A stretch of DNA of 64,000 nucleotides from Laspinema palackyanum D2a (lineage in GTDB: Bacteria > Cyanobacteriota > Cyanobacteriia > Cyanobacteriales > Laspinemataceae), in contig JAMXFF010000033.1 in NCBI GenBank assembly GCA_025370845.1, positions 1 through 64,000 on the forward strand, read 5' to 3'. The translations under genes and the position numbers were made by a program. The notes beneath the pieces were generated by a model, which saw only the letters and a program-made list of their open reading frames with translations, did not search any database and was not told the origin of the DNA. How positions within the stretch are numbered: position 1 is the stretch's first letter; every line of letters starts with the position of its first letter. Of this stretch, positions 1 through 64,000 are shown one piece after another.

Positions 1-173
1 TGGGCTTCATTCTCGCTCTAGCTATTGATTTTACGGTCGTTACTCCCTCTATGTTTTGTTAGAATGAAACAGCCCTATCCCGCTGAGGTGGAGCCATCAG
101 ACCCGAGCCTCTTTGACACAGGCTCATCCCCATCATCGTTAGTTCTACATCAGGACTTAGGCATTCCCGCCTA

Positions 174-317
174 AACGACTTTAGTCGTTCCCCTCCGCTG
201 TTCGTAGTAACGAATTCAGTCGTTATCCCCTCCGGTGTTCGTAGTAACGACTTCAGTCGTTCCCCTCCGCTGTTCGTAGTAACGACTTCAGTCGTTATCC
301 CCTCCGGTGTTCTTAGT
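174..317. repeat. four tandem 35/37-bp repeats with a palindromic core
   Basis: Four head-to-tail units occupy 174-208, 209-245, 246-280 and 281-317. Each begins with AACGACTTCAGTCGTT or a one- or two-base variant, which is nearly its own reverse complement, and continues with a CCCCTCCG(C/G)TGTTCGTAGT tail. Units alternate between 35 and 37 bp because every second one has an extra AT after the palindrome, so the array is really a duplicated 72-bp dimer. No cas genes lie nearby and the 'spacers' are the same, so it is not a CRISPR. The rest of bases 1-488 shows no gene I can support. Confidence 0.85.
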
Positions 318-488
318 CAGTCAGTAAACTTAATTCATCTGGATCCTTCGGGCAAACCCAAAATGAGGGGCTTCCTAATAACGCACGAGTGAGCGCTTTT
401 CTTCCCGCGACTGAAATGACCCCTCTTCCGATAATCTAGTTGACATAAAACTAGATCCAGAAACGTCCTGGGTGCAACGAGGCACAAG

Positions 489-902
489 ATGACCGAACCG
501 AAAGTTACTAAAATTGATTTACTGCTGGCTTTAATGAGTGATGGGGAGTGGCACTACCCGAGTGATCTAGTAACCGTCAGCCATCGCTTTGGGGATACGA
601 TGCACCGAGCCAAGGAGAAGGGATATTTGATTGAAACCGAACGGATTAAAGGAAATGCTTGTAGATATCGATTAATAGGACATGAAGACTCCCGGTTCTG
701 GAGCGATTTTCTCAAAAAACAATCCCAGAAAGTTTCTGATTCGGGAATGGGGAAATGTCCCAACCTGCAAGGGTATAGAATTGAAAACATCTCAGGTGTA
801 CCCAATAGCAATACGGTCACGATTGAATTGCGATCGCCTTCGGGCCATCAACAACATCTGACGATTTCATCCCTTGTAATTCTTAAGTTTTTGTTAGAGT
901 AA
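489..902 (+). CDS. hypothetical protein with a possible winged-helix N-terminus
   Basis: A 137-residue protein I do not recognise. The first 65 residues look like a small winged helix-turn-helix fold: a helix around LLLALMSDGEWHYPSDL, a second helix around DTMHRAKEKGYL and a beta-rich turn ending CRYRLIG. This layout is common in 'phase-variation-like' or restriction-linked wHTH proteins. Residues 75-137 are unlike anything I can name. A purine-rich GAGGCA lies just upstream of the ATG. It stands alone between two repeat-rich spacers, so context gives no functional hint. DNA binding is inference only. Confidence 0.6.
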   Translation: MTEPKVTKIDLLLALMSDGEWHYPSDLVTVSHRFGDTMHRAKEKGYLIETERIKGNACRYRLIGHEDSRFWSDFLKKQSQKVSDSGMGKCPNLQGYRIENISGVPNSNTVTIELRSPSGHQQHLTISSLVILKFLLE

Positions 903-934
903 ACCCCGCAATTCCCCCGCTCACTTCCTTCCCT

Positions 935-1066
935 AAGAAACAGGGTTTCTGTCCTAAATTGCGGCAAAGCACCAAGATGAGGTTAAGAAACCGGGTTTCT
1001 TAACCTTGACCCGAAACCAAGAAACCGGGTTTCTGTCCTAAATTGCGGCAAAGCACCAAGATGAGG
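935..1066. repeat. pair of 48-bp direct repeats containing AGAAACCGGGTTTCT
   Basis: Two 48-bp near-identical direct repeats lie at 935-982 and 1019-1066. Each starts with AAGAAAC(C/A)GGGTTTCT and continues through TCCTAAATTGCGGCAAAGC to ATGAGG. A third copy of the palindromic core alone sits between them, at about 986-1000. The core is nearly self-complementary and recurs elsewhere in the window (2115-2129, 2857-2871), so it is a dispersed family. Together the repeats fill most of the 345-bp gap between the neighbouring genes. Confidence 0.85.
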
Positions 1067-1247
1067 GTAATAAATCTGGTTTCTGACCCTCCAGAATCAC
1101 GCCAACTAACATGAATTAAATCTGAGGTGTGCGCCGATCGCAATTTCATGAAAAGTTAGAAGGGAGATTGGCAACCCCATGATACCCCCTATACCCGCTT
1201 TCTCCTCCTTGTCTATAATGAATTGTATCAATACCTCGGGGGAGAAG

Positions 1248-1613
1248 ATGTTTGATTATTCTGCTGCGCGGCAATATTTGCAAGCTAAACAACAAGCATT
1301 ACAAGCTCACCGCTTAGGCTTATGGCAGCAAGCCAGAGCAGATTCCCAAACTATTATAACGATGATTATCGACCGATATGAGCCCCAACGAATTATCCAG
1401 TGGGGTTCAGTCTTGGCACCTCAGCATTTTTCTGAGGCTTCGGATATTGACTTGGCGATCGCCGGATTAGATTTTAGATCATTTATGAATTTGGTGGGAG
1501 AGGCTGAGGACCTGACTGATTTTCCGCTAGACTTAATCCGATGGGAGGATCTTCATCCCTCTTTTCAAAAAATTATTCTCATGAAAGGACAAGTTATTTA
1601 TGAACAGGGATGA
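1248..1613 (+). CDS. MNT-type nucleotidyltransferase (MntA-like antitoxin)
   Basis: Minimal nucleotidyltransferase of about 121 residues. The DNA-polymerase-beta signature is visible as GSVLAPQHF followed by SDIDLAI, with a third acidic residue in PLDLIRW. In the MntA-HepT systems such proteins AMPylate and silence the partner HEPN ribonuclease. I place the start at the ATG at 1248 (MFDYSAARQ), directly behind GGGGGAGAAG. An upstream in-frame ATG at 1179 would add 23 residues of low-complexity sequence. The gene overlaps the next by 14 bp, the usual arrangement for this toxin-antitoxin type. Confidence 0.8.
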   Translation: MFDYSAARQYLQAKQQALQAHRLGLWQQARADSQTIITMIIDRYEPQRIIQWGSVLAPQHFSEASDIDLAIAGLDFRSFMNLVGEAEDLTDFPLDLIRWEDLHPSFQKIILMKGQVIYEQG

Positions 1614-2094
1614 ACTCTTGCTGCTCGTCGGCGAGATTCACGAAAGTAGGGTTGTACTGGGTAATATCCAGGGTTTGTATGCGGCATACGAACCGGATTT
1701 CCGGGATGAACAGAAACGAGATATCCGGGATGCGGTGATGTTGGCGGATATTTTTTGCAATACCTCCACCTGTGTCGAAACTATTTTGTTCAGAATATCA
1801 AGGGTGTTTGAGAATCATTTAGATGCTCATCAATGGCATAAGGAGTTGTTGCGAAAAATGCGGATTGAGGTTCCGGGTATTCGAAAGGCTGTTTTATCTC
1901 GCGACTCTTATACCCTGTTGGATGAGTTAAGACGATTTCGGCATTTCAAAAGGTATTACTATGATTTCGATTATGACTGGTCTCGGTTGGACTATCTGAA
2001 ATCCGTTTATGAACGATTGCAGCCCTTGATTGACAAAGATTTGGAAGAATATATAGATTTTCTGCTCACTTGTGCAAATGAAGAGGCTACCTAG
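1600..2094 (+). CDS. HEPN-domain protein (HepT-like ribonuclease toxin)
   Basis: All-helical 164-residue protein that overlaps the MNT gene by 14 bp. The helical stretch LDELRRFRHFKRYYYDFDYDW, split here as LDELRRFRHF and KRYYYDFDYDW, lines up with the HepT signature region where active toxins carry R-x4-H-x-Y. Here the arginine and the final tyrosine are present, but the histidine position reads as tyrosine (RHFKRYYY). The pairing with an MNT protein supports a HepT/MntA module. The substitution suggests a divergent subfamily or a weakened ribonuclease. Family assignment is from pattern and context. Confidence 0.72.
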   Translation: MNRDELLLLVGEIHESRVVLGNIQGLYAAYEPDFRDEQKRDIRDAVMLADIFCNTSTCVETILFRISRVFENHLDAHQWHKELLRKMRIEVPGIRKAVLSRDSYTLLDELRRFRHFKRYYYDFDYDWSRLDYLKSVYERLQPLIDKDLEEYIDFLLTCANEEAT

Positions 2095-2114
2095 AAAGTT
2101 GTAGCGCATTAGTT

Positions 2115-2129
2115 AGAAACCGGGTTTCT
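2115..2129. repeat. dispersed palindromic element AGAAACCGGGTTTCT
   Basis: Isolated copy of the 15-bp near-palindrome also seen in the 935-1066 repeats. Another copy (AGAAACCCGGTTTCT, the opposite strand form) lies at 2857-2871. A decayed copy may follow at about 2153-2170. Confidence 0.8.
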
Positions 2130-2186
2130 TGAAAACATCTTTGGCAATGGGTAAAAACCCAGTTTTTTGTCCCTTGAACCGACGCA

Positions 2187-2633
2187 TCAGGGTAACCAGT
2201 CCTGATCCAGAACTTGCTCTAAACTGAAGCAAGGGTCTTCGGGAATGAACTCTGAATTGAACCCGGTGGCATCGAGAAATAGTTTCCGCCCATTCTGATA
2301 TTCCTGAATAAAGTTTTCTTGGAGATAGTTTTTGAGACTGGGACTATCTTTGAGGATGAGTTGAATTTGCAAGCGAAAATTTCTAATCTCTAATGTCCAG
2401 CCTCGGATACAAGTTTCTCGTTCTTGTTGCCAATATTTGACTTTGAGCAAGTGTTCGCACAGTCGCATCAGGTCGCTACAAATCGCCCGTTTATCTCTTT
2501 TGCCCAAACTTGTTATTTCCTCAATCAAATTCTCAAGGTCGATATGGCTGAAATCATGAGTTTGCAACTGGGCAATGGTTTGCTCTAACCAAAGTTGGTA
2601 GTCTGTGTCGTATAAGGGTAATGTTGATTTCAT
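2187..2633 (-). CDS. DUF29 family protein
   Basis: About 148 residues with the usual DUF29 pattern: an N-terminal LYDTDYQLWLEQTI motif, a central helix with NLIEEITSLGKRDKR, and a C-terminal region ending in a short acidic tail. DUF29 genes are multicopy and abundant in filamentous cyanobacteria; function is unknown. I start at the ATG at 2633 (MKSTLPLYD), because the open frame upstream to 2672 has no recognisable family sequence. A second DUF29 gene is at 38142-38570. Confidence 0.8.
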   Translation of the reverse strand: MKSTLPLYDTDYQLWLEQTIAQLQTHDFSHIDLENLIEEITSLGKRDKRAICSDLMRLCEHLLKVKYWQQERETCIRGWTLEIRNFRLQIQLILKDSPSLKNYLQENFIQEYQNGRKLFLDATGFNSEFIPEDPCFSLEQVLDQDWLP

Positions 2634-2709
2634 GGCGATGCCACCAGTTATTTTAAAATCTGTACGGGACAAGGTTCTGGTTTTATTTTAGGTTGCTCAA
2701 GGAACAGTG

Positions 2710-2805
2710 GGGAGTTTTGAGGCGATCGTCAGCAAAGGCGATGATCAAGGCTAACCCTTGCCGCGTGGGTTGGGTTGACTGAGGGAATGGCGATCGTACA
2801 GGGTT
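2710..2805 (-). pseudogene. remnant of a wecA/mraY-family gene
   Basis: Read on the minus strand, this stretch gives RSPFPQSTQPTRQGLALIIA followed by FADDRLKTP. This matches residues 37-63 of the intact neighbour at 2883-3884 (RSSHSQPTPRGGGLGFIIAF), including the family's H/Q-x2-PTPR motif. The underlying DNA also aligns with 3720-3785. Nothing else of the gene remains. Two CAGGGTTGCCGATG repeats (2799-2812, 2823-2836) sit at its upstream edge. It is therefore a short duplicated fragment, not a coding gene. Confidence 0.7.
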
Positions 2806-2856
2806 GCCGATGCAATATCGCTCAGGGTTGCCGATGATGGCAAGGGGAATGGAATA

Positions 2857-2871
2857 AGAAACCCGGTTTCT
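2857..2871. repeat. dispersed palindromic element AGAAACCCGGTTTCT
   Basis: Same family as the elements at 935-1066 and 2115-2129, here in the reverse-complement form, 12 bp downstream of the wecA-like stop codon. Confidence 0.75.
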
Positions 2872-2882
2872 GCCGCCCCAGA

Positions 2883-3884
2883 TTACCCCTTCCCCAAATA
2901 CACCTCTCCCCCAACCATTCCTACCGCCACCAGGGCTAATCCAATCCAAGCCCCCACGCCACCCCACAGCAAAATACTCAGGGCAATCAGGAGGGTACAG
3001 CCGATATAGGTACTGGCAACCTGACTATGACTCCACCCTGCTTGCTGCAATCGTTGATAGAGGTGACTCCGGTGGGCCTTGAAGATGTTTTCCCGCCGGA
3101 TGAGGCGGCGAACTAGGGTGGAGATGGCGTCTGCGGTGAGGGGGAGGGTGATGGCGAGGGCGGTCCAGGCTGGGGTGGGGCGATCTGCGTTGAGCAGGGC
3201 AATGGCGACGGCGGCCCCTAAGACCGTACTGCCGACATCCCCCATGAAGATTTTGGCCGGGGACCAGTTCCACCTCAGGAAGCCGAGGAGGGCAGCAGCG
3301 AGCAGCCACCAGAGGGGTTGGTTGAGGTAGAGGGCGAGGAAGCCGAGTTGCACCGTGGTGACTCCGGCGACTAAGCCATCTAAGCCGTCCATGAAGTTGT
3401 AGAAGTTAATCAGGGCGGTGATCGCAATCAGGGTGAGGAGGATGGCGATGATGCCGCCCCCTGTTCCCCAGGGGGTAAGCCCGGGTTGGGGAAAGGGGCC
3501 AAAACAGAAGATGCCGATACTGGCTGCGGTGAGTTGGACTAGGTAGCGGATACTGGCGGGGAGGTTGTGCTTGTCATCCAGGAAGCCGATGAGGGCGAGG
3601 GGAGTGAGGATGGCCCACAGTTGCAGTAAGAAGGGGTGGGGAGGGGTGAGGGGGAAGAGGTGTTCTGGGAAAAGTTTGGGGAAATAGGTTGAGAAGATAG
3701 GGGTTGATAGGGTGATGGCGGCAAAAGCGATGATGAAGCCTAAGCCGCCGCCTCTTGGGGTGGGTTGGCTGTGGGAACTGCGATCGTTGGGGATGTCAAG
3801 CAGGTTTTGGCTGAAGCGTTGTTTGAGCCAGCCGGTGGTGAGGAGGCTGAGGAGGAAGGAGGTAAAGGCGATCGCAAGATACAT
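2883..3884 (-). CDS. wecA: WecA/WbpL-like polyprenyl-phosphate sugar-1-phosphate transferase
   Basis: Integral membrane protein of 333 residues from the MraY/WecA/WbpL family (GT4 in Pfam). It moves a HexNAc- or 6-deoxyHexNAc-1-phosphate from a UDP-sugar to a polyprenyl phosphate carrier on the cytoplasmic face, which starts a repeat unit. Visible motifs are DIPNDRSSHSQPTPRGGG near the N-terminus, the metal-binding NFYNFMDGLDGL loop, IFMGDVGSTVLG, and the basic HRSHLYQRL loop. About ten hydrophobic segments are evident. It is the last gene of the minus-strand glycan locus, 2 bp after the epimerase gene, the same pairing as wbpV/wbpL in Pseudomonas O-antigen clusters. WbpL-like specificity is inferred from that pairing. 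Confidence 0.88.
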   Translation of the reverse strand: MYLAIAFTSFLLSLLTTGWLKQRFSQNLLDIPNDRSSHSQPTPRGGGLGFIIAFAAITLSTPIFSTYFPKLFPEHLFPLTPPHPFLLQLWAILTPLALIGFLDDKHNLPASIRYLVQLTAASIGIFCFGPFPQPGLTPWGTGGGIIAILLTLIAITALINFYNFMDGLDGLVAGVTTVQLGFLALYLNQPLWWLLAAALLGFLRWNWSPAKIFMGDVGSTVLGAAVAIALLNADRPTPAWTALAITLPLTADAISTLVRRLIRRENIFKAHRSHLYQRLQQAGWSHSQVASTYIGCTLLIALSILLWGGVGAWIGLALVAVGMVGGEVYLGKG

Positions 3885-3886
3885 GG

Positions 3887-4783
3887 CTAACTGGAAATCA
3901 TGCCTAGGCTACGCATTAACTCTACCTCTTGACGCAGACCTTCTTCTAAGGTGCGGGGGAAAAAGTCTAAATCTCGTTGGGCGGCATCATGGGGATAGGC
4001 TTTGTCTTCTTGTAGGCGAAGGATTTGTTCGCGACGGACGGGCGATCGCTCTTTTAAAAGATTTTCGAGAATTGTGGCTGACCAGACTCCTGCATTAAGA
4101 GGTAAAGAAATCTGGCGTACTGGTTTGCCGAGTAGTTCTCCGACTAAAGTTAGCAGTTCTCGGAAGGTGACAACCGTACCACCAGAGAGGTCATAAGCCC
4201 CTTGGATATGGGGTCTTTGAAGTGCCGTTAAGATAGCTTGGGCTAAGTCCTCAGCATGAACGGGTTGTATGAGGTTGTCACCAGAACCAAATACGGGGAA
4301 GAAGCCGTAGCGATCGCAGAATTTTATCAGTTTATGGAGGTTTTTATCTCGATGGGAACCGTATATCATGGTTGGTCTTAGCAAACAATAAGACCCTTGA
4401 TATGTTTGGAGTTGACTTTCTGCTATTTTGTAATCTTGGGAATATTCATTATATTGAGAATAAATTCCAGTCGTTCCAATAATAATTAAATGCGGTAACT
4501 TTTGAAGTTTATCTAAACCAGAAATAATTCCCGGTATGTGTCTAAGTTGGGCTATGTGAATGATAGTGTCGGGAATAAAATCACTAAAAATATTTTTCCA
4601 AGTCTCAGGAGTTGAACTGTCTCCAATACAGTAGTTTAATTTCAGATTTAGGTTACTGAGGCTATTAGGATAGCTATTAGGCCGAACCAGACAATTTAAT
4701 TCTCGTTCTGGAAACACTTTAGCAAAATCATTTAAAAATAAACCTCCAGTTAGTCCCGTACATCCAGTCATTAATATACTCAT
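3887..4783 (-). CDS. NAD-dependent sugar epimerase/dehydratase
   Basis: Extended short-chain dehydrogenase of 298 residues. The nucleotide-binding motif is TGCTGLTGG at the N-terminus, and a Y-x3-K-like pair is seen in YSQDYKIAE (about residues 118-122). LLRPTMIYGSHRD and the ISLPLNAG region are typical of WbpV/WbpK/WcaG-type epimerases or reductases acting on UDP-4-keto-6-deoxy-HexNAc. It sits 2 bp upstream of the wecA-like gene, so it probably supplies the substrate of that transferase (for example UDP-FucNAc or UDP-QuiNAc). The exact sugar cannot be read from sequence. Confidence 0.8.
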   Translation of the reverse strand: MSILMTGCTGLTGGLFLNDFAKVFPERELNCLVRPNSYPNSLSNLNLKLNYCIGDSSTPETWKNIFSDFIPDTIIHIAQLRHIPGIISGLDKLQKLPHLIIIGTTGIYSQYNEYSQDYKIAESQLQTYQGSYCLLRPTMIYGSHRDKNLHKLIKFCDRYGFFPVFGSGDNLIQPVHAEDLAQAILTALQRPHIQGAYDLSGGTVVTFRELLTLVGELLGKPVRQISLPLNAGVWSATILENLLKERSPVRREQILRLQEDKAYPHDAAQRDLDFFPRTLEEGLRQEVELMRSLGMISS

Positions 4784-4806
4784 AATATTTTTATGATTAA
4801 CTTATG

Positions 4807-5922
4807 TTAAGTATTAATTATGTTGGGTGATGATTTTAGTGCATCTTGGTAAGTTTCAATAGTATGTTGATACATCTTTTCAAAAGTATATTCTTTTTCA
4901 TATCTCTGACGAGCTAATTGACCCATTTTGATGCGGAGTTCTGAGTCAGTGATTAGAGTTCTTAGACGAGTTCGTAAAGTGTCCACGTCTCCTTGCGGAA
5001 TACAGTACCCTGTTTCCCCTTCAATAATTGCTTCAGAGCAGCCATTAACATCAGAAACGACAGTAGGCAAACCTGCTCTCATTGCTTCCAGAGTGGAAAT
5101 AGGAAATCCTTCCCAATTGGTAATCAGGGCAAAAATTTGATATTGAGTAAGTCGCTCCGTGACATTACTACAAAAACCTAAAAATTTTATACGGTCAGCA
5201 ATTCCTAATTCTCTCGCCATTGTTGTGTAGGTTTCCATCTCAGGCCCATCTCCAAGCAAGTCTAGTTCAACTTCTTTTAACGTTTGGAGTGCCATCAATA
5301 TAGTTCTATGGTCTTTTTGGGGTTCAAAGCGAGCCACCATAACAATCCTAACGGGATTACCATGACCAGGACTAGCGATGAGTTTGGGAGAAATATCGCT
5401 AATACCATAGTGAATTTTAACTAAACGATTAGGTTCAATGCCTGCTTTAATCCCTAATTGGCGATCGTACTCTGAAACACAGATAATCCGGTCTGTAAAT
5501 TTAGCTGCCCAATGCTCCAATAGTTGGTAAATAGTGCGCTTCGGTTCGGGAATCCCTTCAGTGAAAGACCAACCATGCGCGGTGAAAACACAAGGAACCT
5601 TGCTTTGGTGACTAGCCCAGCGTCCTAAAATTCCCGCTTTACTTGAGTGAGTAGCCACTAAATCCGGTTTAAATTTGCTAATTGTTTGCTTGATAAAACT
5701 GAGGGTGTGCCAATCTTCTACTGGATTAATATTGTTGTTAAACGTTGGGCAAGCAATATTTGGAATTCCATTTTGTTCTAATAAGTCATTATACTTTCCT
5801 CTGACACCAGTAAGAACACTAACCTGATGGTCATCTTTCCGAAGCCTTACTGCTAAATCTCTGACATGAAGTTGTGCTCCCCCTACTGCATCTGCTCTAG
5901 TAATAATCAATAAAATTTTCAT
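4807..5922 (-). CDS. GT4 family glycosyltransferase
   Basis: GT-B fold glycosyltransferase of 371 residues. The N-terminal domain opens with ILLIITRADAVGGAQLHVRDLA, shown here only as its key GGAQ element, typical of GT4 enzymes. The C-terminal nucleotide-sugar domain has RIVMVARFEPQKDH, a glycine-rich LLGDGPE turn and the conserved EGFPISTLEAMRAGLPTV, in which E-x7-E coordinates the donor. Retaining transfer of a hexose-type residue to the growing repeat unit is expected. It is 23 bp upstream of the epimerase gene in the same operon. Confidence 0.85.
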   Translation of the reverse strand: MKILLIITRADAVGGAQLHVRDLAVRLRKDDHQVSVLTGVRGKYNDLLEQNGIPNIACPTFNNNINPVEDWHTLSFIKQTISKFKPDLVATHSSKAGILGRWASHQSKVPCVFTAHGWSFTEGIPEPKRTIYQLLEHWAAKFTDRIICVSEYDRQLGIKAGIEPNRLVKIHYGISDISPKLIASPGHGNPVRIVMVARFEPQKDHRTILMALQTLKEVELDLLGDGPEMETYTTMARELGIADRIKFLGFCSNVTERLTQYQIFALITNWEGFPISTLEAMRAGLPTVVSDVNGCSEAIIEGETGYCIPQGDVDTLRTRLRTLITDSELRIKMGQLARQRYEKEYTFEKMYQHTIETYQDALKSSPNIINT

Positions 5923-5949
5923 GTATTCATTGATAGGGAAGAAAAATAT

Positions 5950-6813
5950 TTAAACAGGCTGTAAAATCGTTGAAAACTCAGATACCAGTAATTCTTCATC
6001 TAAGATATTTCTAAATGGAAGTGCTAAATTTTGGCGTGCAGTTGGTAATTTTTTCCATTTTTTCATTTCAATAGATGAAACCTTAAAATTAGCTTTTTGA
6101 AATAAATCGAGCATCTCAGAATAACGTATTCTATTGGTATAAAATCCTGATTTCACCATAAAATCAGACTCCCAAAATTTTTCCGACAATCTAAGGTTAT
6201 TAAGATTTCCTCCTAGATGATCTTTTAAGTCAATCACATGAGAGCAAGATCCAGTAGTTTTGATAATTCGGCGTAATTCTTTCATAAGAGCGAGAAATTC
6301 ATGTTTCCTGATATGCTCTAAAACTGCTTGAGACCATATAAAATCAACTGAGTTATCGGGAATAGATTTTAAAGAAGATAAACCCGATGTCAGATAATCA
6401 GCAGAACAACTTTTAAGAACATCTGATACTGATTGCCAATCGGTCCATACAGGATCGACTGCTAATCCTTTTTTATAGAGAAAGTCAGCCATTATTTTGT
6501 AGGACTCGATATTCTGAGTAGCATAGTCTCCAGTATCAACAAGATAGGATGAAGAACCTCCAAAAGCTTTTGCAACTATAGCAGAAAATAGAGAGTCTCC
6601 TGGTCCTAATTCCAAGCTAATAAATCCTGTAGGAGGTTGAATTACATCGAAGTGCTGCTTAAAAACTGAATAAGCATAAGCAGGCTTCTGCATTGAACCA
6701 TGTTCAAATAAAGAAAAATTTTTCCATACATGATAACTCGTTGGCCAACGAGATAAAATCACTTTTCCACCAATTTTGGCCCACCAGGGGATATATTTTT
6801 TAAAAGGCGTCAT
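5950..6813 (-). CDS. class I SAM-dependent methyltransferase
   Basis: 287 residues. The S-adenosylmethionine motif I is LELGPGDSLFSAIVAKAFG, with LVDTGDYA as a likely acidic motif II. VDFIWSQAVLEHIRKHE is the motif IV/V region and ELRRIIKTTGSCSHVIDL follows the usual post-I layout. Such enzymes in glycan loci usually O-methylate sugars. It is one of several methyltransferases in this operon; acceptor unknown. Base composition is strongly AT-rich compared with the window ends. Confidence 0.78.
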   Translation of the reverse strand: MTPFKKYIPWWAKIGGKVILSRWPTSYHVWKNFSLFEHGSMQKPAYAYSVFKQHFDVIQPPTGFISLELGPGDSLFSAIVAKAFGGSSSYLVDTGDYATQNIESYKIMADFLYKKGLAVDPVWTDWQSVSDVLKSCSADYLTSGLSSLKSIPDNSVDFIWSQAVLEHIRKHEFLALMKELRRIIKTTGSCSHVIDLKDHLGGNLNNLRLSEKFWESDFMVKSGFYTNRIRYSEMLDLFQKANFKVSSIEMKKWKKLPTARQNLALPFRNILDEELLVSEFSTILQPV

Positions 6814-6937
6814 AATTTTTTTTACAAAACTCTGTGGTCTTTGTAACGTTTTAATCTACATATCATCATATCCACATCGCGAATCTTTGGAGAATATTTA
6901 TATATTGATATAAACTTTACAGTTTTACACTTAACTA

Positions 6938-7708
6938 TTATTTAGCTAAAACCAATAGAGAATATCCGCCTAGTAATCGGACTGCTAGATCTTGGTTGAT
7001 TTTAAAGGCTATCTCTCTCGGAAATTTTAATATTCTAGACTTCATACTATGCGGCAAATCGTTAGACCCCGCAGTATAAACATAGTCAACTATATTGTAA
7101 CCTGAATCTTTTAGGCTTTCTAGAGCAGTATCTTTAGAAAAGTAGTGTAAATGTCCTACGGTGTTTCTTAATTGAAGAATGGGATAGTTTCTCCATATAT
7201 TTTGGACATTCATATCAAGAGGAATATGGAAAAGTTTATAGCTATTGGGTGTTTTAAATTGAAGCAATTTTAAAAATTCTAAATAATTTTCAATGTGTTC
7301 TATAACATCTATAACTAAAATTAAATCAAACACTAATAATAATGATGCTTCTTCAAAAACACTTTTTAAGTGAAACTGAATTCTGGGATTAATAATATCT
7401 TGGCATAAGGAAAAGGCATCAGGGGAAATTTCATAACCATGAAACTTAACATTATCAGGTAATCTTTGACAAAGATTATTTAAAACTTGTCCTGCACCAC
7501 AACCGATTTCACCAATGGATGTTGGATTTAGGTTGTGCTTCTTAAGCATTTTAATTATTTGTAGAGATTTCCAGCTAGAATGTTCAGTATGCCACGTTGG
7601 ATTATTTTCTAAATATTGAGAACCTGAATATCTTTTATCTTCCATATTTTTCTGAGTTATCTTACTCTTTAACTTGTTAAGTAATTGCTTCAAGAAGATG
7701 ATAGGCAA
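6938..7708 (-). CDS. class I SAM-dependent methyltransferase
   Basis: 256 residues with SIGEIGCGAGQVLNNL (motif I) around residue 62-77, YEISPDAFSLC (acidic residue after beta-2) and LILVIDVIEHIENYLEF, a UbiG/Methyltransf_23-like arrangement. KFHGYEI and LFHIPLDMN complete the core. The N-terminal LENNPTWHTEHSSWKS motif is common in glycan-locus methyltransferases. It is probably a sugar O-methyltransferase. A 120-bp AT-rich spacer separates it from the next gene upstream. Confidence 0.78.
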   Translation of the reverse strand: MPIIFLKQLLNKLKSKITQKNMEDKRYSGSQYLENNPTWHTEHSSWKSLQIIKMLKKHNLNPTSIGEIGCGAGQVLNNLCQRLPDNVKFHGYEISPDAFSLCQDIINPRIQFHLKSVFEEASLLLVFDLILVIDVIEHIENYLEFLKLLQFKTPNSYKLFHIPLDMNVQNIWRNYPILQLRNTVGHLHYFSKDTALESLKDSGYNIVDYVYTAGSNDLPHSMKSRILKFPREIAFKINQDLAVRLLGGYSLLVLAK

Positions 7709-7828
7709 AAAATAGTTTTACCTTTGGTTAATTAATTATTGATAATAGAGCTTTATCAATTAACCAATGTAACAAGAACAAATATTTCTTATTTTTATTA
7801 ACAAATATTATTATATTAATATTTTGTT

Positions 7829-8755
7829 TTATTTATATGTTTGAGCCAACATACCGATTGCAACATCTAATGAAAATTGAGGATAAAAGTTCAAAAAAGA
7901 CACTAAATTAGAAATCTCAGCACGTGAATGTTGAATATCTCCTGGTCGAGGAGTAGCAAAATTAACTGTTGAATTCCATTGAGGAAACCAGATTTTTAAA
8001 ATATTCACCAGTTCTAACAGAGATACCGAGTGTCCTGTAGCTACATTATAAGATTTATACTGACCCAAAGTTAAGGGTAAAGTTAAAGCTTGGGTAAATA
8101 CATTTGCCACATCTTTAACGTAAATAAAATCTCTAGTTTGGCTCCCATCTCCATAAATAGTAATAGGTTGTCCCTGTCGCATTGAATTTAAAAAAATTGA
8201 CAAAACACCCGAGTAAGAAGAATTAGGTAATTGGCGAGGTCCAAAAACATTAAAAATTCGTAAAGCGATAAAAGAAAGAGGTAATGTCTCAGCAAATAAC
8301 TGGCCGTACTGCTCACTTACGAGCTTTTGTAACCCATAAGGCGAGATAGGATCAGTTGGATGAGATTCTAAAATAGGTAACTTGATTGGATTACCATATA
8401 CAGATGCCGAACTAGCAAATACTAGCTTAGGAATATTTAATTGCTTGCAAAGTTCAATAACCGAAATAGTGGCTGATAAATTATTGTTATGTACTTTCAG
8501 TGGGTTCTCCCAAGACAAACCAACAGAGGGAGTTGCTGCGAGATGTGCCACGCCATCGATTAAACTTGAAAAATCTTGAGGATTACAGTCTACTACATCT
8601 TTTTTGATAAATTGTAAATTAGGATGATCGCTCAAATTTTGTAGAAAACCTGTACTCAAGTTGTCAACTACAGTTACACGATAACCCTGAGATAATAGAG
8701 TTTCAGTAACATGAGACCCAATAAAACCAGCGCCTCCAGTAACAATAAAATGCAT
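7829..8755 (-). CDS. UDP-glucose/UDP-GlcNAc 4-epimerase-like SDR
   Basis: Extended SDR of 308 residues. It begins with IVTGGAGFIGSHV, the NAD-binding glycine motif. VFASSASVYG and SPYGLQKLVSEQY give the serine and the Y-x3-K catalytic pair (about residues 126 and 149-153). LRIFNVFGPRQ and GDGSQTRDFIYVKDVA are classic for the GalE/WbpP group. It likely interconverts a UDP-hexose or UDP-HexNAc at C4, or is a related UDP-uronate epimerase. It sits inside the glycosyltransferase operon and supplies one of its donors. Confidence 0.82.
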   Translation of the reverse strand: MHFIVTGGAGFIGSHVTETLLSQGYRVTVVDNLSTGFLQNLSDHPNLQFIKKDVVDCNPQDFSSLIDGVAHLAATPSVGLSWENPLKVHNNNLSATISVIELCKQLNIPKLVFASSASVYGNPIKLPILESHPTDPISPYGLQKLVSEQYGQLFAETLPLSFIALRIFNVFGPRQLPNSSYSGVLSIFLNSMRQGQPITIYGDGSQTRDFIYVKDVANVFTQALTLPLTLGQYKSYNVATGHSVSLLELVNILKIWFPQWNSTVNFATPRPGDIQHSRAEISNLVSFLNFYPQFSLDVAIGMLAQTYK

Positions 8756-8876
8756 AAAAAATAGTAAACCTAGTATTTAAAACACCTAAAATTATATCGT
8801 CAGTTTAGTTATATGACAATTCGTCAGTACAGGTTGATTATAATTTTTTCACGCAACCCGATTCATAATACATATT

Positions 8877-10040
8877 TCAATTTTTAGACAGGATAGTTTG
8901 ATAAAATGTATCATATTGAACAATAAAATGATCTAAAGAAAACTTGTGGATGATTCTGTCCCTTGCTAGGTTACCTAAAGCAATTCTGCCTTCTTGTCCT
9001 AAGTCAATTACTTCTTTCCATGCATTAGCCAAGGCTAGTGGATTGCGCGGCGGGACTAGGTATCCTGTTTGGTTGATTAGGTAAGCTGAATCTCCGACAT
9101 CGGTAGCCACGCAAGGAATACCACAACACATAGCTTCAGCAATTACGTTAGGAAATGCCTCACTATAAGAAGACAACGAAGCAATATCTAAAGCAGCATT
9201 AAGGGAGGGTATGTCATTTCGCTCACCCAACAAATGCGTCCGTTTGGTCAGATTTAGTTGAGTGATGGATTTAGATAAGTAAGTATTTTCCCAATTAACA
9301 CCTTTTCCTGCTAAAACAAAGTGGATATCTAAACCAGGAATTTGTTCAAGCAACAAGGAGGCTGCTTTTAAAAAGGTTTCATGATCTTTCATCGGGTGAA
9401 ACCTAGCTATTAATCCAATCAGTAGAGAATGATTGGATAAACCTAGCTCGGTTCTAATAGCACTTCTAGCTTTCTGTGAGGGGACAAACTGACAGGTATC
9501 AATGCCATTAGGAATAACTATGGTATTTGGGGGCAAGTATCCTAGTTGTTCATGCTGATGCTTACTGATCTCCGAAACAAAAATAATAGCTGTGGCCCAC
9601 CTAGAAAGAAAAGCAGATAATTGAATTACATACCCTGTCATTTTTTTCTCATACTCTAGTGAATATAAACAATTATGAATATTAAGTACAACAGGAATGT
9701 TTCGAGAAACAAAAAAATTGCTTACTTGAGCTGCTAAATTTCCGTGATACATCCACCCTTGAATTAAATCTGCTTCGAGCTGAGATAGGGTCTTAATTAA
9801 CAAATAGGTTTGTGCTGGTGTCGGTATGCCATTTTTTATACCAATGGTATAAACAGATACACCCAAAGATTCTATTTCTTCGAGTAGCTGACCTCCCTCC
9901 ATTAAAGAAATTACAACTGACTCATAGCAATCTCGATTGAGCCGAGACAGAAGCCTATATAATACCATTTGAGCACCATGTGCTGCCAGATCTGTTGTCA
10001 CATGAACAATTTTAATAGGGTTTTTTTTTGAATTACTCAT
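8877..10040 (-). CDS. GT4 family glycosyltransferase
   Basis: 387-residue GT-B enzyme. N-terminal TTDLAAHGAQMVLYRLL and IQGWMYHGNLAA belong to the acceptor domain. The donor domain shows IGLIARFHPMKDHETFLKA, VLAGKGVNW and the E-x7-E element SEAFPNVIAEAMCCGIPCV, followed by GDSAYLINQTGYLVPP. This is the WbpH/PelF-like subgroup often found in Wzy-type O-antigen clusters. The linkage cannot be predicted. It lies between the Wzy-like gene and the GalE-like gene. Confidence 0.85.
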   Translation of the reverse strand: MSNSKKNPIKIVHVTTDLAAHGAQMVLYRLLSRLNRDCYESVVISLMEGGQLLEEIESLGVSVYTIGIKNGIPTPAQTYLLIKTLSQLEADLIQGWMYHGNLAAQVSNFFVSRNIPVVLNIHNCLYSLEYEKKMTGYVIQLSAFLSRWATAIIFVSEISKHQHEQLGYLPPNTIVIPNGIDTCQFVPSQKARSAIRTELGLSNHSLLIGLIARFHPMKDHETFLKAASLLLEQIPGLDIHFVLAGKGVNWENTYLSKSITQLNLTKRTHLLGERNDIPSLNAALDIASLSSYSEAFPNVIAEAMCCGIPCVATDVGDSAYLINQTGYLVPPRNPLALANAWKEVIDLGQEGRIALGNLARDRIIHKFSLDHFIVQYDTFYQTILSKN

Positions 10041-10118
10041 TATATTTTTACTATTAAAATAGTTTTAAGTATTAAAATTAATTAAAGTAATGATATGATG
10101 TTATATTTTTACTATTAA

Positions 10119-11225
10119 TCACATTTTTTTGATGGGGTCCTTCTTTAGACAGAGAGCATAAGCAAATACAGATTGGCCTACGATATGAAATATAGTAGCA
10201 TAATGAAAAGTTGTAATTACTAGAATTAGAATAGCTTTATAATTCCGTTCATTAAGATGCGTAACTATAGTGGTAATAATAATTACCAAGCCTAGGATAC
10301 CACTGACGGAGAAAAAGTTTGTCCAACCAAAATCACTTCCTATCGGAGTATTCTCTCTATTTGTAAAAATATTCCCAAACCATATTCTAAATATACCATC
10401 GCTATCGCTTAAATTGTAAGATTCAAAAAATTGAGTGAATTTAAGATTCCACAAAAATAATATATACCAGGGTGATATTTTGGTTATAAGTATGCCCTTT
10501 TCCAATTGTTCAAAATAACTAGCGATCACATAATAAATTCCTAATAAAACAGGAGTGAACATAATAAATAGGGAAAAATTTTTAAATTTCCGAAGCATAA
10601 ACAATATACATAATGCTAGATAACCAGTTCCAGAAACACAAAGTAAAATAGCAATTATAGGTAAAATATTAGCCAACTTTTGCTTGTTATTTTGAATTTT
10701 TATATTATCTTCCTGTAAAGACATCAGAGAAACCAACACACTACTGGTCACTGATGGTTGTCCGCAAAAACCATAAGGACGTTGATAAAAACCAAAAAAG
10801 GCTGTACGGACACTAGCTATATTTGGATCGGGATAATTTGGTAAAAAGTCAACCGGAACAAAAGTGTTAACTAAAAATGCTTCAGCAATAGTTAGAAGTG
10901 ATAAATATAATAATAGCTTTCTCAAATTAAAAAAATTATAATTGTTTAAAGATTTGAAATAAACATAATATACTATAAATCCGAAAGAATACATTCCCAC
11001 TAAAAGCCCCATATACACGCCACTAAAAGCTAATTTTATAACACTAAAGATTAGTATTAGTGTGATTATCAAAACATCTTTGAAATCAAGTTTAATTTTC
11101 CGGGAAAATCCCGTCATAATCAAAAATAACGGGTACAGGAAAAACCCAACCCCCATATAATAAACAATAAAGGGCAAATAAACCAATAGTTTTCGTAACT
11201 TTAACCGAAAAATAGAAAAATCCAT
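10119..11225 (-). CDS. Wzy-like polysaccharide polymerase (polytopic membrane protein)
   Basis: 368 residues with about ten hydrophobic segments, beginning at residues 12-35 and alternating with short basic loops. There is one larger extracytoplasmic loop in the middle (FLPNYPDPNIASVRTAFFGF to GQPSVTSS) and another near residues 275-300 (IWFGNIFTNRENTPIGS). This architecture, and its place among glycosyltransferases, is typical of Wzy O-antigen polymerases and O-antigen ligases, which share almost no sequence identity. It could also be a plain unknown membrane protein. Very AT-rich. Confidence 0.6.
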   Translation of the reverse strand: MDFSIFRLKLRKLLVYLPFIVYYMGVGFFLYPLFLIMTGFSRKIKLDFKDVLIITLILIFSVIKLAFSGVYMGLLVGMYSFGFIVYYVYFKSLNNYNFFNLRKLLLYLSLLTIAEAFLVNTFVPVDFLPNYPDPNIASVRTAFFGFYQRPYGFCGQPSVTSSVLVSLMSLQEDNIKIQNNKQKLANILPIIAILLCVSGTGYLALCILFMLRKFKNFSLFIMFTPVLLGIYYVIASYFEQLEKGILITKISPWYILFLWNLKFTQFFESYNLSDSDGIFRIWFGNIFTNRENTPIGSDFGWTNFFSVSGILGLVIIITTIVTHLNERNYKAILILVITTFHYATIFHIVGQSVFAYALCLKKDPIKKM

Positions 11226-11295
11226 AATTAATTTAATACACTTTATAAACCATCTAATAATCCCCGGATTGTGTCAGGGATGATTAATAACTACT

Positions 11296-12252
11296 TTATA
11301 TGTTTACGCCGTAAAATTTTCTGTAAAATTGGCGAAGTTTAAGTATAAATTGAACGATAGGTAAAGGCATTAAACTTAACACCCCTAATAAGTAAGATTT
11401 ACTACATAACGGATAGTGTCTTATTGCCGAATACAACAGTTGACGAGCCTGAGAATTTTGTGATTTCGATAAAAGTTTGGCGGATGTATTCCAATAGGCA
11501 TTACTCATAGCTTGAGAATAAACAGGGGCATAAACTTGTGGATAAATTTCAGTTATACGTTTAATTACTGCTATCCATTGTTGATGAAATTTCAAAGGAT
11601 CATAATTACTATTGCCTATCATGTTGGCATCATGTATGCGATATCTACCTAATGGCTCAGGTATCCATGCTAAAGGGTAACTTGCAGCAATACGCAGCCA
11701 CATATCCCAATCTTCTAAACCTTGAAGCAGTCTACTTTCATCAAAATACCCTACTTCTTCAAATACTTTTTTATTGATTAGAGGAGTACAAGAAAATATA
11801 AAGTTATTGATTAGTAGCTTGGAAGCTATATTATTTCCTTCATAAGGTTTAAAAAGTTGATGAGCCAAAAATAGTCTTTGTCCACTTAAATGCTCGAATA
11901 CTTCTACGTCACAATAGACAAAATTTATAGAAGATCCAGAGTCGATTAAGGCCATTTGTCGCTCAAGTTTGTTTGGTAACCACATATCATCAGAGTCTAA
12001 AAAAGCAATGTACTCACCATTGCAGGCTCGTATGCCTACATTACGAGCGGCTCCCTGACCTTTATTTTTTTGATAAATATAGCGCAGAGTTGAACCATAA
12101 TCATTAAGAATTTCAGCCGTTCCATCAGTGGAACCATCATCTATAACAATCACTTCAAAGTCTAAGTATGTTTGACTAAGAACGCTGTTAATGGTTTCTT
12201 TTATAAAACGTTTGCAATTGTAAGTAGGGATCACTACGCTTACTTTAGGCAA
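11296..12252 (-). CDS. GT2 family glycosyltransferase
   Basis: Inverting GT-A glycosyltransferase of 318 residues. SVVIPTYNCKRFI opens the nucleotide-binding half, VIVIDDGSTDGT carries the first acidic motif, and IAFLDSDDMW gives the DxD metal-binding site. GLEDWDMWLRIA is the ED-type catalytic base region. The C-terminal 80 residues are helical and basic, possibly membrane-associating. Typical of repeat-unit assembly enzymes. Confidence 0.88.
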   Translation of the reverse strand: MPKVSVVIPTYNCKRFIKETINSVLSQTYLDFEVIVIDDGSTDGTAEILNDYGSTLRYIYQKNKGQGAARNVGIRACNGEYIAFLDSDDMWLPNKLERQMALIDSGSSINFVYCDVEVFEHLSGQRLFLAHQLFKPYEGNNIASKLLINNFIFSCTPLINKKVFEEVGYFDESRLLQGLEDWDMWLRIAASYPLAWIPEPLGRYRIHDANMIGNSNYDPLKFHQQWIAVIKRITEIYPQVYAPVYSQAMSNAYWNTSAKLLSKSQNSQARQLLYSAIRHYPLCSKSYLLGVLSLMPLPIVQFILKLRQFYRKFYGVNI

Positions 12253-12344
12253 CTCTTATCCTCCTAAGCTATTTTTGTTTTAATGGCTTCCGTCTTACAT
12301 CTCAAGGTTGGATCTAGCCCAACATACGCTGACTCAGATAAAGT

Positions 12345-12446
12345 TTTGCTCTTTTGAACACTGACGAGTGCCGCAGGCAATCCAGGTGAATTGAATTTGC
12401 TCTTTTGAACACTGACGAGTACCGCAGGCAATCCAGTTGAATTGAA
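12345..12446. repeat. two tandem 51-bp repeats
   Basis: Units at 12345-12395 and 12396-12446 differ at about two bases. Each contains CTCTTTTGAACACTGACGAG and ends in TGAATTGAA. The array lies in the 410-bp spacer between the GT2 gene and the next glycosyltransferase. Because 51 is divisible by three, the frames on the minus strand stay open for about 70 codons, but the reading has no family resemblance. The remaining spacer shows no gene that I can see. Confidence 0.8.
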
Positions 12447-12662
12447 GTGATTAAAGATATTGCCATCTAAAAACAATACAACCCTAACTTCAGTTTGTAT
12501 AGACGAAACTTTTTATTTGATTCTAATAAAATCATTTAGCAATTTTGAATTGGGTGACAGATGAACTGAGATTTTAGATTTTCGTTGATACAGAAATGAT
12601 AGATTGTTTTTGTGAATTTAATCTGATCTACCTCTTTTTACTTCATGAAAAATACTATCGCT

Positions 12663-13913
12663 TTATTTTAAGCTACACAGTAATAAGTCATAAAGGTCTA
12701 GATAACTTTTTAGAGAAATATCCGATGTAAAATTTGACTCAAAGCGTTGTTTTCCTGCTTCCCCCATTTTTTTTATTAACTTTGGATCGCGACACAATTC
12801 AGAAATTGCCTTGGATAGACTTAAAGCGTCGCCTGGTTGCACAAGTAAACCAGTTTTTCCATCCTCAACTTGTTCTGGTATCCCAGCTACATAGGTTGAG
12901 ATTACTGGTTTGCCAAGTAACATCGCTTCTAAAATCACAAAGGGAAAATCTTCATCCTTAATTGAGGGCAAGACGAGAAAATCAGACGCGAATAATTTTT
13001 CTAAAACATCTGGGCGATGACCCCAAAAAACAATATTTTCTGAAATCTCTAATGATTTGGCATAGCATTCTAGACTTTGGCGCAATTCTCCATCCCCAAT
13101 CACCCATAGTTTTAAGTGATTCCATAGGTGGGGATTATTATCCTTAATAATTTTAATAGCATCTAATAGAAACCTATGACCTTTTCTCTCAACCAACAGT
13201 CCCACAACAGATATTATAATTTCACAACTCCGACATGGATTTTGTTTGATTCTTATATTTTTATTTCGGTTGTCATAAATTTCTATGGGTTCAATCCCAT
13301 TGGGAATAAACTTTATTTTTTTATTGGGTAAACGGAGGACAGATTGTAGCCGGGTGGCGGCACTTTTTGAAGCGGTAATAAATATTGTAACTGAATGGAC
13401 GACCCATCTATCGAAAATAGCATCAATCACTCTACCTAAGCTGGTATAGCCCGCTGCCATATTATTAACAACCATAATGACAGACTTAACCCCAGCTAGA
13501 CGAGCTGCTATGGCAGCCGATCGAACTGTTCTGGCAGCAGGATATCCGCCATTATTTAAGTGAACAATATCAGGAGAAAGTTTCTTGAAAAATCGAATAA
13601 ACCAGAATATTTCATAAAAGGTTAATGGTAATCGAGTGATTCCTGTGGACAAATACTGTAGTGGTTTGGATATATGGTTAAATGGGGGGATAAAGTTCTT
13701 CTTAGGCCACGTACCGGATATAAAGGTAAGAGGTATTACTGGAATATCGGAAACAATTCTTTTTTCTAGATCATTTTTATACTCAACAGAGTAACGATAA
13801 CAGAAAACGATTTCATACTTATTTTTAATACGTTCGCTATTCAAAAATAGGGGTAGCATATTCTCACAACCACCAAAAAAAGGACAGTCAGTATAGTATA
13901 AAATTTTAGACAT
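12663..13913 (-). CDS. GT4 family glycosyltransferase
   Basis: About 416 residues from the ATG at 13913 (MSKILYYTDCPFFGG). The open frame continues upstream to 13970 but then overlaps the next gene and lacks family sequence. The N-terminal TDCPFFGGCENML and VHLNNGGYPAARTVR match GT-B acceptor domains. The donor domain has ISVVGLLVERKGHRFLLDAI, VIGDGELR and the E-x7-E segment DEDFPFVILEAMLLGKPV, then GIPEQVEDGKTGLLVQPGD. Probable retaining glycosyltransferase for the repeat unit. Confidence 0.84.
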   Translation of the reverse strand: MSKILYYTDCPFFGGCENMLPLFLNSERIKNKYEIVFCYRYSVEYKNDLEKRIVSDIPVIPLTFISGTWPKKNFIPPFNHISKPLQYLSTGITRLPLTFYEIFWFIRFFKKLSPDIVHLNNGGYPAARTVRSAAIAARLAGVKSVIMVVNNMAAGYTSLGRVIDAIFDRWVVHSVTIFITASKSAATRLQSVLRLPNKKIKFIPNGIEPIEIYDNRNKNIRIKQNPCRSCEIIISVVGLLVERKGHRFLLDAIKIIKDNNPHLWNHLKLWVIGDGELRQSLECYAKSLEISENIVFWGHRPDVLEKLFASDFLVLPSIKDEDFPFVILEAMLLGKPVISTYVAGIPEQVEDGKTGLLVQPGDALSLSKAISELCRDPKLIKKMGEAGKQRFESNFTSDISLKSYLDLYDLLLCSLK

Positions 13914-13950
13914 TATTATTTTTATAGAATTGTTTAGGTAAAATAAAAAC

Positions 13951-14661
13951 CTAAGCGATTTTTTTCGCAATCACAACAACATCCAAAAATAATTCTCTTG
14001 AATCTGTAAATATTTTTTGTAAAAATATTCCGAGTATTTGGATAGGAAAACAAAGCAGTAATGAAACTAGGCGAGTCCCCCCCCTGATTGGGGGTCGAAG
14101 ATTAGATATGCACCACACTGAAAGTAATTGAGCAATAGCTTCCAACCCACCAGTTGTTTTTTTACACTCACTTACTTCAAATCCTACTTTAGTAAGCATT
14201 TTAATAATTTGAAAGCTAGAAAATCGATAAAAATCATACGGTTGTTCATGCTCTTGATAAACAAATGGTGCAGATAGAATTAAGTGTCCACCAGGCTTTA
14301 AAACTCGAAAAGCTTCCATTAAATAGGTTTCAGGATCAACCACATGCTCAAGAACTTGTGTAGTTAAAATTCCATCAAAAGAGCAATCTTTTTCAGGAAT
14401 TTTCTGGCCATCATAATAATAATCTGCTAATTTTAATGTCTTATCTCTACCAGAAACTTCGACATCTATACCAATATATTCTGCTTTTCCACTAAACAAA
14501 TACTCATAAGGGCGGTTTCCGCAACCATAATCTAGCCATCTTTCTCCTGTTCGATCCGATTTTATGACTTTCTCTACCGCTTTTGATATTTGTCTGTGTA
14601 AATTATATTCAACAATAAAAATTGGACTAAATGGTGACAAATAAGGCTTTTTTATTTGCAT
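13951..14661 (-). CDS. class I SAM-dependent methyltransferase
   Basis: 236 residues. WLDYGCGNRPYEYLFSG is motif I, IGIDVEVSGRD gives the acidic ribose-binding position, and FDGILTTQVLEHVVDPETYL followed by RVLKPGGHLILSAPF is the canonical Methyltransf_11 core. It overlaps the following methyltransferase gene by 10 bp, suggesting translational coupling. Probably sugar O-methylation. Confidence 0.82.
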   Translation of the reverse strand: MQIKKPYLSPFSPIFIVEYNLHRQISKAVEKVIKSDRTGERWLDYGCGNRPYEYLFSGKAEYIGIDVEVSGRDKTLKLADYYYDGQKIPEKDCSFDGILTTQVLEHVVDPETYLMEAFRVLKPGGHLILSAPFVYQEHEQPYDFYRFSSFQIIKMLTKVGFEVSECKKTTGGLEAIAQLLSVWCISNLRPPIRGGTRLVSLLLCFPIQILGIFLQKIFTDSRELFLDVVVIAKKIA

Positions 14662-15197
14662 ACTCTTAAATAGAATGTGATATCATCAAGAGGATAAAGA
14701 TGTGACAAATACCACTCATAAGCACTTGGTGTCCAATTTGCAACTATCAAAATTATTTTTTTGAAAATACTGTTTTTGAGAGTTTCATTGAATATGCGCT
14801 TTTCAATTTTAAATCGAGCCGAACTGTAATCATAAAGCTTGCAGTGAATATGATTTGGATCGAAATAGCTTATTGAATCAACTGAAAAAAAATGCTTATG
14901 CGTTGGATCGATACAAGCCCATCGCGATCTGAAATAGGGAACAATGATTTTAACTAATGCATTAGGCTTTCCAATTCGGTGAAGTTCTTCTAGTGTTTTA
15001 ATTACATCATTGAGATGCTCTAGTACATTATCAATATATATTTCATCAAAGATAGATTCTTCAAATGGATAAGGAGTTATATTTAAGTCATGGATGATAT
15101 CAGCTTGTGATCGCGGATTGATATCAATGCCAATTGCTCCATCTCTCTTCCGATTTCCACAACCTACATCAAGAATTTTAAATGTTAAAGGATTCAT
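14652..15197 (-). CDS. class I SAM-dependent methyltransferase (short)
   Basis: 181 residues, short for the family but complete in motifs: ILDVGCGNRKRDGAIGIDIN (motif I and the acidic residue), FDEIYIDNVLEHLNDVIKTL and ELHRIGKPNALVKIIVPYF. The histidine-rich DPTHKHFFSVDS segment is frequent in glycan-locus methyltransferases of this size. It is coupled to the downstream methyltransferase by a 10-bp overlap. Confidence 0.8.
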   Translation of the reverse strand: MNPLTFKILDVGCGNRKRDGAIGIDINPRSQADIIHDLNITPYPFEESIFDEIYIDNVLEHLNDVIKTLEELHRIGKPNALVKIIVPYFRSRWACIDPTHKHFFSVDSISYFDPNHIHCKLYDYSSARFKIEKRIFNETLKNSIFKKIILIVANWTPSAYEWYLSHLYPLDDITFYLRVCK

Positions 15198-15298
15198 AAA
15201 TAAATATTTTTAATTAATTGTTTAGATAACGTTTTAAGCTTCTAAAGCCAGACTGACACTGAGTGATCCTATGATCTAATTCATTTTTGATTCTATAT

Positions 15299-16528
15299 TT
15301 AGAGCAACATTTGTTCTTGTTTTACTAAAGATGAAAACTCTTGCCAAATACTTTCCTCGACAGTTTCTTTGCTTCTGATATAGTTATCAACATACTCAGC
15401 ATATTTTTCTCTATTCACTGGCTTACTCTTTTGATATGCTTTTAAGTATTCCCTTTCATGAGCTTCCAGAAATAAAAGTGGGCCATCCAGCTCAATGCTC
15501 AGTTGATTAATTATCAAAGTTTCTATAGTGAAATACTTCTTTGCAAAAAGATCTAAATCCTTAGACATCATCAACAGGATTATTGGTTTTTCCCATAAAA
15601 CAGCATAGGATAAGGCTGTTGAGGCGTGAGATAACACTAATTGACTATGTTGAATTAATTGTGCTGTCATACCATCATAAACGTCTCGCCTGCCAAAAAG
15701 ATTCCTATATTTTTCCTCTATTACCTTCACCGAGGAATGGGCTGCTACTTTGACGCTCCATCCCGTAATCTTTTCAAAAATATCAAAGGCATTTTGTAGC
15801 GATATATAATAATTGTCAATTTGGTTTTGGCTGAAATAGGGAAGTCCCAGGAGAATTGCATCACTTCCTAATGCTATACCTGAATCAATAAATACTATAT
15901 AATTACTGCGAGCAACATTCCTGTCCAGGGTTTGTGCTAAATTACTTTCTACCATTTTATAAGTATAATAATCTTGAGAACCAATCCACAACTTTTTTTC
16001 TGCAGTTAAAGTCTGACGATCCAGTGATTTTCTACCAGCAACAAGAGCAATATGGGGAGCAATAATTTTCCATTTTTTTTGTTTTTGCCCTATTTTTTTG
16101 GATAATCTTTGCCACAATTGAGGAGGATTGTTTTTTAAAAGGGCTAAAAATATTTTTATTCGACTGGGTGTAGGGAGTGTTCCTGTTCTTTGAAGGACAA
16201 TGCGAACTCCGTATGTTTGTAAAATATTTTGAATAAAAAAGGTATATTCTCCTAGTCCAAGAAAATCGATGGCATACTTGGGCTGTAGTTTAACAATTAT
16301 TTTTACAAAATCATCAGAAGTATTGATTTTAATAATACTAGGATAGTTATATTCGATGAAAGAGAGTTTTTGAAACCCGACTCGTAGCCAAGGATTACAA
16401 TCTAAAACGATCACATCAAAACTTTCTTTGAGATATGGAACGCCAGTTCTTTTGTAATTTTGCTCGGTGAAAGGAGCTCCTAAAAGGATTGCTATTAAAG
16501 GTTTTTGGGATAATTTTGGGTCATTCAT
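15299..16528 (-). CDS. uncharacterised surface-carbohydrate protein, possible GT-B transferase
   Basis: About 409 residues, not a family I can name with confidence. The N-terminal half starts IAILLGAPFTEQNYKRTGVP and speaks of a Rossmann-like domain (VIVLDCNPWL, YAIDFLGLGEYTF). The C-terminal half has NYIVFIDSGIALGSD, then HSQLVLSHASTALSYAVLWE and KPIILLMMSKD. The S-H-A-S-T-A step followed by a helix and 'KPI' resembles the donor site of CDP-glycerol-transferase/polysialyltransferase-like GT-B enzymes found in nonulosonate loci. A GTG two codons upstream (16534) is an alternative start. I infer a glycosyltransferase, without certainty. Confidence 0.55.
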   Translation of the reverse strand: MNDPKLSQKPLIAILLGAPFTEQNYKRTGVPYLKESFDVIVLDCNPWLRVGFQKLSFIEYNYPSIIKINTSDDFVKIIVKLQPKYAIDFLGLGEYTFFIQNILQTYGVRIVLQRTGTLPTPSRIKIFLALLKNNPPQLWQRLSKKIGQKQKKWKIIAPHIALVAGRKSLDRQTLTAEKKLWIGSQDYYTYKMVESNLAQTLDRNVARSNYIVFIDSGIALGSDAILLGLPYFSQNQIDNYYISLQNAFDIFEKITGWSVKVAAHSSVKVIEEKYRNLFGRRDVYDGMTAQLIQHSQLVLSHASTALSYAVLWEKPIILLMMSKDLDLFAKKYFTIETLIINQLSIELDGPLLFLEAHEREYLKAYQKSKPVNREKYAEYVDNYIRSKETVEESIWQEFSSLVKQEQMLL

Positions 16529-16588
16529 TGCCACTAAAATTTTTGTATTTTATTGCCTGAATTAATTACTATAGTTCTTACGGTTTTT

Positions 16589-17731
16589 CTATGTAAGAGA
16601 TTCTTTGCCAAGAGCAACATCAATACTCAACCAAAAGGATCGTGCTTCAACTAAAGCCTTAGCTCTATGTTTACCATCTTTTGCTATTTCCTCCCTTTTT
16701 TCTTGATTAATTAGATAGTATTCAATGGCTTCAATAGCTTCTTGAACAGAAGAAAATGAGACAAAATGCTCATTAGGGGCAAAAAAACGATGAATTCCGG
16801 GAACTTCAGGAGCCACCAATAATGTTCCACATGATATCACTTCTAAGTAACGATAGAGAAAATGGGGAATCCATGTCCAATCCGTGCCAGATTGTTCCAT
16901 TTGATTGGCGGTTGTTACTACTAAGTCTGCATTCTTCAACCGAACCCAGTAGTCAACATCTGAGATTCGAGCAGAACCAAGTTCACGTCCTTTTATCTCC
17001 AGAGTAAATCCCCGTTGTTCTAACCCTGCTTGAATTTCTTGCAGAATTGAGGTACGTGGCTCATATAAAGAGCCAGTAAATATTGCTTGAGAAGGCGTAT
17101 TTGTTGAAGCTTTAGGCAGAGAATCTAAGAATTTCATGGTATTCATTGATAAAGGCATGAGACTTGGGCCAACCAATCTTCTATGAGAAAATATTGGGTA
17201 AATTTTGCGGGGTGACATAAAGATCACAACAGCACCAGTCTTTGCTGTCACAACAGCACTTTGAACACGCCAAGTTCTAACAGCTAAATCGGTCAGCAAC
17301 ACAATAGGTGTAATTTTTCGATAGCAAAGCAGTACAGCAATATTAAATGATTGCCACAGACCTTTTATCCCGTGTTGACTGCCGGTTCTAGGATCGTAAA
17401 GATAGTGCGTAGGTTGAGTAATATCTAAGGCCTTTTTGATTTGGAAAAAATAATCTTCATCTGGGGTCACTTCGATTTTATGAACTTGCTCAATGTTCAG
17501 ATATTCACAAGCTGAAGCATAAAGTTCTTTAAATTCAATGGATTCCCATCCTTTGATTCCGGCTTCTATGCACAGTGTTGAAGGTTTATTTTCCGGTCTC
17601 GATGGCTTAACAACTAAGCGCACTAATTGAACAAGCGATAGAACAAGCCATGACAACCAGAATGGAATAAATACTATTCTAGGGACTAAAGTGTTCCGAT
17701 ACCATGCTTTAAAAATGTTCACCAATATCAC
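16589..17731 (-). CDS. glycosyltransferase family 1-like protein (CgeB/GT-B C-terminal type)
   Basis: 380 residues with an N-terminal hydrophobic stretch (PFWLSWLVLSLVQLVRLVV) that may anchor it to the membrane. The C-terminal half carries AIFTGSLYEPRTSILQEI, RLKNADLVVTTANQ, then WIPHFLYRYLEVISCGTLLV and EHFVSFSSVQEAIEAIEYYL, the pattern of Glyco_trans_1_2/CgeB-like transferases. The usual E-x7-E pair is replaced by YRYLEVISCG. It overlaps the SDR gene upstream by 4 bp, indicating translational coupling. Confidence 0.65.
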   Translation of the reverse strand: MILVNIFKAWYRNTLVPRIVFIPFWLSWLVLSLVQLVRLVVKPSRPENKPSTLCIEAGIKGWESIEFKELYASACEYLNIEQVHKIEVTPDEDYFFQIKKALDITQPTHYLYDPRTGSQHGIKGLWQSFNIAVLLCYRKITPIVLLTDLAVRTWRVQSAVVTAKTGAVVIFMSPRKIYPIFSHRRLVGPSLMPLSMNTMKFLDSLPKASTNTPSQAIFTGSLYEPRTSILQEIQAGLEQRGFTLEIKGRELGSARISDVDYWVRLKNADLVVTTANQMEQSGTDWTWIPHFLYRYLEVISCGTLLVAPEVPGIHRFFAPNEHFVSFSSVQEAIEAIEYYLINQEKREEIAKDGKHRAKALVEARSFWLSIDVALGKESLT

Positions 17732-18681
17732 CTCGAAATAGTTAACTGCTGAGATTCTCTAATTAATTGTTTTACAAGGTCTTTAAATTCAAAGGAACTA
17801 TCCCAACCTGTAGCTAGTTTGAGCTTAGATGGATCGCCAATTTTTGTTAAAGAACGTCGTACTAAGATTGAATTATTTTCTACAATATATTTGGTAAAAT
17901 CTAGTCCAAAATATCCAAATGCTATTTCAGCAAACTCACGAACTGAATGAGCTTGACCGCTGGCTATGATAAAGTCTCCGCTTTGGTCTAGTTGGAGAAT
18001 TTTCTGAAATCCTTTGATAAAGTCTGGGGCATATCCCCAATCAACTTTTGCTGATAAGTCTCCAATAAGGAGTGGTTCTGATGATCCTGATGCTATACGA
18101 ATGGCTGCCTGAATAATTTTTTGCGATAAAAAGTGATGAGGTCGAAGATATGACTCATGATTGTAAAGAATTCCAACTGAAGCAAAAATGTCAAATTTTT
18201 CTCTAAACTCTCGGCATAGCCACATCCCTTGTGCTTTAGTGATTCCATAAAATCCTTGGGGCGATAGTGGTGTTGTTTCGTCTTGAACTTCGCCATTTTG
18301 TCCACTAAATACCAGTGATGATGAAGCATAAAATAATCTGCATGAGGGGACAATATCCCGAATCGCACAAAGGAAGTTTAACAATCCGGTAACATGAGTT
18401 TCTTGGGCTAAATCAAAAGAGTTTTTGATATTGCCTTTTACTGAAACTTCCGAGGAACTATGATGAGCCGCAAAATAGTAAATTTCTGAAGGTTTAAAGT
18501 CTTTAATTAGAGCGTAAACTGAGTTGATATCACTAATATCTGGCTTAATCTCTAAGCAAGAGTCGTCTGTAGCGCCAACAGATGCTCGACTAAACCCTAA
18601 CACTGTGTAGCCTTGTTCTTTAAGGCTTTGGTAGAGAAAAGTTCCATCTTGACCACTATGCCCTACTATAATTGCTCTCAT
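17728..18681 (-). CDS. GDP-mannose 4,6-dehydratase/RMD-like SDR
   Basis: 317 residues. AIIVGHSGQDGTFLYQSL closely follows the GMD N-terminal motif (G-x2-GQDG). IYYFAAHHSSSEVS and FYASSSLVFSG come next, then YGITKAQGMWLC with the Y-x3-K pair (about residues 149-153). ILYNHESYLRPHHFLSQKI is the GDP-sugar-binding loop typical of GMD and GDP-6-deoxy-lyxo-hexulose reductases. It probably modifies a GDP-hexose for the following glycosyltransferase. A true GMD is longer (about 340-370 residues), so a reductase or epimerase is also possible. Confidence 0.75.
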   Translation of the reverse strand: MRAIIVGHSGQDGTFLYQSLKEQGYTVLGFSRASVGATDDSCLEIKPDISDINSVYALIKDFKPSEIYYFAAHHSSSEVSVKGNIKNSFDLAQETHVTGLLNFLCAIRDIVPSCRLFYASSSLVFSGQNGEVQDETTPLSPQGFYGITKAQGMWLCREFREKFDIFASVGILYNHESYLRPHHFLSQKIIQAAIRIASGSSEPLLIGDLSAKVDWGYAPDFIKGFQKILQLDQSGDFIIASGQAHSVREFAEIAFGYFGLDFTKYIVENNSILVRRSLTKIGDPSKLKLATGWDSSFEFKDLVKQLIRESQQLTISR

Positions 18682-18692
18682 TATTGGTAAGA

Positions 18693-19934
18693 CTAAACAA
18701 TTTCAATTTCTGGTAAAGGGAAAATTAATTTTCCACCATTTGCTAAATACTCTGATTCCCGCCGAATGATAGAGTCTTTAAAGTGCCAGGGCAAGACTAA
18801 CATATAATCTGGTTTCATGGCTCTGGCTTCTTCTTCGGAGACAATAGGAATATGGGTGCCTGGTGTGTACGAGCCAAACTTGTCCGGGTTAACTTCTGCA
18901 ATACAAGGAATATCTTGAGCAGTCAAACCACAAAATTGTAGAAGGACATTACCTTTAGTTGATGCTCCATAGCCTAATACTTTTTTTCCATCCTCATTCA
19001 GAGCCCGAATAAGGCTAAGAAGATTTTTTCGATGTTCAAAGACGCGCTCTTCAAAACTACGAAATGGTCTGGGGGTATGTAAACCCATCCGATCTTCTTG
19101 TCCTAGTAGCCAGTCAATCAGTTTATCATTGGTTTTGATTTGAGAATCTTTTCGTGCGGCGGTTACAGCAAAACTACCGCCGTTGACAGCATTCATCTGT
19201 ACATCAACTACTTTGAGATCGCAGTCTTCAAGAAGCTTCTTGACAACCCCTAAAGAGTAATATTCTAAATGCTCATGACAAACAGTATCATAGGAATTCA
19301 TGCGGAGCATCGTTGGCATATAGCTCTGTTCAAAGTGCCATATCCCATCGTGAGCTAGAATTTTATAGATATCTTGAACAAATTTTTGGGGAACATCTAA
19401 GTCATAAAACATAGCAATAGATGTTACGACTTTAGCATCCCGATCGGGAAATTTAGAACGATAAATATCGGCAGTAAAAAAATCTGGTATTAGAGCAATT
19501 TCATTCCCGTAATATTGGCTAAATTTTCTGCCCGTTGGGTCAATTCCTAGGCGCTTAATCCCGGAACCATTATAAGCTCGTAGTAATGTTGCATCATTAC
19601 TGCCAATATCTAGAACTACATCACCCTGTGAAATAGGAACAAATCTTTGTAAATATTTCACTTTTTGGGTAAGGTGCGAGACCATAGAATTATTCAAGCC
19701 AGACCGATATCCATAGTTATCACCATACATTTCATTGAGGTCGTATGTATGTTGTAGCTGTAGGAGACCGCTTTCAGGACACCAGACTAGCTTCAAGGGA
19801 CCAGTGGTGATAGGTGCTGTTTTATCTTTTGGAAAAACACCAGTCAGTGCTTGTAAACCGAGATCAAGAACCGTTATCAGGTTTTTACTTTCACTAATTC
19901 GGCAGGAATCAATTTCAATAAAGTTCATATTCAT
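18693..19934 (-). CDS. sugar C-methyltransferase-like SAM enzyme
   Basis: 413 residues with the three-part layout of TylCIII/NovU-type sugar C-methyltransferases. An N-terminal zinc-finger-like domain still shows ITVLDLGLQALTGVFP and WCPESGLLQLQHTYD, and YGDNYGYRSGLN follows. The SAM domain has VVLDIGSNDATLLRAYNGSG and HLEYYSLGVVKKLLEDCDL. The C-terminal Methyltransf_14 domain contains KVLGYGASTKGNVLLQFC and HIPIVSEEEARAMKPDYML. Some of the usual N-terminal zinc-ligand cysteines are missing. Such proteins either C-methylate 4-keto sugars or act as related methyltransferases in O-antigen loci. Confidence 0.8.
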   Translation of the reverse strand: MNMNFIEIDSCRISESKNLITVLDLGLQALTGVFPKDKTAPITTGPLKLVWCPESGLLQLQHTYDLNEMYGDNYGYRSGLNNSMVSHLTQKVKYLQRFVPISQGDVVLDIGSNDATLLRAYNGSGIKRLGIDPTGRKFSQYYGNEIALIPDFFTADIYRSKFPDRDAKVVTSIAMFYDLDVPQKFVQDIYKILAHDGIWHFEQSYMPTMLRMNSYDTVCHEHLEYYSLGVVKKLLEDCDLKVVDVQMNAVNGGSFAVTAARKDSQIKTNDKLIDWLLGQEDRMGLHTPRPFRSFEERVFEHRKNLLSLIRALNEDGKKVLGYGASTKGNVLLQFCGLTAQDIPCIAEVNPDKFGSYTPGTHIPIVSEEEARAMKPDYMLVLPWHFKDSIIRRESEYLANGGKLIFPLPEIEIV

Positions 19935-19995
19935 TCTTTTATCTAACTAAACTCAAATACATACAATACTTTGCTGTTCAATTCGTCTTTTACCT

Positions 19996-20505
19996 TTAGA
20001 CTGGATTACTTTTGGTAAAGTTTCTAGTATCTCCAATGATTTTGGCTGGGACCCCAGCAACCACAGCATAATCGGGAACATCTTTGGTAACAACAGCGTT
20101 GGCAGCTACGACAGCGTTATTACCCACTGTCAAACCACCTAAAATGATTGCACCAGATGCAATCCAAGTACCTTTCCCTATGTGTATATCATACCCTGAT
20201 GGAGGGACTTCCTCATCTCCTCCTCCCCAAGAATCGCTCTCGAATCCAGGTAGCAAAGAAGCTCTTTGTCCTTCATAAAAATTGTGCTTTCCTGTAAGAA
20301 CCATGACATTATAACCAAATATAGTTTTATCTCCTACATATATAGAACCACTAGATAAATTAAAAAGAGTATTGCTAGCTGCAACTTTTTCACCCAAAAT
20401 TAATTTTCCATTGTCTCCCACCGTATAATATGTTTCATAAAAAAAATACAGAAGGAAGCGCATAAATGGTCTAACAAATCTTCTCAACTTTCGTTTTATC
20501 ATCAT
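19996..20505 (-). CDS. left-handed beta-helix acyltransferase (WbbJ/maa type)
   Basis: 169 residues of hexapeptide repeats: SSGSIYVGDKTIFGYNVMVL, then [40 protein letters not shown] and [13 protein letters not shown], the standard closing motif of the xenobiotic/sugar O-acetyltransferase family. A loop with a histidine (GKHNFYEG) follows the first coils, as in trimeric CoA-dependent acetyltransferases. Probably O-acetylates a residue of the glycan. Confidence 0.8.
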   Translation of the reverse strand: MMIKRKLRRFVRPFMRFLLYFFYETYYTVGDNGKLILGEKVAASNTLFNLSSGSIYVGDKTIFGYNVMVLTGKHNFYEGQRASLLPGFESDSWGGGDEEVPPSGYDIHIGKGTWIASGAIILGGLTVGNNAVVAANAVVTKDVPDYAVVAGVPAKIIGDTRNFTKSNPV

Positions 20506-20595
20506 AAATAATCTCTTAATTTATATAATACCCACTCCACACTAAACAAATTTTTCCTATCACTAAGTATATATTTTTATTAAATAATTAAAAAT

Positions 20596-20723
20596 ATATA
20601 GCAACCCTAAATCATTTGGACAAGGAATACGATGCCCAAAAACCTTGAATTGCAAGGATATTGTTCGCATTCCACAGTTTTTGGGCTTGGAGTGATTGTC
20701 AAAATGATTTAGGGTTGCTATAT
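20596..20723. mobile_element. 128-bp MITE-like element with terminal inverted repeats
   Basis: Left end ATATAGCAACCCTAAATCAT (20596 onward) and right end (ending at 20723) are inverted copies over about 28 bp with one mismatch. The interior carries a second inverted pair around GCCCAAAAACC and TTTTTGGGC, so the whole element can fold into a long hairpin. No coding sequence. TA-rich flanks fit a TA-targeting (IS630/Tc1-like) non-autonomous element; that family link is inference. It fills the spacer between the acyltransferase and FkbM genes. Confidence 0.72.
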
Positions 20724-20737
20724 CTACCAAACTACAT

Positions 20738-21445
20738 CTACTTAGAAATAAAAAGTGCATCAGCCCACCAGAGCCATTCGTCATGGGCTCTATGTGGATA
20801 GAGCCAGGCTAGTCTGTAGCCATTTTTGTCTAGTTCAGCAAGAATTTCATGAAAACTTTGTTGATTATCATAAAAGTTCTTAAAATTGACTTCAACTAAA
20901 ATAGTCTCAATTGAGTTGGGGTTCAAAAACTTCCCCGCTGATTTAATAACATCTAAATCAGCACCTTGAGCATCGGTTTTTAATAGCTTTATGGGAGTTC
21001 CTAAAGTATCTAGCTTTTGTTGAAGAACAAAAGTATCTAATCTGGTTGTATCGACAGTTACCTTTTTATTCAAAGTTAACCATTTTGATGGCTGATTAGC
21101 TATAGGTTCTAAAAGACTTGAGCCTACATCGCTTTCCATTACATAAAATGTTGCTGAACCGACTTGAGATGAAATAGCTTGGTTAATTGGAGTGATTTGT
21201 TGGTATGTAGATCCTAAGAGTTTCAAATCATTAAATGCTTCAGGTACCGGCTCAAATGAGAATATTTTCACTTCAGGAAATACTTCAATAACTTCTAATG
21301 CAAATTGACCTCTATTAGCTCCCACATCTAAAACTATACTGTTAGGCTCTAGGATTCTTAACAAATCTCGCTTTATAGCTTTACTACAAGCATCTAAATC
21401 TTCAGCGTCTAGGTCGGGTCGAAAAAATTCATGAGGTTTATTCAT
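20738..21445 (-). CDS. FkbM family methyltransferase
   Basis: 235 residues. SIVLDVGANRGQFALEVIEV is motif I of the FkbM group, IFSFEPVPEAFNDLKLL its typical motif II, and SVVSSQVGSA-type residues (ISSQVGSATFYV) and VDTTRLDTFV follow. LLKTDAQGADLDVIKSAG is the diagnostic K-x-D-x-(E/Q)-G segment. FkbM enzymes O-methylate polyketides, sugars or glycolipids; in a glycan locus a sugar hydroxyl is the likely target. Confidence 0.88.
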   Translation of the reverse strand: MNKPHEFFRPDLDAEDLDACSKAIKRDLLRILEPNSIVLDVGANRGQFALEVIEVFPEVKIFSFEPVPEAFNDLKLLGSTYQQITPINQAISSQVGSATFYVMESDVGSSLLEPIANQPSKWLTLNKKVTVDTTRLDTFVLQQKLDTLGTPIKLLKTDAQGADLDVIKSAGKFLNPNSIETILVEVNFKNFYDNQQSFHEILAELDKNGYRLAWLYPHRAHDEWLWWADALFISK

Positions 21446-21536
21446 TGTGCTAATCCTGGCTAAGTTAGGTTAATGCGATAATGTTGCTAAAAAAGATAGT
21501 TTAGTTTAGCCCATATTGTTAGTTTGGTTCTGACAG

Positions 21537-22322
21537 TTAGACATCTAGAGTGAATCTCCAAAATGGTAGATCATATCCATCCCTAATCAAATTCTGTCGT
21601 GCTTTTACTAACCCATCCCCTACAAAGTTGAAAAGATGGGCTGTTGCAACAGCATCAACTCTATGATCAGAGAGTCCTTCAGCCAAGTGCTGATCCTTGC
21701 CCGCACCACCAGCGATAATTAAAGGCACTGTAATGGATTTAGGTAAATGGTCTAACATACCAAAATCATATCCTTGCCCTGTACCATCGCGATCCATAGA
21801 GTTTAGATAAAGCTCACCTATTGGCAAATTTGCTAAATTAGACGACCAATTGGCCAAAGAAACATCTTGGGGTATGCTACCATGATTAGTCCAAATTGTA
21901 TAACCCTTGTCCGAACCTTTTACATCAATAGAAGCAACAATACATTGTTGACCAAATTCTTGAGAAATTTTTTGAACCAGACTGGGGTTATTGAAAATAC
22001 AACTATTTAAAACTACTTTGTCTGCACCAGATTGTAGCAAATTCTTAGCGTGTTCAATAGTTCGGATGCCACCGCCAGCAGCAATTGGGATAAAACACCC
22101 CTCAGTTAGAGTCTGGAGACAGTTACAGAATTCTTGTGTATCTCTTTGGTCCCGTGAAACATCAAGGATAATCAACTCATCAATAGAAAAAGCAATTCTA
22201 GAAAAATTATAATTTTTTTGAAGCCACTCAATATTTCCTACCTTTTGAAGACGGAAGTTGCGACTTAGCATGAAAAAGCCATTCTTATATAAAAGAGTGA
22301 AAATTATTCTTTTTTTTAACAT
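21537..22322 (-). CDS. hisF2: HisF-like ammonia-channel subunit for acetamidino sugar formation
   Basis: 261-residue TIM barrel of the AglZ/HisF2/WbuZ type. It has ELIILDVSRDQRD, where true HisF has the first catalytic aspartate, and IAAGGGIRTIEHAKNLLQSG plus GADKVVLNSC. VASIDVKGSDKGYTIW and LNSMDRDGTGQGYDFGML keep the phosphate-site loops. It follows the HisH-like gene by 2 bp and an amidotransferase gene. In Pseudomonas wbpG-hisH2-hisF2 and Campylobacter-type pathways, this pair delivers ammonia to turn an N-acetyl group into an acetamidino group. It is therefore not read as histidine biosynthesis. Confidence 0.85.
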   Translation of the reverse strand: MLKKRIIFTLLYKNGFFMLSRNFRLQKVGNIEWLQKNYNFSRIAFSIDELIILDVSRDQRDTQEFCNCLQTLTEGCFIPIAAGGGIRTIEHAKNLLQSGADKVVLNSCIFNNPSLVQKISQEFGQQCIVASIDVKGSDKGYTIWTNHGSIPQDVSLANWSSNLANLPIGELYLNSMDRDGTGQGYDFGMLDHLPKSITVPLIIAGGAGKDQHLAEGLSDHRVDAVATAHLFNFVGDGLVKARQNLIRDGYDLPFWRFTLDV

Positions 22323-22324
22323 TT

Positions 22325-22948
22325 TTAAAGCTTGAGAAAATTTTTTAGCAGCATTAACCCATTAGTCTGACTTTTTTCTGGGTGGAATTGAGTTCCACAA
22401 ATATTACCTATTTCAAATCCTGCCAAAAACTCTACCCCATAGTAACAAGTAGCTGATCTGCCTTGTAAACCATCTGGAAGCATTCGGTAAGAATGGACAA
22501 AATAAAAATCGGCTTCATCAGTGAGATTCGCGAATAGCCCCTTACATTCAGTAAATTTAACTGTATTAAAGCCTATATGAGGAACTTTATTGCCCATTAG
22601 TTCTGGGTTAGTAAATCTATCTACTCGATTGGGAATTAGACCTAAACCTGGTGTGTCACCATCTTCTGTACCATGAGATCCCAATAACTGCATTCCTAGG
22701 CAAATTCCTAAAATTTTACATCCTCGCGATTGAACAGATTCTAAAATTGCTTGGTCTAATCTAGAGTGTCTTAAAGTTTCCATTGCTTTGCGGAAAGACC
22801 CCACTCCTGGGAGAATCAAACAGTCGGCAACTCGAATTTGTCCTGGATCACTACTGATATTAGCTTCACTTCCTAAATAACGAATAGCATTGAGTACAGA
22901 CCAGAGATTACCTGCTCCATAATCTACCACTATAATATGTTGTTTCAT
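22325..22948 (-). CDS. hisH2: HisH-like glutaminase subunit for acetamidino sugar formation
   Basis: Class I glutamine amidotransferase of 207 residues. The nucleophile is the cysteine in ILGICLGMQLLG (about residue 82), and the histidine-glutamate pair is in GTQFHPEKSQ near the C-terminus. VVDYGAGNLWSVLNAI and LPGVGSFRKAM are the expected HisH N-terminal motifs. It hydrolyses glutamine and passes ammonia to the HisF-like partner. The neighbouring WbpG/PseA-like gene marks it as part of a sugar amidotransferase set. Confidence 0.87.
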   Translation of the reverse strand: MKQHIIVVDYGAGNLWSVLNAIRYLGSEANISSDPGQIRVADCLILPGVGSFRKAMETLRHSRLDQAILESVQSRGCKILGICLGMQLLGSHGTEDGDTPGLGLIPNRVDRFTNPELMGNKVPHIGFNTVKFTECKGLFANLTDEADFYFVHSYRMLPDGLQGRSATCYYGVEFLAGFEIGNICGTQFHPEKSQTNGLMLLKNFLKL

Positions 22949-22985
22949 ATTATCTTAATTTAGCTGAATGTAGTTAATTCAAAAC

Positions 22986-24113
22986 TTATTCAATTGTGAA
23001 GGTTGGAGTCCACCGATCATTTACTTTTTCAAATAAATATGGATTCGCCCACTTATCTAGAACATCATCAAACTCTTGTTGAGTCATTTGGTAGTATTCT
23101 AGATAATCTGGAATAAATTCTTCTGGATAATGCCCATCGTATAATTGTACAAGGTTAACTGCTTGTTCACGAGTCATAGCACCTCGCCGAATTTCAATAC
23201 CAGCATCTTGGGTAGCTCGTCCAAAACCAAACTTCAGATACATCATGTAAGTATGAAGGGCATATAATGCTTGATCATTTTGAGCAAAGTTTGTAAATGT
23301 TCCAGCATTGTTTTCTGGTGCCTCCTCTAAACCACAATGTTCTTTAGCGGTAATATAATTGCGGTACGGATCCCAGGATTCAAAGTAAGACCAATGAGTA
23401 ATATTTAGCTCTTTTCCTTTAAGTTCTTTATCAGTTGGAAATAAAAAAAAGTATAGTTCTGAATCAGGGAATCCTGAAGAACGTAAGACTTGTTCATAAC
23501 CTCCCTCTAAATAAATTCTTTTCATGTACTGAATATCATACATCGCACGGTTTTTAGATTCAGTTGAACCACCATATTCAACCTCTCCATCTTCCCCATA
23601 GAACAATAGGGGGATATTTAGATTGACCGCGAGACGAACCACAGCAGATTGGATAGCTATCAGCCAGCCAAAATAGGGGAAGCCTTTTTCAATAAATCCT
23701 TGGCGATTGAGTACAGCCATCGCGTGAGAATCAGGGCTGATTTGAATATGATTATATCCCCTCTCAATGTAGTTCCTAAGATTTGTATTTCCTAGTTCAA
23801 GAGATAAGGCAGGAGTGACTGTAACAGCTAAAGGATTCATTCCATACTTGTGTTTGAGTTGATAGGAAACATAAGAGCCATCTTTGCCTCCACTCACAGG
23901 CACAATACAGTCGAAACCACCTGTTTTAGATCGATAACGATTTAAGATATTTTGTAATTCTTCTTCTCGAACACTCCAATCCATTACCTGCTTTTCTTCC
24001 ATCCACTGACAGGCATTGCACCATCCTCTTTCGTCGAAAGAAATACGGGGACGGGTGGACATATTTAGACAGTTTTTACACCAAAAAACTTTTTTGTTTA
24101 AATTAGTTACCAT
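22986..24113 (-). CDS. N-acetyl sugar amidotransferase (WbpG/PseA/WbuX family)
   Basis: 375 residues. A Cys4 zinc-ribbon opens the protein (FWCKNCLNM then GWCNACQWM), and an ATP-pyrophosphatase P-loop, FDCIVPVSGGKDGSYVSYQL, follows at about residue 70. LLFYGEDGEVEYGG and RRGAMTREQAVNLVQLYDG are typical of this family. These ATP-dependent enzymes use ammonia from HisH/HisF to convert an N-acetyl into an acetamidino group. Possible substrates here are the legionaminic acid made by the neighbouring leg/ptm genes or the di-N-acetyl uronic acid from the wbp genes. Neighbourhood favours the first. Confidence 0.88.
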   Translation of the reverse strand: MVTNLNKKVFWCKNCLNMSTRPRISFDERGWCNACQWMEEKQVMDWSVREEELQNILNRYRSKTGGFDCIVPVSGGKDGSYVSYQLKHKYGMNPLAVTVTPALSLELGNTNLRNYIERGYNHIQISPDSHAMAVLNRQGFIEKGFPYFGWLIAIQSAVVRLAVNLNIPLLFYGEDGEVEYGGSTESKNRAMYDIQYMKRIYLEGGYEQVLRSSGFPDSELYFFLFPTDKELKGKELNITHWSYFESWDPYRNYITAKEHCGLEEAPENNAGTFTNFAQNDQALYALHTYMMYLKFGFGRATQDAGIEIRRGAMTREQAVNLVQLYDGHYPEEFIPDYLEYYQMTQQEFDDVLDKWANPYLFEKVNDRWTPTFTIE

Positions 24114-24157
24114 ATTTTTCCAACAGATATACTCGTATTAACAATTTGAGATAGTAG

Positions 24158-24985
24158 CTACCAAGCACTCAATCCACCATCAACAATAATATTTTGACCA
24201 GTGACGTAACTTGAGGCGTCAGAAGCAAGATATAACAATGCTCCTACCATTTCTTCAGATTGGCCCATGCGGTTCAAAGGAACACGATTTGAGTAGCGAC
24301 GTTTGAATTCTGCATTTTGTCCACTTTCTACACCTCCTGGAGTCAGTGTATTTACTCGAATCCCATATTTTGCCCAATAGGTTGATAAATATTGGGTTAA
24401 ACCAATCACACCCGCTTTAGATGCACTGTAGACTGCTGGTGTATTGATTGGGCGTTCGAGATAAAGTGACCCTTCATAAATGCGTTGGTCAGGGGCCCTA
24501 ATACCGTAAATAGAAGCTGTTTGAATTACGCTACCTCCTTTGCCTTGTAAAATCATTTGTTTGCCTACGGCTTGAGCCACTAAAAAAATACCATCTAGGT
24601 TAACTGACATTATTTTACGCCATTGGTCAAGACTATATTGTTCAAAGGGAGCAAAAAAGGCATCTAAATTGTCAGATTTTGCCGCAGCATTGTTATGGAG
24701 AATATTGATTTCTCCAAATTCCGCAATAATAGAAGCCACCATTTTATTGACTGACTCAGGTTGAGAGACATCACAACTTATGCCCACTGCTTCTCTGTTG
24801 TATTTTTGGCTAATGCTTCGGGCTAGTTCTTGGGCTTGAGTTTCTTGAATATCTACCACAGCCACCTTAGCACCTGACTCTGCTAAACCAGCACAGAATT
24901 GACGACCGAGAATGCCTGAACCACCAGTTACTACAGCAACTTTACCTGTTAAGTCAAATAAACTGCAAACGGAATCCTTATTCAT
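24158..24985 (-). CDS. ptmA: PtmA-like short-chain dehydrogenase
   Basis: Classical SDR, 275 residues: KVAVVTGGSGILGRQFC for NAD(P) binding, NILHNNAAAK, the catalytic serine in IQTASIYGI and Y-x3-K in YSASKAGVIG, then RVNTLTPGGVESGQ. In Campylobacter the homologous PtmA works with PtmF and is implicated in supplying glucosamine phosphate for GDP-linked legionaminic acid synthesis. It overlaps the CMP-sugar synthetase gene upstream by 4 bp (ATGA), as in ptm operons. Confidence 0.82.
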   Translation of the reverse strand: MNKDSVCSLFDLTGKVAVVTGGSGILGRQFCAGLAESGAKVAVVDIQETQAQELARSISQKYNREAVGISCDVSQPESVNKMVASIIAEFGEINILHNNAAAKSDNLDAFFAPFEQYSLDQWRKIMSVNLDGIFLVAQAVGKQMILQGKGGSVIQTASIYGIRAPDQRIYEGSLYLERPINTPAVYSASKAGVIGLTQYLSTYWAKYGIRVNTLTPGGVESGQNAEFKRRYSNRVPLNRMGQSEEMVGALLYLASDASSYVTGQNIIVDGGLSAW

Positions 24986-25683
24986 ACTCCCTGGCGTTTT
25001 TTAAGCATAAATTCTACCATTTCAAAATCTAACTCACTATCAATATCAATGGAACGGGATTCTGGCATTACAAATAACCGAGTATCTTGATTAAAAACGC
25101 TTGGAGCATTGAAGACTACATCTCGCTGCCAAACATAAATTGAAGCATTCATATCAAAACACTTTGGAGAATCTTGCCGCCGAACAATAGCTGTAATGGG
25201 AGGTTTTACTAACTGAACCACTCCATCATCTTTCAATTCGACAAGATTAAAATAAGGTGAACGTCTTGCAGGACTCCCTGTGATAATATTCCCTAAGTTT
25301 TGGGATTCTAATAGGTTAACTGCTCCTTGAATATCCTCCGGTAAACGGAGAGGGGAAGTTGCGTCAAGATCAACAACAATATCAAACCTTCGGTTAACAA
25401 TTCTTTCTGTTTCTTCTACACAATGACGAATGACTGGTAATTTAGGAGCTTCGTCGGTTGCTAACTCTGGGGGACGTTGAATCAAGACATTAACACCATA
25501 ACACTGAGCAACATCTAGAATTTCTGGAGAGTCACTACTCACTGCAATGACTTCAAAGAGTCGAGAAACTTGGGCTTGTTCTAAGGTGTAGGCAATCAGA
25601 GGTTTCCCAGCGATTTGACGAATATTTTTATTTTCGACTCCTTTTGAGCCTCCCCGAGCACATATCGTACAAATTCGTTTCAT
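24982..25683 (-). CDS. legF: CMP-legionaminic acid synthetase (LegF/PtmB, NeuA family)
   Basis: About 233 residues. The NeuA-type CTP-binding motif is ICARGGSKGVENKNIRQIAG, followed by PLIAYTLEQA, VISSDSPEI-like AVSSDSPEIL, RPPELATDEAP and VDLDATSPLR. It activates the free nonulosonic acid with CTP to CMP-Leg, the donor for sialyltransferase-like enzymes. I start at the ATG at 25683, whose ATGA overlaps the stop of the ptmF-like gene; an upstream in-frame start at 25695 is possible but less economical. Confidence 0.88.
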   Translation of the reverse strand: MKRICTICARGGSKGVENKNIRQIAGKPLIAYTLEQAQVSRLFEVIAVSSDSPEILDVAQCYGVNVLIQRPPELATDEAPKLPVIRHCVEETERIVNRRFDIVVDLDATSPLRLPEDIQGAVNLLESQNLGNIITGSPARRSPYFNLVELKDDGVVQLVKPPITAIVRRQDSPKCFDMNASIYVWQRDVVFNAPSVFNQDTRLFVMPESRSIDIDSELDFEMVEFMLKKRQGV

Positions 25684-26612
25684 CGTTGAATCCAAGTGTA
25701 GAAAATTGCAGTTTTTTCAGCGATTTCAATTGTTTGTAGAGTTTGAGTTGCTTCTTCCAGAGTACATAGTGTACTTCGATCTCTTGCTAATATAGCTTGA
25801 TGTTCTGCGATATAGGTTGAATCGGGGTTAATTGGAATCAAGCTTTGATGACCGTTAATAGTAATTAAGTTTTGAATTAAGTCAACTTCAATTGTCTGAT
25901 CTACAGTATTAACGATTATTTCTCGACGCGGTGTTCGATCTAAATAATTCATATGAAGTGAAACCAGAGCGGCTTTTTCTGTTTCCATGAGTAGAGAATA
26001 AACATCGTCACTCTTAATTTCCAAGTCACTAAACTTTCCTCCTCTTGCTGTTAAGCATTTCCAGTCACCAAATATCCATTTTACATAGTCTAATTCATGA
26101 CTTAAATCTCTTAGAACTCCACCCCCTTGTTCTGTAAAAGCAGAATAGCTTTGACGGTAATCAATAGTTGATCGCCAATCCGGTAAATAGGATCCAATGT
26201 AAATATTTACTGTTATAACTTGGGGTGAGGTTGCGATAATTGATTTTAATTGCTGCAATAAAGGGTGGAATCGTAAATTATAGGCTACGGCTGCTTGAGT
26301 AAATTTATGAGCAGGAATGTCGAGGTATTTGGAGAACAATGGTTTTTCGATTAAAACTAGGCCTTCAAATTGTGTTTCAGCTAAAACAGATAAGGAGTCG
26401 TAATGCTCACTGGTGCGGTTAGCTATAACTACATAATCAGGATTCCATCCATGTAAAGCTTTTTCTAAATTAGGATACCAAGGTGAATAATTCGTTAAAT
26501 AGCGAGTAACAATAGCAACTGAATGACCCAGTTCTTTGAGTAACCGAGTATGACGTTGCCCAATTGAGCCATATCCGACTACTAAAATTTTGAAGTTAGG
26601 GGATTTTTCCAC
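25680..26612 (-). CDS. ptmF: PtmF-like Gfo/Idh/MocA oxidoreductase
   Basis: 310 residues. The N-terminal Rossmann motif is ILVVGYGSIGQRHTRLLKEL, then ADYVVIANRT-like PDYVVIANRTSEHYDSL and VLIEKPLFS, in which EKP is the Gfo/Idh signature. The substrate domain includes GGVLRDLSHELDYVKWIFGD. Homologues in Campylobacter act with PtmA early in the GDP-sugar legionaminic acid pathway. The start is a GTG at 26612, 30 bp inside the ptmE-like gene; no closer ATG fits. Confidence 0.82.
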   Translation of the reverse strand: MEKSPNFKILVVGYGSIGQRHTRLLKELGHSVAIVTRYLTNYSPWYPNLEKALHGWNPDYVVIANRTSEHYDSLSVLAETQFEGLVLIEKPLFSKYLDIPAHKFTQAAVAYNLRFHPLLQQLKSIIATSPQVITVNIYIGSYLPDWRSTIDYRQSYSAFTEQGGGVLRDLSHELDYVKWIFGDWKCLTARGGKFSDLEIKSDDVYSLLMETEKAALVSLHMNYLDRTPRREIIVNTVDQTIEVDLIQNLITINGHQSLIPINPDSTYIAEHQAILARDRSTLCTLEEATQTLQTIEIAEKTAIFYTWIQR

Positions 26613-27667
26613 TCTTTTTGCGCTTTATCTAGTTCTTCAACTCTACCCACATCTAACCAAGGTTCGTGCATTGGATAGACAATAGTCCGATCACCTCGTT
26701 CCTGTAAACGACTGAACAAGGTGGGCATATCACAATACTGATCTTTCTCCAAAACGTTCAGTGCAGTAGGGCTAAGAACATAAATACCTGCATTGACATG
26801 GCTACGGACAATGGGTTTTTCTTCAAAACCAACAATATCAACCCCTTGGATATTGACAACTCCAAAGGGATTTTGCCACTCATGGAGACGGACAGCCATT
26901 GTTGCTGATGCTCCATGTAGATTGTGAAAATCTAGCATCTCTCCATAACGAACGTCAGTTAAAACATCACCATTGGAAACAAGCAAAGGAGTTTCTGGAG
27001 AAGATTGGAGAAGACTAATTGCTCCTGCTGTACCGAGAGGTTGTTCTTCCCGTAGGTAATCAATTTGGATTTGCCAAGAACTACCATCTCCGAAATAGTC
27101 TTCAATCATGTGACCTAAATAGTGAATTGCTAAGACAAAATTATGAAATCCTTCTTCTTTAGCACGTTCAATAATATGCTCTAAAATCGGTTTATCTCTG
27201 ACAGGTAACAGTGGTTTAGGGCAATTGACTGTATAAGGATGTAGACGAGTTCCCTTACCTCCTGCCATGATAATCATCAGATTAGGATGCTGACAAGGAG
27301 TGAGCAATTTGTTCAGAGAATGTAGTCCAATAACCTGTCTAGTTTCATCGACAATTGGCAGGGCATGAATTGCATTAGCCTGCATGAGTTGTAGCACTGT
27401 TTCACGACTCATTTGTGGTGGAACAACGAGGGGGGAGCGGTGAATGATAGAGTCAATGGAACTGTTGAGACTTAATCCTCGCAACAGACCTCGCCTAATA
27501 TCTCCGTCCGTAATTGTTCCTACGAAACTACCATTAATATCTACAACTAGAATAATTTGTAAGCCTGAATTTTCAAGATTACCAATTGCTGTTTGTATTG
27601 TGGTTTGTGAACTTAATAATACTTTACGCCAAGTGGGTTCACTGTATTGTTTAACTTGCTCAGACAC
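26582..27667 (-). CDS. ptmE: PtmE-like glucosamine-1-phosphate guanylyltransferase with CBS pair
   Basis: 361 residues in two parts. Residues 1-120 hold two CBS motifs (GTITDGDIRRGLL and ALPIVDETRQVIGLHSL). Residues 125-355 are a sugar-phosphate nucleotidyltransferase: LMIIMAGGKGTRLHPYT, CPKPLLPVRDKPILEHIIE, then VSNGDVLTDVRY with the metal-binding aspartate, and FEEKP. The CBS-plus-NTP-transferase fusion is the hallmark of PtmE, which makes GDP-GlcN(Ac) for legionaminic acid in Campylobacter. This is the best single indicator that the pathway here uses GDP-linked intermediates. It overlaps legH by 8 bp. Confidence 0.88.
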   Translation of the reverse strand: MSEQVKQYSEPTWRKVLLSSQTTIQTAIGNLENSGLQIILVVDINGSFVGTITDGDIRRGLLRGLSLNSSIDSIIHRSPLVVPPQMSRETVLQLMQANAIHALPIVDETRQVIGLHSLNKLLTPCQHPNLMIIMAGGKGTRLHPYTVNCPKPLLPVRDKPILEHIIERAKEEGFHNFVLAIHYLGHMIEDYFGDGSSWQIQIDYLREEQPLGTAGAISLLQSSPETPLLVSNGDVLTDVRYGEMLDFHNLHGASATMAVRLHEWQNPFGVVNIQGVDIVGFEEKPIVRSHVNAGIYVLSPTALNVLEKDQYCDMPTLFSRLQERGDRTIVYPMHEPWLDVGRVEELDKAQKEWKNPLTSKF

Positions 27668-28307
27668 TTTTATTTACCCCAATCTTAACCGCAGGATTTC
27701 CGGCGACAATCCAACCATCTTGAACGGGTTTTGTCACTACTGCACCCGCGCCAACAATTGCGTTTTCTCCAATGTGAATGTTGGGAATTACTACAGCACC
27801 TGCTCCTATAAAAGCAGATGAGGCAACTGTTACATGACCACAAAGGACAGAACCCGGAGCAATAAAGGCATGAGAACGAATAATGCAGTCATGATCAATA
27901 CTTGCTCGTGTATTAATGACAACATTTTCTTCTAGTGTTACTCCAGTCTGAATCACAACTCCAGCCATCACCTGACAACCCTCTTGTATGTCAATTGCAT
28001 TACTCACAATTGCGGATGGATGCTTGAATGACTTAAATCTAAAGCCCCGGGATTTCATCCCTCTAAATAGATTGCGTCTTCTAAATGTTTTAGGATTGGC
28101 ACCCAATCCATTCACTAAAAACAAGTGGGTACTTGACACATTATCTAAATACTCATCGCCTCCTAAAATAGGTACTCCCAATACGAGATGGGTAAGTGAA
28201 GCATGGGCATCAAGAATTCCTGCAATTGCGAACCCGTTAGCTAGTAGTGCATCCACAACAACTCGCCCGTGACCACCTGCACCTAAAACATAGACCGCTT
28301 CAGACAT
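27660..28307 (-). CDS. legH: LegH/PglD-like sugar N-acetyltransferase
   Basis: 215 residues. The N-terminal Rossmann-like domain has VYVLGAGGHGRVVVDALLAN, the PglD/NeuD motif. From residue 95 there are left-handed beta-helix hexapeptides (SNAIDIQEGCQVMAGVVIQ, INTRASIDHDCIIRSHAFIA, VTVASSAFIGAGAVV). The paired histidine of PglD-type enzymes is in SIDHDC. It acetylates the 4-amino group of GDP-2-acetamido-4-amino-2,4,6-trideoxyglucose. It overlaps the truncated neuB copy by 8 bp, exactly as the broken legH copy overlaps the intact neuB. Confidence 0.87.
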   Translation of the reverse strand: MSEAVYVLGAGGHGRVVVDALLANGFAIAGILDAHASLTHLVLGVPILGGDEYLDNVSSTHLFLVNGLGANPKTFRRRNLFRGMKSRGFRFKSFKHPSAIVSNAIDIQEGCQVMAGVVIQTGVTLEENVVINTRASIDHDCIIRSHAFIAPGSVLCGHVTVASSAFIGAGAVVIPNIHIGENAIVGAGAVVTKPVQDGWIVAGNPAVKIGVNKSV

Positions 28308-28893
28308 TTAAGGTTTCATCGAAAGAGTAATTTCTGGTGACTATTGTGCCAATAATTTGCCAATATTCAAAAGGAGAGACTCCTGTTCCTGGTCTTTTAC
28401 AAGTTAAGTTTTCTTCTGTAAATACTTCACCTACCTTGATCACCTGAGCTGCCACTAAACTCTTACGGGCAACATATCGATTTTTCCACTCCGAGGCTGT
28501 AGGTCGTTTAATCCCATCGCCTAATGCTTGCTCAATTTCGCGGATTTGTTGTACTAGCTGATGTAATTCTTCTGGTTCTAAGGATGCTTGATGGTCTGGT
28601 CCGGGGAGAGAGCGATCGCTCGTAAAGTGTTTTTCAATGATTCTAGCACCCCGTGCCACAGCCGCCAAGGAAATGTGAATACCTGGAGTGTGGTCCGAAT
28701 AACCTACAGAAAGACCAAAAGCTCTTACTAGGGTATCCATCGCCCGTAAATTCACCTCCGCAAAGGGGGCTGGGTATTCAGTCGTACAGTGGAGGTAGGG
28801 TGATGCGATCGCGCAACTGTTGTTGACATGCTTCCAGTGTTTGCCAAATGAGCCTGTACCCCATGTAATAATTATAGATTTATTATTGAACAT
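28300..28893 (-). pseudogene. chimeric, truncated neuB copy fused to a pseB/capD start
   Basis: A 197-codon open frame made of two unrelated parts. Codons 1-19 read MFNNKSIIIT then GTGSFGKH, the N-terminus of PseB/CapD-type UDP-GlcNAc 4,6-dehydratases with a Trp replacing a motif glycine. From about codon 33 (LHCTTEYPAPFAEVNLRAMD) it is the C-terminal 165 residues of NeuB, nearly identical to the intact gene at 30516-31589 over 28541-28800. The junction codons (WKHVNNSCAIASPY) are neuB sequence read out of frame: CAACAACAGTTGCGCGATCG encodes QQQLRDR in the neuB frame, and one extra base near ACCCTACCTCC shifts it. The NeuB catalytic barrel is largely missing, so no synthase activity is expected. 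Confidence 0.85.
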
Positions 28894-30079
28894 CAGTGTA
28901 TTCTAGTTTTAAAGGAACTCCTAACTCACACATTAACTTCCTAAAGCGAGTATTACTTGGGTCATATTCCATAATATCAGCCATATAGTGCTGCCACGTT
29001 TGCTGCCATTCTTTATCACTGGCTGTTGTAACATAATTGATTACTCTTTCAAATTCCTGATCATCAGCATGATTTGTCCAGAATGGACCATACTCAGGCA
29101 GTTTAGCTGGCCAACCAAACTTTGTTGATCTATTATAAACACTAAAGCTTCTAATGGAAAAACAAGCTGTTTTTTTGCCTCGTGCCAAGGCTTCATATCC
29201 AAGGGTACTATCGATAGAAACTATGAATTCTGAACTTTCAACTAATTGATAGCTACTAAATGGACTACAATTAGGATAATAACACCACCCTTTATCTCCT
29301 AAAATTTTTTTAAAATACTGGTACTCTGCTCCATCTATTACATGAGTGCGAGCAGCTATTTTCAGGATAAGATTGTGTTTAGCACAATAATTTTTTAAAA
29401 AAGGAAGAAGTTTAAATTCCGCAGCAAAACAATCATCCCAAGAAACAGATCGACCATCAGGCTCAACCCAGAATGGAGAGTTTTTTAAGCCCGGTTCAGG
29501 ATGATATTCAGAAATAAACAAAACTGATTTTTTATCACTTAGTATTTTACCCTTAGAGAAAGAGTTGTTTTTGAAGCCACCAATCACCATAACTTCTCCT
29601 TGAATATATTGTTGATATTTAAAACCGATTGGATAGCTAAAAGTAAGCATATAATCAACATGATAAGAGTTATTTTTTTGAAGGTATGCAAAAATATCTC
29701 CTAATTCCCCTCTCATCCCATTTTGTACAAATATTTTTTTTGCATTCGGATTCTTTAACTGAATCTTATAGAAAGATATTGAATTATCAATAAAAGTCAT
29801 AACTATCAATGGGTCTATTACTTTTATATATAGATCCATATAGTTGTGTTTGTTAATAATCTTTTTGTCACATATCAGTTTGAGGATTATATAAAAATTA
29901 ATGCTTTCCCCCCGTATATCAAGAATTTCAACGTGATTCTCCGCTAAATATTGAAGAAAATTTTCTGAACCAACCCGATCATAAATTAATACTTTAGCTG
30001 CATTAGGTTTTGTCCAAATTTTTTTAGCCTTCCAGCAGACTTTAAGGATTTTTATTAGTTTGGTGATTTTAATTAACAT
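28883..30079 (-). CDS. nonulosonate-locus surface carbohydrate protein, candidate glycosyltransferase
   Basis: 398 residues. I recognise the overall pattern of a group often annotated as 'surface carbohydrate biosynthesis protein' in legionaminic/pseudaminic acid loci (Leptospira LA_1612-like), but no biochemical function is established to my knowledge. Two Rossmann-like halves are evident: residues 30-180 (KVLIYDRVGSENFLQYLAEN, KKIFVQNGMRGELGDIFAYL) and 185-370 (SVLFISEYHPEPGLKNSPFW, LVESSEFIVSIDSTLGYEAL then ARGKKTACFS). The S-I-D-S-T-L-G-Y-E-A step resembles the donor site of polysialyltransferase/CDP-glycerol-transferase GT-B folds. Strongly AT-rich, lies between direct repeats, and overlaps the chimeric neuB by 11 bp. 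Confidence 0.6.
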   Translation of the reverse strand: MLIKITKLIKILKVCWKAKKIWTKPNAAKVLIYDRVGSENFLQYLAENHVEILDIRGESINFYIILKLICDKKIINKHNYMDLYIKVIDPLIVMTFIDNSISFYKIQLKNPNAKKIFVQNGMRGELGDIFAYLQKNNSYHVDYMLTFSYPIGFKYQQYIQGEVMVIGGFKNNSFSKGKILSDKKSVLFISEYHPEPGLKNSPFWVEPDGRSVSWDDCFAAEFKLLPFLKNYCAKHNLILKIAARTHVIDGAEYQYFKKILGDKGWCYYPNCSPFSSYQLVESSEFIVSIDSTLGYEALARGKKTACFSIRSFSVYNRSTKFGWPAKLPEYGPFWTNHADDQEFERVINYVTTASDKEWQQTWQHYMADIMEYDPSNTRFRKLMCELGVPLKLEYTDVQ

Positions 30080-30139
30080 TTTTTATCTACCCTCATTTAA
30101 ATAATGCTTAGATTAATTATTTCCGTGAGATTTAGGTAA

Positions 30140-30208
30140 AGTCGATGGAGGCGATAAAAACCCGCACCTCCCTGTTAGAACGGGACGTGCAAGTTTCCCG
30201 GCATGGAT
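30140..30208 (-). mobile_element. probable group II intron remnant
   Basis: On the minus strand the sequence reads GATCCATGCCGGGAAACTTG then CACGTCCCGTTCTAACAGGG and AGGTGCGGGTTTTTA. This closely resembles the conserved '...CCGGATGCCGGGAAACTGGCACGTCCGGTTCTG...' hairpin segment carried by many cyanobacterial group II introns. It begins exactly where homology of the broken legH copy stops. No reverse transcriptase remains. Identification is by remembered consensus only. Confidence 0.5.
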
Positions 30209-30523
30209 CGTACTGCTTACAATTGCCGCTGTAGGTTTAAATGACTTAAATGTAAATCCCCGTGTTTTCATCACAGTAAATATAATATTTCGGCACTTGA
30301 ATGTTGTAGGATTAGCACCCAAACCATTCACTAAAAATGTTTCGGCAATTTTTACACGATCTAAATATTCATCTCCCCCTAAAATGGGAACTCCTAACAC
30401 TTGGGCGAAAGGTTGAGCCTGAGCATCGAGAATACCTGTCCCTTGAAGGCAGCTGGCTAGTAGTGCATCTAAAACAACTCGCTAATGACCCCCTCCACCT
30501 AAAACATAGACGGATTCAGACAT
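30200..30523 (-). pseudogene. broken legH copy
   Basis: Degenerate duplicate of the intact legH at 27660-28307. The ATG at 30523 overlaps the neuB stop by 8 bp and is offset exactly 2,216 bp from the intact legH start. Translation reads MSESVYVLGGGGH, then TAG in place of the glycine codon of GHGRVV, then RVVLDALLAS. Homology resumes through LGVPILGGDEYLDRV and VNGLGANPTTF to KSFKPTAAIVSS, and stops abruptly at the intron-like remnant. The whole beta-helix half is absent. An internal ATG could allow a 95-residue product, but it would lack the active site. Confidence 0.88.
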
Positions 30524-31589
30524 CTAAGGTTTCATCAATAGGGTAAAGTTTAGCTGCTCTTTGCCCTAAAGTTTGCCAATAATCAAAGGGAGAAAGCCCT
30601 GTTCCTGGTCTTTTACAAGTTAAGTTTTCTGCTGTAAATGTCTCGTCTTTCCTAATAGCTCTTGCTGCCACCAAACTCTTACGAGCTATATCACGGTTTT
30701 TCCACTCAGAAGGAGTGGGGCGTTTAATCCCATCTCCTAGGGACTGTTCCACTTCACGGATTTGTTGTACTAGCTGATGTAATTCTTCTGGTTCTAAGGA
30801 TGCTTGATGATCGGGGCCTGGGAGGGTACGATCGCTCGTAAAGTGTTTTTCAATGATTCTAGCACCCCGTGCCACAGCAGCCAAGGAAATGTGAATACCT
30901 GGAGTGTGGTCAGAATAACCTACAGAAAGACCAAAAGCTGCTGCTAGAGTATCCATCGCCCGTAAATTCACTTCCGCAAAAGGGGCAGGGTATTCAGTAG
31001 TACAGTGGAGGAGGGTGACGCGCTCTCGCAACTCCTGCTGTCCTTGGTCTGAAGCAAAAGATCGCTCAAAGTCTCCTGGCTGGGGAATAGCTTTATCCGT
31101 GGTGAAACCAAAGGCTAAAACCCCTAACGCTGCCTCAACTTCAGCTAAGGTGCTCATTCCCGTTGAGAGAATGAGTACCTTAGCTGAACGGGCAATTTCT
31201 AGTAAAAAAGGAGCATTAGTAATCTCTCCAGAGGGGATTTTAATCGTGTTTAAACCAAAATTCTGCGTCAGGAGATGTAAGCTGGCAACATCAAAGGGGG
31301 TTGAGAGAAATTGAATTCCTCTGGACTGAGCATGACTTATTAAAACCTCGTGATCCGACGCGCTCAATTCCAGTTTGCGAACCATCTCTAACTGGCTTTC
31401 CGTTTGATGGGTGGTTTGAGTTTGATACTCGGCTTTGGGTGCATGACGACTCACGACCCGATCTGCTTGAAATGTTTGGAATTTAACGGCATCTGCCCCT
31501 GCATCAGCAGCGATATCAATCAGTCGTTGGGCGAGATGGCGATCGCCGTTGTGATTGACCCCTGCTTCAGCAATGATAAATGTGGACAT
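30516..31589 (-). CDS. legI: N,N'-diacetyllegionaminic acid synthase (NeuB/LegI)
   Basis: 357 residues. FIIAEAGVNHNGDRHLAQRL and DAVKFQTFQADRVV open the TIM barrel that condenses PEP with 2,4-diacetamido-2,4,6-trideoxymannose. KIPSGEITNAPFLLEIA and VILSTGMSTLAEVEAAL are substrate-binding strands, and YSDHTPGIHISLAAVARGA carries the metal-binding histidine. The C-terminal SAF (antifreeze-like) domain shows RKSLVAARAIRKDETFTAEN and CKRPGTGLSPFDYW. I start at the ATG at 31589 (MSTFIIAEAG), 1 bp after the legG stop. Its last two thirds are duplicated at 28300-28893. Confidence 0.9.
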   Translation of the reverse strand: MSTFIIAEAGVNHNGDRHLAQRLIDIAADAGADAVKFQTFQADRVVSRHAPKAEYQTQTTHQTESQLEMVRKLELSASDHEVLISHAQSRGIQFLSTPFDVASLHLLTQNFGLNTIKIPSGEITNAPFLLEIARSAKVLILSTGMSTLAEVEAALGVLAFGFTTDKAIPQPGDFERSFASDQGQQELRERVTLLHCTTEYPAPFAEVNLRAMDTLAAAFGLSVGYSDHTPGIHISLAAVARGARIIEKHFTSDRTLPGPDHQASLEPEELHQLVQQIREVEQSLGDGIKRPTPSEWKNRDIARKSLVAARAIRKDETFTAENLTCKRPGTGLSPFDYWQTLGQRAAKLYPIDETLDV

Positions 31590-31590
31590 T

Positions 31591-32760
31591 TTAGAAATTA
31601 TGCTCAATATCAAAAAAGGCTTTTTGGGTTTGCAGTGGAACAGATTTTAGTTTTTCCTTGATTTGCTGACTTACGTTTCCTATTCCATATAAAGATTTGA
31701 TTGAGGGTAGGATCACTTGAAACTCCTCAGATAGGGCTTGATGAATGCCCGCCACAATATCCGGGCTTCGTTCTGGCGTATCAATCACTGATTTGGCTTT
31801 GAGACGACCCTTTTGGCGATCGCCGATATTTACTGTTGGTTTTTTCAGGGGTGGCGCTTCTGTCAATCCACTAGAGGAATTCCCGATAATGACATTGGCT
31901 TCACCCATCAGGCTGAGATACCGTTGTTGACCAAGGGAAACAAATGCTTTCGCTCGATGTTGATTGTGCTTCACCCATTGATCGATCTGCTCAATCAAAA
32001 CGCGCCCCCCTGTATCAGCATTAGGATAGGTCAGGATTACAGTTGCCTCTGGAAAACGATCTAGAGCCACTAATAGCTCCTGCATTGCGATTGACGGGGA
32101 TTGTTTATCCAGGGTGACAGGATGATAAGTCACCAGGAAGAAGGGCGATCGCAGTTTAAGCCCTAGTGCTCGCTCTAAAGTAGGGCGATCGAGCCAGTCC
32201 ATATATTGAAGATGGTCTAGACCTGGAGAACCAAGGTTAAAAACGCGCTCAGGAGATTCTCCCAGTTGAATCACGCGCTGACGATAAGGCTCTGCGGCAA
32301 CAAAATGCCATTGGGCAAACTTAGTGATTGTATGGCGGATTTGCTCATCAAATGCCCCTTCTGTTGTTTCTCCCCCATGAATATGAGCGATAGGAATTCT
32401 AGCGACCATTGCCGCTTGAACTGCGGCGAGAATTTCAAAGCGATCGCCCAACACGACCAAAATATCAGGTTGAAGCCGAGCCAAAGCATCAGCAAAGCCT
32501 ATGACTCCCAAACCCATAGATTTCGCAATTCCCACAGGTGTGTCAGAAGACAAAAGCATTTCCACCTTGGCATCAATGCTGAAACCATCCGCTTCAATTT
32601 GCTGATAGGTCAAACCAAACTCAGGAGAAAGGTGCATCCCCGTAGCGATGATTTGTAACTGTAAGTCATTATCATCAGCTATTTCTTTAATCAACCAGTA
32701 CAGCAAACCATAGTCAGCCCGAGTTCCCGTGACAATACAGATTTTGCGCCGTGCTGTCAT
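31591..32760 (-). CDS. legG: hydrolysing NDP-sugar 2-epimerase (NeuC/LegG)
   Basis: 389 residues of the UDP-GlcNAc 2-epimerase superfamily. ICIVTGTRADYGLLYWLI is the NeuC/LegG N-terminal signature. HIHGGETTEGAFDEQIRHTI holds active-site histidine and glutamates, and IIGNSSSGLTEAPPLKKPTV binds the diphosphate. LegG inverts C2 and releases the nucleotide, giving 2,4-diacetamido-2,4,6-trideoxymannose for LegI. A GDP-linked substrate is inferred from the ptmE gene nearby. It overlaps legC by 4 bp. Confidence 0.88.
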   Translation of the reverse strand: MTARRKICIVTGTRADYGLLYWLIKEIADDNDLQLQIIATGMHLSPEFGLTYQQIEADGFSIDAKVEMLLSSDTPVGIAKSMGLGVIGFADALARLQPDILVVLGDRFEILAAVQAAMVARIPIAHIHGGETTEGAFDEQIRHTITKFAQWHFVAAEPYRQRVIQLGESPERVFNLGSPGLDHLQYMDWLDRPTLERALGLKLRSPFFLVTYHPVTLDKQSPSIAMQELLVALDRFPEATVILTYPNADTGGRVLIEQIDQWVKHNQHRAKAFVSLGQQRYLSLMGEANVIIGNSSSGLTEAPPLKKPTVNIGDRQKGRLKAKSVIDTPERSPDIVAGIHQALSEEFQVILPSIKSLYGIGNVSQQIKEKLKSVPLQTQKAFFDIEHNF

Positions 32761-33932
32761 ATGCCAGCCCCCGCAAGTTTTGCACTACTAGGCACATTAA
32801 TCAAACTCGCTTCCAATTGCTCTGCAACAGGCAAGGGAGCATGAGGGCAATCAGCATACATGGGCAGCTTATGCAGTAATTTCCATGTGGGACGACATTG
32901 ATAACCTGCATCATTAGCAGCGGTTAAGAGGCGATCGCGCATTTCAAAACTGGGTTGCCTTAACTCAAGAGTATTCAACCAATAATTACTCTGACTGTTT
33001 GCAGGCTCTACTACAAAATCTATTCCCTCCATCTCTCTATATATTTCCTGATATTGCTGGGCGAGTAATCGTTTTCGATGCAAAAAATCAGGCAATTGTT
33101 CCAGTTGAGCGCATCCCAAAGCAGCATTCAAATTAGGTAAACGATAATTCCAAGCAACGGCATCATGGAAAAATTCCCAACGGTGAGGGTGTTTTGCAGT
33201 TGTGGTCAAATGTTTAGCTTGTTGAGCCAATTCTGCATCATTGGTTAAAATCGCTCCCCCTCCACCTGTCGTAATCACCTTATTACCATTAAAACTTAAT
33301 GTTCCCAACCGTCCAAAAGTTCCCGTATGTTGCCCCTGATACCTGCTGCCTAAAGATTCCGCTGCATCTTCCACCACAGGCAAATGATAACGATTTGCTA
33401 CATCAAGCAGAGAGGTCATATCTACCGGATGACCATAGGTATGCATAGGAACAACAGCAGCGATCCGCCGTCCTGTAAATCGATTCGTTAATCCCTCTGA
33501 ACTAGACAGGCTAAAATCATTGAGATAGTCATTCAAAGCAAAAGGATCTATCCCCAAAGTTTCAAATTCACTATCAATAAAATGGGGAATTGCTCCACAG
33601 TGGGACACCGCATTTGCTGTAGCTACAAAAGATAAAGCCGGAATTAATACTTCATCTCCTGGTTTAACCCCTGCCAACAATAAAGCAATATGCAGGGCTG
33701 CCGTACCATTTACTAAGGCTACAGCATACTTCGCCCCTGTATATTCCGCCAACATAACTTCAAAGTGATCAACATATTTGCCGATGGATGAAACAAAGGT
33801 GGAATCCAGGCAATCTTTGACCCGTTCCCACTCATTGCCCATAAACTCAGGTTCGTGGAGTGGAACAAAAGGATTCGGCTGTCCCAAGACAGTTTGCAGG
33901 GCATGTAAAAAATTCTGTTCTATTTTGTCCAA
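32757..33932 (-). CDS. legC: LegC-like DegT/DnrJ/EryC1/StrS aminotransferase
   Basis: 391 residues. PLP-dependent sugar aminotransferase: FVSSIGKYVDHFE and ALVNGTAALHIALLLAGVKP at the N-terminus, VVEDAAESLGSRYQGQHTGT for cofactor stacking, and the Schiff-base lysine in LSFNGNKVITTGGGGA. It transaminates the 4-keto group left by LegB. The start is a TTG at 33932; no ATG precedes the family sequence. 13 bp separate it from legB upstream. Confidence 0.87.
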   Translation of the reverse strand: MDKIEQNFLHALQTVLGQPNPFVPLHEPEFMGNEWERVKDCLDSTFVSSIGKYVDHFEVMLAEYTGAKYAVALVNGTAALHIALLLAGVKPGDEVLIPALSFVATANAVSHCGAIPHFIDSEFETLGIDPFALNDYLNDFSLSSSEGLTNRFTGRRIAAVVPMHTYGHPVDMTSLLDVANRYHLPVVEDAAESLGSRYQGQHTGTFGRLGTLSFNGNKVITTGGGGAILTNDAELAQQAKHLTTTAKHPHRWEFFHDAVAWNYRLPNLNAALGCAQLEQLPDFLHRKRLLAQQYQEIYREMEGIDFVVEPANSQSNYWLNTLELRQPSFEMRDRLLTAANDAGYQCRPTWKLLHKLPMYADCPHAPLPVAEQLEASLINVPSSAKLAGAGI

Positions 33933-33945
33933 TCTTCAAATACCC

Positions 33946-34953
33946 CTAAATATTGTAGCGATCGCTCTTGTAGCCAGCCAAATTTGCTGGATTCATAAAC
34001 CAATCTGCCGTTTCTGCCAAACCGCGCTTAAATCCTTCACGTCCACTATATAAGGGTTCCCACCCCGCAATCTGTTTTGCCTTTGTATTATCTGCCCATA
34101 AACGATTCACTTCACTTTTTTCAGGACGTAAACGAATTTCATCCGTCTCTATATCAATCTGTACACCCATTGCCTCTGCAATAAGCTGTACCGTATCACC
34201 AATAGAAATTTCAAAATTACTGCCAATATTAATCACTTCTCCAATGGCATTTTCAGACTCGGCTATGGCAATAAATCCTCGAACTGTATCTTTGACATAA
34301 TTAAAATCTCTTGTGGGATGCAATGCACCTAGCTTAATTTTCCTTGTGCCATTGGCAATCTGAGTAATCACTGTAGGAATCACTGCCCGCGCTGACTGTC
34401 GCGGGCCGTAGGTATTAAAAGGCCGAATAATTGATACCGGAGTATTAAAAGACTGGTAAAAAGACATGGCAATCTGGTCAGCCCCTATCTTACTCGCCGA
34501 GTAAGGAGACTGACCTTGTAAGGGATGTTCTTCTGTAATGGGAACAAATTGAGCCGTGCCATAAACTTCACTCGTTGAAGTATGAACGACTTTCTCAACC
34601 CCTAGTTCTCTCGCTGCTTGAACTATATTTAGCGTTCCTTTTACGTTTGTATCCACATAAGTTGCGGGCGAATGATAAGAGTATGGAATAGCAATTAGTG
34701 CTGCTAGGTGTAATACGATATCACACCCTTTCATTGCTTCCTTAACCCCATAAGGGTCGCGAATATCGCCAGAAAATACTTCTAAACTTTCTATAACATC
34801 TTTTGTAGAATGGTCTAGCCAGCCCCAAGAATTGAATGAATTATATAAAACAAATGCTTTTACTGAATAACCCTGCCTCACCAATTCTTCTGTTAAGTGA
34901 GAGCCAATAAAACCATCTGCACCAGTAACTAATATTTTTTGCTTAGAACTCAA
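33946..34953 (-). CDS. legB: LegB-like NDP-HexNAc 4,6-dehydratase
   Basis: 335-residue extended SDR. ILVTGADGFIGSHLTEELVR begins the NAD domain; FVLYNSFNSWGWLDH is a loop characteristic of the LegB group. HTSTSEVYGTAQ and SPYSASKIGADQIA give the serine/threonine and Y-x3-K residues, and GALHPTRDFNYVKDTVRGFI follows. It removes water from GDP- (or UDP-) GlcNAc to give the 4-keto-6-deoxy sugar. The start is a TTG at 34953 with a GAGGA ribosome site 9-10 bp upstream. It is the first leg gene in the operon. Confidence 0.87.
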   Translation of the reverse strand: MSSKQKILVTGADGFIGSHLTEELVRQGYSVKAFVLYNSFNSWGWLDHSTKDVIESLEVFSGDIRDPYGVKEAMKGCDIVLHLAALIAIPYSYHSPATYVDTNVKGTLNIVQAARELGVEKVVHTSTSEVYGTAQFVPITEEHPLQGQSPYSASKIGADQIAMSFYQSFNTPVSIIRPFNTYGPRQSARAVIPTVITQIANGTRKIKLGALHPTRDFNYVKDTVRGFIAIAESENAIGEVINIGSNFEISIGDTVQLIAEAMGVQIDIETDEIRLRPEKSEVNRLWADNTKAKQIAGWEPLYSGREGFKRGLAETADWFMNPANLAGYKSDRYNI

Positions 34954-35011
34954 GTGATTTTCCTCAGAGCTGAATATTTATGAGTATCCAGAGTAATAAT
35001 AGATTGAGCCG

Positions 35012-36826
35012 TTAATTTTCGGCTGAACTGGCTACTTGAGCCATAATCTGAAATTCTCGATTGCGTTGACATAATTCGTTATAAGTGCCAGAATCTATAA
35101 TCTGTCCTTGATTCATAAAATAGAGGCGCTCGCAGTTCTTCACCGTACTCAAACGGTGAGCAATCATAATCAGGGTTTTCTCATCACTCAACTTCTCCAC
35201 TGCTTCCATCACCCCCGCCTCAGTCTGATTATCCAAAGCTGCCGTTGCCTCATCCATCACCAATACCTCTGGATTATGATACAACGCTCTGGCAATCCCC
35301 ACCCGCTGTCGTTGCCCTCCTGACAGGCGCACCCCTCGTTCTCCGACCAAAGTATCTAAACCTGCGGGTAGACTGTGGACTAACTCAGTCAACTGGGCTG
35401 ATGTTACCGCAGACTCAATCCAACCTTCATTAATCTCATCTTCAGGAATCCCAAACGCAATATTATTTCGTAACGTATCATCGCACAAATAAATACTTTG
35501 GGGAATATAACCAATCAACCGCTGCCAAGCGGATAAATCGTCATAAATATCTCGACCATCAACTAAAACTTGCCCCTGAGTGGGTGGCAACAGCCCTAGA
35601 ATCACATCCACAATCGTGGTTTTCCCCGCCCCAGAAGACCCCACAAAGCCAACGGATGTTCCTTTGGGAATGGTTAAAGACACTCCATTGAGGGCGCAAT
35701 CGCTGGCCCCAGGATAACGATAGAACACATTATGTAATTTGATCGCGGTTGCTAAAACGGGCTGTACCTCAGCGAGTGTGCGAGAATCAACTAATTGCCT
35801 ATGTTCTAGCACTGGTTTTAGTTCCATCAAATCCTGATAAAGAACATAAACGCTATAAGAACTAAAACGCATCGCTGTAATGGAATTCAAAATCCGATTA
35901 ATGGACGGCATCAAGCGAAAAGCCGCTACTGCAAATAAAGACAAAGTAGGGATTACCGCACTTAAACTTCTCCCTTGAGCCAAAACTGACACTACAATTA
36001 ACATCAACCCCACGATGGTTATGGACTCAATAAAAAATCGCGGCAATTGACTCACCAATTGAGAAAACTCTGACGCCCGATTAGAATAAATACTATGCTT
36101 TTCAAACTCATCAATAAACAATTGCTCTCGCCCTAAAACCTGCGCTTCTTTAACCCCTCCCAATCCTTGATTAATCATCTGAATCATCTTTCCATAGTGG
36201 TATTGACGAGCCTGACCCAACTCACTTAACTTCAGGCGAACCATCCGATAAAAAATCATCGTCGCCAAACCAATTCCTCCGGCTGCTGCCAGAAAAGTCA
36301 CCGGATCTACAATTAATAAAAATAAAGCAATACAAGCCAGAATGGTCACTTCCGTCAGTGCCAATAATCCTGAGTTTAAAACAGCGAAAAAACCTCCCGT
36401 TTCAGCCGTTAAATTACGAATTAATTGCGCCGTATTGCGCTGCAAATGAAATGTATAGGGACTATATAAATAGGCTCGAAATAAACGAGAACCGAGTTCA
36501 ACTTGTTTATCATAAATAAAACGGCACTGTAAATAAGTAAGCCCCGTTAAATAAGCATTTTTGAGTAAATAGATGCCGATGAATCCTAAACCAGTCCCGA
36601 TTAAAAACTGCCGCAATTCTGGTTCGCCAAGCGCTTGATAAACCCATCTCAAAAGTCCGAATTCTTCAACCCTTTGCGGATTTTCTAGCAGAGAGATAAA
36701 GGGCAAAACCAAGCCCACGCCCAAAGTCTCCAAGCCAGCCCCAATCAGAATCAACAGAAAAAGTCCGGCGATTTGCCACCGTTCTCTAGTTGTAAATAAA
36801 TAGAGTAATTTTTGGAAAAATTTCAT
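35012..36826 (-). CDS. PglK-like ABC exporter (lipid-linked oligosaccharide flippase)
   Basis: 604 residues with fused membrane and ATPase domains. Six hydrophobic segments span residues 15-320. The ATPase has FVGSSGAGKTTIVDVILG (Walker A), [16 protein letters not shown] (signature), EVLVMDEATAALD (Walker B) and LIMIAHRLSTVKN (H-loop). The early LFLLILIGAGLETLGVGLVL and DKQVELGSRLFRAYLYSPY match PglK/heterocyst HepA-type exporters. In this locus it probably flips a polyprenyl-linked glycan, since no Wzx-type flippase is visible in the window. Confidence 0.85.
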   Translation of the reverse strand: MKFFQKLLYLFTTRERWQIAGLFLLILIGAGLETLGVGLVLPFISLLENPQRVEEFGLLRWVYQALGEPELRQFLIGTGLGFIGIYLLKNAYLTGLTYLQCRFIYDKQVELGSRLFRAYLYSPYTFHLQRNTAQLIRNLTAETGGFFAVLNSGLLALTEVTILACIALFLLIVDPVTFLAAAGGIGLATMIFYRMVRLKLSELGQARQYHYGKMIQMINQGLGGVKEAQVLGREQLFIDEFEKHSIYSNRASEFSQLVSQLPRFFIESITIVGLMLIVVSVLAQGRSLSAVIPTLSLFAVAAFRLMPSINRILNSITAMRFSSYSVYVLYQDLMELKPVLEHRQLVDSRTLAEVQPVLATAIKLHNVFYRYPGASDCALNGVSLTIPKGTSVGFVGSSGAGKTTIVDVILGLLPPTQGQVLVDGRDIYDDLSAWQRLIGYIPQSIYLCDDTLRNNIAFGIPEDEINEGWIESAVTSAQLTELVHSLPAGLDTLVGERGVRLSGGQRQRVGIARALYHNPEVLVMDEATAALDNQTEAGVMEAVEKLSDEKTLIMIAHRLSTVKNCERLYFMNQGQIIDSGTYNELCQRNREFQIMAQVASSAEN

Positions 36827-36893
36827 TAATTTGGCTAATGCAATGCTTTCTGGGTAGTCTCACAAAAAAATTAGAGTCAGAATCAACTCTCTT

Positions 36894-38060
36894 TTAAGCT
36901 AGTAATAATGCTGTCTTACAAAGATTAACCCTTAAATTAATATTATCTTGTTCTAACTCCGGCCATATTGGTAAACTCAACACCTCAGTCCCCAGCAAAT
37001 CACTTCCTGGCATTTTTGGATACTGCCCCTGATAAACAGGTAACTGGTCTTGCGACACAGGATAATAAATCATTGAGCCAATCACCTGTTCACCCAAATA
37101 TTCCTTTACCTTATCCCGTTTCCCATCCAAAACCCGAACCGTGTACTGGTGAAACACATGACCATCAGCCAACTCTGGAGTAATAATCCCCGAAACATCC
37201 GCCAATAAATCATTGTAAGTTTTAGCCACCCTCCGTCTGCCCTCATTCCACTGTTCCAGATAGGGCAACTTCACCAGCAAAATCGCCGATTGCAACGTAT
37301 CCAGACGGGAATTATACCCCAAAACTTCATTATGATACTTCTTTTTCGCTCCATGCACCCGCAACATCCGCGCTACTTCTGCCACCTGGTCATCATTAGT
37401 GACAACCATACCCCCATCCCCATAAGCTCCCAAATTTTTGGAAGGGAAGAAGGAATAAGCGCCCACATCGCCGATCGCCCCGGTAAATTTCCCCCGCAGT
37501 GACTCCCGCGTGGATTCCTGACAATGACCATCACAAGAAGAACAAGTTCCCCAATATCTTGCCCCAAAAGATTGAGCGCAGTCTTCAATCACCTTTAAAC
37601 CATGCTCTTGGGCAATCTCCATAATCTGCGCCATTGCTGCGGGTTGCCCATATAGGTGAACGGGCATAATCGCCTTAGTCCGAGCGGTAATTTTTGCTTT
37701 AATTTCTTTGGGGTCGATATTGAAGCTTCTGGGGTCAATATCCGCAAAAACAGGCTTGGCCCCCACATTGCTAATCGATTCTGCCGTTGCGAAAAAAGAA
37801 AAGGGCGTGGTAATCACCTCATCCCCTTCGCCAATTCCTAAAGCTCGCAAGCCTATCACCAGCGCATCTGTACCCGAATTTACCCCGATGGCGTGCTTCA
37901 CCCCCAAATAATCCGCTACTTCCTGCTCAAATAGCTTGACATCAGGCCCCATGATGAACTGGCCTGATTCTAAAACGCGGTTAATCGCCGCTTGCACTTC
38001 GTCTTTGATTTGCTCGTACTGGGGGTTGAGGTCTAAAACGGGAATTTTGATTTGACTCAT
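36894..38060 (-). CDS. wbpE: WbpE-like sugar aminotransferase with a cysteine-rich insertion
   Basis: 388 residues of the DegT/DnrJ/EryC1/StrS family. IPVLDLNPQYEQIKDEV and AIGVNSGTDALVIGLRALGI are near the N-terminus. VIEDCAQSFGARYWGT is the PLP-stacking region, and the lysine is in AYSFFPSKNLGAYGDGG. It probably aminates the 3-keto position of UDP-2-acetamido-3-keto-glucuronate made by the WbpA/WbpB-like proteins. Between GARYWG and GKFTGAIGD there is an extra loop (TCSSCDGHCQESTRESLR) with three cysteines, which most relatives lack. A 46-bp fragment of this gene recurs at 41828-41873. Confidence 0.85.
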   Translation of the reverse strand: MSQIKIPVLDLNPQYEQIKDEVQAAINRVLESGQFIMGPDVKLFEQEVADYLGVKHAIGVNSGTDALVIGLRALGIGEGDEVITTPFSFFATAESISNVGAKPVFADIDPRSFNIDPKEIKAKITARTKAIMPVHLYGQPAAMAQIMEIAQEHGLKVIEDCAQSFGARYWGTCSSCDGHCQESTRESLRGKFTGAIGDVGAYSFFPSKNLGAYGDGGMVVTNDDQVAEVARMLRVHGAKKKYHNEVLGYNSRLDTLQSAILLVKLPYLEQWNEGRRRVAKTYNDLLADVSGIITPELADGHVFHQYTVRVLDGKRDKVKEYLGEQVIGSMIYYPVSQDQLPVYQGQYPKMPGSDLLGTEVLSLPIWPELEQDNINLRVNLCKTALLLA

Positions 38061-38141
38061 ATTGCTGGGCTTAGTTTTAGGGCCAATTGTTTGATATCAA
38101 AGAGAGAACAGGTGTTCCCTATCAAAACAGCTTAATTATTT

Positions 38142-38570
38142 TCAATTCGGAAAAAATTCTGCATCTAAGCTTTGTTCCCAAGTATAGGGGCAGGATTCTG
38201 GAAACTGGGCGTAGGGGAAACCCGTTTCGCGCACAGCAATGTCTAGGGCATTTTGATAGGCTAAGGCAAGCGCTTCTTGCAGATAGGGTTTAAGGCTCGG
38301 ATTCTCTTGTAATAAAGTGAGAATTTCACGCCGTTGCTCTCGAATGGTCGCCAACCAACTATTTCCCCTTAATTCAGACTGGTACTGCCATTTGAGTAAA
38401 TGCCCCAGCAAAATGCCCAAACGATTTTTCAGTTCCTGCTGTTCTCGTCTTCCCAAGGCTGCAACTTCCTCCAGCAAATTGGGTAGATCCAACCGTTCCC
38501 AGTTACGTTGTTTGAGGGCTTCCACTTGATGTTGTGTCCAAGCATAAAAGTCCGTCTCATAAAGATTCAT
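38142..38570 (-). CDS. DUF29 family protein
   Basis: 142 residues from the ATG at 38570 (MNLYETDFYAWTQHQ). It has the family landmarks LYETDFYAWTQHQVEAL, LPNLLEEVAALGRREQQELK and the C-terminal AYQNALDIAVRETG. Function unknown. It lies between wbpE- and wbpD-like genes on the same strand but is probably a passenger, since DUF29 genes are scattered through cyanobacterial genomes. Confidence 0.8.
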   Translation of the reverse strand: MNLYETDFYAWTQHQVEALKQRNWERLDLPNLLEEVAALGRREQQELKNRLGILLGHLLKWQYQSELRGNSWLATIREQRREILTLLQENPSLKPYLQEALALAYQNALDIAVRETGFPYAQFPESCPYTWEQSLDAEFFPN

Positions 38571-38616
38571 CCCAGTCAATCCTCTATAGAAACTAACGTA
38601 ATCACAAGCCAGTGCT

Positions 38617-39198
38617 TCACCCTATTTTTTGTACAGACTGGGACGAAATTAGATGATACTTCACCCCTTGGGAATCAATAGCAAAACCCTCTGCATCAAA
38701 CTCCAACACATCCCCATAGGCACTCATCCAGCCAATAATTTTCGCGGGAACCCCTGCCACCATCGCATAAGCAGGGACATCCTTGGTCACAACTGCACCC
38801 GCCGCCACAAAAGCCCCTTCATGAAGAGTGACCCCACAAACAATGGTGGCATTCGCACCAATACTGACCCCGAGCTTCACCCAAGTTGTAGCATAATCGC
38901 TGCTGGTATTCCGAGGGAACTGGCAACGGGGGTTTTTAACATTGGTAAACACCATACTGGGACCGCAAAACACATAGTCTTCCAGAATCACCCCTTCATA
39001 GAGAGACACATTATTCTGAATTTTGCAATAATTCCCAACGGTTACCTGATTGGCGACAAAGACGTTCTGCCCTAAAATGCAATGTTCTCCAATCCTAGCT
39101 TTGCCCATCACATGGGAAAAATGCCACATTTTGCTTCCTTCACCAATCTCAGCCCCTTCATCCACATAGGCTGACTCATGGACAAAATAATTGCTCAT
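38617..39198 (-). CDS. wbpD: WbpD/WlbB-like N-acetyltransferase
   Basis: 193 residues of left-handed beta-helix: [60 protein letters not shown] and [18 protein letters not shown], then [16 protein letters not shown]. This is a close match to UDP-2-acetamido-3-amino-2,3-dideoxy-glucuronate N-acetyltransferases, including the conserved histidine in WHFSHV and the asparagine-rich loop. It overlaps wbpB by 4 bp (ATGA). Confidence 0.88.
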
Positions 39199-40220
39199 GC
39201 TAGCGCGCTCTTCTCTACTTCATCTAAAGACACTGCCAAACCACCTTTCTGCAATGATCGCTCGCTGGCCTCCAGAATTTTCAACACTTTCAAAGCACTC
39301 TGCCCATCAGTCAGGGGTTGTTGACGAGTGGCAACACACTCCAGAAAATGCTGACATTCCAAACGCAAGGGTTCTTTTTCTTCCAAGAATAAAGTAGTTT
39401 CTGCGGTTTGACGAGGAATAGGCAACCCCCCTTCCCACTCAATGCCCTTATCATAAATTTTTAGCTTTCCTTCCTTAGCCATGTCATCAAAAACCGCCAT
39501 TTTGCGATCGCCAATCACCACCAGTTTTTGCTCTTTATAAGGATGCAGCCAACTCACAAAAATATGTGCTCTCACTTCCTGCTCAAACACCAAATTCGTC
39601 ACCGTCACATCAGCAATACCCGATTGCAGATAAGTCCCTCCCGATGCAGTCACCACAGTGGGTTCGGAGCCAATTAAACTAGAAATAACCGCAATATCAT
39701 GGGGAGCAAAACTCCAAAGAATATTTTCTTCCTGGCGAACTTTTCCCAAATTGAGACGATTGGAATAAATATACAACAGATTGCCCAACTCCCGCCGCTG
39801 CACCAAATCCTTCAACAAAGTCACAGCAGGGTGATATTCCAAAATATGCCCCACCATCAGAATAGAGCCGCGACTCCGAGCCAGTTCTACCAACTCCTGT
39901 CCCTCTTTGTAGTGGAGGGCCAAGGGCTTTTCCACAAATACATCCTTCCCTGACAAAATCGCCTGCTTCACTTGGGCATAATGCATCGCGGCGGGAGTCG
40001 CCAGAACCACCGCTTGAATCTCAGGATTTTTCAAGATTTCGTCAAAATCCTGAGTCACGCTAATTTCTGGATATAACTGAGCCTGGGCCTGAAGTGCTAT
40101 CTCATTCTTATCGCAAAGCCAACGTAACGCTTTTAATTGGGCAAAATTACGAACCAAATTTTTGCCCCAGTAACCGCAACCCACTACCGCCAATTGAATT
40201 GTTGTTTTCCCTGCACTCAC
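39195..40220 (-). CDS. wbpB: WbpB/WlbA-like UDP-GlcNAcA 3-dehydrogenase
   Basis: Gfo/Idh oxidoreductase of about 341 residues. [20 protein letters not shown] is the dinucleotide motif, [20 protein letters not shown] the EKP signature, and [33 protein letters not shown] the substrate side with the H-D pair. It oxidises the 3-hydroxyl of UDP-GlcNAc-uronate. I start at the GTG at 40220, whose GTGA overlaps the wbpA stop; an upstream in-frame ATG at 40247 would overlap wbpA by 31 bp. Confidence 0.86.
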
Positions 40221-41545
40221 AGTAATGTCACCTTTTCTTGATTGCAACGTAAATGGCGCTTCACTCCTCGCGTATCGAGTACCGCCTGAGCCTTTTCTAC
40301 CACATCCAGATAATCTATTTTGCTATGATCCGTGGCAATCATCACTAAATCCACATCCCCGATCGCCCCTGGAGTCAGTTCCACCGATTCTAAATGATGC
40401 CCACTGACTTGAATCTCAGGAACGTAGGGGTCATGATAAGTCAGTTTGACGCCATCTTTTAACAGCAACTCCATAATCGCAATAGAAGGAGACTCACGCC
40501 AATCGCTGATATCCTTTTTATAGGCCGCCCCAATCACTAAAACCTGCGATCAGCAGGGTGCTTTTCCAATATGATTCAACACACGCCCCACCTTTTCACG
40601 CACAAACTCCGGCATTTTGCGGTTCACTTCTCCTGCCAGGGCGATAAAATGGGTTTCAAAATTATGCTCTTTGGCCTTCCATTCCAGGTAATGAGGGTCA
40701 AGCGGAATACAGTGCCCCCCTACCCCTGGCCCCGGATAAAACGGCATAATTCCAAAAGGTTTAGTATTCGCCGCATCTAAGACCTCCCAAACATTTAACT
40801 CCAGGCGATCGCATAACAAAGCCAATTCATTCGCTAAGGCAATATTCACCGCCCGAAACGTATTCTCAAACACTTTGACGAGTTCTGCTGCCTTAGCACT
40901 ACTCACGGGTACGACCGTTTCTATGGTCTGCTCATAAAACAGGGTTGCTACAGCCAAAGAATGAGGATCAGAAGCACCAACGACTTTGTTCGTATTCTTC
41001 GTGGTATAGCGCTGATTCCCTGGGTCTACCCGTTCCGGAGAATGGGCCAAAAAGAAATCTTGCCCCTGTTGCAAACCGCTGGTTTTCTCCAGCAAAGGTC
41101 GCATCACCTCATCAGTCGTTCCTGGATAGGTGGTTGATTCCAACGTTACAAGCTGCCCATGTCTGAGCCGCTGGGAAATTTGTTCCGTAACGCTTTCGAT
41201 ATAACTTAAATTGGGGGTGAGATTTTTAGTCAGCGGAGTAGGAACGCAGATGACAATCACGTCCATCTCTGCCACGCGGTCAAAACTTGACACCGTTTGC
41301 AAATGACCGCTAGAGACCACCTGTTTTAACTCTTCATCTTTAACATCGCCAATATAATTATCACCTTGATTGACTTGTTGCGAGCGCCTGGGGTTCTGCT
41401 CAATGCCCAACACTCGAAAGCCAACTTTGGCTTTTTCTACGGCAAAGGGCAAGCCAACATATCCCAGACCCACTACCCCCACCATAGCAGTGCGGTCTTT
41501 AATTTTTTCTTGCAGGGTCAGTAAGGCTGGAGGCGTTTGACTCAT
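40217..41545 (-). pseudogene. wbpA: wbpA-like UDP-GlcNAc 6-dehydrogenase interrupted by an in-frame TGA
   Basis: Full-length WbpA/UDP-HexNAc dehydrogenase (442 codons) except for one internal stop. VGVVGLGYVGLPFAVEKAKV starts the NAD domain, VTLESTTYPGTTDEV and AHSPERVDPGN follow, and the catalytic cysteine is in GPGVGGHCIPLDPHYL. At 40550-40552 the frame reads ...GKAPC-TGA-SQVLVIGAAYKKD..., where relatives have glycine; GGA to TGA is a single change. The frame continues uninterrupted to 40217. The first 331 residues contain both NAD and catalytic domains; the last 106 form the UDP-binding domain, which could restart at GTG 40537. Whether this is a real null allele or a sequence error is open. 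Confidence 0.85.
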
Positions 41546-41827
41546 GGGGTTTGCAGTGATAATGATTTTCTTAAATGAGTAAATTTACGTTGCGGTGTTC
41601 CAGACAGAGGTTGCCTGGAAAGGTTCCTCCCTACTTCTGGATCCGGCGATCGCCCTGAGATTGTCTCGACCCTGGGGCGAGATCTCCTGGGGTGAACAGA
41701 GGCGATCGGTTCTCAAAAGCCTATCACAACCGAGTCAGCAGAATCTACAGGCGAACTGAAAAATATCCGGGTCCAAACAACAGTCTGCTTGAGTTGCTTG
41801 CACTTGAGTTGCTTGCAGGCGATCGCC

Positions 41828-41873
41828 CGCAAGCCAATTACCAGAGCATCTATAGCCGAATTTACCGCGATGG
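41828..41873 (-). pseudogene. 46-bp fragment of the wbpE-like aminotransferase gene
   Basis: Aligns without gaps to 37846-37891 inside the aminotransferase gene, with about six or seven differences in 46 bases. On the minus strand it reads AVNSAIDALVIGLRA, versus GVNSGTDALVIGLRA in the gene. It lies in the 430-bp spacer upstream of wbpA next to a 15-bp tandem duplication (41788-41817, CTTGAGTTGCTTGCA twice). The rest of the spacer has no gene I can support. Confidence 0.75.
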
Positions 41874-41975
41874 TAACGTAGGGTTGTTTGATCTGGAGCA
41901 TGATTGCCCGCAGAGCAGCAGGATGGGGTTTTGGCGTTTCAACCCTAGCTAAGCGGGCTTCTTGGGATGACGGGG

Positions 41976-42758
41976 TTATGGATTCGGTTCTATACCCATC
42001 GCCCGTAACTGTTCTGCTAACTCCTGCGCTCGTTGTTCGGCTCGTTCAGCCCGTTGGCGCTCGGTTTCGGCCCGTTGATGCTCGGTTTCGGCCCGTTGGC
42101 GCTCGGTTTCGGCCCGTTGGTACTCGGTTTCGGCTAATTCATCTTTAGAAGGTAGTAATTCTCCCTCTAAAGTGGCCCAGCGCAGCCAAACAGTTTCTAC
42201 ATCGCGGTACTGTCCGGACCAGCGCACGAGGGCCAATCCGAGTTTTTGGCTGAGTAACCGTCCTTGTTCGTCTTCTGCCAAGGGTTCATAGACTCCTTTT
42301 GTCAAGACAAACCCGGCCCAATCTTCTGGATTGTAGGGGTCATACCAAAAATACTCGGTGACCCGCATCTGGTTTTGATAAATCTGCTTTTTCTCGGTTT
42401 TGTCCTGTTTGGCGGTACTGGTGGATAAAAGCTCAATGACGACATCGGGTCCTTTTCCTTCTTCCCAAAGGACCCAGCTTTTCCGTTCGCCGCGAGGTAC
42501 GTCTAGGACGGCGAACACATCGGGACCTTTGAAATCGCGATCGCGCACTTGGGCGAGACTATAGTAAACAAACATATTGCCCCCCACAAAGGCATCACGG
42601 TCTTTCAGCCAAGTCCACAGGGGGTCAACTAATAAATCCATTTGCAGTTTATGCCGCAGGGTTTCCATCGGAACACCGTCATCACAGGGCAGTTCATCTT
42701 GGGTAGGTGGAAGGGGAATCTCCGTCGGTTCTGTCAATGCAAGTTGAGAAGCAGACAT
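41976..42758 (-). CDS. Uma2 family (DUF820) putative endonuclease with heptad-repeat tail
   Basis: 260 residues. The core has DVFAVLDVPRGERKSWVLWE, PDVVIELLSTSTAKQDKTEK and MRVTEYFWYDPYN, the D/E-x-K restriction-like motifs of Uma2. Activity is undemonstrated for the family. The C-terminal 50 residues are a coiled coil built from AETERQR/AETEHQR heptads, encoded by 21-bp DNA repeats at about 42050-42140, then AQELAEQLRAMGIEPNP. Multicopy family in cyanobacteria. Confidence 0.85.
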   Translation of the reverse strand: MSASQLALTEPTEIPLPPTQDELPCDDGVPMETLRHKLQMDLLVDPLWTWLKDRDAFVGGNMFVYYSLAQVRDRDFKGPDVFAVLDVPRGERKSWVLWEEGKGPDVVIELLSTSTAKQDKTEKKQIYQNQMRVTEYFWYDPYNPEDWAGFVLTKGVYEPLAEDEQGRLLSQKLGLALVRWSGQYRDVETVWLRWATLEGELLPSKDELAETEYQRAETERQRAETEHQRAETERQRAERAEQRAQELAEQLRAMGIEPNP

Positions 42759-42899
42759 GATACCTCACCGATCGCGACTACAGTTTTAATTTCTATGATA
42801 AGTGGCCTACTCAAACCCCCCAGGAAATATCAGCATAGAAATGTAGGGGCGATTCGCGAATCGCCCCTACATTGAGATAAGGATTTCCAGGGATATCCC

Positions 42900-43946
42900 T
42901 TACGGATACAGCAAAATCTTATAAGTGTCAGGGGTCGGCTGAACTGCTCTTTCTACAGCAGCAGCTAATTCTTGGAGTGGATATTTATCACTCACCAATT
43001 TATCCACATCAATCCTCTTATTAAAGACAATATCTGTCGCTAACCCTTGAACTCGATAGCTGGAACTGTAGCTTCCCATCAAGTCAATTTCGCGGCGATA
43101 TAAAATATTCGGATTAATTGGAATTTCTACCTCATCGGGAAATTCGGCAAAAAATAGGATTTTCCCGCCTTTGCGGGTACAGTCGAGGGCTTGGAAAAAG
43201 GCCTGATCGCTCGGAACTGCCAAGATACTCGTATCCACTCCCATTCCCCCCGTTCGTTCTTTCACCTGACTGGCTAAGTCTGGATTACGAGCATCAAACG
43301 CTGCTTCTGCCCCTAATTCCAAGGCTTTCTCTAGGCGAGAGGGGAGCAAATCCGTGGCGATCGCCCTCGCGCCAAAATAGTTGACCAGCATCACAAACAT
43401 CAGTCCGATGGGACCCGCCCCCGTAATTAACACGGTCTGTCCTGGTTCCACTCGGGCCTTTTTCACCGCTTTTAAGCAGCAGTTTGTCGGTTCCACAAAA
43501 CTCGCTTGCTCAAAGGTGACAGAATCAGGAATGGGAATCAGCCCCCCATTCCTGACAATATGTCCAGGGACCTTCACATATTCTGCAAATCCACCACCAC
43601 TAGGAGCAAATCCCGCAGTGGTAGTGATATTTTTATAAACCTCACACATGGAAAAGTTTTCATTCAGGCAGTAGGTGCAATGCATACAGGGGATATGGTG
43701 CATCACCACAACCCGCTGTCCAACTTGCCATCCCGTTACCGCCTCTCCCACTGCAGAAATCACCCCCGCCGTTTCATGTCCAAAAATTCGCGGGGGTTCA
43801 TAGAGTGGATACCGAATTTTTTTTATATCTGATTGACATAGCCCCACAACCCGTACTTGTACCAAAACCTCATCAGCATCTAGTTCTGGCAGAGGGATGT
43901 CTTCATAACTGAGCTGATTGACTCCTCTAAAAACCTGTGCTTTCAT
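42900..43946 (-). CDS. zinc-dependent medium-chain alcohol/polyol dehydrogenase
   Basis: 348 residues. Catalytic zinc site in VGLCQSDIKK and IFGHETAGVI, structural zinc loop CMHCTYCLNENFSMC with four cysteines, and the NAD-binding VLITGAGPIGLMFVMLVNYF. GAEAAFDARN follows. It resembles threonine/sorbitol dehydrogenase or the sugar-phosphate dehydrogenases of the same family. It is co-oriented with, and just upstream of, the glycan locus, though separated from it by uma2, so it may be unrelated. Confidence 0.83.
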   Translation of the reverse strand: MKAQVFRGVNQLSYEDIPLPELDADEVLVQVRVVGLCQSDIKKIRYPLYEPPRIFGHETAGVISAVGEAVTGWQVGQRVVVMHHIPCMHCTYCLNENFSMCEVYKNITTTAGFAPSGGGFAEYVKVPGHIVRNGGLIPIPDSVTFEQASFVEPTNCCLKAVKKARVEPGQTVLITGAGPIGLMFVMLVNYFGARAIATDLLPSRLEKALELGAEAAFDARNPDLASQVKERTGGMGVDTSILAVPSDQAFFQALDCTRKGGKILFFAEFPDEVEIPINPNILYRREIDLMGSYSSSYRVQGLATDIVFNKRIDVDKLVSDKYPLQELAAAVERAVQPTPDTYKILLYP

Positions 43947-43978
43947 TTTTGCTTATTTTTAAAAAACTTTAACTTACC

Positions 43979-44365
43979 CTACCAGACGCGATTGACAGGA
44001 TAAGCATCGAAAATAGCATCAAGACTGAGAAGTGGGTGCTGTTCTACCGTCGCTTGAGCGATTAAAATCCTATCAAAAGGGTCTTTGTGCGCCATCGGCA
44101 AATTCTCTAGCGCCCAAACGTCGGTGACTTGAATAGGGAGAAGTTGCAGATTATTGGTTTGTTGTTGGGTTTCGATTAACTCCCGCAAGGGCAGTTCTAG
44201 GTTTAATTTCCCCAGTTGCAATTTGATTTGCATTTCCCAAACACTGGCGACACTAAGAATCAATTCGTTGCTGGGGTGGGCCAATAAGCTGCTAACCCGT
44301 TCTGAAAGCCTTTCACTGTCACCTGTCCACCACAAGAAGGTGTGGGTATCCAGCAGCAATTTCAT
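43979..44365 (-). CDS. PIN-domain toxin (VapC-like)
   Basis: 128 residues. LLLDTHTFLWWTGDSERLS is the N-terminal PIN motif with the first metal-binding aspartate, VASVWEMQIKLQLGKL supplies the glutamate, and AHKDPFDRILIAQATVEQHP the C-terminal aspartates. Predicted Mg-dependent ribonuclease. It lies 2 bp downstream of its DUF2281 antitoxin gene. Confidence 0.88.
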   Translation of the reverse strand: MKLLLDTHTFLWWTGDSERLSERVSSLLAHPSNELILSVASVWEMQIKLQLGKLNLELPLRELIETQQQTNNLQLLPIQVTDVWALENLPMAHKDPFDRILIAQATVEQHPLLSLDAIFDAYPVNRVW

Positions 44366-44367
44366 GA

Positions 44368-44592
44368 TTACTCACTCCAATATTCAGCGGGAATAGGGTC
44401 GTTAAAGTCTTCACTCATCCAAACTTTACCGCGATGTAACCCAGGGACGCGAGGTTGAGGGGCTTGTGGTTCGATGTATTTTTGAGCCAGAAATTCAATG
44501 TAATCTAAGACTTGTTGCTGCTGTTGAGGGGGTAGTTGTTGCAGTTGCCCGATCGCCGATTCAATTAAACTTTGGGTGCTTGAACTGGACAT
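44368..44592 (-). CDS. DUF2281 antitoxin
   Basis: 74 residues. IGQLQQLPPQQQQQVLDYIE and FLAQKY form the DUF2281 helix pair, and the C-terminal GKVWMSEDFNDPIPAEYW is the segment that typically contacts the PIN toxin. Upstream of the PIN gene with a 2-bp gap. Probable autorepressor of the pair; no operator is obvious. Confidence 0.85.
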   Translation of the reverse strand: MSSSSTQSLIESAIGQLQQLPPQQQQQVLDYIEFLAQKYIEPQAPQPRVPGLHRGKVWMSEDFNDPIPAEYWSE

Positions 44593-44798
44593 TTTTACCT
44601 CCGGAAAGGTTGTTGGGTGGGCAGTTTGGATGAATTTAGCCTAACACGAGGGCTAAGGTTCCCCCAGGTGCGATCGCCTTGACGCTCCCCTACAGAAAAG
44701 TTGGGACTTGTCTGGGCGATCGCATCCCTACCCGAATGCTATAACTGGGACGCGATCGCCCCTAAGACTCTCTATGTTTACTTTTGCTTTCTATCTAT

Positions 44799-46670
44799 AT
44801 GAATGAACTCCAATCTGATGTTTTAGTGGTGGGTGGCACTACGGGAGGAACCGCTGCGGCAATTCAAGCGGCGCGTCGAGGTGTTCAAACGGTTTTAGTC
44901 AGCGAATTTCCTTGGTTGGGAGGAATGCTCACCAGTGCAGGAGTTTCGGCCCCTGATGGGAATGAGTTGGCGGCGTTTCAAACAGGTCTATGGGGTGCCC
45001 TCCTGCAATCTCTGCAATGTCAGCAAGAGGGCGGATTAGACCACGGATGGGTGAGTTTTTTTACTTTCGATCCGCGCACTGCGGCCCAAATTTTTGCGGA
45101 CTGGGTGAAAGAACTGCCGAATCTGCACTGGATTTCTGGACAAGTTCCAGTGGAAGTGTTGCGCGATGGAAATGCGATCGCAGGGGTTCGTTTTCAAGAT
45201 GTGATTGTCAAAGCGAAAATTACTTTAGATGGAACGGAACTGGGTGATTTACTAGCGTTGGCAGAAATTCCATATCGTTGGGGTTGGGAATTTCAAAGGG
45301 AGTGGAATGAACCCAGCGCGCCTGTTGCCCCCAATCTGTTAACAGAACGATATCCTGTACAAGCACCTACCTGGGTGGTGGTGATGCAGGATTATGGGGA
45401 GGGGGCGACTGCGCCTGAAATTCCTGCACCTCCTATTGAGGATTGCAGTAGCTTTTTGGGGGCTTGGGACAATTATGGCCCTGAGTCTTTTCTCAATTAC
45501 GGCAGATTGCCTGGAAATCGCTTCATGATTAATTGGCCAATCCAAGGCAATGATTATGGGGAAGGGGTGGGGCGACTTGTAGAAACGGACGCATCACGTT
45601 TAGAGTTTCTCCAAGAGGCGCGATCGCATTCCCAAAGTTTTGCAAAGTTTATCCAAACCCATTTGGGACCTCGTTATGGGTTGGCTGAGGATATTTTTCC
45701 CATCTCTATAAAAAGAGTGGAAGGGGACGGGAATTTTTCTCAAAACTCTGTTTTGGGCGGAGGGGCCTACGCTTTGCATCCTTATTATCGAGAAAGTAGG
45801 CGAGTGGTAGGTGTGAAAACGATTACAGAACTGGATATTTTGCCTGGGGTTGGGGGGGGTGTGGCTCCTTTATCTGTAAATGAATCAGGAGTCTGCGATG
45901 CGATCGCCTTGGGGAATTATGCCAATGATCATCATTATCCCCATTTAGAAAGTCTGGACCCTTCTTTTAATCTGGCCCCCAAATCCATGCACTGGGGTGG
46001 GCGCTGGACTGGGACGCCTTTTACGATTCCTTATGGTTCTTTAGTGCCGTTGGCGACTGATGGACTGTTAGTTTGTGAAAAAAATATTTCTGTATCTCAT
46101 ATTGCCAATGGCGCCACTCGTCTGCAACCTGTGGTGATGGGAATTGGACAAGCAGCAGGAATGGCAGCAGCGCTTTGTGTGGAAAAAAATTGTCAACCCA
46201 GGGATTTGCCTGTGCGGATCTTGCAGGTTGCATTATTAGAGGATGCGATCGCCCCAACTGCTTTGGTCCCTCTGTTTAATCTCACTCCTGAAGATGGCGA
46301 CTGGTTGGATTGTCAAAAATTTTATTTAGAAAATCCAGAGCAGTATCCCCTCAGTGGCGATCGCCCAAATAAGGGAAAATTTTATAAAACTCACAAGACA
46401 TCATCAATCGATATCAAATCATCAATTGGAGATTCGCAAACTAACTATTGCCAACACTTTATCGGGGAATTGCATAAAAAAGGATTACAGGACTATGCGA
46501 TTGTTCTGACGCATCCGGTAGAAATGGCGGGTCAAAGTTGGAGTCTGGTCACCTTGCGTGCAGAAATAGACTGTCAATTGAAAGAGTGCCAGGATGAGCA
46601 AGAGTTAAATATTTGGGGCCGTCAGAATTCCTCGGGAAATTGGATCATTGTGGAAGAACTAACGGCCTAA
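44799..46670 (+). CDS. FAD-dependent oxidoreductase (FAD_oxidored family)
   Basis: About 623 residues from the ATG at 44799 (MNELQSDVLVVGG). The dinucleotide fold is DVLVVGGTTGGTAAAIQAAR followed by SEFPWLGGMLTSAGVSAPDG, typical of the FAD_oxidored family (PF12831). KAKITLDGTELGDLLALAEI and the later CEKNISVSHIANGATRLQPV, GIGQAAGMAAALC are the other FAD contacts. A C-terminal extension of about 110 residues is less conserved. Substrate unknown. It stands alone upstream of hetR. Confidence 0.85.
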   Translation: MNELQSDVLVVGGTTGGTAAAIQAARRGVQTVLVSEFPWLGGMLTSAGVSAPDGNELAAFQTGLWGALLQSLQCQQEGGLDHGWVSFFTFDPRTAAQIFADWVKELPNLHWISGQVPVEVLRDGNAIAGVRFQDVIVKAKITLDGTELGDLLALAEIPYRWGWEFQREWNEPSAPVAPNLLTERYPVQAPTWVVVMQDYGEGATAPEIPAPPIEDCSSFLGAWDNYGPESFLNYGRLPGNRFMINWPIQGNDYGEGVGRLVETDASRLEFLQEARSHSQSFAKFIQTHLGPRYGLAEDIFPISIKRVEGDGNFSQNSVLGGGAYALHPYYRESRRVVGVKTITELDILPGVGGGVAPLSVNESGVCDAIALGNYANDHHYPHLESLDPSFNLAPKSMHWGGRWTGTPFTIPYGSLVPLATDGLLVCEKNISVSHIANGATRLQPVVMGIGQAAGMAAALCVEKNCQPRDLPVRILQVALLEDAIAPTALVPLFNLTPEDGDWLDCQKFYLENPEQYPLSGDRPNKGKFYKTHKTSSIDIKSSIGDSQTNYCQHFIGELHKKGLQDYAIVLTHPVEMAGQSWSLVTLRAEIDCQLKECQDEQELNIWGRQNSSGNWIIVEELTA

Positions 46671-48206
<1,536 letters not shown>

Positions 48207-48528
48207 AATGGCATCGGGCATCCTCTCATTCCATCCTTGCCGAATGGGAAAGGAATGCCCTCTGCTGTAATCGTCAATCAGTGTGTTTCCCATCAATCTA
48301 GTGTAAAGTCTATAAATCTCCTCTAACGCCCCTTTATAGGGGCGAAATATTGGGGAGTTACAGATAGAAATTCAGCATTTAACCGCCAATAAAACAATTC
48401 CAAAAAACCGCCTTTCTGAAGATTTTAGAAGGGATAAGAAGTTAAATTAAACTGCTTAAAGCCAGTTTAAAATGTGAAGAATAGAGATTTGAAAAGAATA
48501 CAAAATCTGGTTGTAAAAATATTTGTGA

Positions 48529-48550
48529 TTAGCCCGCCTACGCGGGCTAA
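48529..48550. repeat. perfect 9-bp-stem hairpin TTAGCCCGC-CTAC-GCGGGCTAA
   Basis: Perfect inverted repeat with a 4-base loop in the spacer between hetR and the convergent cysW. There is no T-run directly after it on either strand, so it resembles a dispersed palindromic element more than a terminator. Confidence 0.7.
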
Positions 48551-48563
48551 TTCCATATAGCTC

Positions 48564-48587
48564 CACCCTGCAAGGGTGCGGGTTTTT
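48564..48587 (+). terminator. possible intrinsic terminator downstream of hetR
   Basis: Stem CACCCT/AGGGTG (48564-48578, 3-base loop) followed by CGGGTTTTT. It lies 360 bp after hetR and just before the convergent cysW stop codon. The four bases between stem and T-run make it imperfect. Confidence 0.5.
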
Positions 48588-48593
48588 AGAAAC

Positions 48594-49472
48594 TCAAGCT
48601 TTGCGAATACCGATTGGCCTAGAACTCCCCTGTTGACGCTCTAAAATTTCTTTTGCCACTAAACTGACCAATCCCAGACAGGCTAACAGTGCCGCTGCGG
48701 AAAATGCTGACTGGGTTTGATACTGCTTATAAGCTTCTTCTACAAATAACGGTAAGGTTTGGGTTTTGCCAATTAAGTTGCCAGAGACGACGGCAACAGC
48801 ACCAAACTCGCCCATTGCTCTGGCATTGGTTAAAATGACTCCATACAACAGTCCCCAGCGGATATTCGGTAAGGTAATCCGCCAGAAGATTTGCCAATCA
48901 TTTGCTCCCAGGGTTTTTGCGGCTTCTTCCTGTTCGGGTCCGGTTTCCTCTAAGACGGGAATCACGGAACGAGCGACAAAGGGGAGGGTTATAAATAAAC
49001 TGGCAATGATGATTCCGGGTAAGGCAAAAATAATCTGAAGATTGGCCGATTGAATCAGAGGACCAAACCAGCCATTTCTTCCATAAAGTAGAACAATCAT
49101 CAACCCCGCGACAACGGGGGAGATGGAAAAGGGTAAGTCAATGATGCTGACAATAAAGGCTCGACCGGGAATTTTATGGCGGGCGATCGCCCATGCCGCG
49201 CATAATCCAAACAGGGTATTAATCGGGAGAACAATCGCGGCAACGATGACGGTGAGCTGAATCGCGGCTAAAAAGTGAGGATCCCTAAAGTTGCTAAAGA
49301 AGGGGCCAAACCCGCTTCTAAATGCTTGATAAAAGACATTCAGTGCAGGAATGAAGAGAACCAGTGCTAAATAGGCGATCGCTACCCCAATGGCAATTCT
49401 CCGCACCCATTGTTCTTGCTTTTTTGAATGGCCACTCTTCTCTACGGGCTGATTACTGATTGGTTTAAGCAT
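48594..49472 (-). CDS. cysW: sulfate ABC transporter permease CysW
   Basis: 292 residues with six hydrophobic segments. The EAA loop is EEAAKTLGANDWQIFWRITL followed by PNIRWGLLYGVILTNARAMG, and EFGAVAVVSGNLIGKTQTLP is the CysW signature. It forms the membrane channel with CysT. Last gene of the sulfate operon as transcribed; overlaps cysT by 8 bp. Confidence 0.92.
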   Translation of the reverse strand: MLKPISNQPVEKSGHSKKQEQWVRRIAIGVAIAYLALVLFIPALNVFYQAFRSGFGPFFSNFRDPHFLAAIQLTVIVAAIVLPINTLFGLCAAWAIARHKIPGRAFIVSIIDLPFSISPVVAGLMIVLLYGRNGWFGPLIQSANLQIIFALPGIIIASLFITLPFVARSVIPVLEETGPEQEEAAKTLGANDWQIFWRITLPNIRWGLLYGVILTNARAMGEFGAVAVVSGNLIGKTQTLPLFVEEAYKQYQTQSAFSAAALLACLGLVSLVAKEILERQQGSSRPIGIRKA

Positions 49473-50316
49473 ACCGTCTTCCCCAAGCTTGCACGAGATT
49501 AATTGCGAATAAAATGGCCAAAGAAACTGCTAACAGTACAACGCCTATCACTGTTGCTCCATAGTAGTCATATTGTTCCAGTCGTTGAAAAATTAAGACT
49601 GGGGCGATTAAATCCTTAAACGGAATATTGGACGCCACAATCACAATTGATCCATACTCTCCCACAGCCCGGGAAAATCCCAAAGCCACACCAATTAAAA
49701 TCGGTGAAATCAACTGCGGAATAATAATTCGCCAAAAGGTTTGAGAATTAGAAGCACCCAAACTCCAAGCGGCTTCTTCAACTTCTGGCTCTAGTTCCCT
49801 TAAAACAGGTTGCACCGTTCGCACGACAAAGGGAAGGGAGATAAATAACATGGCAATGCCTACTCCGAACCGGGTAAAGGCAATTTGAATCCCAAACGGT
49901 GCAACTAGGGAGCCGATCCAACCCGCTGGACTATAAACCGTGGCGATCGTCAAACCTGCTACTGCTGTGGGCAAGGCAAAAGGCAAGTCAATCGTTGCAT
50001 CAATAATCCGCTTAAAAGGAAAATCATAGCGCACTAAAACCCAGGCAATTAAAGTCCCAAATACGCCATTAATCAGCGCAGTAACAAAAGCTGTAACAAA
50101 GGTGACGTCATAAGCAGACAGCGCCACGGGACTGGTCGCAATTCGCCAAAATTCACTGGGGTCTTTTGTCGCAGACATCCACAACAAGGCGGCCATCGGC
50201 AGTAACAGCATGATGCTGAGATAGCCAATCGTAATCCGCCAAGGCCAAGATAGATGAAGGAGGCCACCGAGGGAGTTTAGGAATTTTTTTCGAGGCTTAT
50301 TGAAGGAAATCGCCAT
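49465..50316 (-). CDS. cysT: sulfate ABC transporter permease CysT
   Basis: 283 residues, six hydrophobic segments. PEVEEAAWSLGASNSQTFWR is the EAA loop; FSRAVGEYGSIVIVASNIPF KDL is characteristic of CysT (given here in two pieces). DLPFALPTAVAGLTIATVYS is also conserved. Heterodimer partner of CysW. Confidence 0.92.
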   Translation of the reverse strand: MAISFNKPRKKFLNSLGGLLHLSWPWRITIGYLSIMLLLPMAALLWMSATKDPSEFWRIATSPVALSAYDVTFVTAFVTALINGVFGTLIAWVLVRYDFPFKRIIDATIDLPFALPTAVAGLTIATVYSPAGWIGSLVAPFGIQIAFTRFGVGIAMLFISLPFVVRTVQPVLRELEPEVEEAAWSLGASNSQTFWRIIIPQLISPILIGVALGFSRAVGEYGSIVIVASNIPFKDLIAPVLIFQRLEQYDYYGATVIGVVLLAVSLAILFAINLVQAWGRRYA

Positions 50317-50454
50317 AAGGAAATTGGAATTATTGTTACTATTTATTGATGAACTTCAACAATACCAAAATCTAAATTTGGTAACCATTAATTGTTCCGG
50401 CCTATTGTGTGGGAGGATGACAAACCCGTAGGTTAACCAATTTCCGCAATTTGT

Positions 50455-51465
50455 TTAACAAATGGCAGAAAATATTTTAGTTTCTTTGGGCTTGACGTAG
50501 ACCTGCTGATTGGCTTCCAGTTGCAGTTCATCATACCGCTCCCGACTTAATTGTGCCGTCAAAATTGCCCCCGATTTCAACACTAATTCTAATTGAATTT
50601 CCCATCCTAAATGAACCAACCGGGTTACTTTTGCCGAAACAAACTCAGGTTCCGGATTTGTTCTAATTAATAAATCATGAGGACGCAGAAATATTTTGTC
50701 CGAGGGTGAAATTTCAGACTGAGTTGTACAGAGTCCGGAATTAATAGGAAGAACATTGACCGGACCAATAAAACTCATGACAAACGAACTGGCGGGTTGA
50801 TCATAGATTTCGCTGGCTGTCCCTACTTGTTCGACCCGACCGTTGTTCATCACCACAATTTCATCGGCGACTTCCATCGCTTCTTCTTGATCGTGGGTGA
50901 CAAAAACCGTGGTCACATGAACTTCATCATGTAAATGTCGAAGCCAAGCCCGCAGTTCTTTACGGACTTTTGCATCTAATGCACCAAAGGGTTCATCGAG
51001 TAACAAAACTTTGGGTTGTACGGCTAAGGCTCTGGCTAACGCAATCCGCTGGCGTTGACCCCCAGAGAGTTGTGCCGGATAGCGATCGCCTAAGCCTTGC
51101 AGTTGAACCAACTCTAACAACTGCTCCACCCGCTCACGAACTTGAGGCTTGGGAACTTTGCGAATTTCTAAGGGAAAGGCAATATTTTTACGAATAGTCA
51201 TGTGTTTAAACAGCGCATAATGCTGAAACACAAAACCAATATTTCGCTCCTGGACCCGGACTTGGGTCGCATTTTCTCCGGTTAAATAGATTTCCCCTTG
51301 ATCCGGTGCTTCTAGTCCGGCAATCAGTCGCAGTAAGGTCGATTTCCCGGACCCAGAAGGTCCTAAAAGGGCAACCAAAGATCCACTTTGAATGTCGAGG
51401 TTGACCTGATCAAGGGCCAAAAATGAACCAAAATTTTTAGAAACGTCCTGAATTAAGATTCCCAT
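50455..51465 (-). CDS. cysA: sulfate ABC transporter ATP-binding protein CysA
   Basis: 336 residues. Walker [21 protein letters not shown]-loop [20 protein letters not shown], signature [18 protein letters not shown], Walker [13 protein letters not shown] and H-loop [18 protein letters not shown]. After residue 235 there is a TOBE-type regulatory domain ([23 protein letters not shown]). It energises CysT/CysW. A 138-bp spacer separates it from cysT. Confidence 0.93.
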
Positions 51466-51552
51466 GATTACAATTTGCAGGGTGAAGTCAATAAAATGCG
51501 GGATTGGAGAGCATCATCTGATTGAATAGATGCCCTTAAAATTGAGGCGATG

Positions 51553-52599
51553 TTAGGGACGATATAAACTAGCTTGAATCTCATCAAAAACTGCCCCTTC
51601 GTCAAAAAATTGTTGTTGTACGGCATTCCATCCGCCCAAATCTTCAATGGTAAAGGGGGTGTTAACCCGGGGAAAGCGATCGCCTTGATTGCTCTCCACT
51701 GTGGGTTCTACTGGGCGAAACCCATAGCGCGCAAAAATACTTTGGGCTTCTGGGGTAAATAAATATTGGACAAATGCTTCAGCCAGTTCCCGATTCCCAT
51801 GTTTATCCACATTTTCATCAATCACTGCCACAGCATTTTCTATTGCAATATTAACCTGTGGGACAAGGTAAGACAGGGGGCGATCGTTCAGTCCCGCTAA
51901 AATCATTTCATTTTCATAGTTCACCAACACATCTCCCTGGCGTTGCTCCACAAAAGCATCGGTTGCTTCCCGGGAGTCTTTAGACAAAACCACTGCATTC
52001 TCATAGACTTTCTGGGTAAAAGTTCGCGCCTCCTCTGGCGTTCCTCCAGTTTGGGTGACGGAACCCCATAGCGCGAGAAAACTCCACCGCGCACCCCCAG
52101 AGGTTTTCGGGTTAGCTAGAACAATCTGGACGTCATCTTTGGCTAAATCCGCCCAGGTTTGAATGCCTTTGGGATTATTGGGTCTAGTGGCAATTGTTGC
52201 CACAGAACGAGTGACGATGGAATTATTGGGTGCTTCTTGTTCCCAACCGGGTTCAATCAGTCCGTCTTTTTCCAGTTGTTTGATATCCAAGGCTAACGCT
52301 AGGGCGACGACATCAGCATCCAGTCCATGTAGGACGGTGCGGGTTTGGGTCCCGGAAGGGCCGTAACTTTGGCGAATCACCGCCTTGCGATCGTGTTGCT
52401 GATTCCAAGTTTCTAGGAATTGGGGAATGATTTCTTGATAGGCGGAAGGGGTCACCATATAGGAGACGAGGGTCAATTCCAGGGGACTACCATTGCCCAG
52501 ATTACCTGTGCAGGCAGCGATCGCCAGACTTAAACTAACTCCCGATAGGAAAACAACGATCCACCGGATTAAGAAATTTGGGGACAAAAAGCGACTCAT
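51553..52599 (-). CDS. sbpA: periplasmic sulfate-binding protein
   Basis: About 348 residues from the ATG at 52599 (MSRFLSPNF). It begins with a lipoprotein-type signal, VFLSGVSLSLAIAAC, whose cysteine follows a lipobox. SYMVTPSAYQEIIPQFLETW, QSYGPSGTQTRTVLHGLDAD and NPKTSGGARWSFLALWG are the sulfate-contact regions of the SbpA/ThiX family. The frame is open to 52677 but those residues precede the signal peptide and are hydrophobic noise. One of two paralogues in this operon. Confidence 0.9.
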   Translation of the reverse strand: MSRFLSPNFLIRWIVVFLSGVSLSLAIAACTGNLGNGSPLELTLVSYMVTPSAYQEIIPQFLETWNQQHDRKAVIRQSYGPSGTQTRTVLHGLDADVVALALALDIKQLEKDGLIEPGWEQEAPNNSIVTRSVATIATRPNNPKGIQTWADLAKDDVQIVLANPKTSGGARWSFLALWGSVTQTGGTPEEARTFTQKVYENAVVLSKDSREATDAFVEQRQGDVLVNYENEMILAGLNDRPLSYLVPQVNIAIENAVAVIDENVDKHGNRELAEAFVQYLFTPEAQSIFARYGFRPVEPTVESNQGDRFPRVNTPFTIEDLGGWNAVQQQFFDEGAVFDEIQASLYRP

Positions 52600-52724
52600 T
52601 TTCACCAGAACCCTAGGTATTTTAGCAATAATAATCAAGAAGTCTAATAGAGCCAAGGGCAGGTAGAGCGAGTCCACCTTATCCCCTGCTCAAAATCATC
52701 TTCCGTGAATTGATGTGCTGGCAA

Positions 52725-53075
52725 TTACCAGTTCTCCTCATCAGGGTCCGTTGATTTACTCCAAATTTCTACATCTAGGTCGTTCAGATAAATCATTGCA
52801 CTATCAATCTGGCATTGTTTTCCCCGCAGATCGAGGTCAAACCACCCATCATTTTTGATATTAGCTGACAACAAGGCTGCATTCAGGTTAACGGTCAATC
52901 CATAATCAGAAATCAGATGAGAAATGATCGGTTCCTCCTGATACTCTTTCGGAATCCGAATCCGAATTCGTAGGTGTGTGGGTCGCGAGTCATCACTTGA
53001 GAGGTTTAAAGGCTGCGGTTGGGAACCTGGATAACTCCCGTTTACTTGAGCCTGATAATTAGGGTGAGTCGCCAT
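52725..53075 (-). CDS. NIL-domain protein of the sulfate operon
   Basis: 116 residues. Residues 30-105 form a NIL (ferredoxin-like ligand-sensing) domain: THLRIRIRIPKEYQEEPIIS, HLISDYGLTVNLNAALLSAN and IYLNDLDVEIW. Cyanobacterial sulfate operons carry a small NIL ORF next to the permease genes, where it may regulate transport. It lies between the two binding-protein genes. Confidence 0.85.
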   Translation of the reverse strand: MATHPNYQAQVNGSYPGSQPQPLNLSSDDSRPTHLRIRIRIPKEYQEEPIISHLISDYGLTVNLNAALLSANIKNDGWFDLDLRGKQCQIDSAMIYLNDLDVEIWSKSTDPDEENW

Positions 53076-53156
53076 AAATTTCTCCGCTTGAGCTAATTTT
53101 ATCTATTCCTCAATAAGGTTGGGAATTAACCGTTTTAGGGGACTTGTTATGCACTC

Positions 53157-54317
53157 TTATCGCCTGACTTGACTCAAAATTGTGTCAAAGATAGCGCCAT
53201 CGTCAAAGAATTTAGTTTGCACTGCATCCCACCCCCCCAAGTCAGCAACGGTGAACAAGGTTCGGATCGGCGGAAATTGACTGCTAAATTCAGCAGCAAC
53301 GTTTGGCTCTACAGGCCGGAATCCAACTTTGGCAAATTCCCGTTGAGCAGTTGGGGTAAATAAATATTGGACGAAGGCTTCTGCGACTTCCCGGGTCCCA
53401 TGTTTATCCACATTGGCATCAACCACGGCAATGGGATTATCGATAGAAATATTCACTTCGGGAATCACATAGGGGAGTTCTTCGCCGTTTTGTTTCGCCA
53501 ATATCACTTCATTTTCATAGTTGATTAATACATCCCCTTGACCCTGTTTGAAAAAGACGTCACTGGATTCGCGAGCATCTCGGGGAAGGACGGGGACATT
53601 TTGGAAGACTTGACGAGTAAATTCGTTGGCAGTGGTATCATTGCCTCCATTTTGGGTGACGGCACCCCAAAGACCTAGGAAATTCCATCGGGCACCGCCA
53701 GAGGTTTTGGGGTTAGCGGTAATCACGCTGACATCATCTTTGGCTAAGTCTTGCCAGGTGTTAATGCCTTTGGGGTTACCGGGTCGGGTGACTAAAGCGG
53801 CAACGGATTTATGCACGATCGCATTGTTAGGCGCTTCTTGTTCCCACCCCGGTTGTATCAGTCCCGCTTTTTCAATTTGTTGGGTATCTAATGCCAAAGC
53901 TAAGGCAACGATATCCGCTTCTAATCCATCAATAACGGCTCGGGTTTGGGAACCGGACCCCCCATAACTTTGGGTAAAGGTGACTTCTTGGTTATGTTCT
54001 TCTTTCCACTGCTGTGCAAATTGCGGAATGATTTGCTCATACGCGGCACGAGTGACGGCATAAGACACCAGAGTGAGTTGGACGTTATCTCCACCTCCTG
54101 CTCCTGTGGGACTTCCACAAGCTGCGATCGCCGCGCTCAAGCTCAGTCCCACCAGAAATAATGAAACGGATTTTTGAATTTGTAGATACTTCCCTCGACC
54201 CCTGAACCATTCTTTCCACCAAGGGACGAGGGTCCCTAGCCTAAACCCCCCACTCCCTAATCTGCGGTTTTGAGCAGCGGAGTTTGTTCCCTCTGCGATG
54301 CCTTGCCATTGACCCAT
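53157..54317 (-). CDS. second periplasmic sulfate-binding protein
   Basis: 386 residues. The signal LFLVGLSLSAAIAACGSPTG lies unusually deep, after about 48 residues; the start is nonetheless supported by GAGGTAGG just before the ATG at 54317. SYAVTRAAYEQIIPQFAQQW, QSYGGSGSQTRAVIDGLEAD and NPKTSGGARWNFLGLWGAVT match the paralogue at 51553-52599 throughout. Probably first gene of the operon. Different affinity or induction for the two binding proteins is inference. Confidence 0.88.
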   Translation of the reverse strand: MGQWQGIAEGTNSAAQNRRLGSGGFRLGTLVPWWKEWFRGRGKYLQIQKSVSLFLVGLSLSAAIAACGSPTGAGGGDNVQLTLVSYAVTRAAYEQIIPQFAQQWKEEHNQEVTFTQSYGGSGSQTRAVIDGLEADIVALALALDTQQIEKAGLIQPGWEQEAPNNAIVHKSVAALVTRPGNPKGINTWQDLAKDDVSVITANPKTSGGARWNFLGLWGAVTQNGGNDTTANEFTRQVFQNVPVLPRDARESSDVFFKQGQGDVLINYENEVILAKQNGEELPYVIPEVNISIDNPIAVVDANVDKHGTREVAEAFVQYLFTPTAQREFAKVGFRPVEPNVAAEFSSQFPPIRTLFTVADLGGWDAVQTKFFDDGAIFDTILSQVRR

Positions 54318-54393
54318 ATACCTACCTCGGTTTAATCTACGGTAACTTGGTCGAGATACCGATATTTAATGATGAAAATCAACAGTATCGGAA

Positions 54394-54426
54394 AATTTAA
54401 AAAAAAGCAAGTGTTTTTTTTAAATT
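54394..54426. promoter_or_regulatory. 13-bp perfect AT-only inverted repeat upstream of the sulfate operon
   Basis: AATTTAAAAAAAA and TTTTTTTTAAATT are separated by GCAAGTG, about 77 bp upstream of the first sulfate-binding gene. A symmetrical operator site for a LysR-type regulator such as CysR is a reasonable guess; it could also be a cruciform-prone or terminator-like structure. Confidence 0.4.
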
Positions 54427-54639
54427 CCTACAGTCCCAGAAATAGGCAGCTAACAGGGCCGCAATTTTCACCCTACCTGGGGCTTCGTGTCCATAAAATC
54501 AGTTGGTAATTTGTAATCTGCGGAGGCTGGATCGGCTAAAATCGAGTTTCTGTAAGGATTTCACCAGAAATTCAACAAATTTCAAAAAACCCCTTGCTTT
54601 TTTCCAAGCCCTTATGCTACATTTATAAACTGTTGGCAA

Positions 54640-54713
54640 GGACGCATAGCTCAGTTGGTTAGAGCACCACGTTGACATCGTGGGGGTCACTGGTTCGAGT
54701 CCAGTTGTGTCCA
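54640..54713 (+). tRNA. trnV: tRNA-Val (GAC)
   Basis: Cloverleaf folds completely: acceptor GGACGCA/TGTGTCC, D-arm GCTC..GAGC, anticodon arm CCACG-TTGACAT-CGTGG giving anticodon GAC, variable GGGTC, T-arm ACTGG-TTCGAGT-CCAGT, discriminator A. The 3' CCA is not encoded. 74 nt. Confidence 0.96.
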
Positions 54714-55452
54714 TTCAAAACTTTATTTATAAACCTCAAGTGGGAATTAGGCCGAGATCCGCGATCGGTGGCGATTCTGTTGATAAAAGGGACTAATTAG
54801 TTGCCTTTGACCCCTCGGTGTTTAAGGGGCCTGTTTTGCTTTAAAAAATCAGTGGATTGGGGACTGAGGCAGAGGCGATCGCCTGCCAAGTCCCTCCGGT
54901 GGAAGCAGTTACTTCTCCACAGCACAACCGGGAACCCATCACTTCTAGGAATAAAACATCTCCAAACCTTTGTCTGGGGAACGCCTCCAATGGTTATGAC
55001 TGGTGAATTCTTGATAAATTTGGGGGTCTTTTATCACCGGGTTAGAGGTAAATTAGGATAGGTTAGTGGAGGGATAAAACTACCCAAAACAACCTATAAT
55101 CCTGATTTGTTAGAGAGTTTAAGAATATTAATTTTCTCAATTTAAAATATTTTATTGTAAAATAAAGAATAGGCAAAAATCAGGAATTCTCCTAAAAATA
55201 GCCCAGGTTTTTCCGTGAAAAACACTTGAGGAGTTAGGGAGAGGTGCAGGGTCATCAAGGAGGTCTGTCCAACTGTTCCCCACTCAACAAGGCCACCGCA
55301 GGAAGGGGGGATAGCAGATCGGCGAGGTCTTACCGATCTCATAGAACTAACCCCTCTAAGGGTATAACTATGGATTAAAGATGAACTTTTCAAAAAAAAA
55401 GAGTATCTTCTTGATTGCAACCCAAAGAAATATAGAGGATCGGACCCTGAAC
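54714..55452 (+). other. 739-bp spacer without a supported gene
   Basis: Open frames of 85-90 codons occur on both strands but match nothing recognisable and have no good ribosome sites. The stretch 55080-55200 is very AT-rich and may hold the promoter of the WD40 gene. Confidence 0.4.
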
Positions 55453-56484
55453 ATGAGATTATCTTGGCGCTGGTTTTTACTTTCTAGCTTAATAAGTTTA
55501 ACCTTCGCGATCGCCCTCCAGGATCGGTCGCAAGTGGCCCATTCGCAAATCCAGCCTCCCTCAAGCGAGAGCCTGAACCCGCAATCCGGACCCCTTTTTA
55601 TTTTAGATAAAACCCTGGAAGGACATACCAGTTGGGTAGGGTCCCTAAAATTTAGTCCCGATGGCAGCATCCTAGCCAGTGGCAGTCGAGATAATACAAT
55701 CAATCTCTGGAATTGGACCAGTGGGGAATTGATTCGCACCCTGCTGGGACATTCAGATGATGTGAATTCCCTTGCGTTTAGTCCGGATGGACAAGGTTTA
55801 GCCAGTGCCAGTACGGACCTCACCGTCAAGTTGTGGGATGTGAATCAGGGCATTTTAACTGGGACGCGATTGGGGCATACCTTTGCGGTTCGTGGGGTCA
55901 CCTTCACCCCCGATGGGCAAACCCTCGCCTCTGCCAGTGCCGATCGCAGCATTATCCTGTGGGATGTCACCACGGAACGAGAACGGCGGACCCTCAACTG
56001 GCATTCCAGCTTTGTCTGGTCAGTCGCCGTCAGTCCCGATGGCAATACCTTGGTGAGTGGGGGCTACGATAACACCATTCGCTTTTGGAGAATGCCCAAG
56101 GGGAAAAGGTGGCGCTCCATTGAAGGGCATTCTAGCCCGATTACCGCGATCGCCTTTAGTCCCGATGGACAAACCATCGCCAGTGCGAGTGCCGATCACA
56201 CCATCAAGTTATGGGATGTCAACACCGGATCTTTGAAAAGCACCTTAACGGGTCATGCGGATTGGGTCCTAGCGGTGGCATTTAGTCCCGATGGTCAACT
56301 CCTTGCGAGTGGGGGTGCCGATCGCACCCTGCGCCTGTGGAATGTGGCCAATGGTTCTCTGCGAACCCTCTTTAACAATCATCAAGGGAGAGTCCTCTCC
56401 GTTGCCTTTAGTCCCGATGGACAGGCCCTTGCCAGTGCCAGTGCCGACCAAACCATTAAAATTTGGAGAGCTACGACTCCATAA
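55453..56484 (+). CDS. secreted WD40 beta-propeller protein
   Basis: About 343 residues from the ATG at 55453 (MRLSWRWFLLSSL), giving an N-terminal signal peptide that ends near residue 30 (AHSQ). The open frame begins at 55381 but the extra 24 residues are lysine-rich and precede the signal. Seven WD40 repeats follow, each with a GH...SPDG...LASASAD..(I/V)KLWD pattern, for example LEGHTSWVGSLKFSPDGSIL and LTGHADWVLAVAFSPDGQLL. Seven repeats close one propeller. Interaction scaffold; partner unknown. Highly regular repeats of this kind are typical of cyanobacteria. Confidence 0.88.
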   Translation: MRLSWRWFLLSSLISLTFAIALQDRSQVAHSQIQPPSSESLNPQSGPLFILDKTLEGHTSWVGSLKFSPDGSILASGSRDNTINLWNWTSGELIRTLLGHSDDVNSLAFSPDGQGLASASTDLTVKLWDVNQGILTGTRLGHTFAVRGVTFTPDGQTLASASADRSIILWDVTTERERRTLNWHSSFVWSVAVSPDGNTLVSGGYDNTIRFWRMPKGKRWRSIEGHSSPITAIAFSPDGQTIASASADHTIKLWDVNTGSLKSTLTGHADWVLAVAFSPDGQLLASGGADRTLRLWNVANGSLRTLFNNHQGRVLSVAFSPDGQALASASADQTIKIWRATTP

Positions 56485-56710
56485 ACTCCGTCAATTTTCA
56501 AAGAAAAAACCGGGATATTTCTCCAGATAGGCAGTCCTGGCATTTTCTCTGAACAAACTCAGATAATTCTCCTCTTGATGCCGTCTAACTGGAAAGAAAA
56601 TCATCCCGGCTTTTACAGGATTTTAATATTTTTAGGTTAAATTAAAAGGGTTTTAGGGGGGATAACACTTAAAGCATTAACAGTTGATTTTAGGGGAAGG
56701 AGAGACCGCC

Positions 56711-57925
56711 ATGAACATCTGGGAAAGCCTGGATATGGCCACAAAAACCCTAGTGGCAAACAAAACCCGCAGTACCTTGACGATGTTGGGGATTATTATC
56801 GGGAATGCTGCTGTGATTGCTACCGTTGGGGTGGGGTCAGGGGCGCAAAATTTTATTGGCGGACAAATAGAATCCCTAGGAACCAATGTACTGATTATTG
56901 CCCCAGGAAATCGGAATAGCCGGAGATTAGGAGGGCCGCCACAAACTTTAGTCTTGGACGATGCCAAGGCGATCGCCTCCCAAGTCCCGGGCCTTAATGG
57001 GGTCTCTCCAGAACTCAACGGCAGCGAACTGGTGCGCTATGGCAATCAAAACTTTTCAGCCTTGATATTTGGCACTATGCCCGATTTTCTGAACGTCCGC
57101 AACTTTGAAGTAGAAAAGGGACGATTTTTAAATGAATTAGATGTTCAACGCAGCAATCCCGTCGTGGCATTAGGTTCCGATTTAGCCATTGCTTTATTTG
57201 GAGACAGCAACCCGATTGGAGAAAAGGTCCGCATCAAAAATGTCAGCCTAGAAGTGATTGGGGTGATGAAACCGAAAGGAGCATCCTTTGGGACGAACTA
57301 CGACGAAACCGCGTTAATTCCCATTACGACTATGGCGAATAGAATCCTGGGGCGACAATCGCCTTATGGACTCCCGTTGTCTTTCATTTGGGTGACGATC
57401 GCCAATGAAGAAGGGATGGGAATGGCGCAGTTCCAGATTGAAAATTTGCTGCGCCTACGCCATCGAATTACGGACGAAGATGATTTCTACGTTCAGAATC
57501 AGCAAGATTTAATGAATACCTTTGATGCCATTACCGGCGCGTTAACGGTGTTACTGGCAGCAGTGGCGAGTATCTCCCTGCTGGTGGGTGGGATTGGGAT
57601 TATGAATATTATGTTGGTATCGGTGACGGAACGGACTCAGGAGATAGGGTTGCGGAAGGCGATCGGCGCAACTCAGCAAGATATTTTAATTCAGTTCATC
57701 ATAGAAGCAGTGATTCTATCGGTGGCGGGGGGTGCAGTCGGCATTGGGATTGGGATGGGGGGTATCTTTTTGATTGCCTTAGTCACGCCCTTTGAGGCAG
57801 CAGTTTCCGGCATGGCGATCGCCCTGGCAACCAGTGTCTCTGGAGGCATCGGTTTATTTTTTGGCGTGGTTCCTGCCCGTCGTGCAGCCCAACTCGACCC
57901 GATTATAGCTTTAAGAAGTGAGTAA
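56711..57925 (+). CDS. MacB/FtsX-type ABC transporter permease
   Basis: 404 residues from the ATG at 56711, preceded by AAGGAG. TM1 is in STLTMLGIIIGNAAVIATVG, followed by the MacB-core periplasmic domain (GSGAQNFIGGQIESLGTNVL, GDSNPIGEKVRIKNVSLEVI GVM split). Three further membrane segments include VASISLLVGGIGIMNIMLVS, VTERTQEIGLRKAIGA and GVVPARRAAQLDPIIALRSE. It pairs with the ATPase gene 71 bp downstream. Such pairs export peptides or lipids, usually with a membrane-fusion partner not seen here. Confidence 0.9.
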   Translation: MNIWESLDMATKTLVANKTRSTLTMLGIIIGNAAVIATVGVGSGAQNFIGGQIESLGTNVLIIAPGNRNSRRLGGPPQTLVLDDAKAIASQVPGLNGVSPELNGSELVRYGNQNFSALIFGTMPDFLNVRNFEVEKGRFLNELDVQRSNPVVALGSDLAIALFGDSNPIGEKVRIKNVSLEVIGVMKPKGASFGTNYDETALIPITTMANRILGRQSPYGLPLSFIWVTIANEEGMGMAQFQIENLLRLRHRITDEDDFYVQNQQDLMNTFDAITGALTVLLAAVASISLLVGGIGIMNIMLVSVTERTQEIGLRKAIGATQQDILIQFIIEAVILSVAGGAVGIGIGMGGIFLIALVTPFEAAVSGMAIALATSVSGGIGLFFGVVPARRAAQLDPIIALRSE

Positions 57926-57996
57926 TTGTCATCGGTCATTTGTCATTTGTTTTTGGTCCTTGTTTGAGCTGTGAATTTACTGAATTAAAGATTACT

Positions 57997-58755
57997 ATGA
58001 ACTCTCAAAATCAACTCCAATCTACTCTACCGATTCCGGAACAAAAAGCGGCTATTGTGGAACTCCAAGATGTTTATAAGATTTATGGATCTGGCAATAC
58101 CGAAGTGCAAGCCCTCAAAGGGGTGAACTTAACGATTCATGAAGGGGAATATTGCTCCATCATGGGGGCATCGGGTTCTGGAAAATCTACCGCCATGAAT
58201 ATTATTGGTTGCTTGGATAGACCCAGTAGCGGATATTATTATCTGGATCAAGTCGATGTGACCCAAATGGAAGATGCGAATTTAGCCAAAATTCGGAATT
58301 TAAAGTTAGGATTTGTTTTCCAACAATATCATCTGTTAGCTCAACTGAGCGCCTTAGAAAATGTGATGTTGCCGATGGTATATGCGGGGGTTGCTGCATC
58401 GGAACGACGGGAACGAGCGATGGAGGCATTAACGCGGGTCGGCCTAGAAAATCGGATGAATAATAAGCCGAATCAGATGTCTGGGGGACAACAACAACGG
58501 GTGGCGATCGCCCGGGCGATCGTCAACCGACCTGTTTTACTCTTAGCGGATGAACCCACCGGCGCTTTAGATACCAAAACCACCGAAGAAGTGATTCATA
58601 TTTTCTCAGAACTAAATGCCAGTGGCATGACTATCGTGATGGTTACCCATGAACCGGAAGTTGCCCGCGCCAGTAAACGAATTGTCATGTTTCGCGATGG
58701 AGAGGTCATACAATCCCATCTCACCCCGGCTGATTTGCATGGCGCTACGTTTTAA
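57997..58755 (+). CDS. MacB/LolD-type ABC transporter ATP-binding protein
   Basis: 252 residues from the ATG at 57997 (MNSQNQLQS). Walker [22 protein letters not shown]-loop [20 protein letters not shown], signature [20 protein letters not shown], Walker [13 protein letters not shown] and H-loop [14 protein letters not shown]. The frame is open from 57940 but the extra residues come from a spacer rich in GTCATTTG repeats. Confidence 0.92.
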
Positions 58756-59464
58756 ATAAGCTTTATACCATTCAAATTGGATATTCCTAGTCGAGGTCAA
58801 TGTCAGTGTACCGCGCCCACGGGTTAGTAGAGCGCGTACCAGAGAAAGAGCGATCGCCATCCTTCAGAGTTGAGGGAAGGGAATTACTTCCCCGATAGCA
58901 GCTTATTTAAACAAAAAAAATTGGCAACTGGCTTAAGCCTCATGAACAGCAGAAACGTGACTCCAAAAAAAACAGCCGCTCTCGGCTGATAAATCTACCT
59001 AGAGTAGAAGGTTTCACGGCATTAACTTATTTATTATGGGAAAGAGATTAAAGGGGGTTTCTGTCCAAAACATAGGAGAGAATTTCGCACTCACAAAAGT
59101 GAAAATCCCCTTAAACTAGCCAGCCACCGGGATAAAAGCGGGCCAGATTAGTCCTTAACGGTTTGGGGTTCGGATTTCCTCAAGTAAGAAGGAACTCAAA
59201 CGGGTCTGTATGACTTGGGAATGGGATTGCAGAAGTGGAGCGTCTGAAACCCTGAGTGGGAGGGATAGATTCCCATTGATTCTGGCTTCAATCCGGGGTC
59301 AGAGAGTCCCTGCTACCGAGGTCAAGTCAGCCGGTTTGGGTCCGATGCAGGTGATGGAAGTCACCCCGATCTCCTACGGAAGGTCACTTCTAGGGACGTA
59401 AGCGATCGCTCACAAGGGGGCAATCGATGATTCATAATGAGCTCAAGGGAGTTATTTTATAAAA
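58756..59464 (+). other. 709-bp spacer without a supported gene
   Basis: Contains a small hairpin (CAGCCG-CTCT-CGGCTG at 58973-58988) preceded by eight A residues, which would be an intrinsic terminator only for minus-strand transcription. A 63-codon open frame at 59210-59401 lacks any resemblance. Nothing else recognised. Confidence 0.4.
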
Positions 59465-60592
59465 ATGCCATCGTTAAAATACACAACGACGGGACTCACA
59501 AGGGGATGGACTAGGGTACTTAATGATAGGCGAATGGAGAATCCTATAGCGGGCGGAATTAAAAAATCATCGACCCCGGATAAAGAACCGCCCCTGATCT
59601 TGATCGTCGATGATGACCGTTTTATGCGGGATCTCCTCCGTCAAGTCATGGAAAAAGAAGGCTACCGGGTAGCCGAGGCGGAAAATGGCCTTCAGGGTTT
59701 AGAGGCTTATATTCGCCTGCATCCCGATATGGTTTTGGTGGATGCCATCATGCCGGTTATGGATGGTTTTACTTGCTGTACTAAGCTGCAAGCCATATTT
59801 GAGGATGATTCTGGGGAATATGACTTTGCATCCCATACCCCGATTTTAATGATTACCAGCCTGGAGGATAGTAAATCCGTAGACCAGGCATTCGAGGTGG
59901 GTGCCGTGGATTTCGTCACGAAACCGATTCACTGGGCAGTGCTGCGTCAACGGGTTAGACGGTTGTTGGAACAAGCCCAGCTTTATCGACAGCTTCAAGC
60001 GGCAAATGAAGAGTTGCAGCGTCTGGCATTTTTGGATGGGTTGACTCGGGTTGCCAATCGTCGGGGTTTTGACCAAGCATTAGAACACGAGTGGCGGCGA
60101 CTGATTCGCGAAAGTGTTTCGGCGAAAAATGCCGGGACCGAGACCCATTTTGTCCAAAATCCCTCCTCCCTGTCTTTGATTTTATGTGATGTAGACTTTT
60201 TTAAGCGCTACAACGATTCCTGCGGGCATTTAGCCGGGGACGAATGTTTACAACAAGTTGCAGAGGCGCTGCGTCGTGCAGTAAACCGTCCCGGCGATTT
60301 GGTGGCCCGTTATGGGGGAGAAGAATTTGCCGTGTTGCTTCCCAATACGGATGCAGCAGGGGCAGTGAGTGTGGCCCAAAAAATTAGGACAGAAATCCGC
60401 AATTTACAGATTCCCCATCCGACTTCTTCAGTGAGTGAATTTATTACCATCAGCTTGGGGGTGACTGCCACGATTCCCTGTCCGAATACAGCCCCCTGTG
60501 AGTTGATTTCTATTGCGGATAAAGCCCTCTATCAGGCGAAAGAATCGGGGCGCGATCGCCTGATTTTAAAAATTTTTATCCTCCCCAATTAA
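59465..60592 (+). CDS. PleD-like response regulator with GGDEF diguanylate cyclase domain
   Basis: 375 residues. A receiver domain spans about 40-165: LILIVDDDRFMRDLL, phospho-acceptor aspartate in MVLVDAIMPVMDGF, threonine/serine in PILMITSLED and lysine in DFVTKPIHW. A short helix then leads to the GGDEF domain: LAFLDGLTRVANRRGFDQAL, ILCDVDFFKRYNDSCGHLAG and the catalytic RYGGEEFAVLLPN. An inhibitory RxxD site (RPGD) lies five residues before GGEEF, so product feedback is likely. It makes c-di-GMP when phosphorylated. No histidine kinase is adjacent. Confidence 0.92.
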   Translation: MPSLKYTTTGLTRGWTRVLNDRRMENPIAGGIKKSSTPDKEPPLILIVDDDRFMRDLLRQVMEKEGYRVAEAENGLQGLEAYIRLHPDMVLVDAIMPVMDGFTCCTKLQAIFEDDSGEYDFASHTPILMITSLEDSKSVDQAFEVGAVDFVTKPIHWAVLRQRVRRLLEQAQLYRQLQAANEELQRLAFLDGLTRVANRRGFDQALEHEWRRLIRESVSAKNAGTETHFVQNPSSLSLILCDVDFFKRYNDSCGHLAGDECLQQVAEALRRAVNRPGDLVARYGGEEFAVLLPNTDAAGAVSVAQKIRTEIRNLQIPHPTSSVSEFITISLGVTATIPCPNTAPCELISIADKALYQAKESGRDRLILKIFILPN

Positions 60593-60726
60593 GAAAACTC
60601 CCCGAGTTAAAATCTCTGGACTCTATGACTCGGTTTCGGTGAGTGAAAATTTATCGGGGCTTAACACAGCAGACAAATTGCTGAGGGAGATGTTCAGTTG
60701 TGAATTGCCCTAATTTTGAAAGAATG

Positions 60727-60755
60727 AAAAAGGGTGGGAATTTCCCACCCTTTTT
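60727..60755. terminator. bidirectional intrinsic terminator
   Basis: AAAAAGGGTGGG-AATTT-CCCACCCTTTTT: a 7-bp G/C stem (60732-60738 with 60744-60750) flanked by A and T runs. It serves both the plus-strand diguanylate cyclase gene and the convergent nblB-like gene. Confidence 0.88.
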
Positions 60756-60759
60756 CTCT

Positions 60760-61428
60760 TCAAACCACGGCGGACAAACTTATTTGTGCCGTTTGTGCCA
60801 CCGGGGAAACTTCATCTTGGGCTAATGTTTCTAAGATGGGACGAACTTCAGGACCCCCAAGCAGTCCCAAGGCTTGAGCAACACGATGGCGAATCTGCCA
60901 ATCCGCATCGGTAGCGTAGGGAATTAATAATGCCGTAGCGCGGCGATCGCCCAGTTCTCCGAAGGACCCGATCGCCGCTGTTTTAATCAGACTTTCTGAA
61001 GAATTCAGGGCATCTTCTAAAATTTCAAAAGACCGACTATCCCCCAATTCTCCTAAAGCCGCAACAATACTGAGTTTAAGCAGCCATTCAGAGGTATTGC
61101 GATAGATCTGTTGCAACTCTTCAAATGCTTCCGTTAATTGCAAACCCCCAAGAGAGTCCGCTGCTGCTGCTTGGACATCCGTTTCAGAATCATTTAACAG
61201 GCGATCGCGCAGGACCGTTAAGGCAACATCCCGATCCAGCTTGCCCAAACTGGCCATTTGACTGACTGCTGCATACCGCACCCGCGCACTACTATCTTGA
61301 ATCGTCGGTAAAATCAGTTCTAACGCGATCGCCGGTTCAATCTGTCGAAGTTGATTCACTCCCCGTAGGCGATCGCCCATTGTTTCTGAATGCAGTAATT
61401 CCCTCACAGACTCTGGAGTAACGTTCAT
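60760..61428 (-). CDS. nblB: HEAT-repeat protein, NblB-like
   Basis: 222 residues made of HEAT/PBS-lyase repeats: TMGDRLRGVNQLRQIEPAIA, SSARVRYAAVSQMASLGKLD, ETDVQAAAADSLGGLQLTEA, LLKLSIVAALGELGDSRSFE, LIKTAAIGSFGELGDRRATA, WQIRHRVAQALGLLGGPEVR. The N-terminus MNVTPESVRELLHSETMGDR matches NblB, needed for phycobilisome breakdown under nutrient starvation. CpcE-like bilin lyase paralogues are the main alternative. Confidence 0.78.
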   Translation of the reverse strand: MNVTPESVRELLHSETMGDRLRGVNQLRQIEPAIALELILPTIQDSSARVRYAAVSQMASLGKLDRDVALTVLRDRLLNDSETDVQAAAADSLGGLQLTEAFEELQQIYRNTSEWLLKLSIVAALGELGDSRSFEILEDALNSSESLIKTAAIGSFGELGDRRATALLIPYATDADWQIRHRVAQALGLLGGPEVRPILETLAQDEVSPVAQTAQISLSAVV

Positions 61429-61571
61429 TTTTTATGATCTGTTCCTTATCTGATATTCCTTAACCGAAATTAAACGGATCTTCAGTCCCCTTGATCCCTC
61501 GCTTCGTGATGAACCTTCATCATCTTTTGTCAATTCGGACCTCAACCCTATCCCTCTGGCAATGTTAATTC

Positions 61572-62036
61572 TTACCCTTCCTCAGTTGCCATTGCCCGCA
61601 CAATATCGCCCCGCGTCAAGATTCCGATTGGCTTACCCGCTGAATCAATGACCGGCAAGCGATGTACTCCCTTCTCATGCATCAATTCTGCCGCCTCTCG
61701 TAAAGACTTATCGGGTCTAATTGTTTGAGGATTTTTCGTCATGACTTCCCCCACAGTTTGTCCCAGAGCCTTATGTAAATCCCGCTGATATTTAGCCGGA
61801 TTTTCTAAATAAATCACACTATCAAGCACCATAATATAGGGCGGCGGCGTCACCCCACTTTCCCGCCACATCAAGTCTCCCTGGGAAATAATCCCCATCA
61901 ACTTTCCCTCCGCATCCACCACGGGAAGTCCACTGAACCGGCGTTCCGCCATAATCTGAATCGCCTCATCCAAAGATGTCTCTGAAGTCACGACGAGCGG
62001 ATCTCGGGTCATAATCTCGGCAACTGTTTTCGCCAT
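61572..62036 (-). CDS. tandem CBS-domain protein
   Basis: 154 residues holding two CBS motifs: VAEIMTRDPLVVTSETSLDE through VVDAEGKLMGIISQGDLMW, and VGEVMTKNPQTIRPDKSLRE through VIDSAGKPIGILTRGDIVRA. A loop with MVLDSVIYLENPAKYQRDLH lies between them. Stand-alone CBS pairs usually bind adenosine nucleotides and act as energy sensors. 143 bp upstream of the nblB-like gene, same strand. Confidence 0.88.
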   Translation of the reverse strand: MAKTVAEIMTRDPLVVTSETSLDEAIQIMAERRFSGLPVVDAEGKLMGIISQGDLMWRESGVTPPPYIMVLDSVIYLENPAKYQRDLHKALGQTVGEVMTKNPQTIRPDKSLREAAELMHEKGVHRLPVIDSAGKPIGILTRGDIVRAMATEEG

Positions 62037-62352
62037 CTTCTTTTATGTTTATCTCAAGCTAATTTGTGACGGTCATCTAAAACATTGAGCTATTCGTTTG
62101 GCTGCATCTGTGGGGTCAAACTTGATGGCTTAAACCCAGCCTGATCTGTTTTTTCCCCGGATCCCAAGTTGTAGCCCACTCAGGTCACCTTTAAAATTCA
62201 AGTAACCGTAAGGGAGATTTTCTCAGATATTCGGACAAAAGTCGATGTTTTAACAGGGGGGTGAAAGTTCTGGAGAAGTGCAGATCCACCAGGAAACCAC
62301 AGACTCTGGCAGTTAGAATCAGTATTGTAAAGATTTATTTCCCTAAGAGGCT
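62037..62352. other. 316-bp divergent intergenic region
   Basis: Separates the divergent CBS and ferredoxin genes, so both promoters should be here. No operator or RNA gene recognised. Confidence 0.35.
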
Positions 62353-62670
62353 ATGACACCCCCCGATTCCCCAGACCCTCTGTATCGGAATATTTCGGTT
62401 TGTCAGCACCAATCTTGCCAGCGCCACGGCTCCCCAGCGGTTCTGAAAGCCTTTCAGCAGACGCCACTCCCCCCCGGAGTCACGGTTAATGGCAGCGGTT
62501 GTTTGGGACAATGTAGCTCGGGTCCCACGGTTAAAGTCAACCCGGATAATGTTTGGTATTGTCGGGTCACACCGGCTGATGTTCCTGTGATTGTAGTCGA
62601 ACATTTAGAAAACGGTGAGCCAGTGGATGGGCTCCTCAATCCCAGAATTCATTTCAAATTTTCGTTTTAG
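62353..62670 (+). CDS. thioredoxin-like [2Fe-2S] ferredoxin
   Basis: 105 residues. Cluster ligands are visible as the two cysteines in SVCQHQSCQRHGS and two in GCLGQCSSGP, the C-x4-C...C-x3-C pattern of thioredoxin-fold [2Fe-2S] ferredoxins. The C-terminal VVEHLENGEPVDGLLNPRIH is also typical. AGAGG precedes the ATG closely. Electron partner unknown. Confidence 0.88.
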   Translation: MTPPDSPDPLYRNISVCQHQSCQRHGSPAVLKAFQQTPLPPGVTVNGSGCLGQCSSGPTVKVNPDNVWYCRVTPADVPVIVVEHLENGEPVDGLLNPRIHFKFSF

Positions 62671-62677
62671 ACGATTC

Positions 62678-62711
62678 CAGGAGAAAGGAGCGATCGCCCC
62701 TTTTTCTCCTG
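62678..62711. terminator. likely bidirectional terminator
   Basis: CAGGAGAAA (62678-62686) pairs with TTTCTCCTG (62703-62711); the loop holds GGAGCGATCGCCCC, which can extend the stem. It sits between the convergent ferredoxin and hydrolase genes. Confidence 0.6.
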
Positions 62712-62756
62712 AATAACAAGGCGACTTCCGGTGACTCGCTCCCTTTTGTCCGAGGA

Positions 62757-63656
62757 TTACCGCACCTTAGACAGAACCCAATCGCGAATTAATTCATTGA
62801 CGCGATCGGGGATTTCATCATGAGGACAATGGCCTGCCTTGAGAAAATATTCCGTAACCTGGGGATAATATTGGCGAAACTTCTCGCTACGTTCCTGGAT
62901 TTTCATCCAGGGATCTCCTTCTCCCCACAGGGTTAACAGGGGAGCCTTAAGTTGGGAGAGCAATCTATCTACTTTTTCCCCCGGTGGCGTTCTAAAAATC
63001 CCGGCGAATACCTGTGCCGCACCGCGATCGCAAGAGGGACGATAAATTTCTTCCACCAGTTGATCCGTCACGGCGGAGGGATCCAGATAAACTTTCATCA
63101 AGGTTTTCCGAATCGTGGCACGGCGGCGGGTCCATTGGAACAGGAGGAAGCTCACCCAATTTTGACGAAATGCTGCTTTCAAGGCAGAATTCATCGCTTT
63201 GCGATGGAAGGGAGGTTCTGGGAGGGGTTCGGTTTCTGTAAAGGGACCGGCGCTATTAAGTAAAACAACCCCAGCAACGGATTCGGGATATTGAGCGCCT
63301 AAACATAATGCGGCATATCCTCCCAGGGAGTTGCCGACAACCACCGTGGGTTTGCCGATATGGGTTTCAATGAAATCTTGTAATTGGTCCCGCCAGAGTT
63401 CTCCACTGTAAATGCAGTTGGGTTTAGCCGATCGCCCAAAACCCAACAAATCGATCGCCCAAACCTCAAATTCCGTTTGTAACCCGGCGATCGTTTTGCG
63501 CCAGTGATCCGTCGAGGCCCCAAAACCATGAATCAGCAGCAGGGGGGGTCTATCGGGACGGCGATCGCCAGCACGAACGTAATAAATAGGGCGATCGGCC
63601 CATTCCCAGTAGGCACCCGGTATCGGCTCACTGTTGATTGACGAAGTTACCTGCAT
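62757..63656 (-). CDS. alpha/beta hydrolase
   Basis: 299 residues. LLLIHGFGASTDHWRKTIAG gives the oxyanion loop, AIDLLGFGRSAKP follows, and the nucleophile serine is in VVGNSLGGYAALCLGAQYP. The aspartate is in LTLWGEGDPW and the histidine in LKAGHCPHDEIPD. Lipase/chlorophyllase-like or C-C hydrolase activity cannot be told apart. A GTG one codon upstream (63659) is an alternative start. Confidence 0.87.
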   Translation of the reverse strand: MQVTSSINSEPIPGAYWEWADRPIYYVRAGDRRPDRPPLLLIHGFGASTDHWRKTIAGLQTEFEVWAIDLLGFGRSAKPNCIYSGELWRDQLQDFIETHIGKPTVVVGNSLGGYAALCLGAQYPESVAGVVLLNSAGPFTETEPLPEPPFHRKAMNSALKAAFRQNWVSFLLFQWTRRRATIRKTLMKVYLDPSAVTDQLVEEIYRPSCDRGAAQVFAGIFRTPPGEKVDRLLSQLKAPLLTLWGEGDPWMKIQERSEKFRQYYPQVTEYFLKAGHCPHDEIPDRVNELIRDWVLSKVR

Positions 63657-63858
63657 CACTTAATCCGATTTTTTGCAATAAAAACAAAGAACTCTTTTCA
63701 TTGTAAAGGATTGTAAAGGGCAACGGGCTATGGTGAAACTCTATCCCGCCCTTGCATTTCCGAGCTGCATCCTCTCATTTGGCCTCATCTCAAACCCTCG
63801 CCTCACCTCTTTTCATCCCCTTCCCGTTAGCCATTACTTCCCGCTTAACTCACCCCTT

Positions 63859-64000
63859 TTACTCCGCATCTACTTTCACAATTTTTCCATCCGCTTCGAT
63901 GGAAAGGGGAGTTTCAGGAAAATCGCTTTGGGTTAATTTTTGCATTAATTTCACCGTGCGATTTTGAGAATCATAGCTGGGAATCCCTTTACTATCCAAA
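63859..64000 (-). CDS. 3' end of an unrecognised gene (partial)
   Basis: The minus strand from the window edge reads LDSKGIPSYDSQNRTVKLMQ and ends ...ETPLSIEADGKIVKVDAE with a TAA at 63859-63861. Codon use is coherent and the acidic C-terminus is protein-like. The remainder lies outside the window; I cannot name it. Confidence 0.6.
   Translation of the reverse strand, partial: LDSKGIPSYDSQNRTVKLMQKLTQSDFPETPLSIEADGKIVKVDAE

Follow-up and report, generated by a model that had tools for sequence, protein, structure and literature searches.

A legionaminic acid-type cluster of Laspinema palackyanum with two neuB/legH junctions: a probable scar of additive recombination at a module boundary

The cyanobacterium Laspinema palackyanum D2a carries a legionaminic acid-type cluster for a nonulosonic acid (NulO), a sialic acid-like surface sugar, within the 64,000-nucleotide stretch analyzed here (contig JAMXFF010000033.1, positions 1 to 64,000; hereafter the window). 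The genes and remnants described below all lie on the minus strand. A front module comprises legB, encoding an NAD-dependent 4,6-dehydratase (33946..34953; NCBIfam LegB, 546.7 bits), the aminotransferase gene legC (32757..33932; NCBIfam LegC family, 538.5 bits), and a neuC/legG-type UDP-GlcNAc 2-epimerase gene (31591..32760; NeuC_NnaA, 483 bits). Then follow, in order along the minus strand, an intact neuB, a broken legH, a transferase-like open reading frame (ORF), a truncated neuB, and an intact legH. Copy 1 consists of the intact neuB/legI-type synthase gene (30516..31613; NeuB_NnaB, 493.5 bits) and a legH whose translation covers the 5' half only and meets an internal stop (30205..30523). 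Copy 2 consists of the 3' part of a neuB, frameshifted close to the point of truncation (28300..28830), and an intact legH encoding a NeuD-family acetyltransferase (27660..28307; NeuD_NnaD, 211.6 bits); by Pfam, this second neuB keeps the last 97 of the 241 positions of the NeuB domain (145-241) plus the SAF domain. A preliminary description of this DNA had proposed that the transcriptionally upstream unit kept neuB and lost legH while the downstream unit kept legH and lost the neuB barrel, and both statements hold. As neuB and legH each survive in one intact copy, the pathway is probably functional, with one gene added to it.

The rear module behind the copy 2 legH begins with a Spirulina-type CBS-domain nucleotidyltransferase gene (26582..27667; Pfam NTP_transferase and CBS), which we take to be ptmE by name. 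It is followed by an oxidoreductase gene (25680..26612; Pfam GFO_IDH_MocA) and a CMP-sugar cytidylyltransferase-like gene (24982..25695) whose best NCBIfam match, PseF, scores 130.5 bits against a cut-off of 205.7. A scan of 27500-32000 for promoters and terminators gave counts like those in shuffled sequence (10 versus a mean of 10.4, and 3 versus 3.6).

The intact 398-residue ORF between the copies (28883..30079) belongs to the LA_1612/TIGR04441 family of putative O-antigen biosynthesis proteins: it matches TIGR04441 over residues 15-385 with 434.6 bits, past the curated cut-off of 150. Its G+C content is low, at 32.3%. The profile passes its cut-off in one of 388 genomes of the class, the window's own, with five others giving weak matches under the cut-off, and within the host's family the gene occurs in one genome of 14, again its own. 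Searches for relatives of the ORF gave 17 pattern-matching stretches among genome contigs and two among viral contigs, none of them a relative, no match in plasmids and phages, nothing in Pfam even at an E of 10, and a best E of 0.81 in a PDB sequence search. The ORF was likewise absent from the matches in 47 of the 50 genomes behind our second set of loci (0/47), a result that does not demonstrate absence, as 14 controls were equally silent. A structure model from the single sequence was unusable (pLDDT 33.7). The gene product is probably a surface-sugar transferase.

The TIGR04441 gene abuts the start of a pseB gene, 21 codons long (28831..28893; PseB TIGR03589 positions 1-21, E 6.1e-5, 22.1 bits). 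This start is joined at about 28830 to the truncated neuB, whose ORF it opens; of the genome's eight PseB-like matches, none exceeds the cut-off. On the other side of the TIGR04441 gene lies the truncated 3' end of a group II intron (30127..30204). Its Rfam score (RF00029, 16.7 bits) does not reach the gathering threshold of 40, and we call it an intron remnant because a comparison with 30 intron loci of the host's family matched it at 85.9% over 78 bp (E 3e-20) to L110, a locus of the same-genus genome G006 that is itself an RF00029 match of 60.3 bits. The remnant is not among the five RF00029 matches of its own genome, where 30080-30230, searched as DNA, matches only itself.

The two legH start codons, at 28307 and 30523, are 2,216 bp apart, as first reported. 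The further claim of a fixed 2,216-bp offset is true in part: two direct copies do stand at that distance, but a 3-bp length difference reduces the offset to 2,213 by the distal end of the broken legH. In a blastn self-comparison of the region the copies align at 80.4% over 820 bp (E printed as 0.0), and an arrangement of direct copies at this spacing and identity is not due to chance. Most alike are 28541-28800 in copy 2 and 30757-31016 within the intact neuB of copy 1. "Nearly identical", the wording originally chosen for this block, is too strong for a pair that is 92.3% identical (20 mismatches in 260 bp, the alignment value and the ungapped mismatch list agreeing) with a longest exact run of 53 bp. 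At 28541|28540 the identity of the copies drops sharply, from 91.8% (259/282 columns) to 73.1% (405/554), and none of 2,000 shuffles contained an equally strong change point.

The two arms of the block are in direct orientation, and the ends of the two neuB ORFs (30516 and 28300) likewise lie 2,216 bp apart. Such a geometry would fit an excisable on/off cassette, one of the options raised in the preliminary description: recombination between the arms would remove 2,216 bp together with the transferase-like gene, altering the surface glycan, and populations would carry both forms. A comparable case is the Legionella pneumophila LPS locus, where PMC3766260 assumes a loop-out of lag-1, which adjoins a partly duplicated ORF 2, and puts the deletion of lag-1 in vitro at 1e-6 to 1e-7, as unpublished results. 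Both are legionaminic acid loci in which a modifying gene sits beside a partial duplicate of its neighbor and a loop-out is thought possible. In that account, however, lag-1 loss is reported, whereas the window has arms about 92% identical, in copies seemingly of different origin, and no observed deletion. Excision between direct repeats is moreover one-way, so that a loss would be irreversible; the interval between the arms holds only the TIGR04441 protein and remnants, with no recombinase-like ORF; and the arms are diverged, having drifted by 8%, if once identical, without either being lost. Inverted pairs of 60 nt or more are lacking in the 64-kb window, and the short inverted features that occur, a 25-nt pair of 72% identity within 24000-35000 and a 49-bp imperfect palindrome at 31140-31188, both lie outside the arms. 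We found no positive support for a switch and regard it as very improbable, even though the layout of the block would permit a one-way excision; the locus should not be cited as a switch without reads.

The ancestry of the copies was assessed against relatives in the same order, where neuB is found at E <= 1e-60 in 10 of 291 genomes, the host's own included. Larger regions were compared for seven of the 10 (G004, G010, G081, G129, G069, G052 and G222; G053 and G093 were left out). From the second set, of 50 loci, module proteins were compared with L045, L047, L048 and L049, L046-L048 being the same genomes as G010, G081 and G129, and the remaining loci served only as tblastn and blastn subjects. 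Trees include L045 and exclude G052 and G222, whose neuB identity is about 60%. The one neuB relative among viral contigs, at 33%, was not used.

None of 200 bootstraps unites the copies in the trees of the neuB 3' end, nor does any of 200 in those of legH, and 70% do so for the roughly 280-bp block; the copies are thus not mutually closest along their whole length, as tandem duplicates would be. Even in the block, their grouping has a support of only 71/75, and G129 matches copy 1 almost as well (90.4%) as copy 2 does (91.8%). The broken legH of copy 1 groups with that of Spirulina subsalsa FACHB-351 (G081) at 93/100, although by identity G081 is only slightly nearer (85.3%) than the same-genus genome G004 (84.0%), with Planktothricoides sp. 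SR001 (G010) at 81.8%. The copy 2 legH has no close match among the relatives, at 72.8-78.9% to G004, G010, L045 and G081 over 27987-28299.

The neuB ends differ in their relatives as well. Alignments and trees assign the 3' end in copy 2 to the Planktothricoides type; five of its first six discriminating sites are Spirulina-type, but these sites are few and close to the pseB join. Copy 1 neuB is of Planktothricoides type in its 5' part but diverges in its 3' part (about 30516-30756) from all the relatives compared. Against G010, its mismatch rises from 12.9% to 24.6% at a change point at 30759 (0 of 1,000 shuffles), with identity falling from 88.7 to 75.5% across the break, whereas copy 2 (87.9 to 88.4%) and G004 (95.7 to 95.0%) stay level at the same place. 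G129 (87.9 to 79.0%) and G069 (77.0 to 68.9%) also fall against G010 beyond the block, so the drop partly reflects lower conservation there. Further change points against G010 occur in G004 (0 of 1,000 shuffles), in copy 2 at 28368 (8 of 1,000) and in L045 (33 of 1,000), indicating that mosaicism is general. The copy 1 neuB 3' end is not Spirulina-like by its nucleotide states: among sites separating G081 from G010, G004 and L045 in 30813-30595, 19 are Planktothricoides-type, 5 Spirulina-type and 6 other, and Spirulina-type states increase only from 30588 on. Its divergence is compatible with either a divergent donor or fast evolution, with nonsynonymous changes in 25 of the 44 codons that differ between the copies.

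These results bear on the idea, central to the preliminary description, of a direct duplication with reciprocal decay. In its fullest form, neuB-legH would have been duplicated in tandem in this lineage; the transferase gene would then have been inserted, the two copies would have decayed in complementary ways, and one of them would have diverged fast or by conversion. The nearly constant offset and the complementary losses fit such a history, as do the 19 Planktothricoides-type sites of 30 in the copy 1 neuB 3' end and the pairing of the block copies in most bootstraps. The complete lack of pairing for the neuB 3' end and legH, the placement of the copy 1 legH with G081, and the sharp identity break all argue against it, and we judge a duplication of this kind unlikely. 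Outside the block, comparison with relatives gave an outcome close to the unrelated histories that had been named at the outset as speaking against duplication.

The two sides of the neuB/legH junction also differ in their closest relatives. In the front module, legB is 93.1%, 93.4% and 91.6% identical in amino acids to G004, G010 and L045, and legC 90.5%, 89.7% and 87.1%; neuC is 90.5% identical to all three, and legB, legC and neuC together span 87-93%. The intact neuB is 85.2% identical to G010 and 85.0% to G081, and the neuB and neuC proteins separate Planktothricoides and Spirulina types poorly (neuC at 90.5% versus 87.3% to G081). By protein similarity the rear module is Spirulina-type: the nucleotidyltransferase is 86% identical to G081 versus 44-46% to G004, G010, G129, G069 and L045, the cytidylyltransferase-like protein 84% to G081 versus 71% to G004, and the oxidoreductase 76% versus 60%, with no match to the latter in G010, G129 and G069 at E 1e-8. 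The window thus shares its front module with Planktothricoides (85-93%) and the first three genes behind legH with S. subsalsa (76-86%). The neuB-legH clusters of both lack a second copy, the TIGR04441 gene and the remnants in the stretches compared.

Other genomes show what this junction can hold. legH directly follows neuB in G010, L045, G081 and G069, while in G129 a formyltransferase gene sits where legH would be. In G004, neuB is followed by a legH stub, then by some 340 bp containing a fragment of a HicB-like antitoxin and, ahead of an intact legH, by another neuB/legH junction of 41 bp; G052 has a transposase-like ORF at the junction (InsA zinc ribbon, 24.5 bits against a cut-off of 26.1). 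These different inserts at one place, and the intron end in the window, could speak for successive unrelated insertions into a tolerated neuB-legH gap, independent of any rear-module swap. Such insertions leave unexplained why a second neuB 3' end and a legH of different ancestry lie behind the insert, and we consider this account quite improbable. No pre-insertion strain or donor was found among the genomes compared.

We instead propose that the region is probably a scar left, where two modules meet, by an additive recombination that introduced a foreign gene. In this view the neuB/legH junction joins the front module legB-legC-neuC-neuB to a rear module that varies, and incoming DNA with another neuB 3' end and legH would have recombined with the resident neuB within the block or close to it. 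The exchange would have been additive, so that both neuB-legH junctions were kept, either through one crossover or through a crossover paired with an illegitimate join at the opposite end. The added DNA would also have carried the TIGR04441 gene and the pseB start, and later deletions may have trimmed the redundant legH and neuB, one ending in the intron remnant, an order of events that is inferred. Ancestry switches inside the homologous anchor, at 28541|28540 between the copies and at 30759 against G010, and the place of exchange can be located because old and new versions of the junction are both still readable. The preliminary description had offered a scar of one insertion as its second option; the scar is supported, but more than one event seems needed.

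Homology-facilitated illegitimate recombination (HFIR), or additive integration by a single crossover, offers a known parallel. As outlined in PMC3240628 and PMC5361080, a homologous anchor has genes foreign to the recipient added beside it while old genes are kept as remnants, and the window likewise has one anchor, added genes and displaced remnants. It differs from those cases in being a sugar biosynthesis cluster with a putative illegitimate pseB-neuB join in one genome, and a circular donor would suit it as well as a linear one.

The locus illustrates how a sugar-acid cluster changes. More tentatively, and with less confidence than in the scar itself, the neuB/legH junction may be a seam at which exchange recurs in cyanobacterial NulO clusters, crossover in the neuB 3' region replacing or adding the rear modules that determine the final sugar decoration; the window would then be an additive intermediate with a NulO-type transferase captured from outside cyanobacteria. 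A recurrent seam would predict sites of glycan variation between cyanobacterial strains and account for broken neuB or legH fragments in annotations, and occasional arm-to-arm loss of the captured gene would produce strain-level glycan variation. A member of the TIGR04441 family is found in another NulO setting: Leptospira LA_1612 is tabulated as hypothetical in a sialic acid cluster, between a nucleotidyltransferase and neuB2, in the table of PMC4758666. The window's ORF, far over the family cut-off, also lies in a NulO cluster, but its neighbors, pseB and legH, are not those tabulated for Leptospira.

The genes discussed here all lie on the minus strand and run, in the direction of transcription, from legB, legC, neuC and an intact neuB (30516-31613) to a broken legH (30205-30523), the last two forming copy 1. 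An ORF of 398 aa (28883-30079) separates these from copy 2, which consists of a truncated neuB (28300-28830) fused to another start and an intact legH (27660-28307). The rear module behind it encodes a CBS-domain nucleotidyltransferase that we take to be of the ptmE type, an oxidoreductase, a cytidylyltransferase-like gene, a short-chain dehydrogenase-like ORF, named from its own sequence, and a WbuX amidotransferase. NCBIfam cut-offs exceeded by the LegB, LegC, NeuC, NeuB and NeuD families indicate a legionaminic-acid-type nonulosonic acid pathway, with the product predicted from the gene content. At E <= 1e-20, the window's neuB was found in two of eight genomes of the genus, its own and G004; Planktothricoides sp. 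SR001 (G010) shares a family with the window's genome, which places the host among the cyanobacteria. Contig L045, labelled as a Thiomargarita MAG, also carries a NulO front module (proteins 85-92% identical to the window's), through either misbinning or transfer.

The two copies had been described as a direct duplication at a fixed 2,216-bp offset. They do align at that offset, except towards the far end of the broken legH, which is displaced by a 3-bp difference in length, and the block called nearly identical (28541-28800 and 30757-31016) is in fact 92.3% identical over 260 bp. A change-point test on 836 aligned columns of the two copies places a break at 28541|28540, with mismatches in 23 of 282 columns before it and 149 of 554 after it, a contrast equalled in 0 of 2000 shuffles. 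Among differing codons, 12 of 15 are synonymous in the block and 19 of 44 in the remaining shared neuB. Copies so different are unlikely to be an artefact of assembly collapse. Recombination between the arms would excise 2,216 bp, and both neuB ORFs end at this same offset. We nevertheless regard an on/off switch as very improbable: the longest identical run common to the arms is 53 bases, excision would be irreversible, and the DNA between the arms lacks a recombinase-like ORF. The nearest precedent for such excision is the Legionella lag-1 region, where loop-out is assumed alongside a partly duplicated gene, and a deletion at 1e-6 to 1e-7 is cited as unpublished (PMC3766260).

The relatives of each copy differ from one stretch to the next. 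In trees of four stretches, with 7 or 8 sequences each, copy 1 groups in the neuB 5' part with G004, Planktothricoides and L045 (98/99), and in the block the two copies group together (support 71/75, 70% of bootstraps). In the neuB 3' part, copy 2 falls with Planktothricoides, G004, L045 and filamentous cyanobacterium ESFC-1 (G129), and copy 1 with Spirulina subsalsa FACHB-351 (G081) and genome G069 (93/95, an open fork); in the legH 5' half, copy 1 groups with Spirulina (93/100) and copy 2 stands apart. Neither of these last two stretches unites the copies in any of 200 bootstraps. Against Planktothricoides, mismatch in copy 1 rises from 12.9% to 24.6% at 30759 (0/1000 shuffles). Across this boundary, identity to Planktothricoides falls from 88.7 to 75.5% in copy 1, is level in copy 2 (87.9 to 88.4%) and G004 (95.7 to 95.0%), rises in L045 (89.4 to 92.1%) and slips in Spirulina (80.9 to 79.3%). 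Because ESFC-1 and G069 also drop by 8-9 points, lower conservation accounts for part of the fall in copy 1. Further change points against Planktothricoides, in G004 at 31037 (0/1000 shuffles), copy 2 at 28368 (8/1000), L045 at 31315 (33/1000) and Spirulina (101/1000), show general mosaicism in neuB.

Sites where Spirulina differs from Planktothricoides, G004 and L045 discriminate further. From 31798 to 31041, copy 1 is Planktothricoides-type at 27/30, 24/30 and 28/30 sites in three successive sets, and Spirulina-type states are common only in 30588-30201 (25/53). A Spirulina origin of copy 1's neuB 3' end was rejected, since 19 of 30 sites in 30813-30595 are still Planktothricoides-type; on these counts that end is instead a divergent allele. 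At the protein level, Planktothricoides-type and Spirulina-type NeuB are not separable. Few relatives were compared for module order. Three rear-module genes are 86%, 76% and 84% identical to Spirulina, and the module is Spirulina-type; legB, legC and neuC share 87-93% identity with G004, Planktothricoides and L045, with neuC likewise 87% identical to Spirulina.

Between the copies, the broken legH adjoins the truncated 3' end of a group II intron, which scores only 16.7 bits in Rfam (gathering 40) and shares 85.9% identity over 78 bp (E 3e-20) with a locus in same-genus genome G006 that itself matches RF00029 at 60.3 bits. RF00029 intron 3' ends (E <= 0.001) occur in 12 of 14 family genomes, with five matches in the window's own genome, one below the gathering score. 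The intact 398-aa ORF belongs to TIGR04441 (434.6 bits, cut-off 150) and has a GC content of 32.3%, against a median of 43.9% for equal-sized windows, 5.1% of which are as low. Among 388 genomes of the class, only the window's own exceeds the TIGR04441 cut-off, and five others give weak matches below it (17.5-22.4 bits). The family's namesake, LA_1612, appears in a table of Leptospira sialic-acid cluster genes (PMC4758666); from its family name and context the protein is a putative surface-sugar transferase. The first 21 codons of pseB overlap this ORF (E 6.1e-5), and the pseB start continues directly into the truncated neuB. The window's own genome gave eight PseB-like matches, none above the cut-off.

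We propose that DNA from outside recombined with the neuB already present, inside or close to the block, and was inserted in addition to the existing sequence instead of replacing it, so that two neuB/legH junctions were kept; redundant parts would later have decayed, with one deletion ending in the intron. The donor may have been circular, entering by a single crossover, or linear, in which case the pseB/neuB seam would be an illegitimate join; either is compatible with the data. Spirulina-type states at 5 of 6 discriminating sites at the start of copy 2 would suit a reciprocal crossover, but this signal is weak and near the join. A displacement model published for immunity arrays of the Vibrio T6SS has a homologous anchor add a module beside which old genes stay, and parallels the proposed scar in both its added module and its retained old genes (PMC5361080).

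In relatives, legH lies directly behind neuB in Planktothricoides, L045, Spirulina and G069, and by tblastn coordinates in the more distant G222; ESFC-1 has a formyltransferase in its place. At the G004 junction, a legH stub is followed by about 340 bp with a HicB-like antitoxin fragment (L016 11509-11850; Pfam E 1.6e-9), after which the neuB/legH junction recurs in a second copy of 41 bp with 80.5% identity to the first, ahead of an intact legH. Over 35 columns, the neuB part of this second junction matches copy 2 at 91.4% identity and Planktothricoides at 85.7%, too short a stretch to decide between them. In genome G052, transposase-like ORFs (L035 7920-8644) separate neuB from legH, with an InsA zinc ribbon at 24.5 bits (cut-off 26.1). 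Across nine loci including the window's, three carry additional sequence separating neuB from legH, and in one legH is missing.

Other repeats also occur in the window. Adjacent genes for sulfate ABC transporter substrate-binding proteins (51553-52677 and 53157-54317; about 74% DNA identity, 1601-bp offset) are ordinary tandem paralogues. Seven 63-nt repeats at 126-bp spacing lie within an ORF at 55648-56466, presumably the pattern that WD40 repeats would produce. Two further short repeats, each a pair of 72-nt copies (96% and 90% identical), lie at 174-317 and 935-1090.
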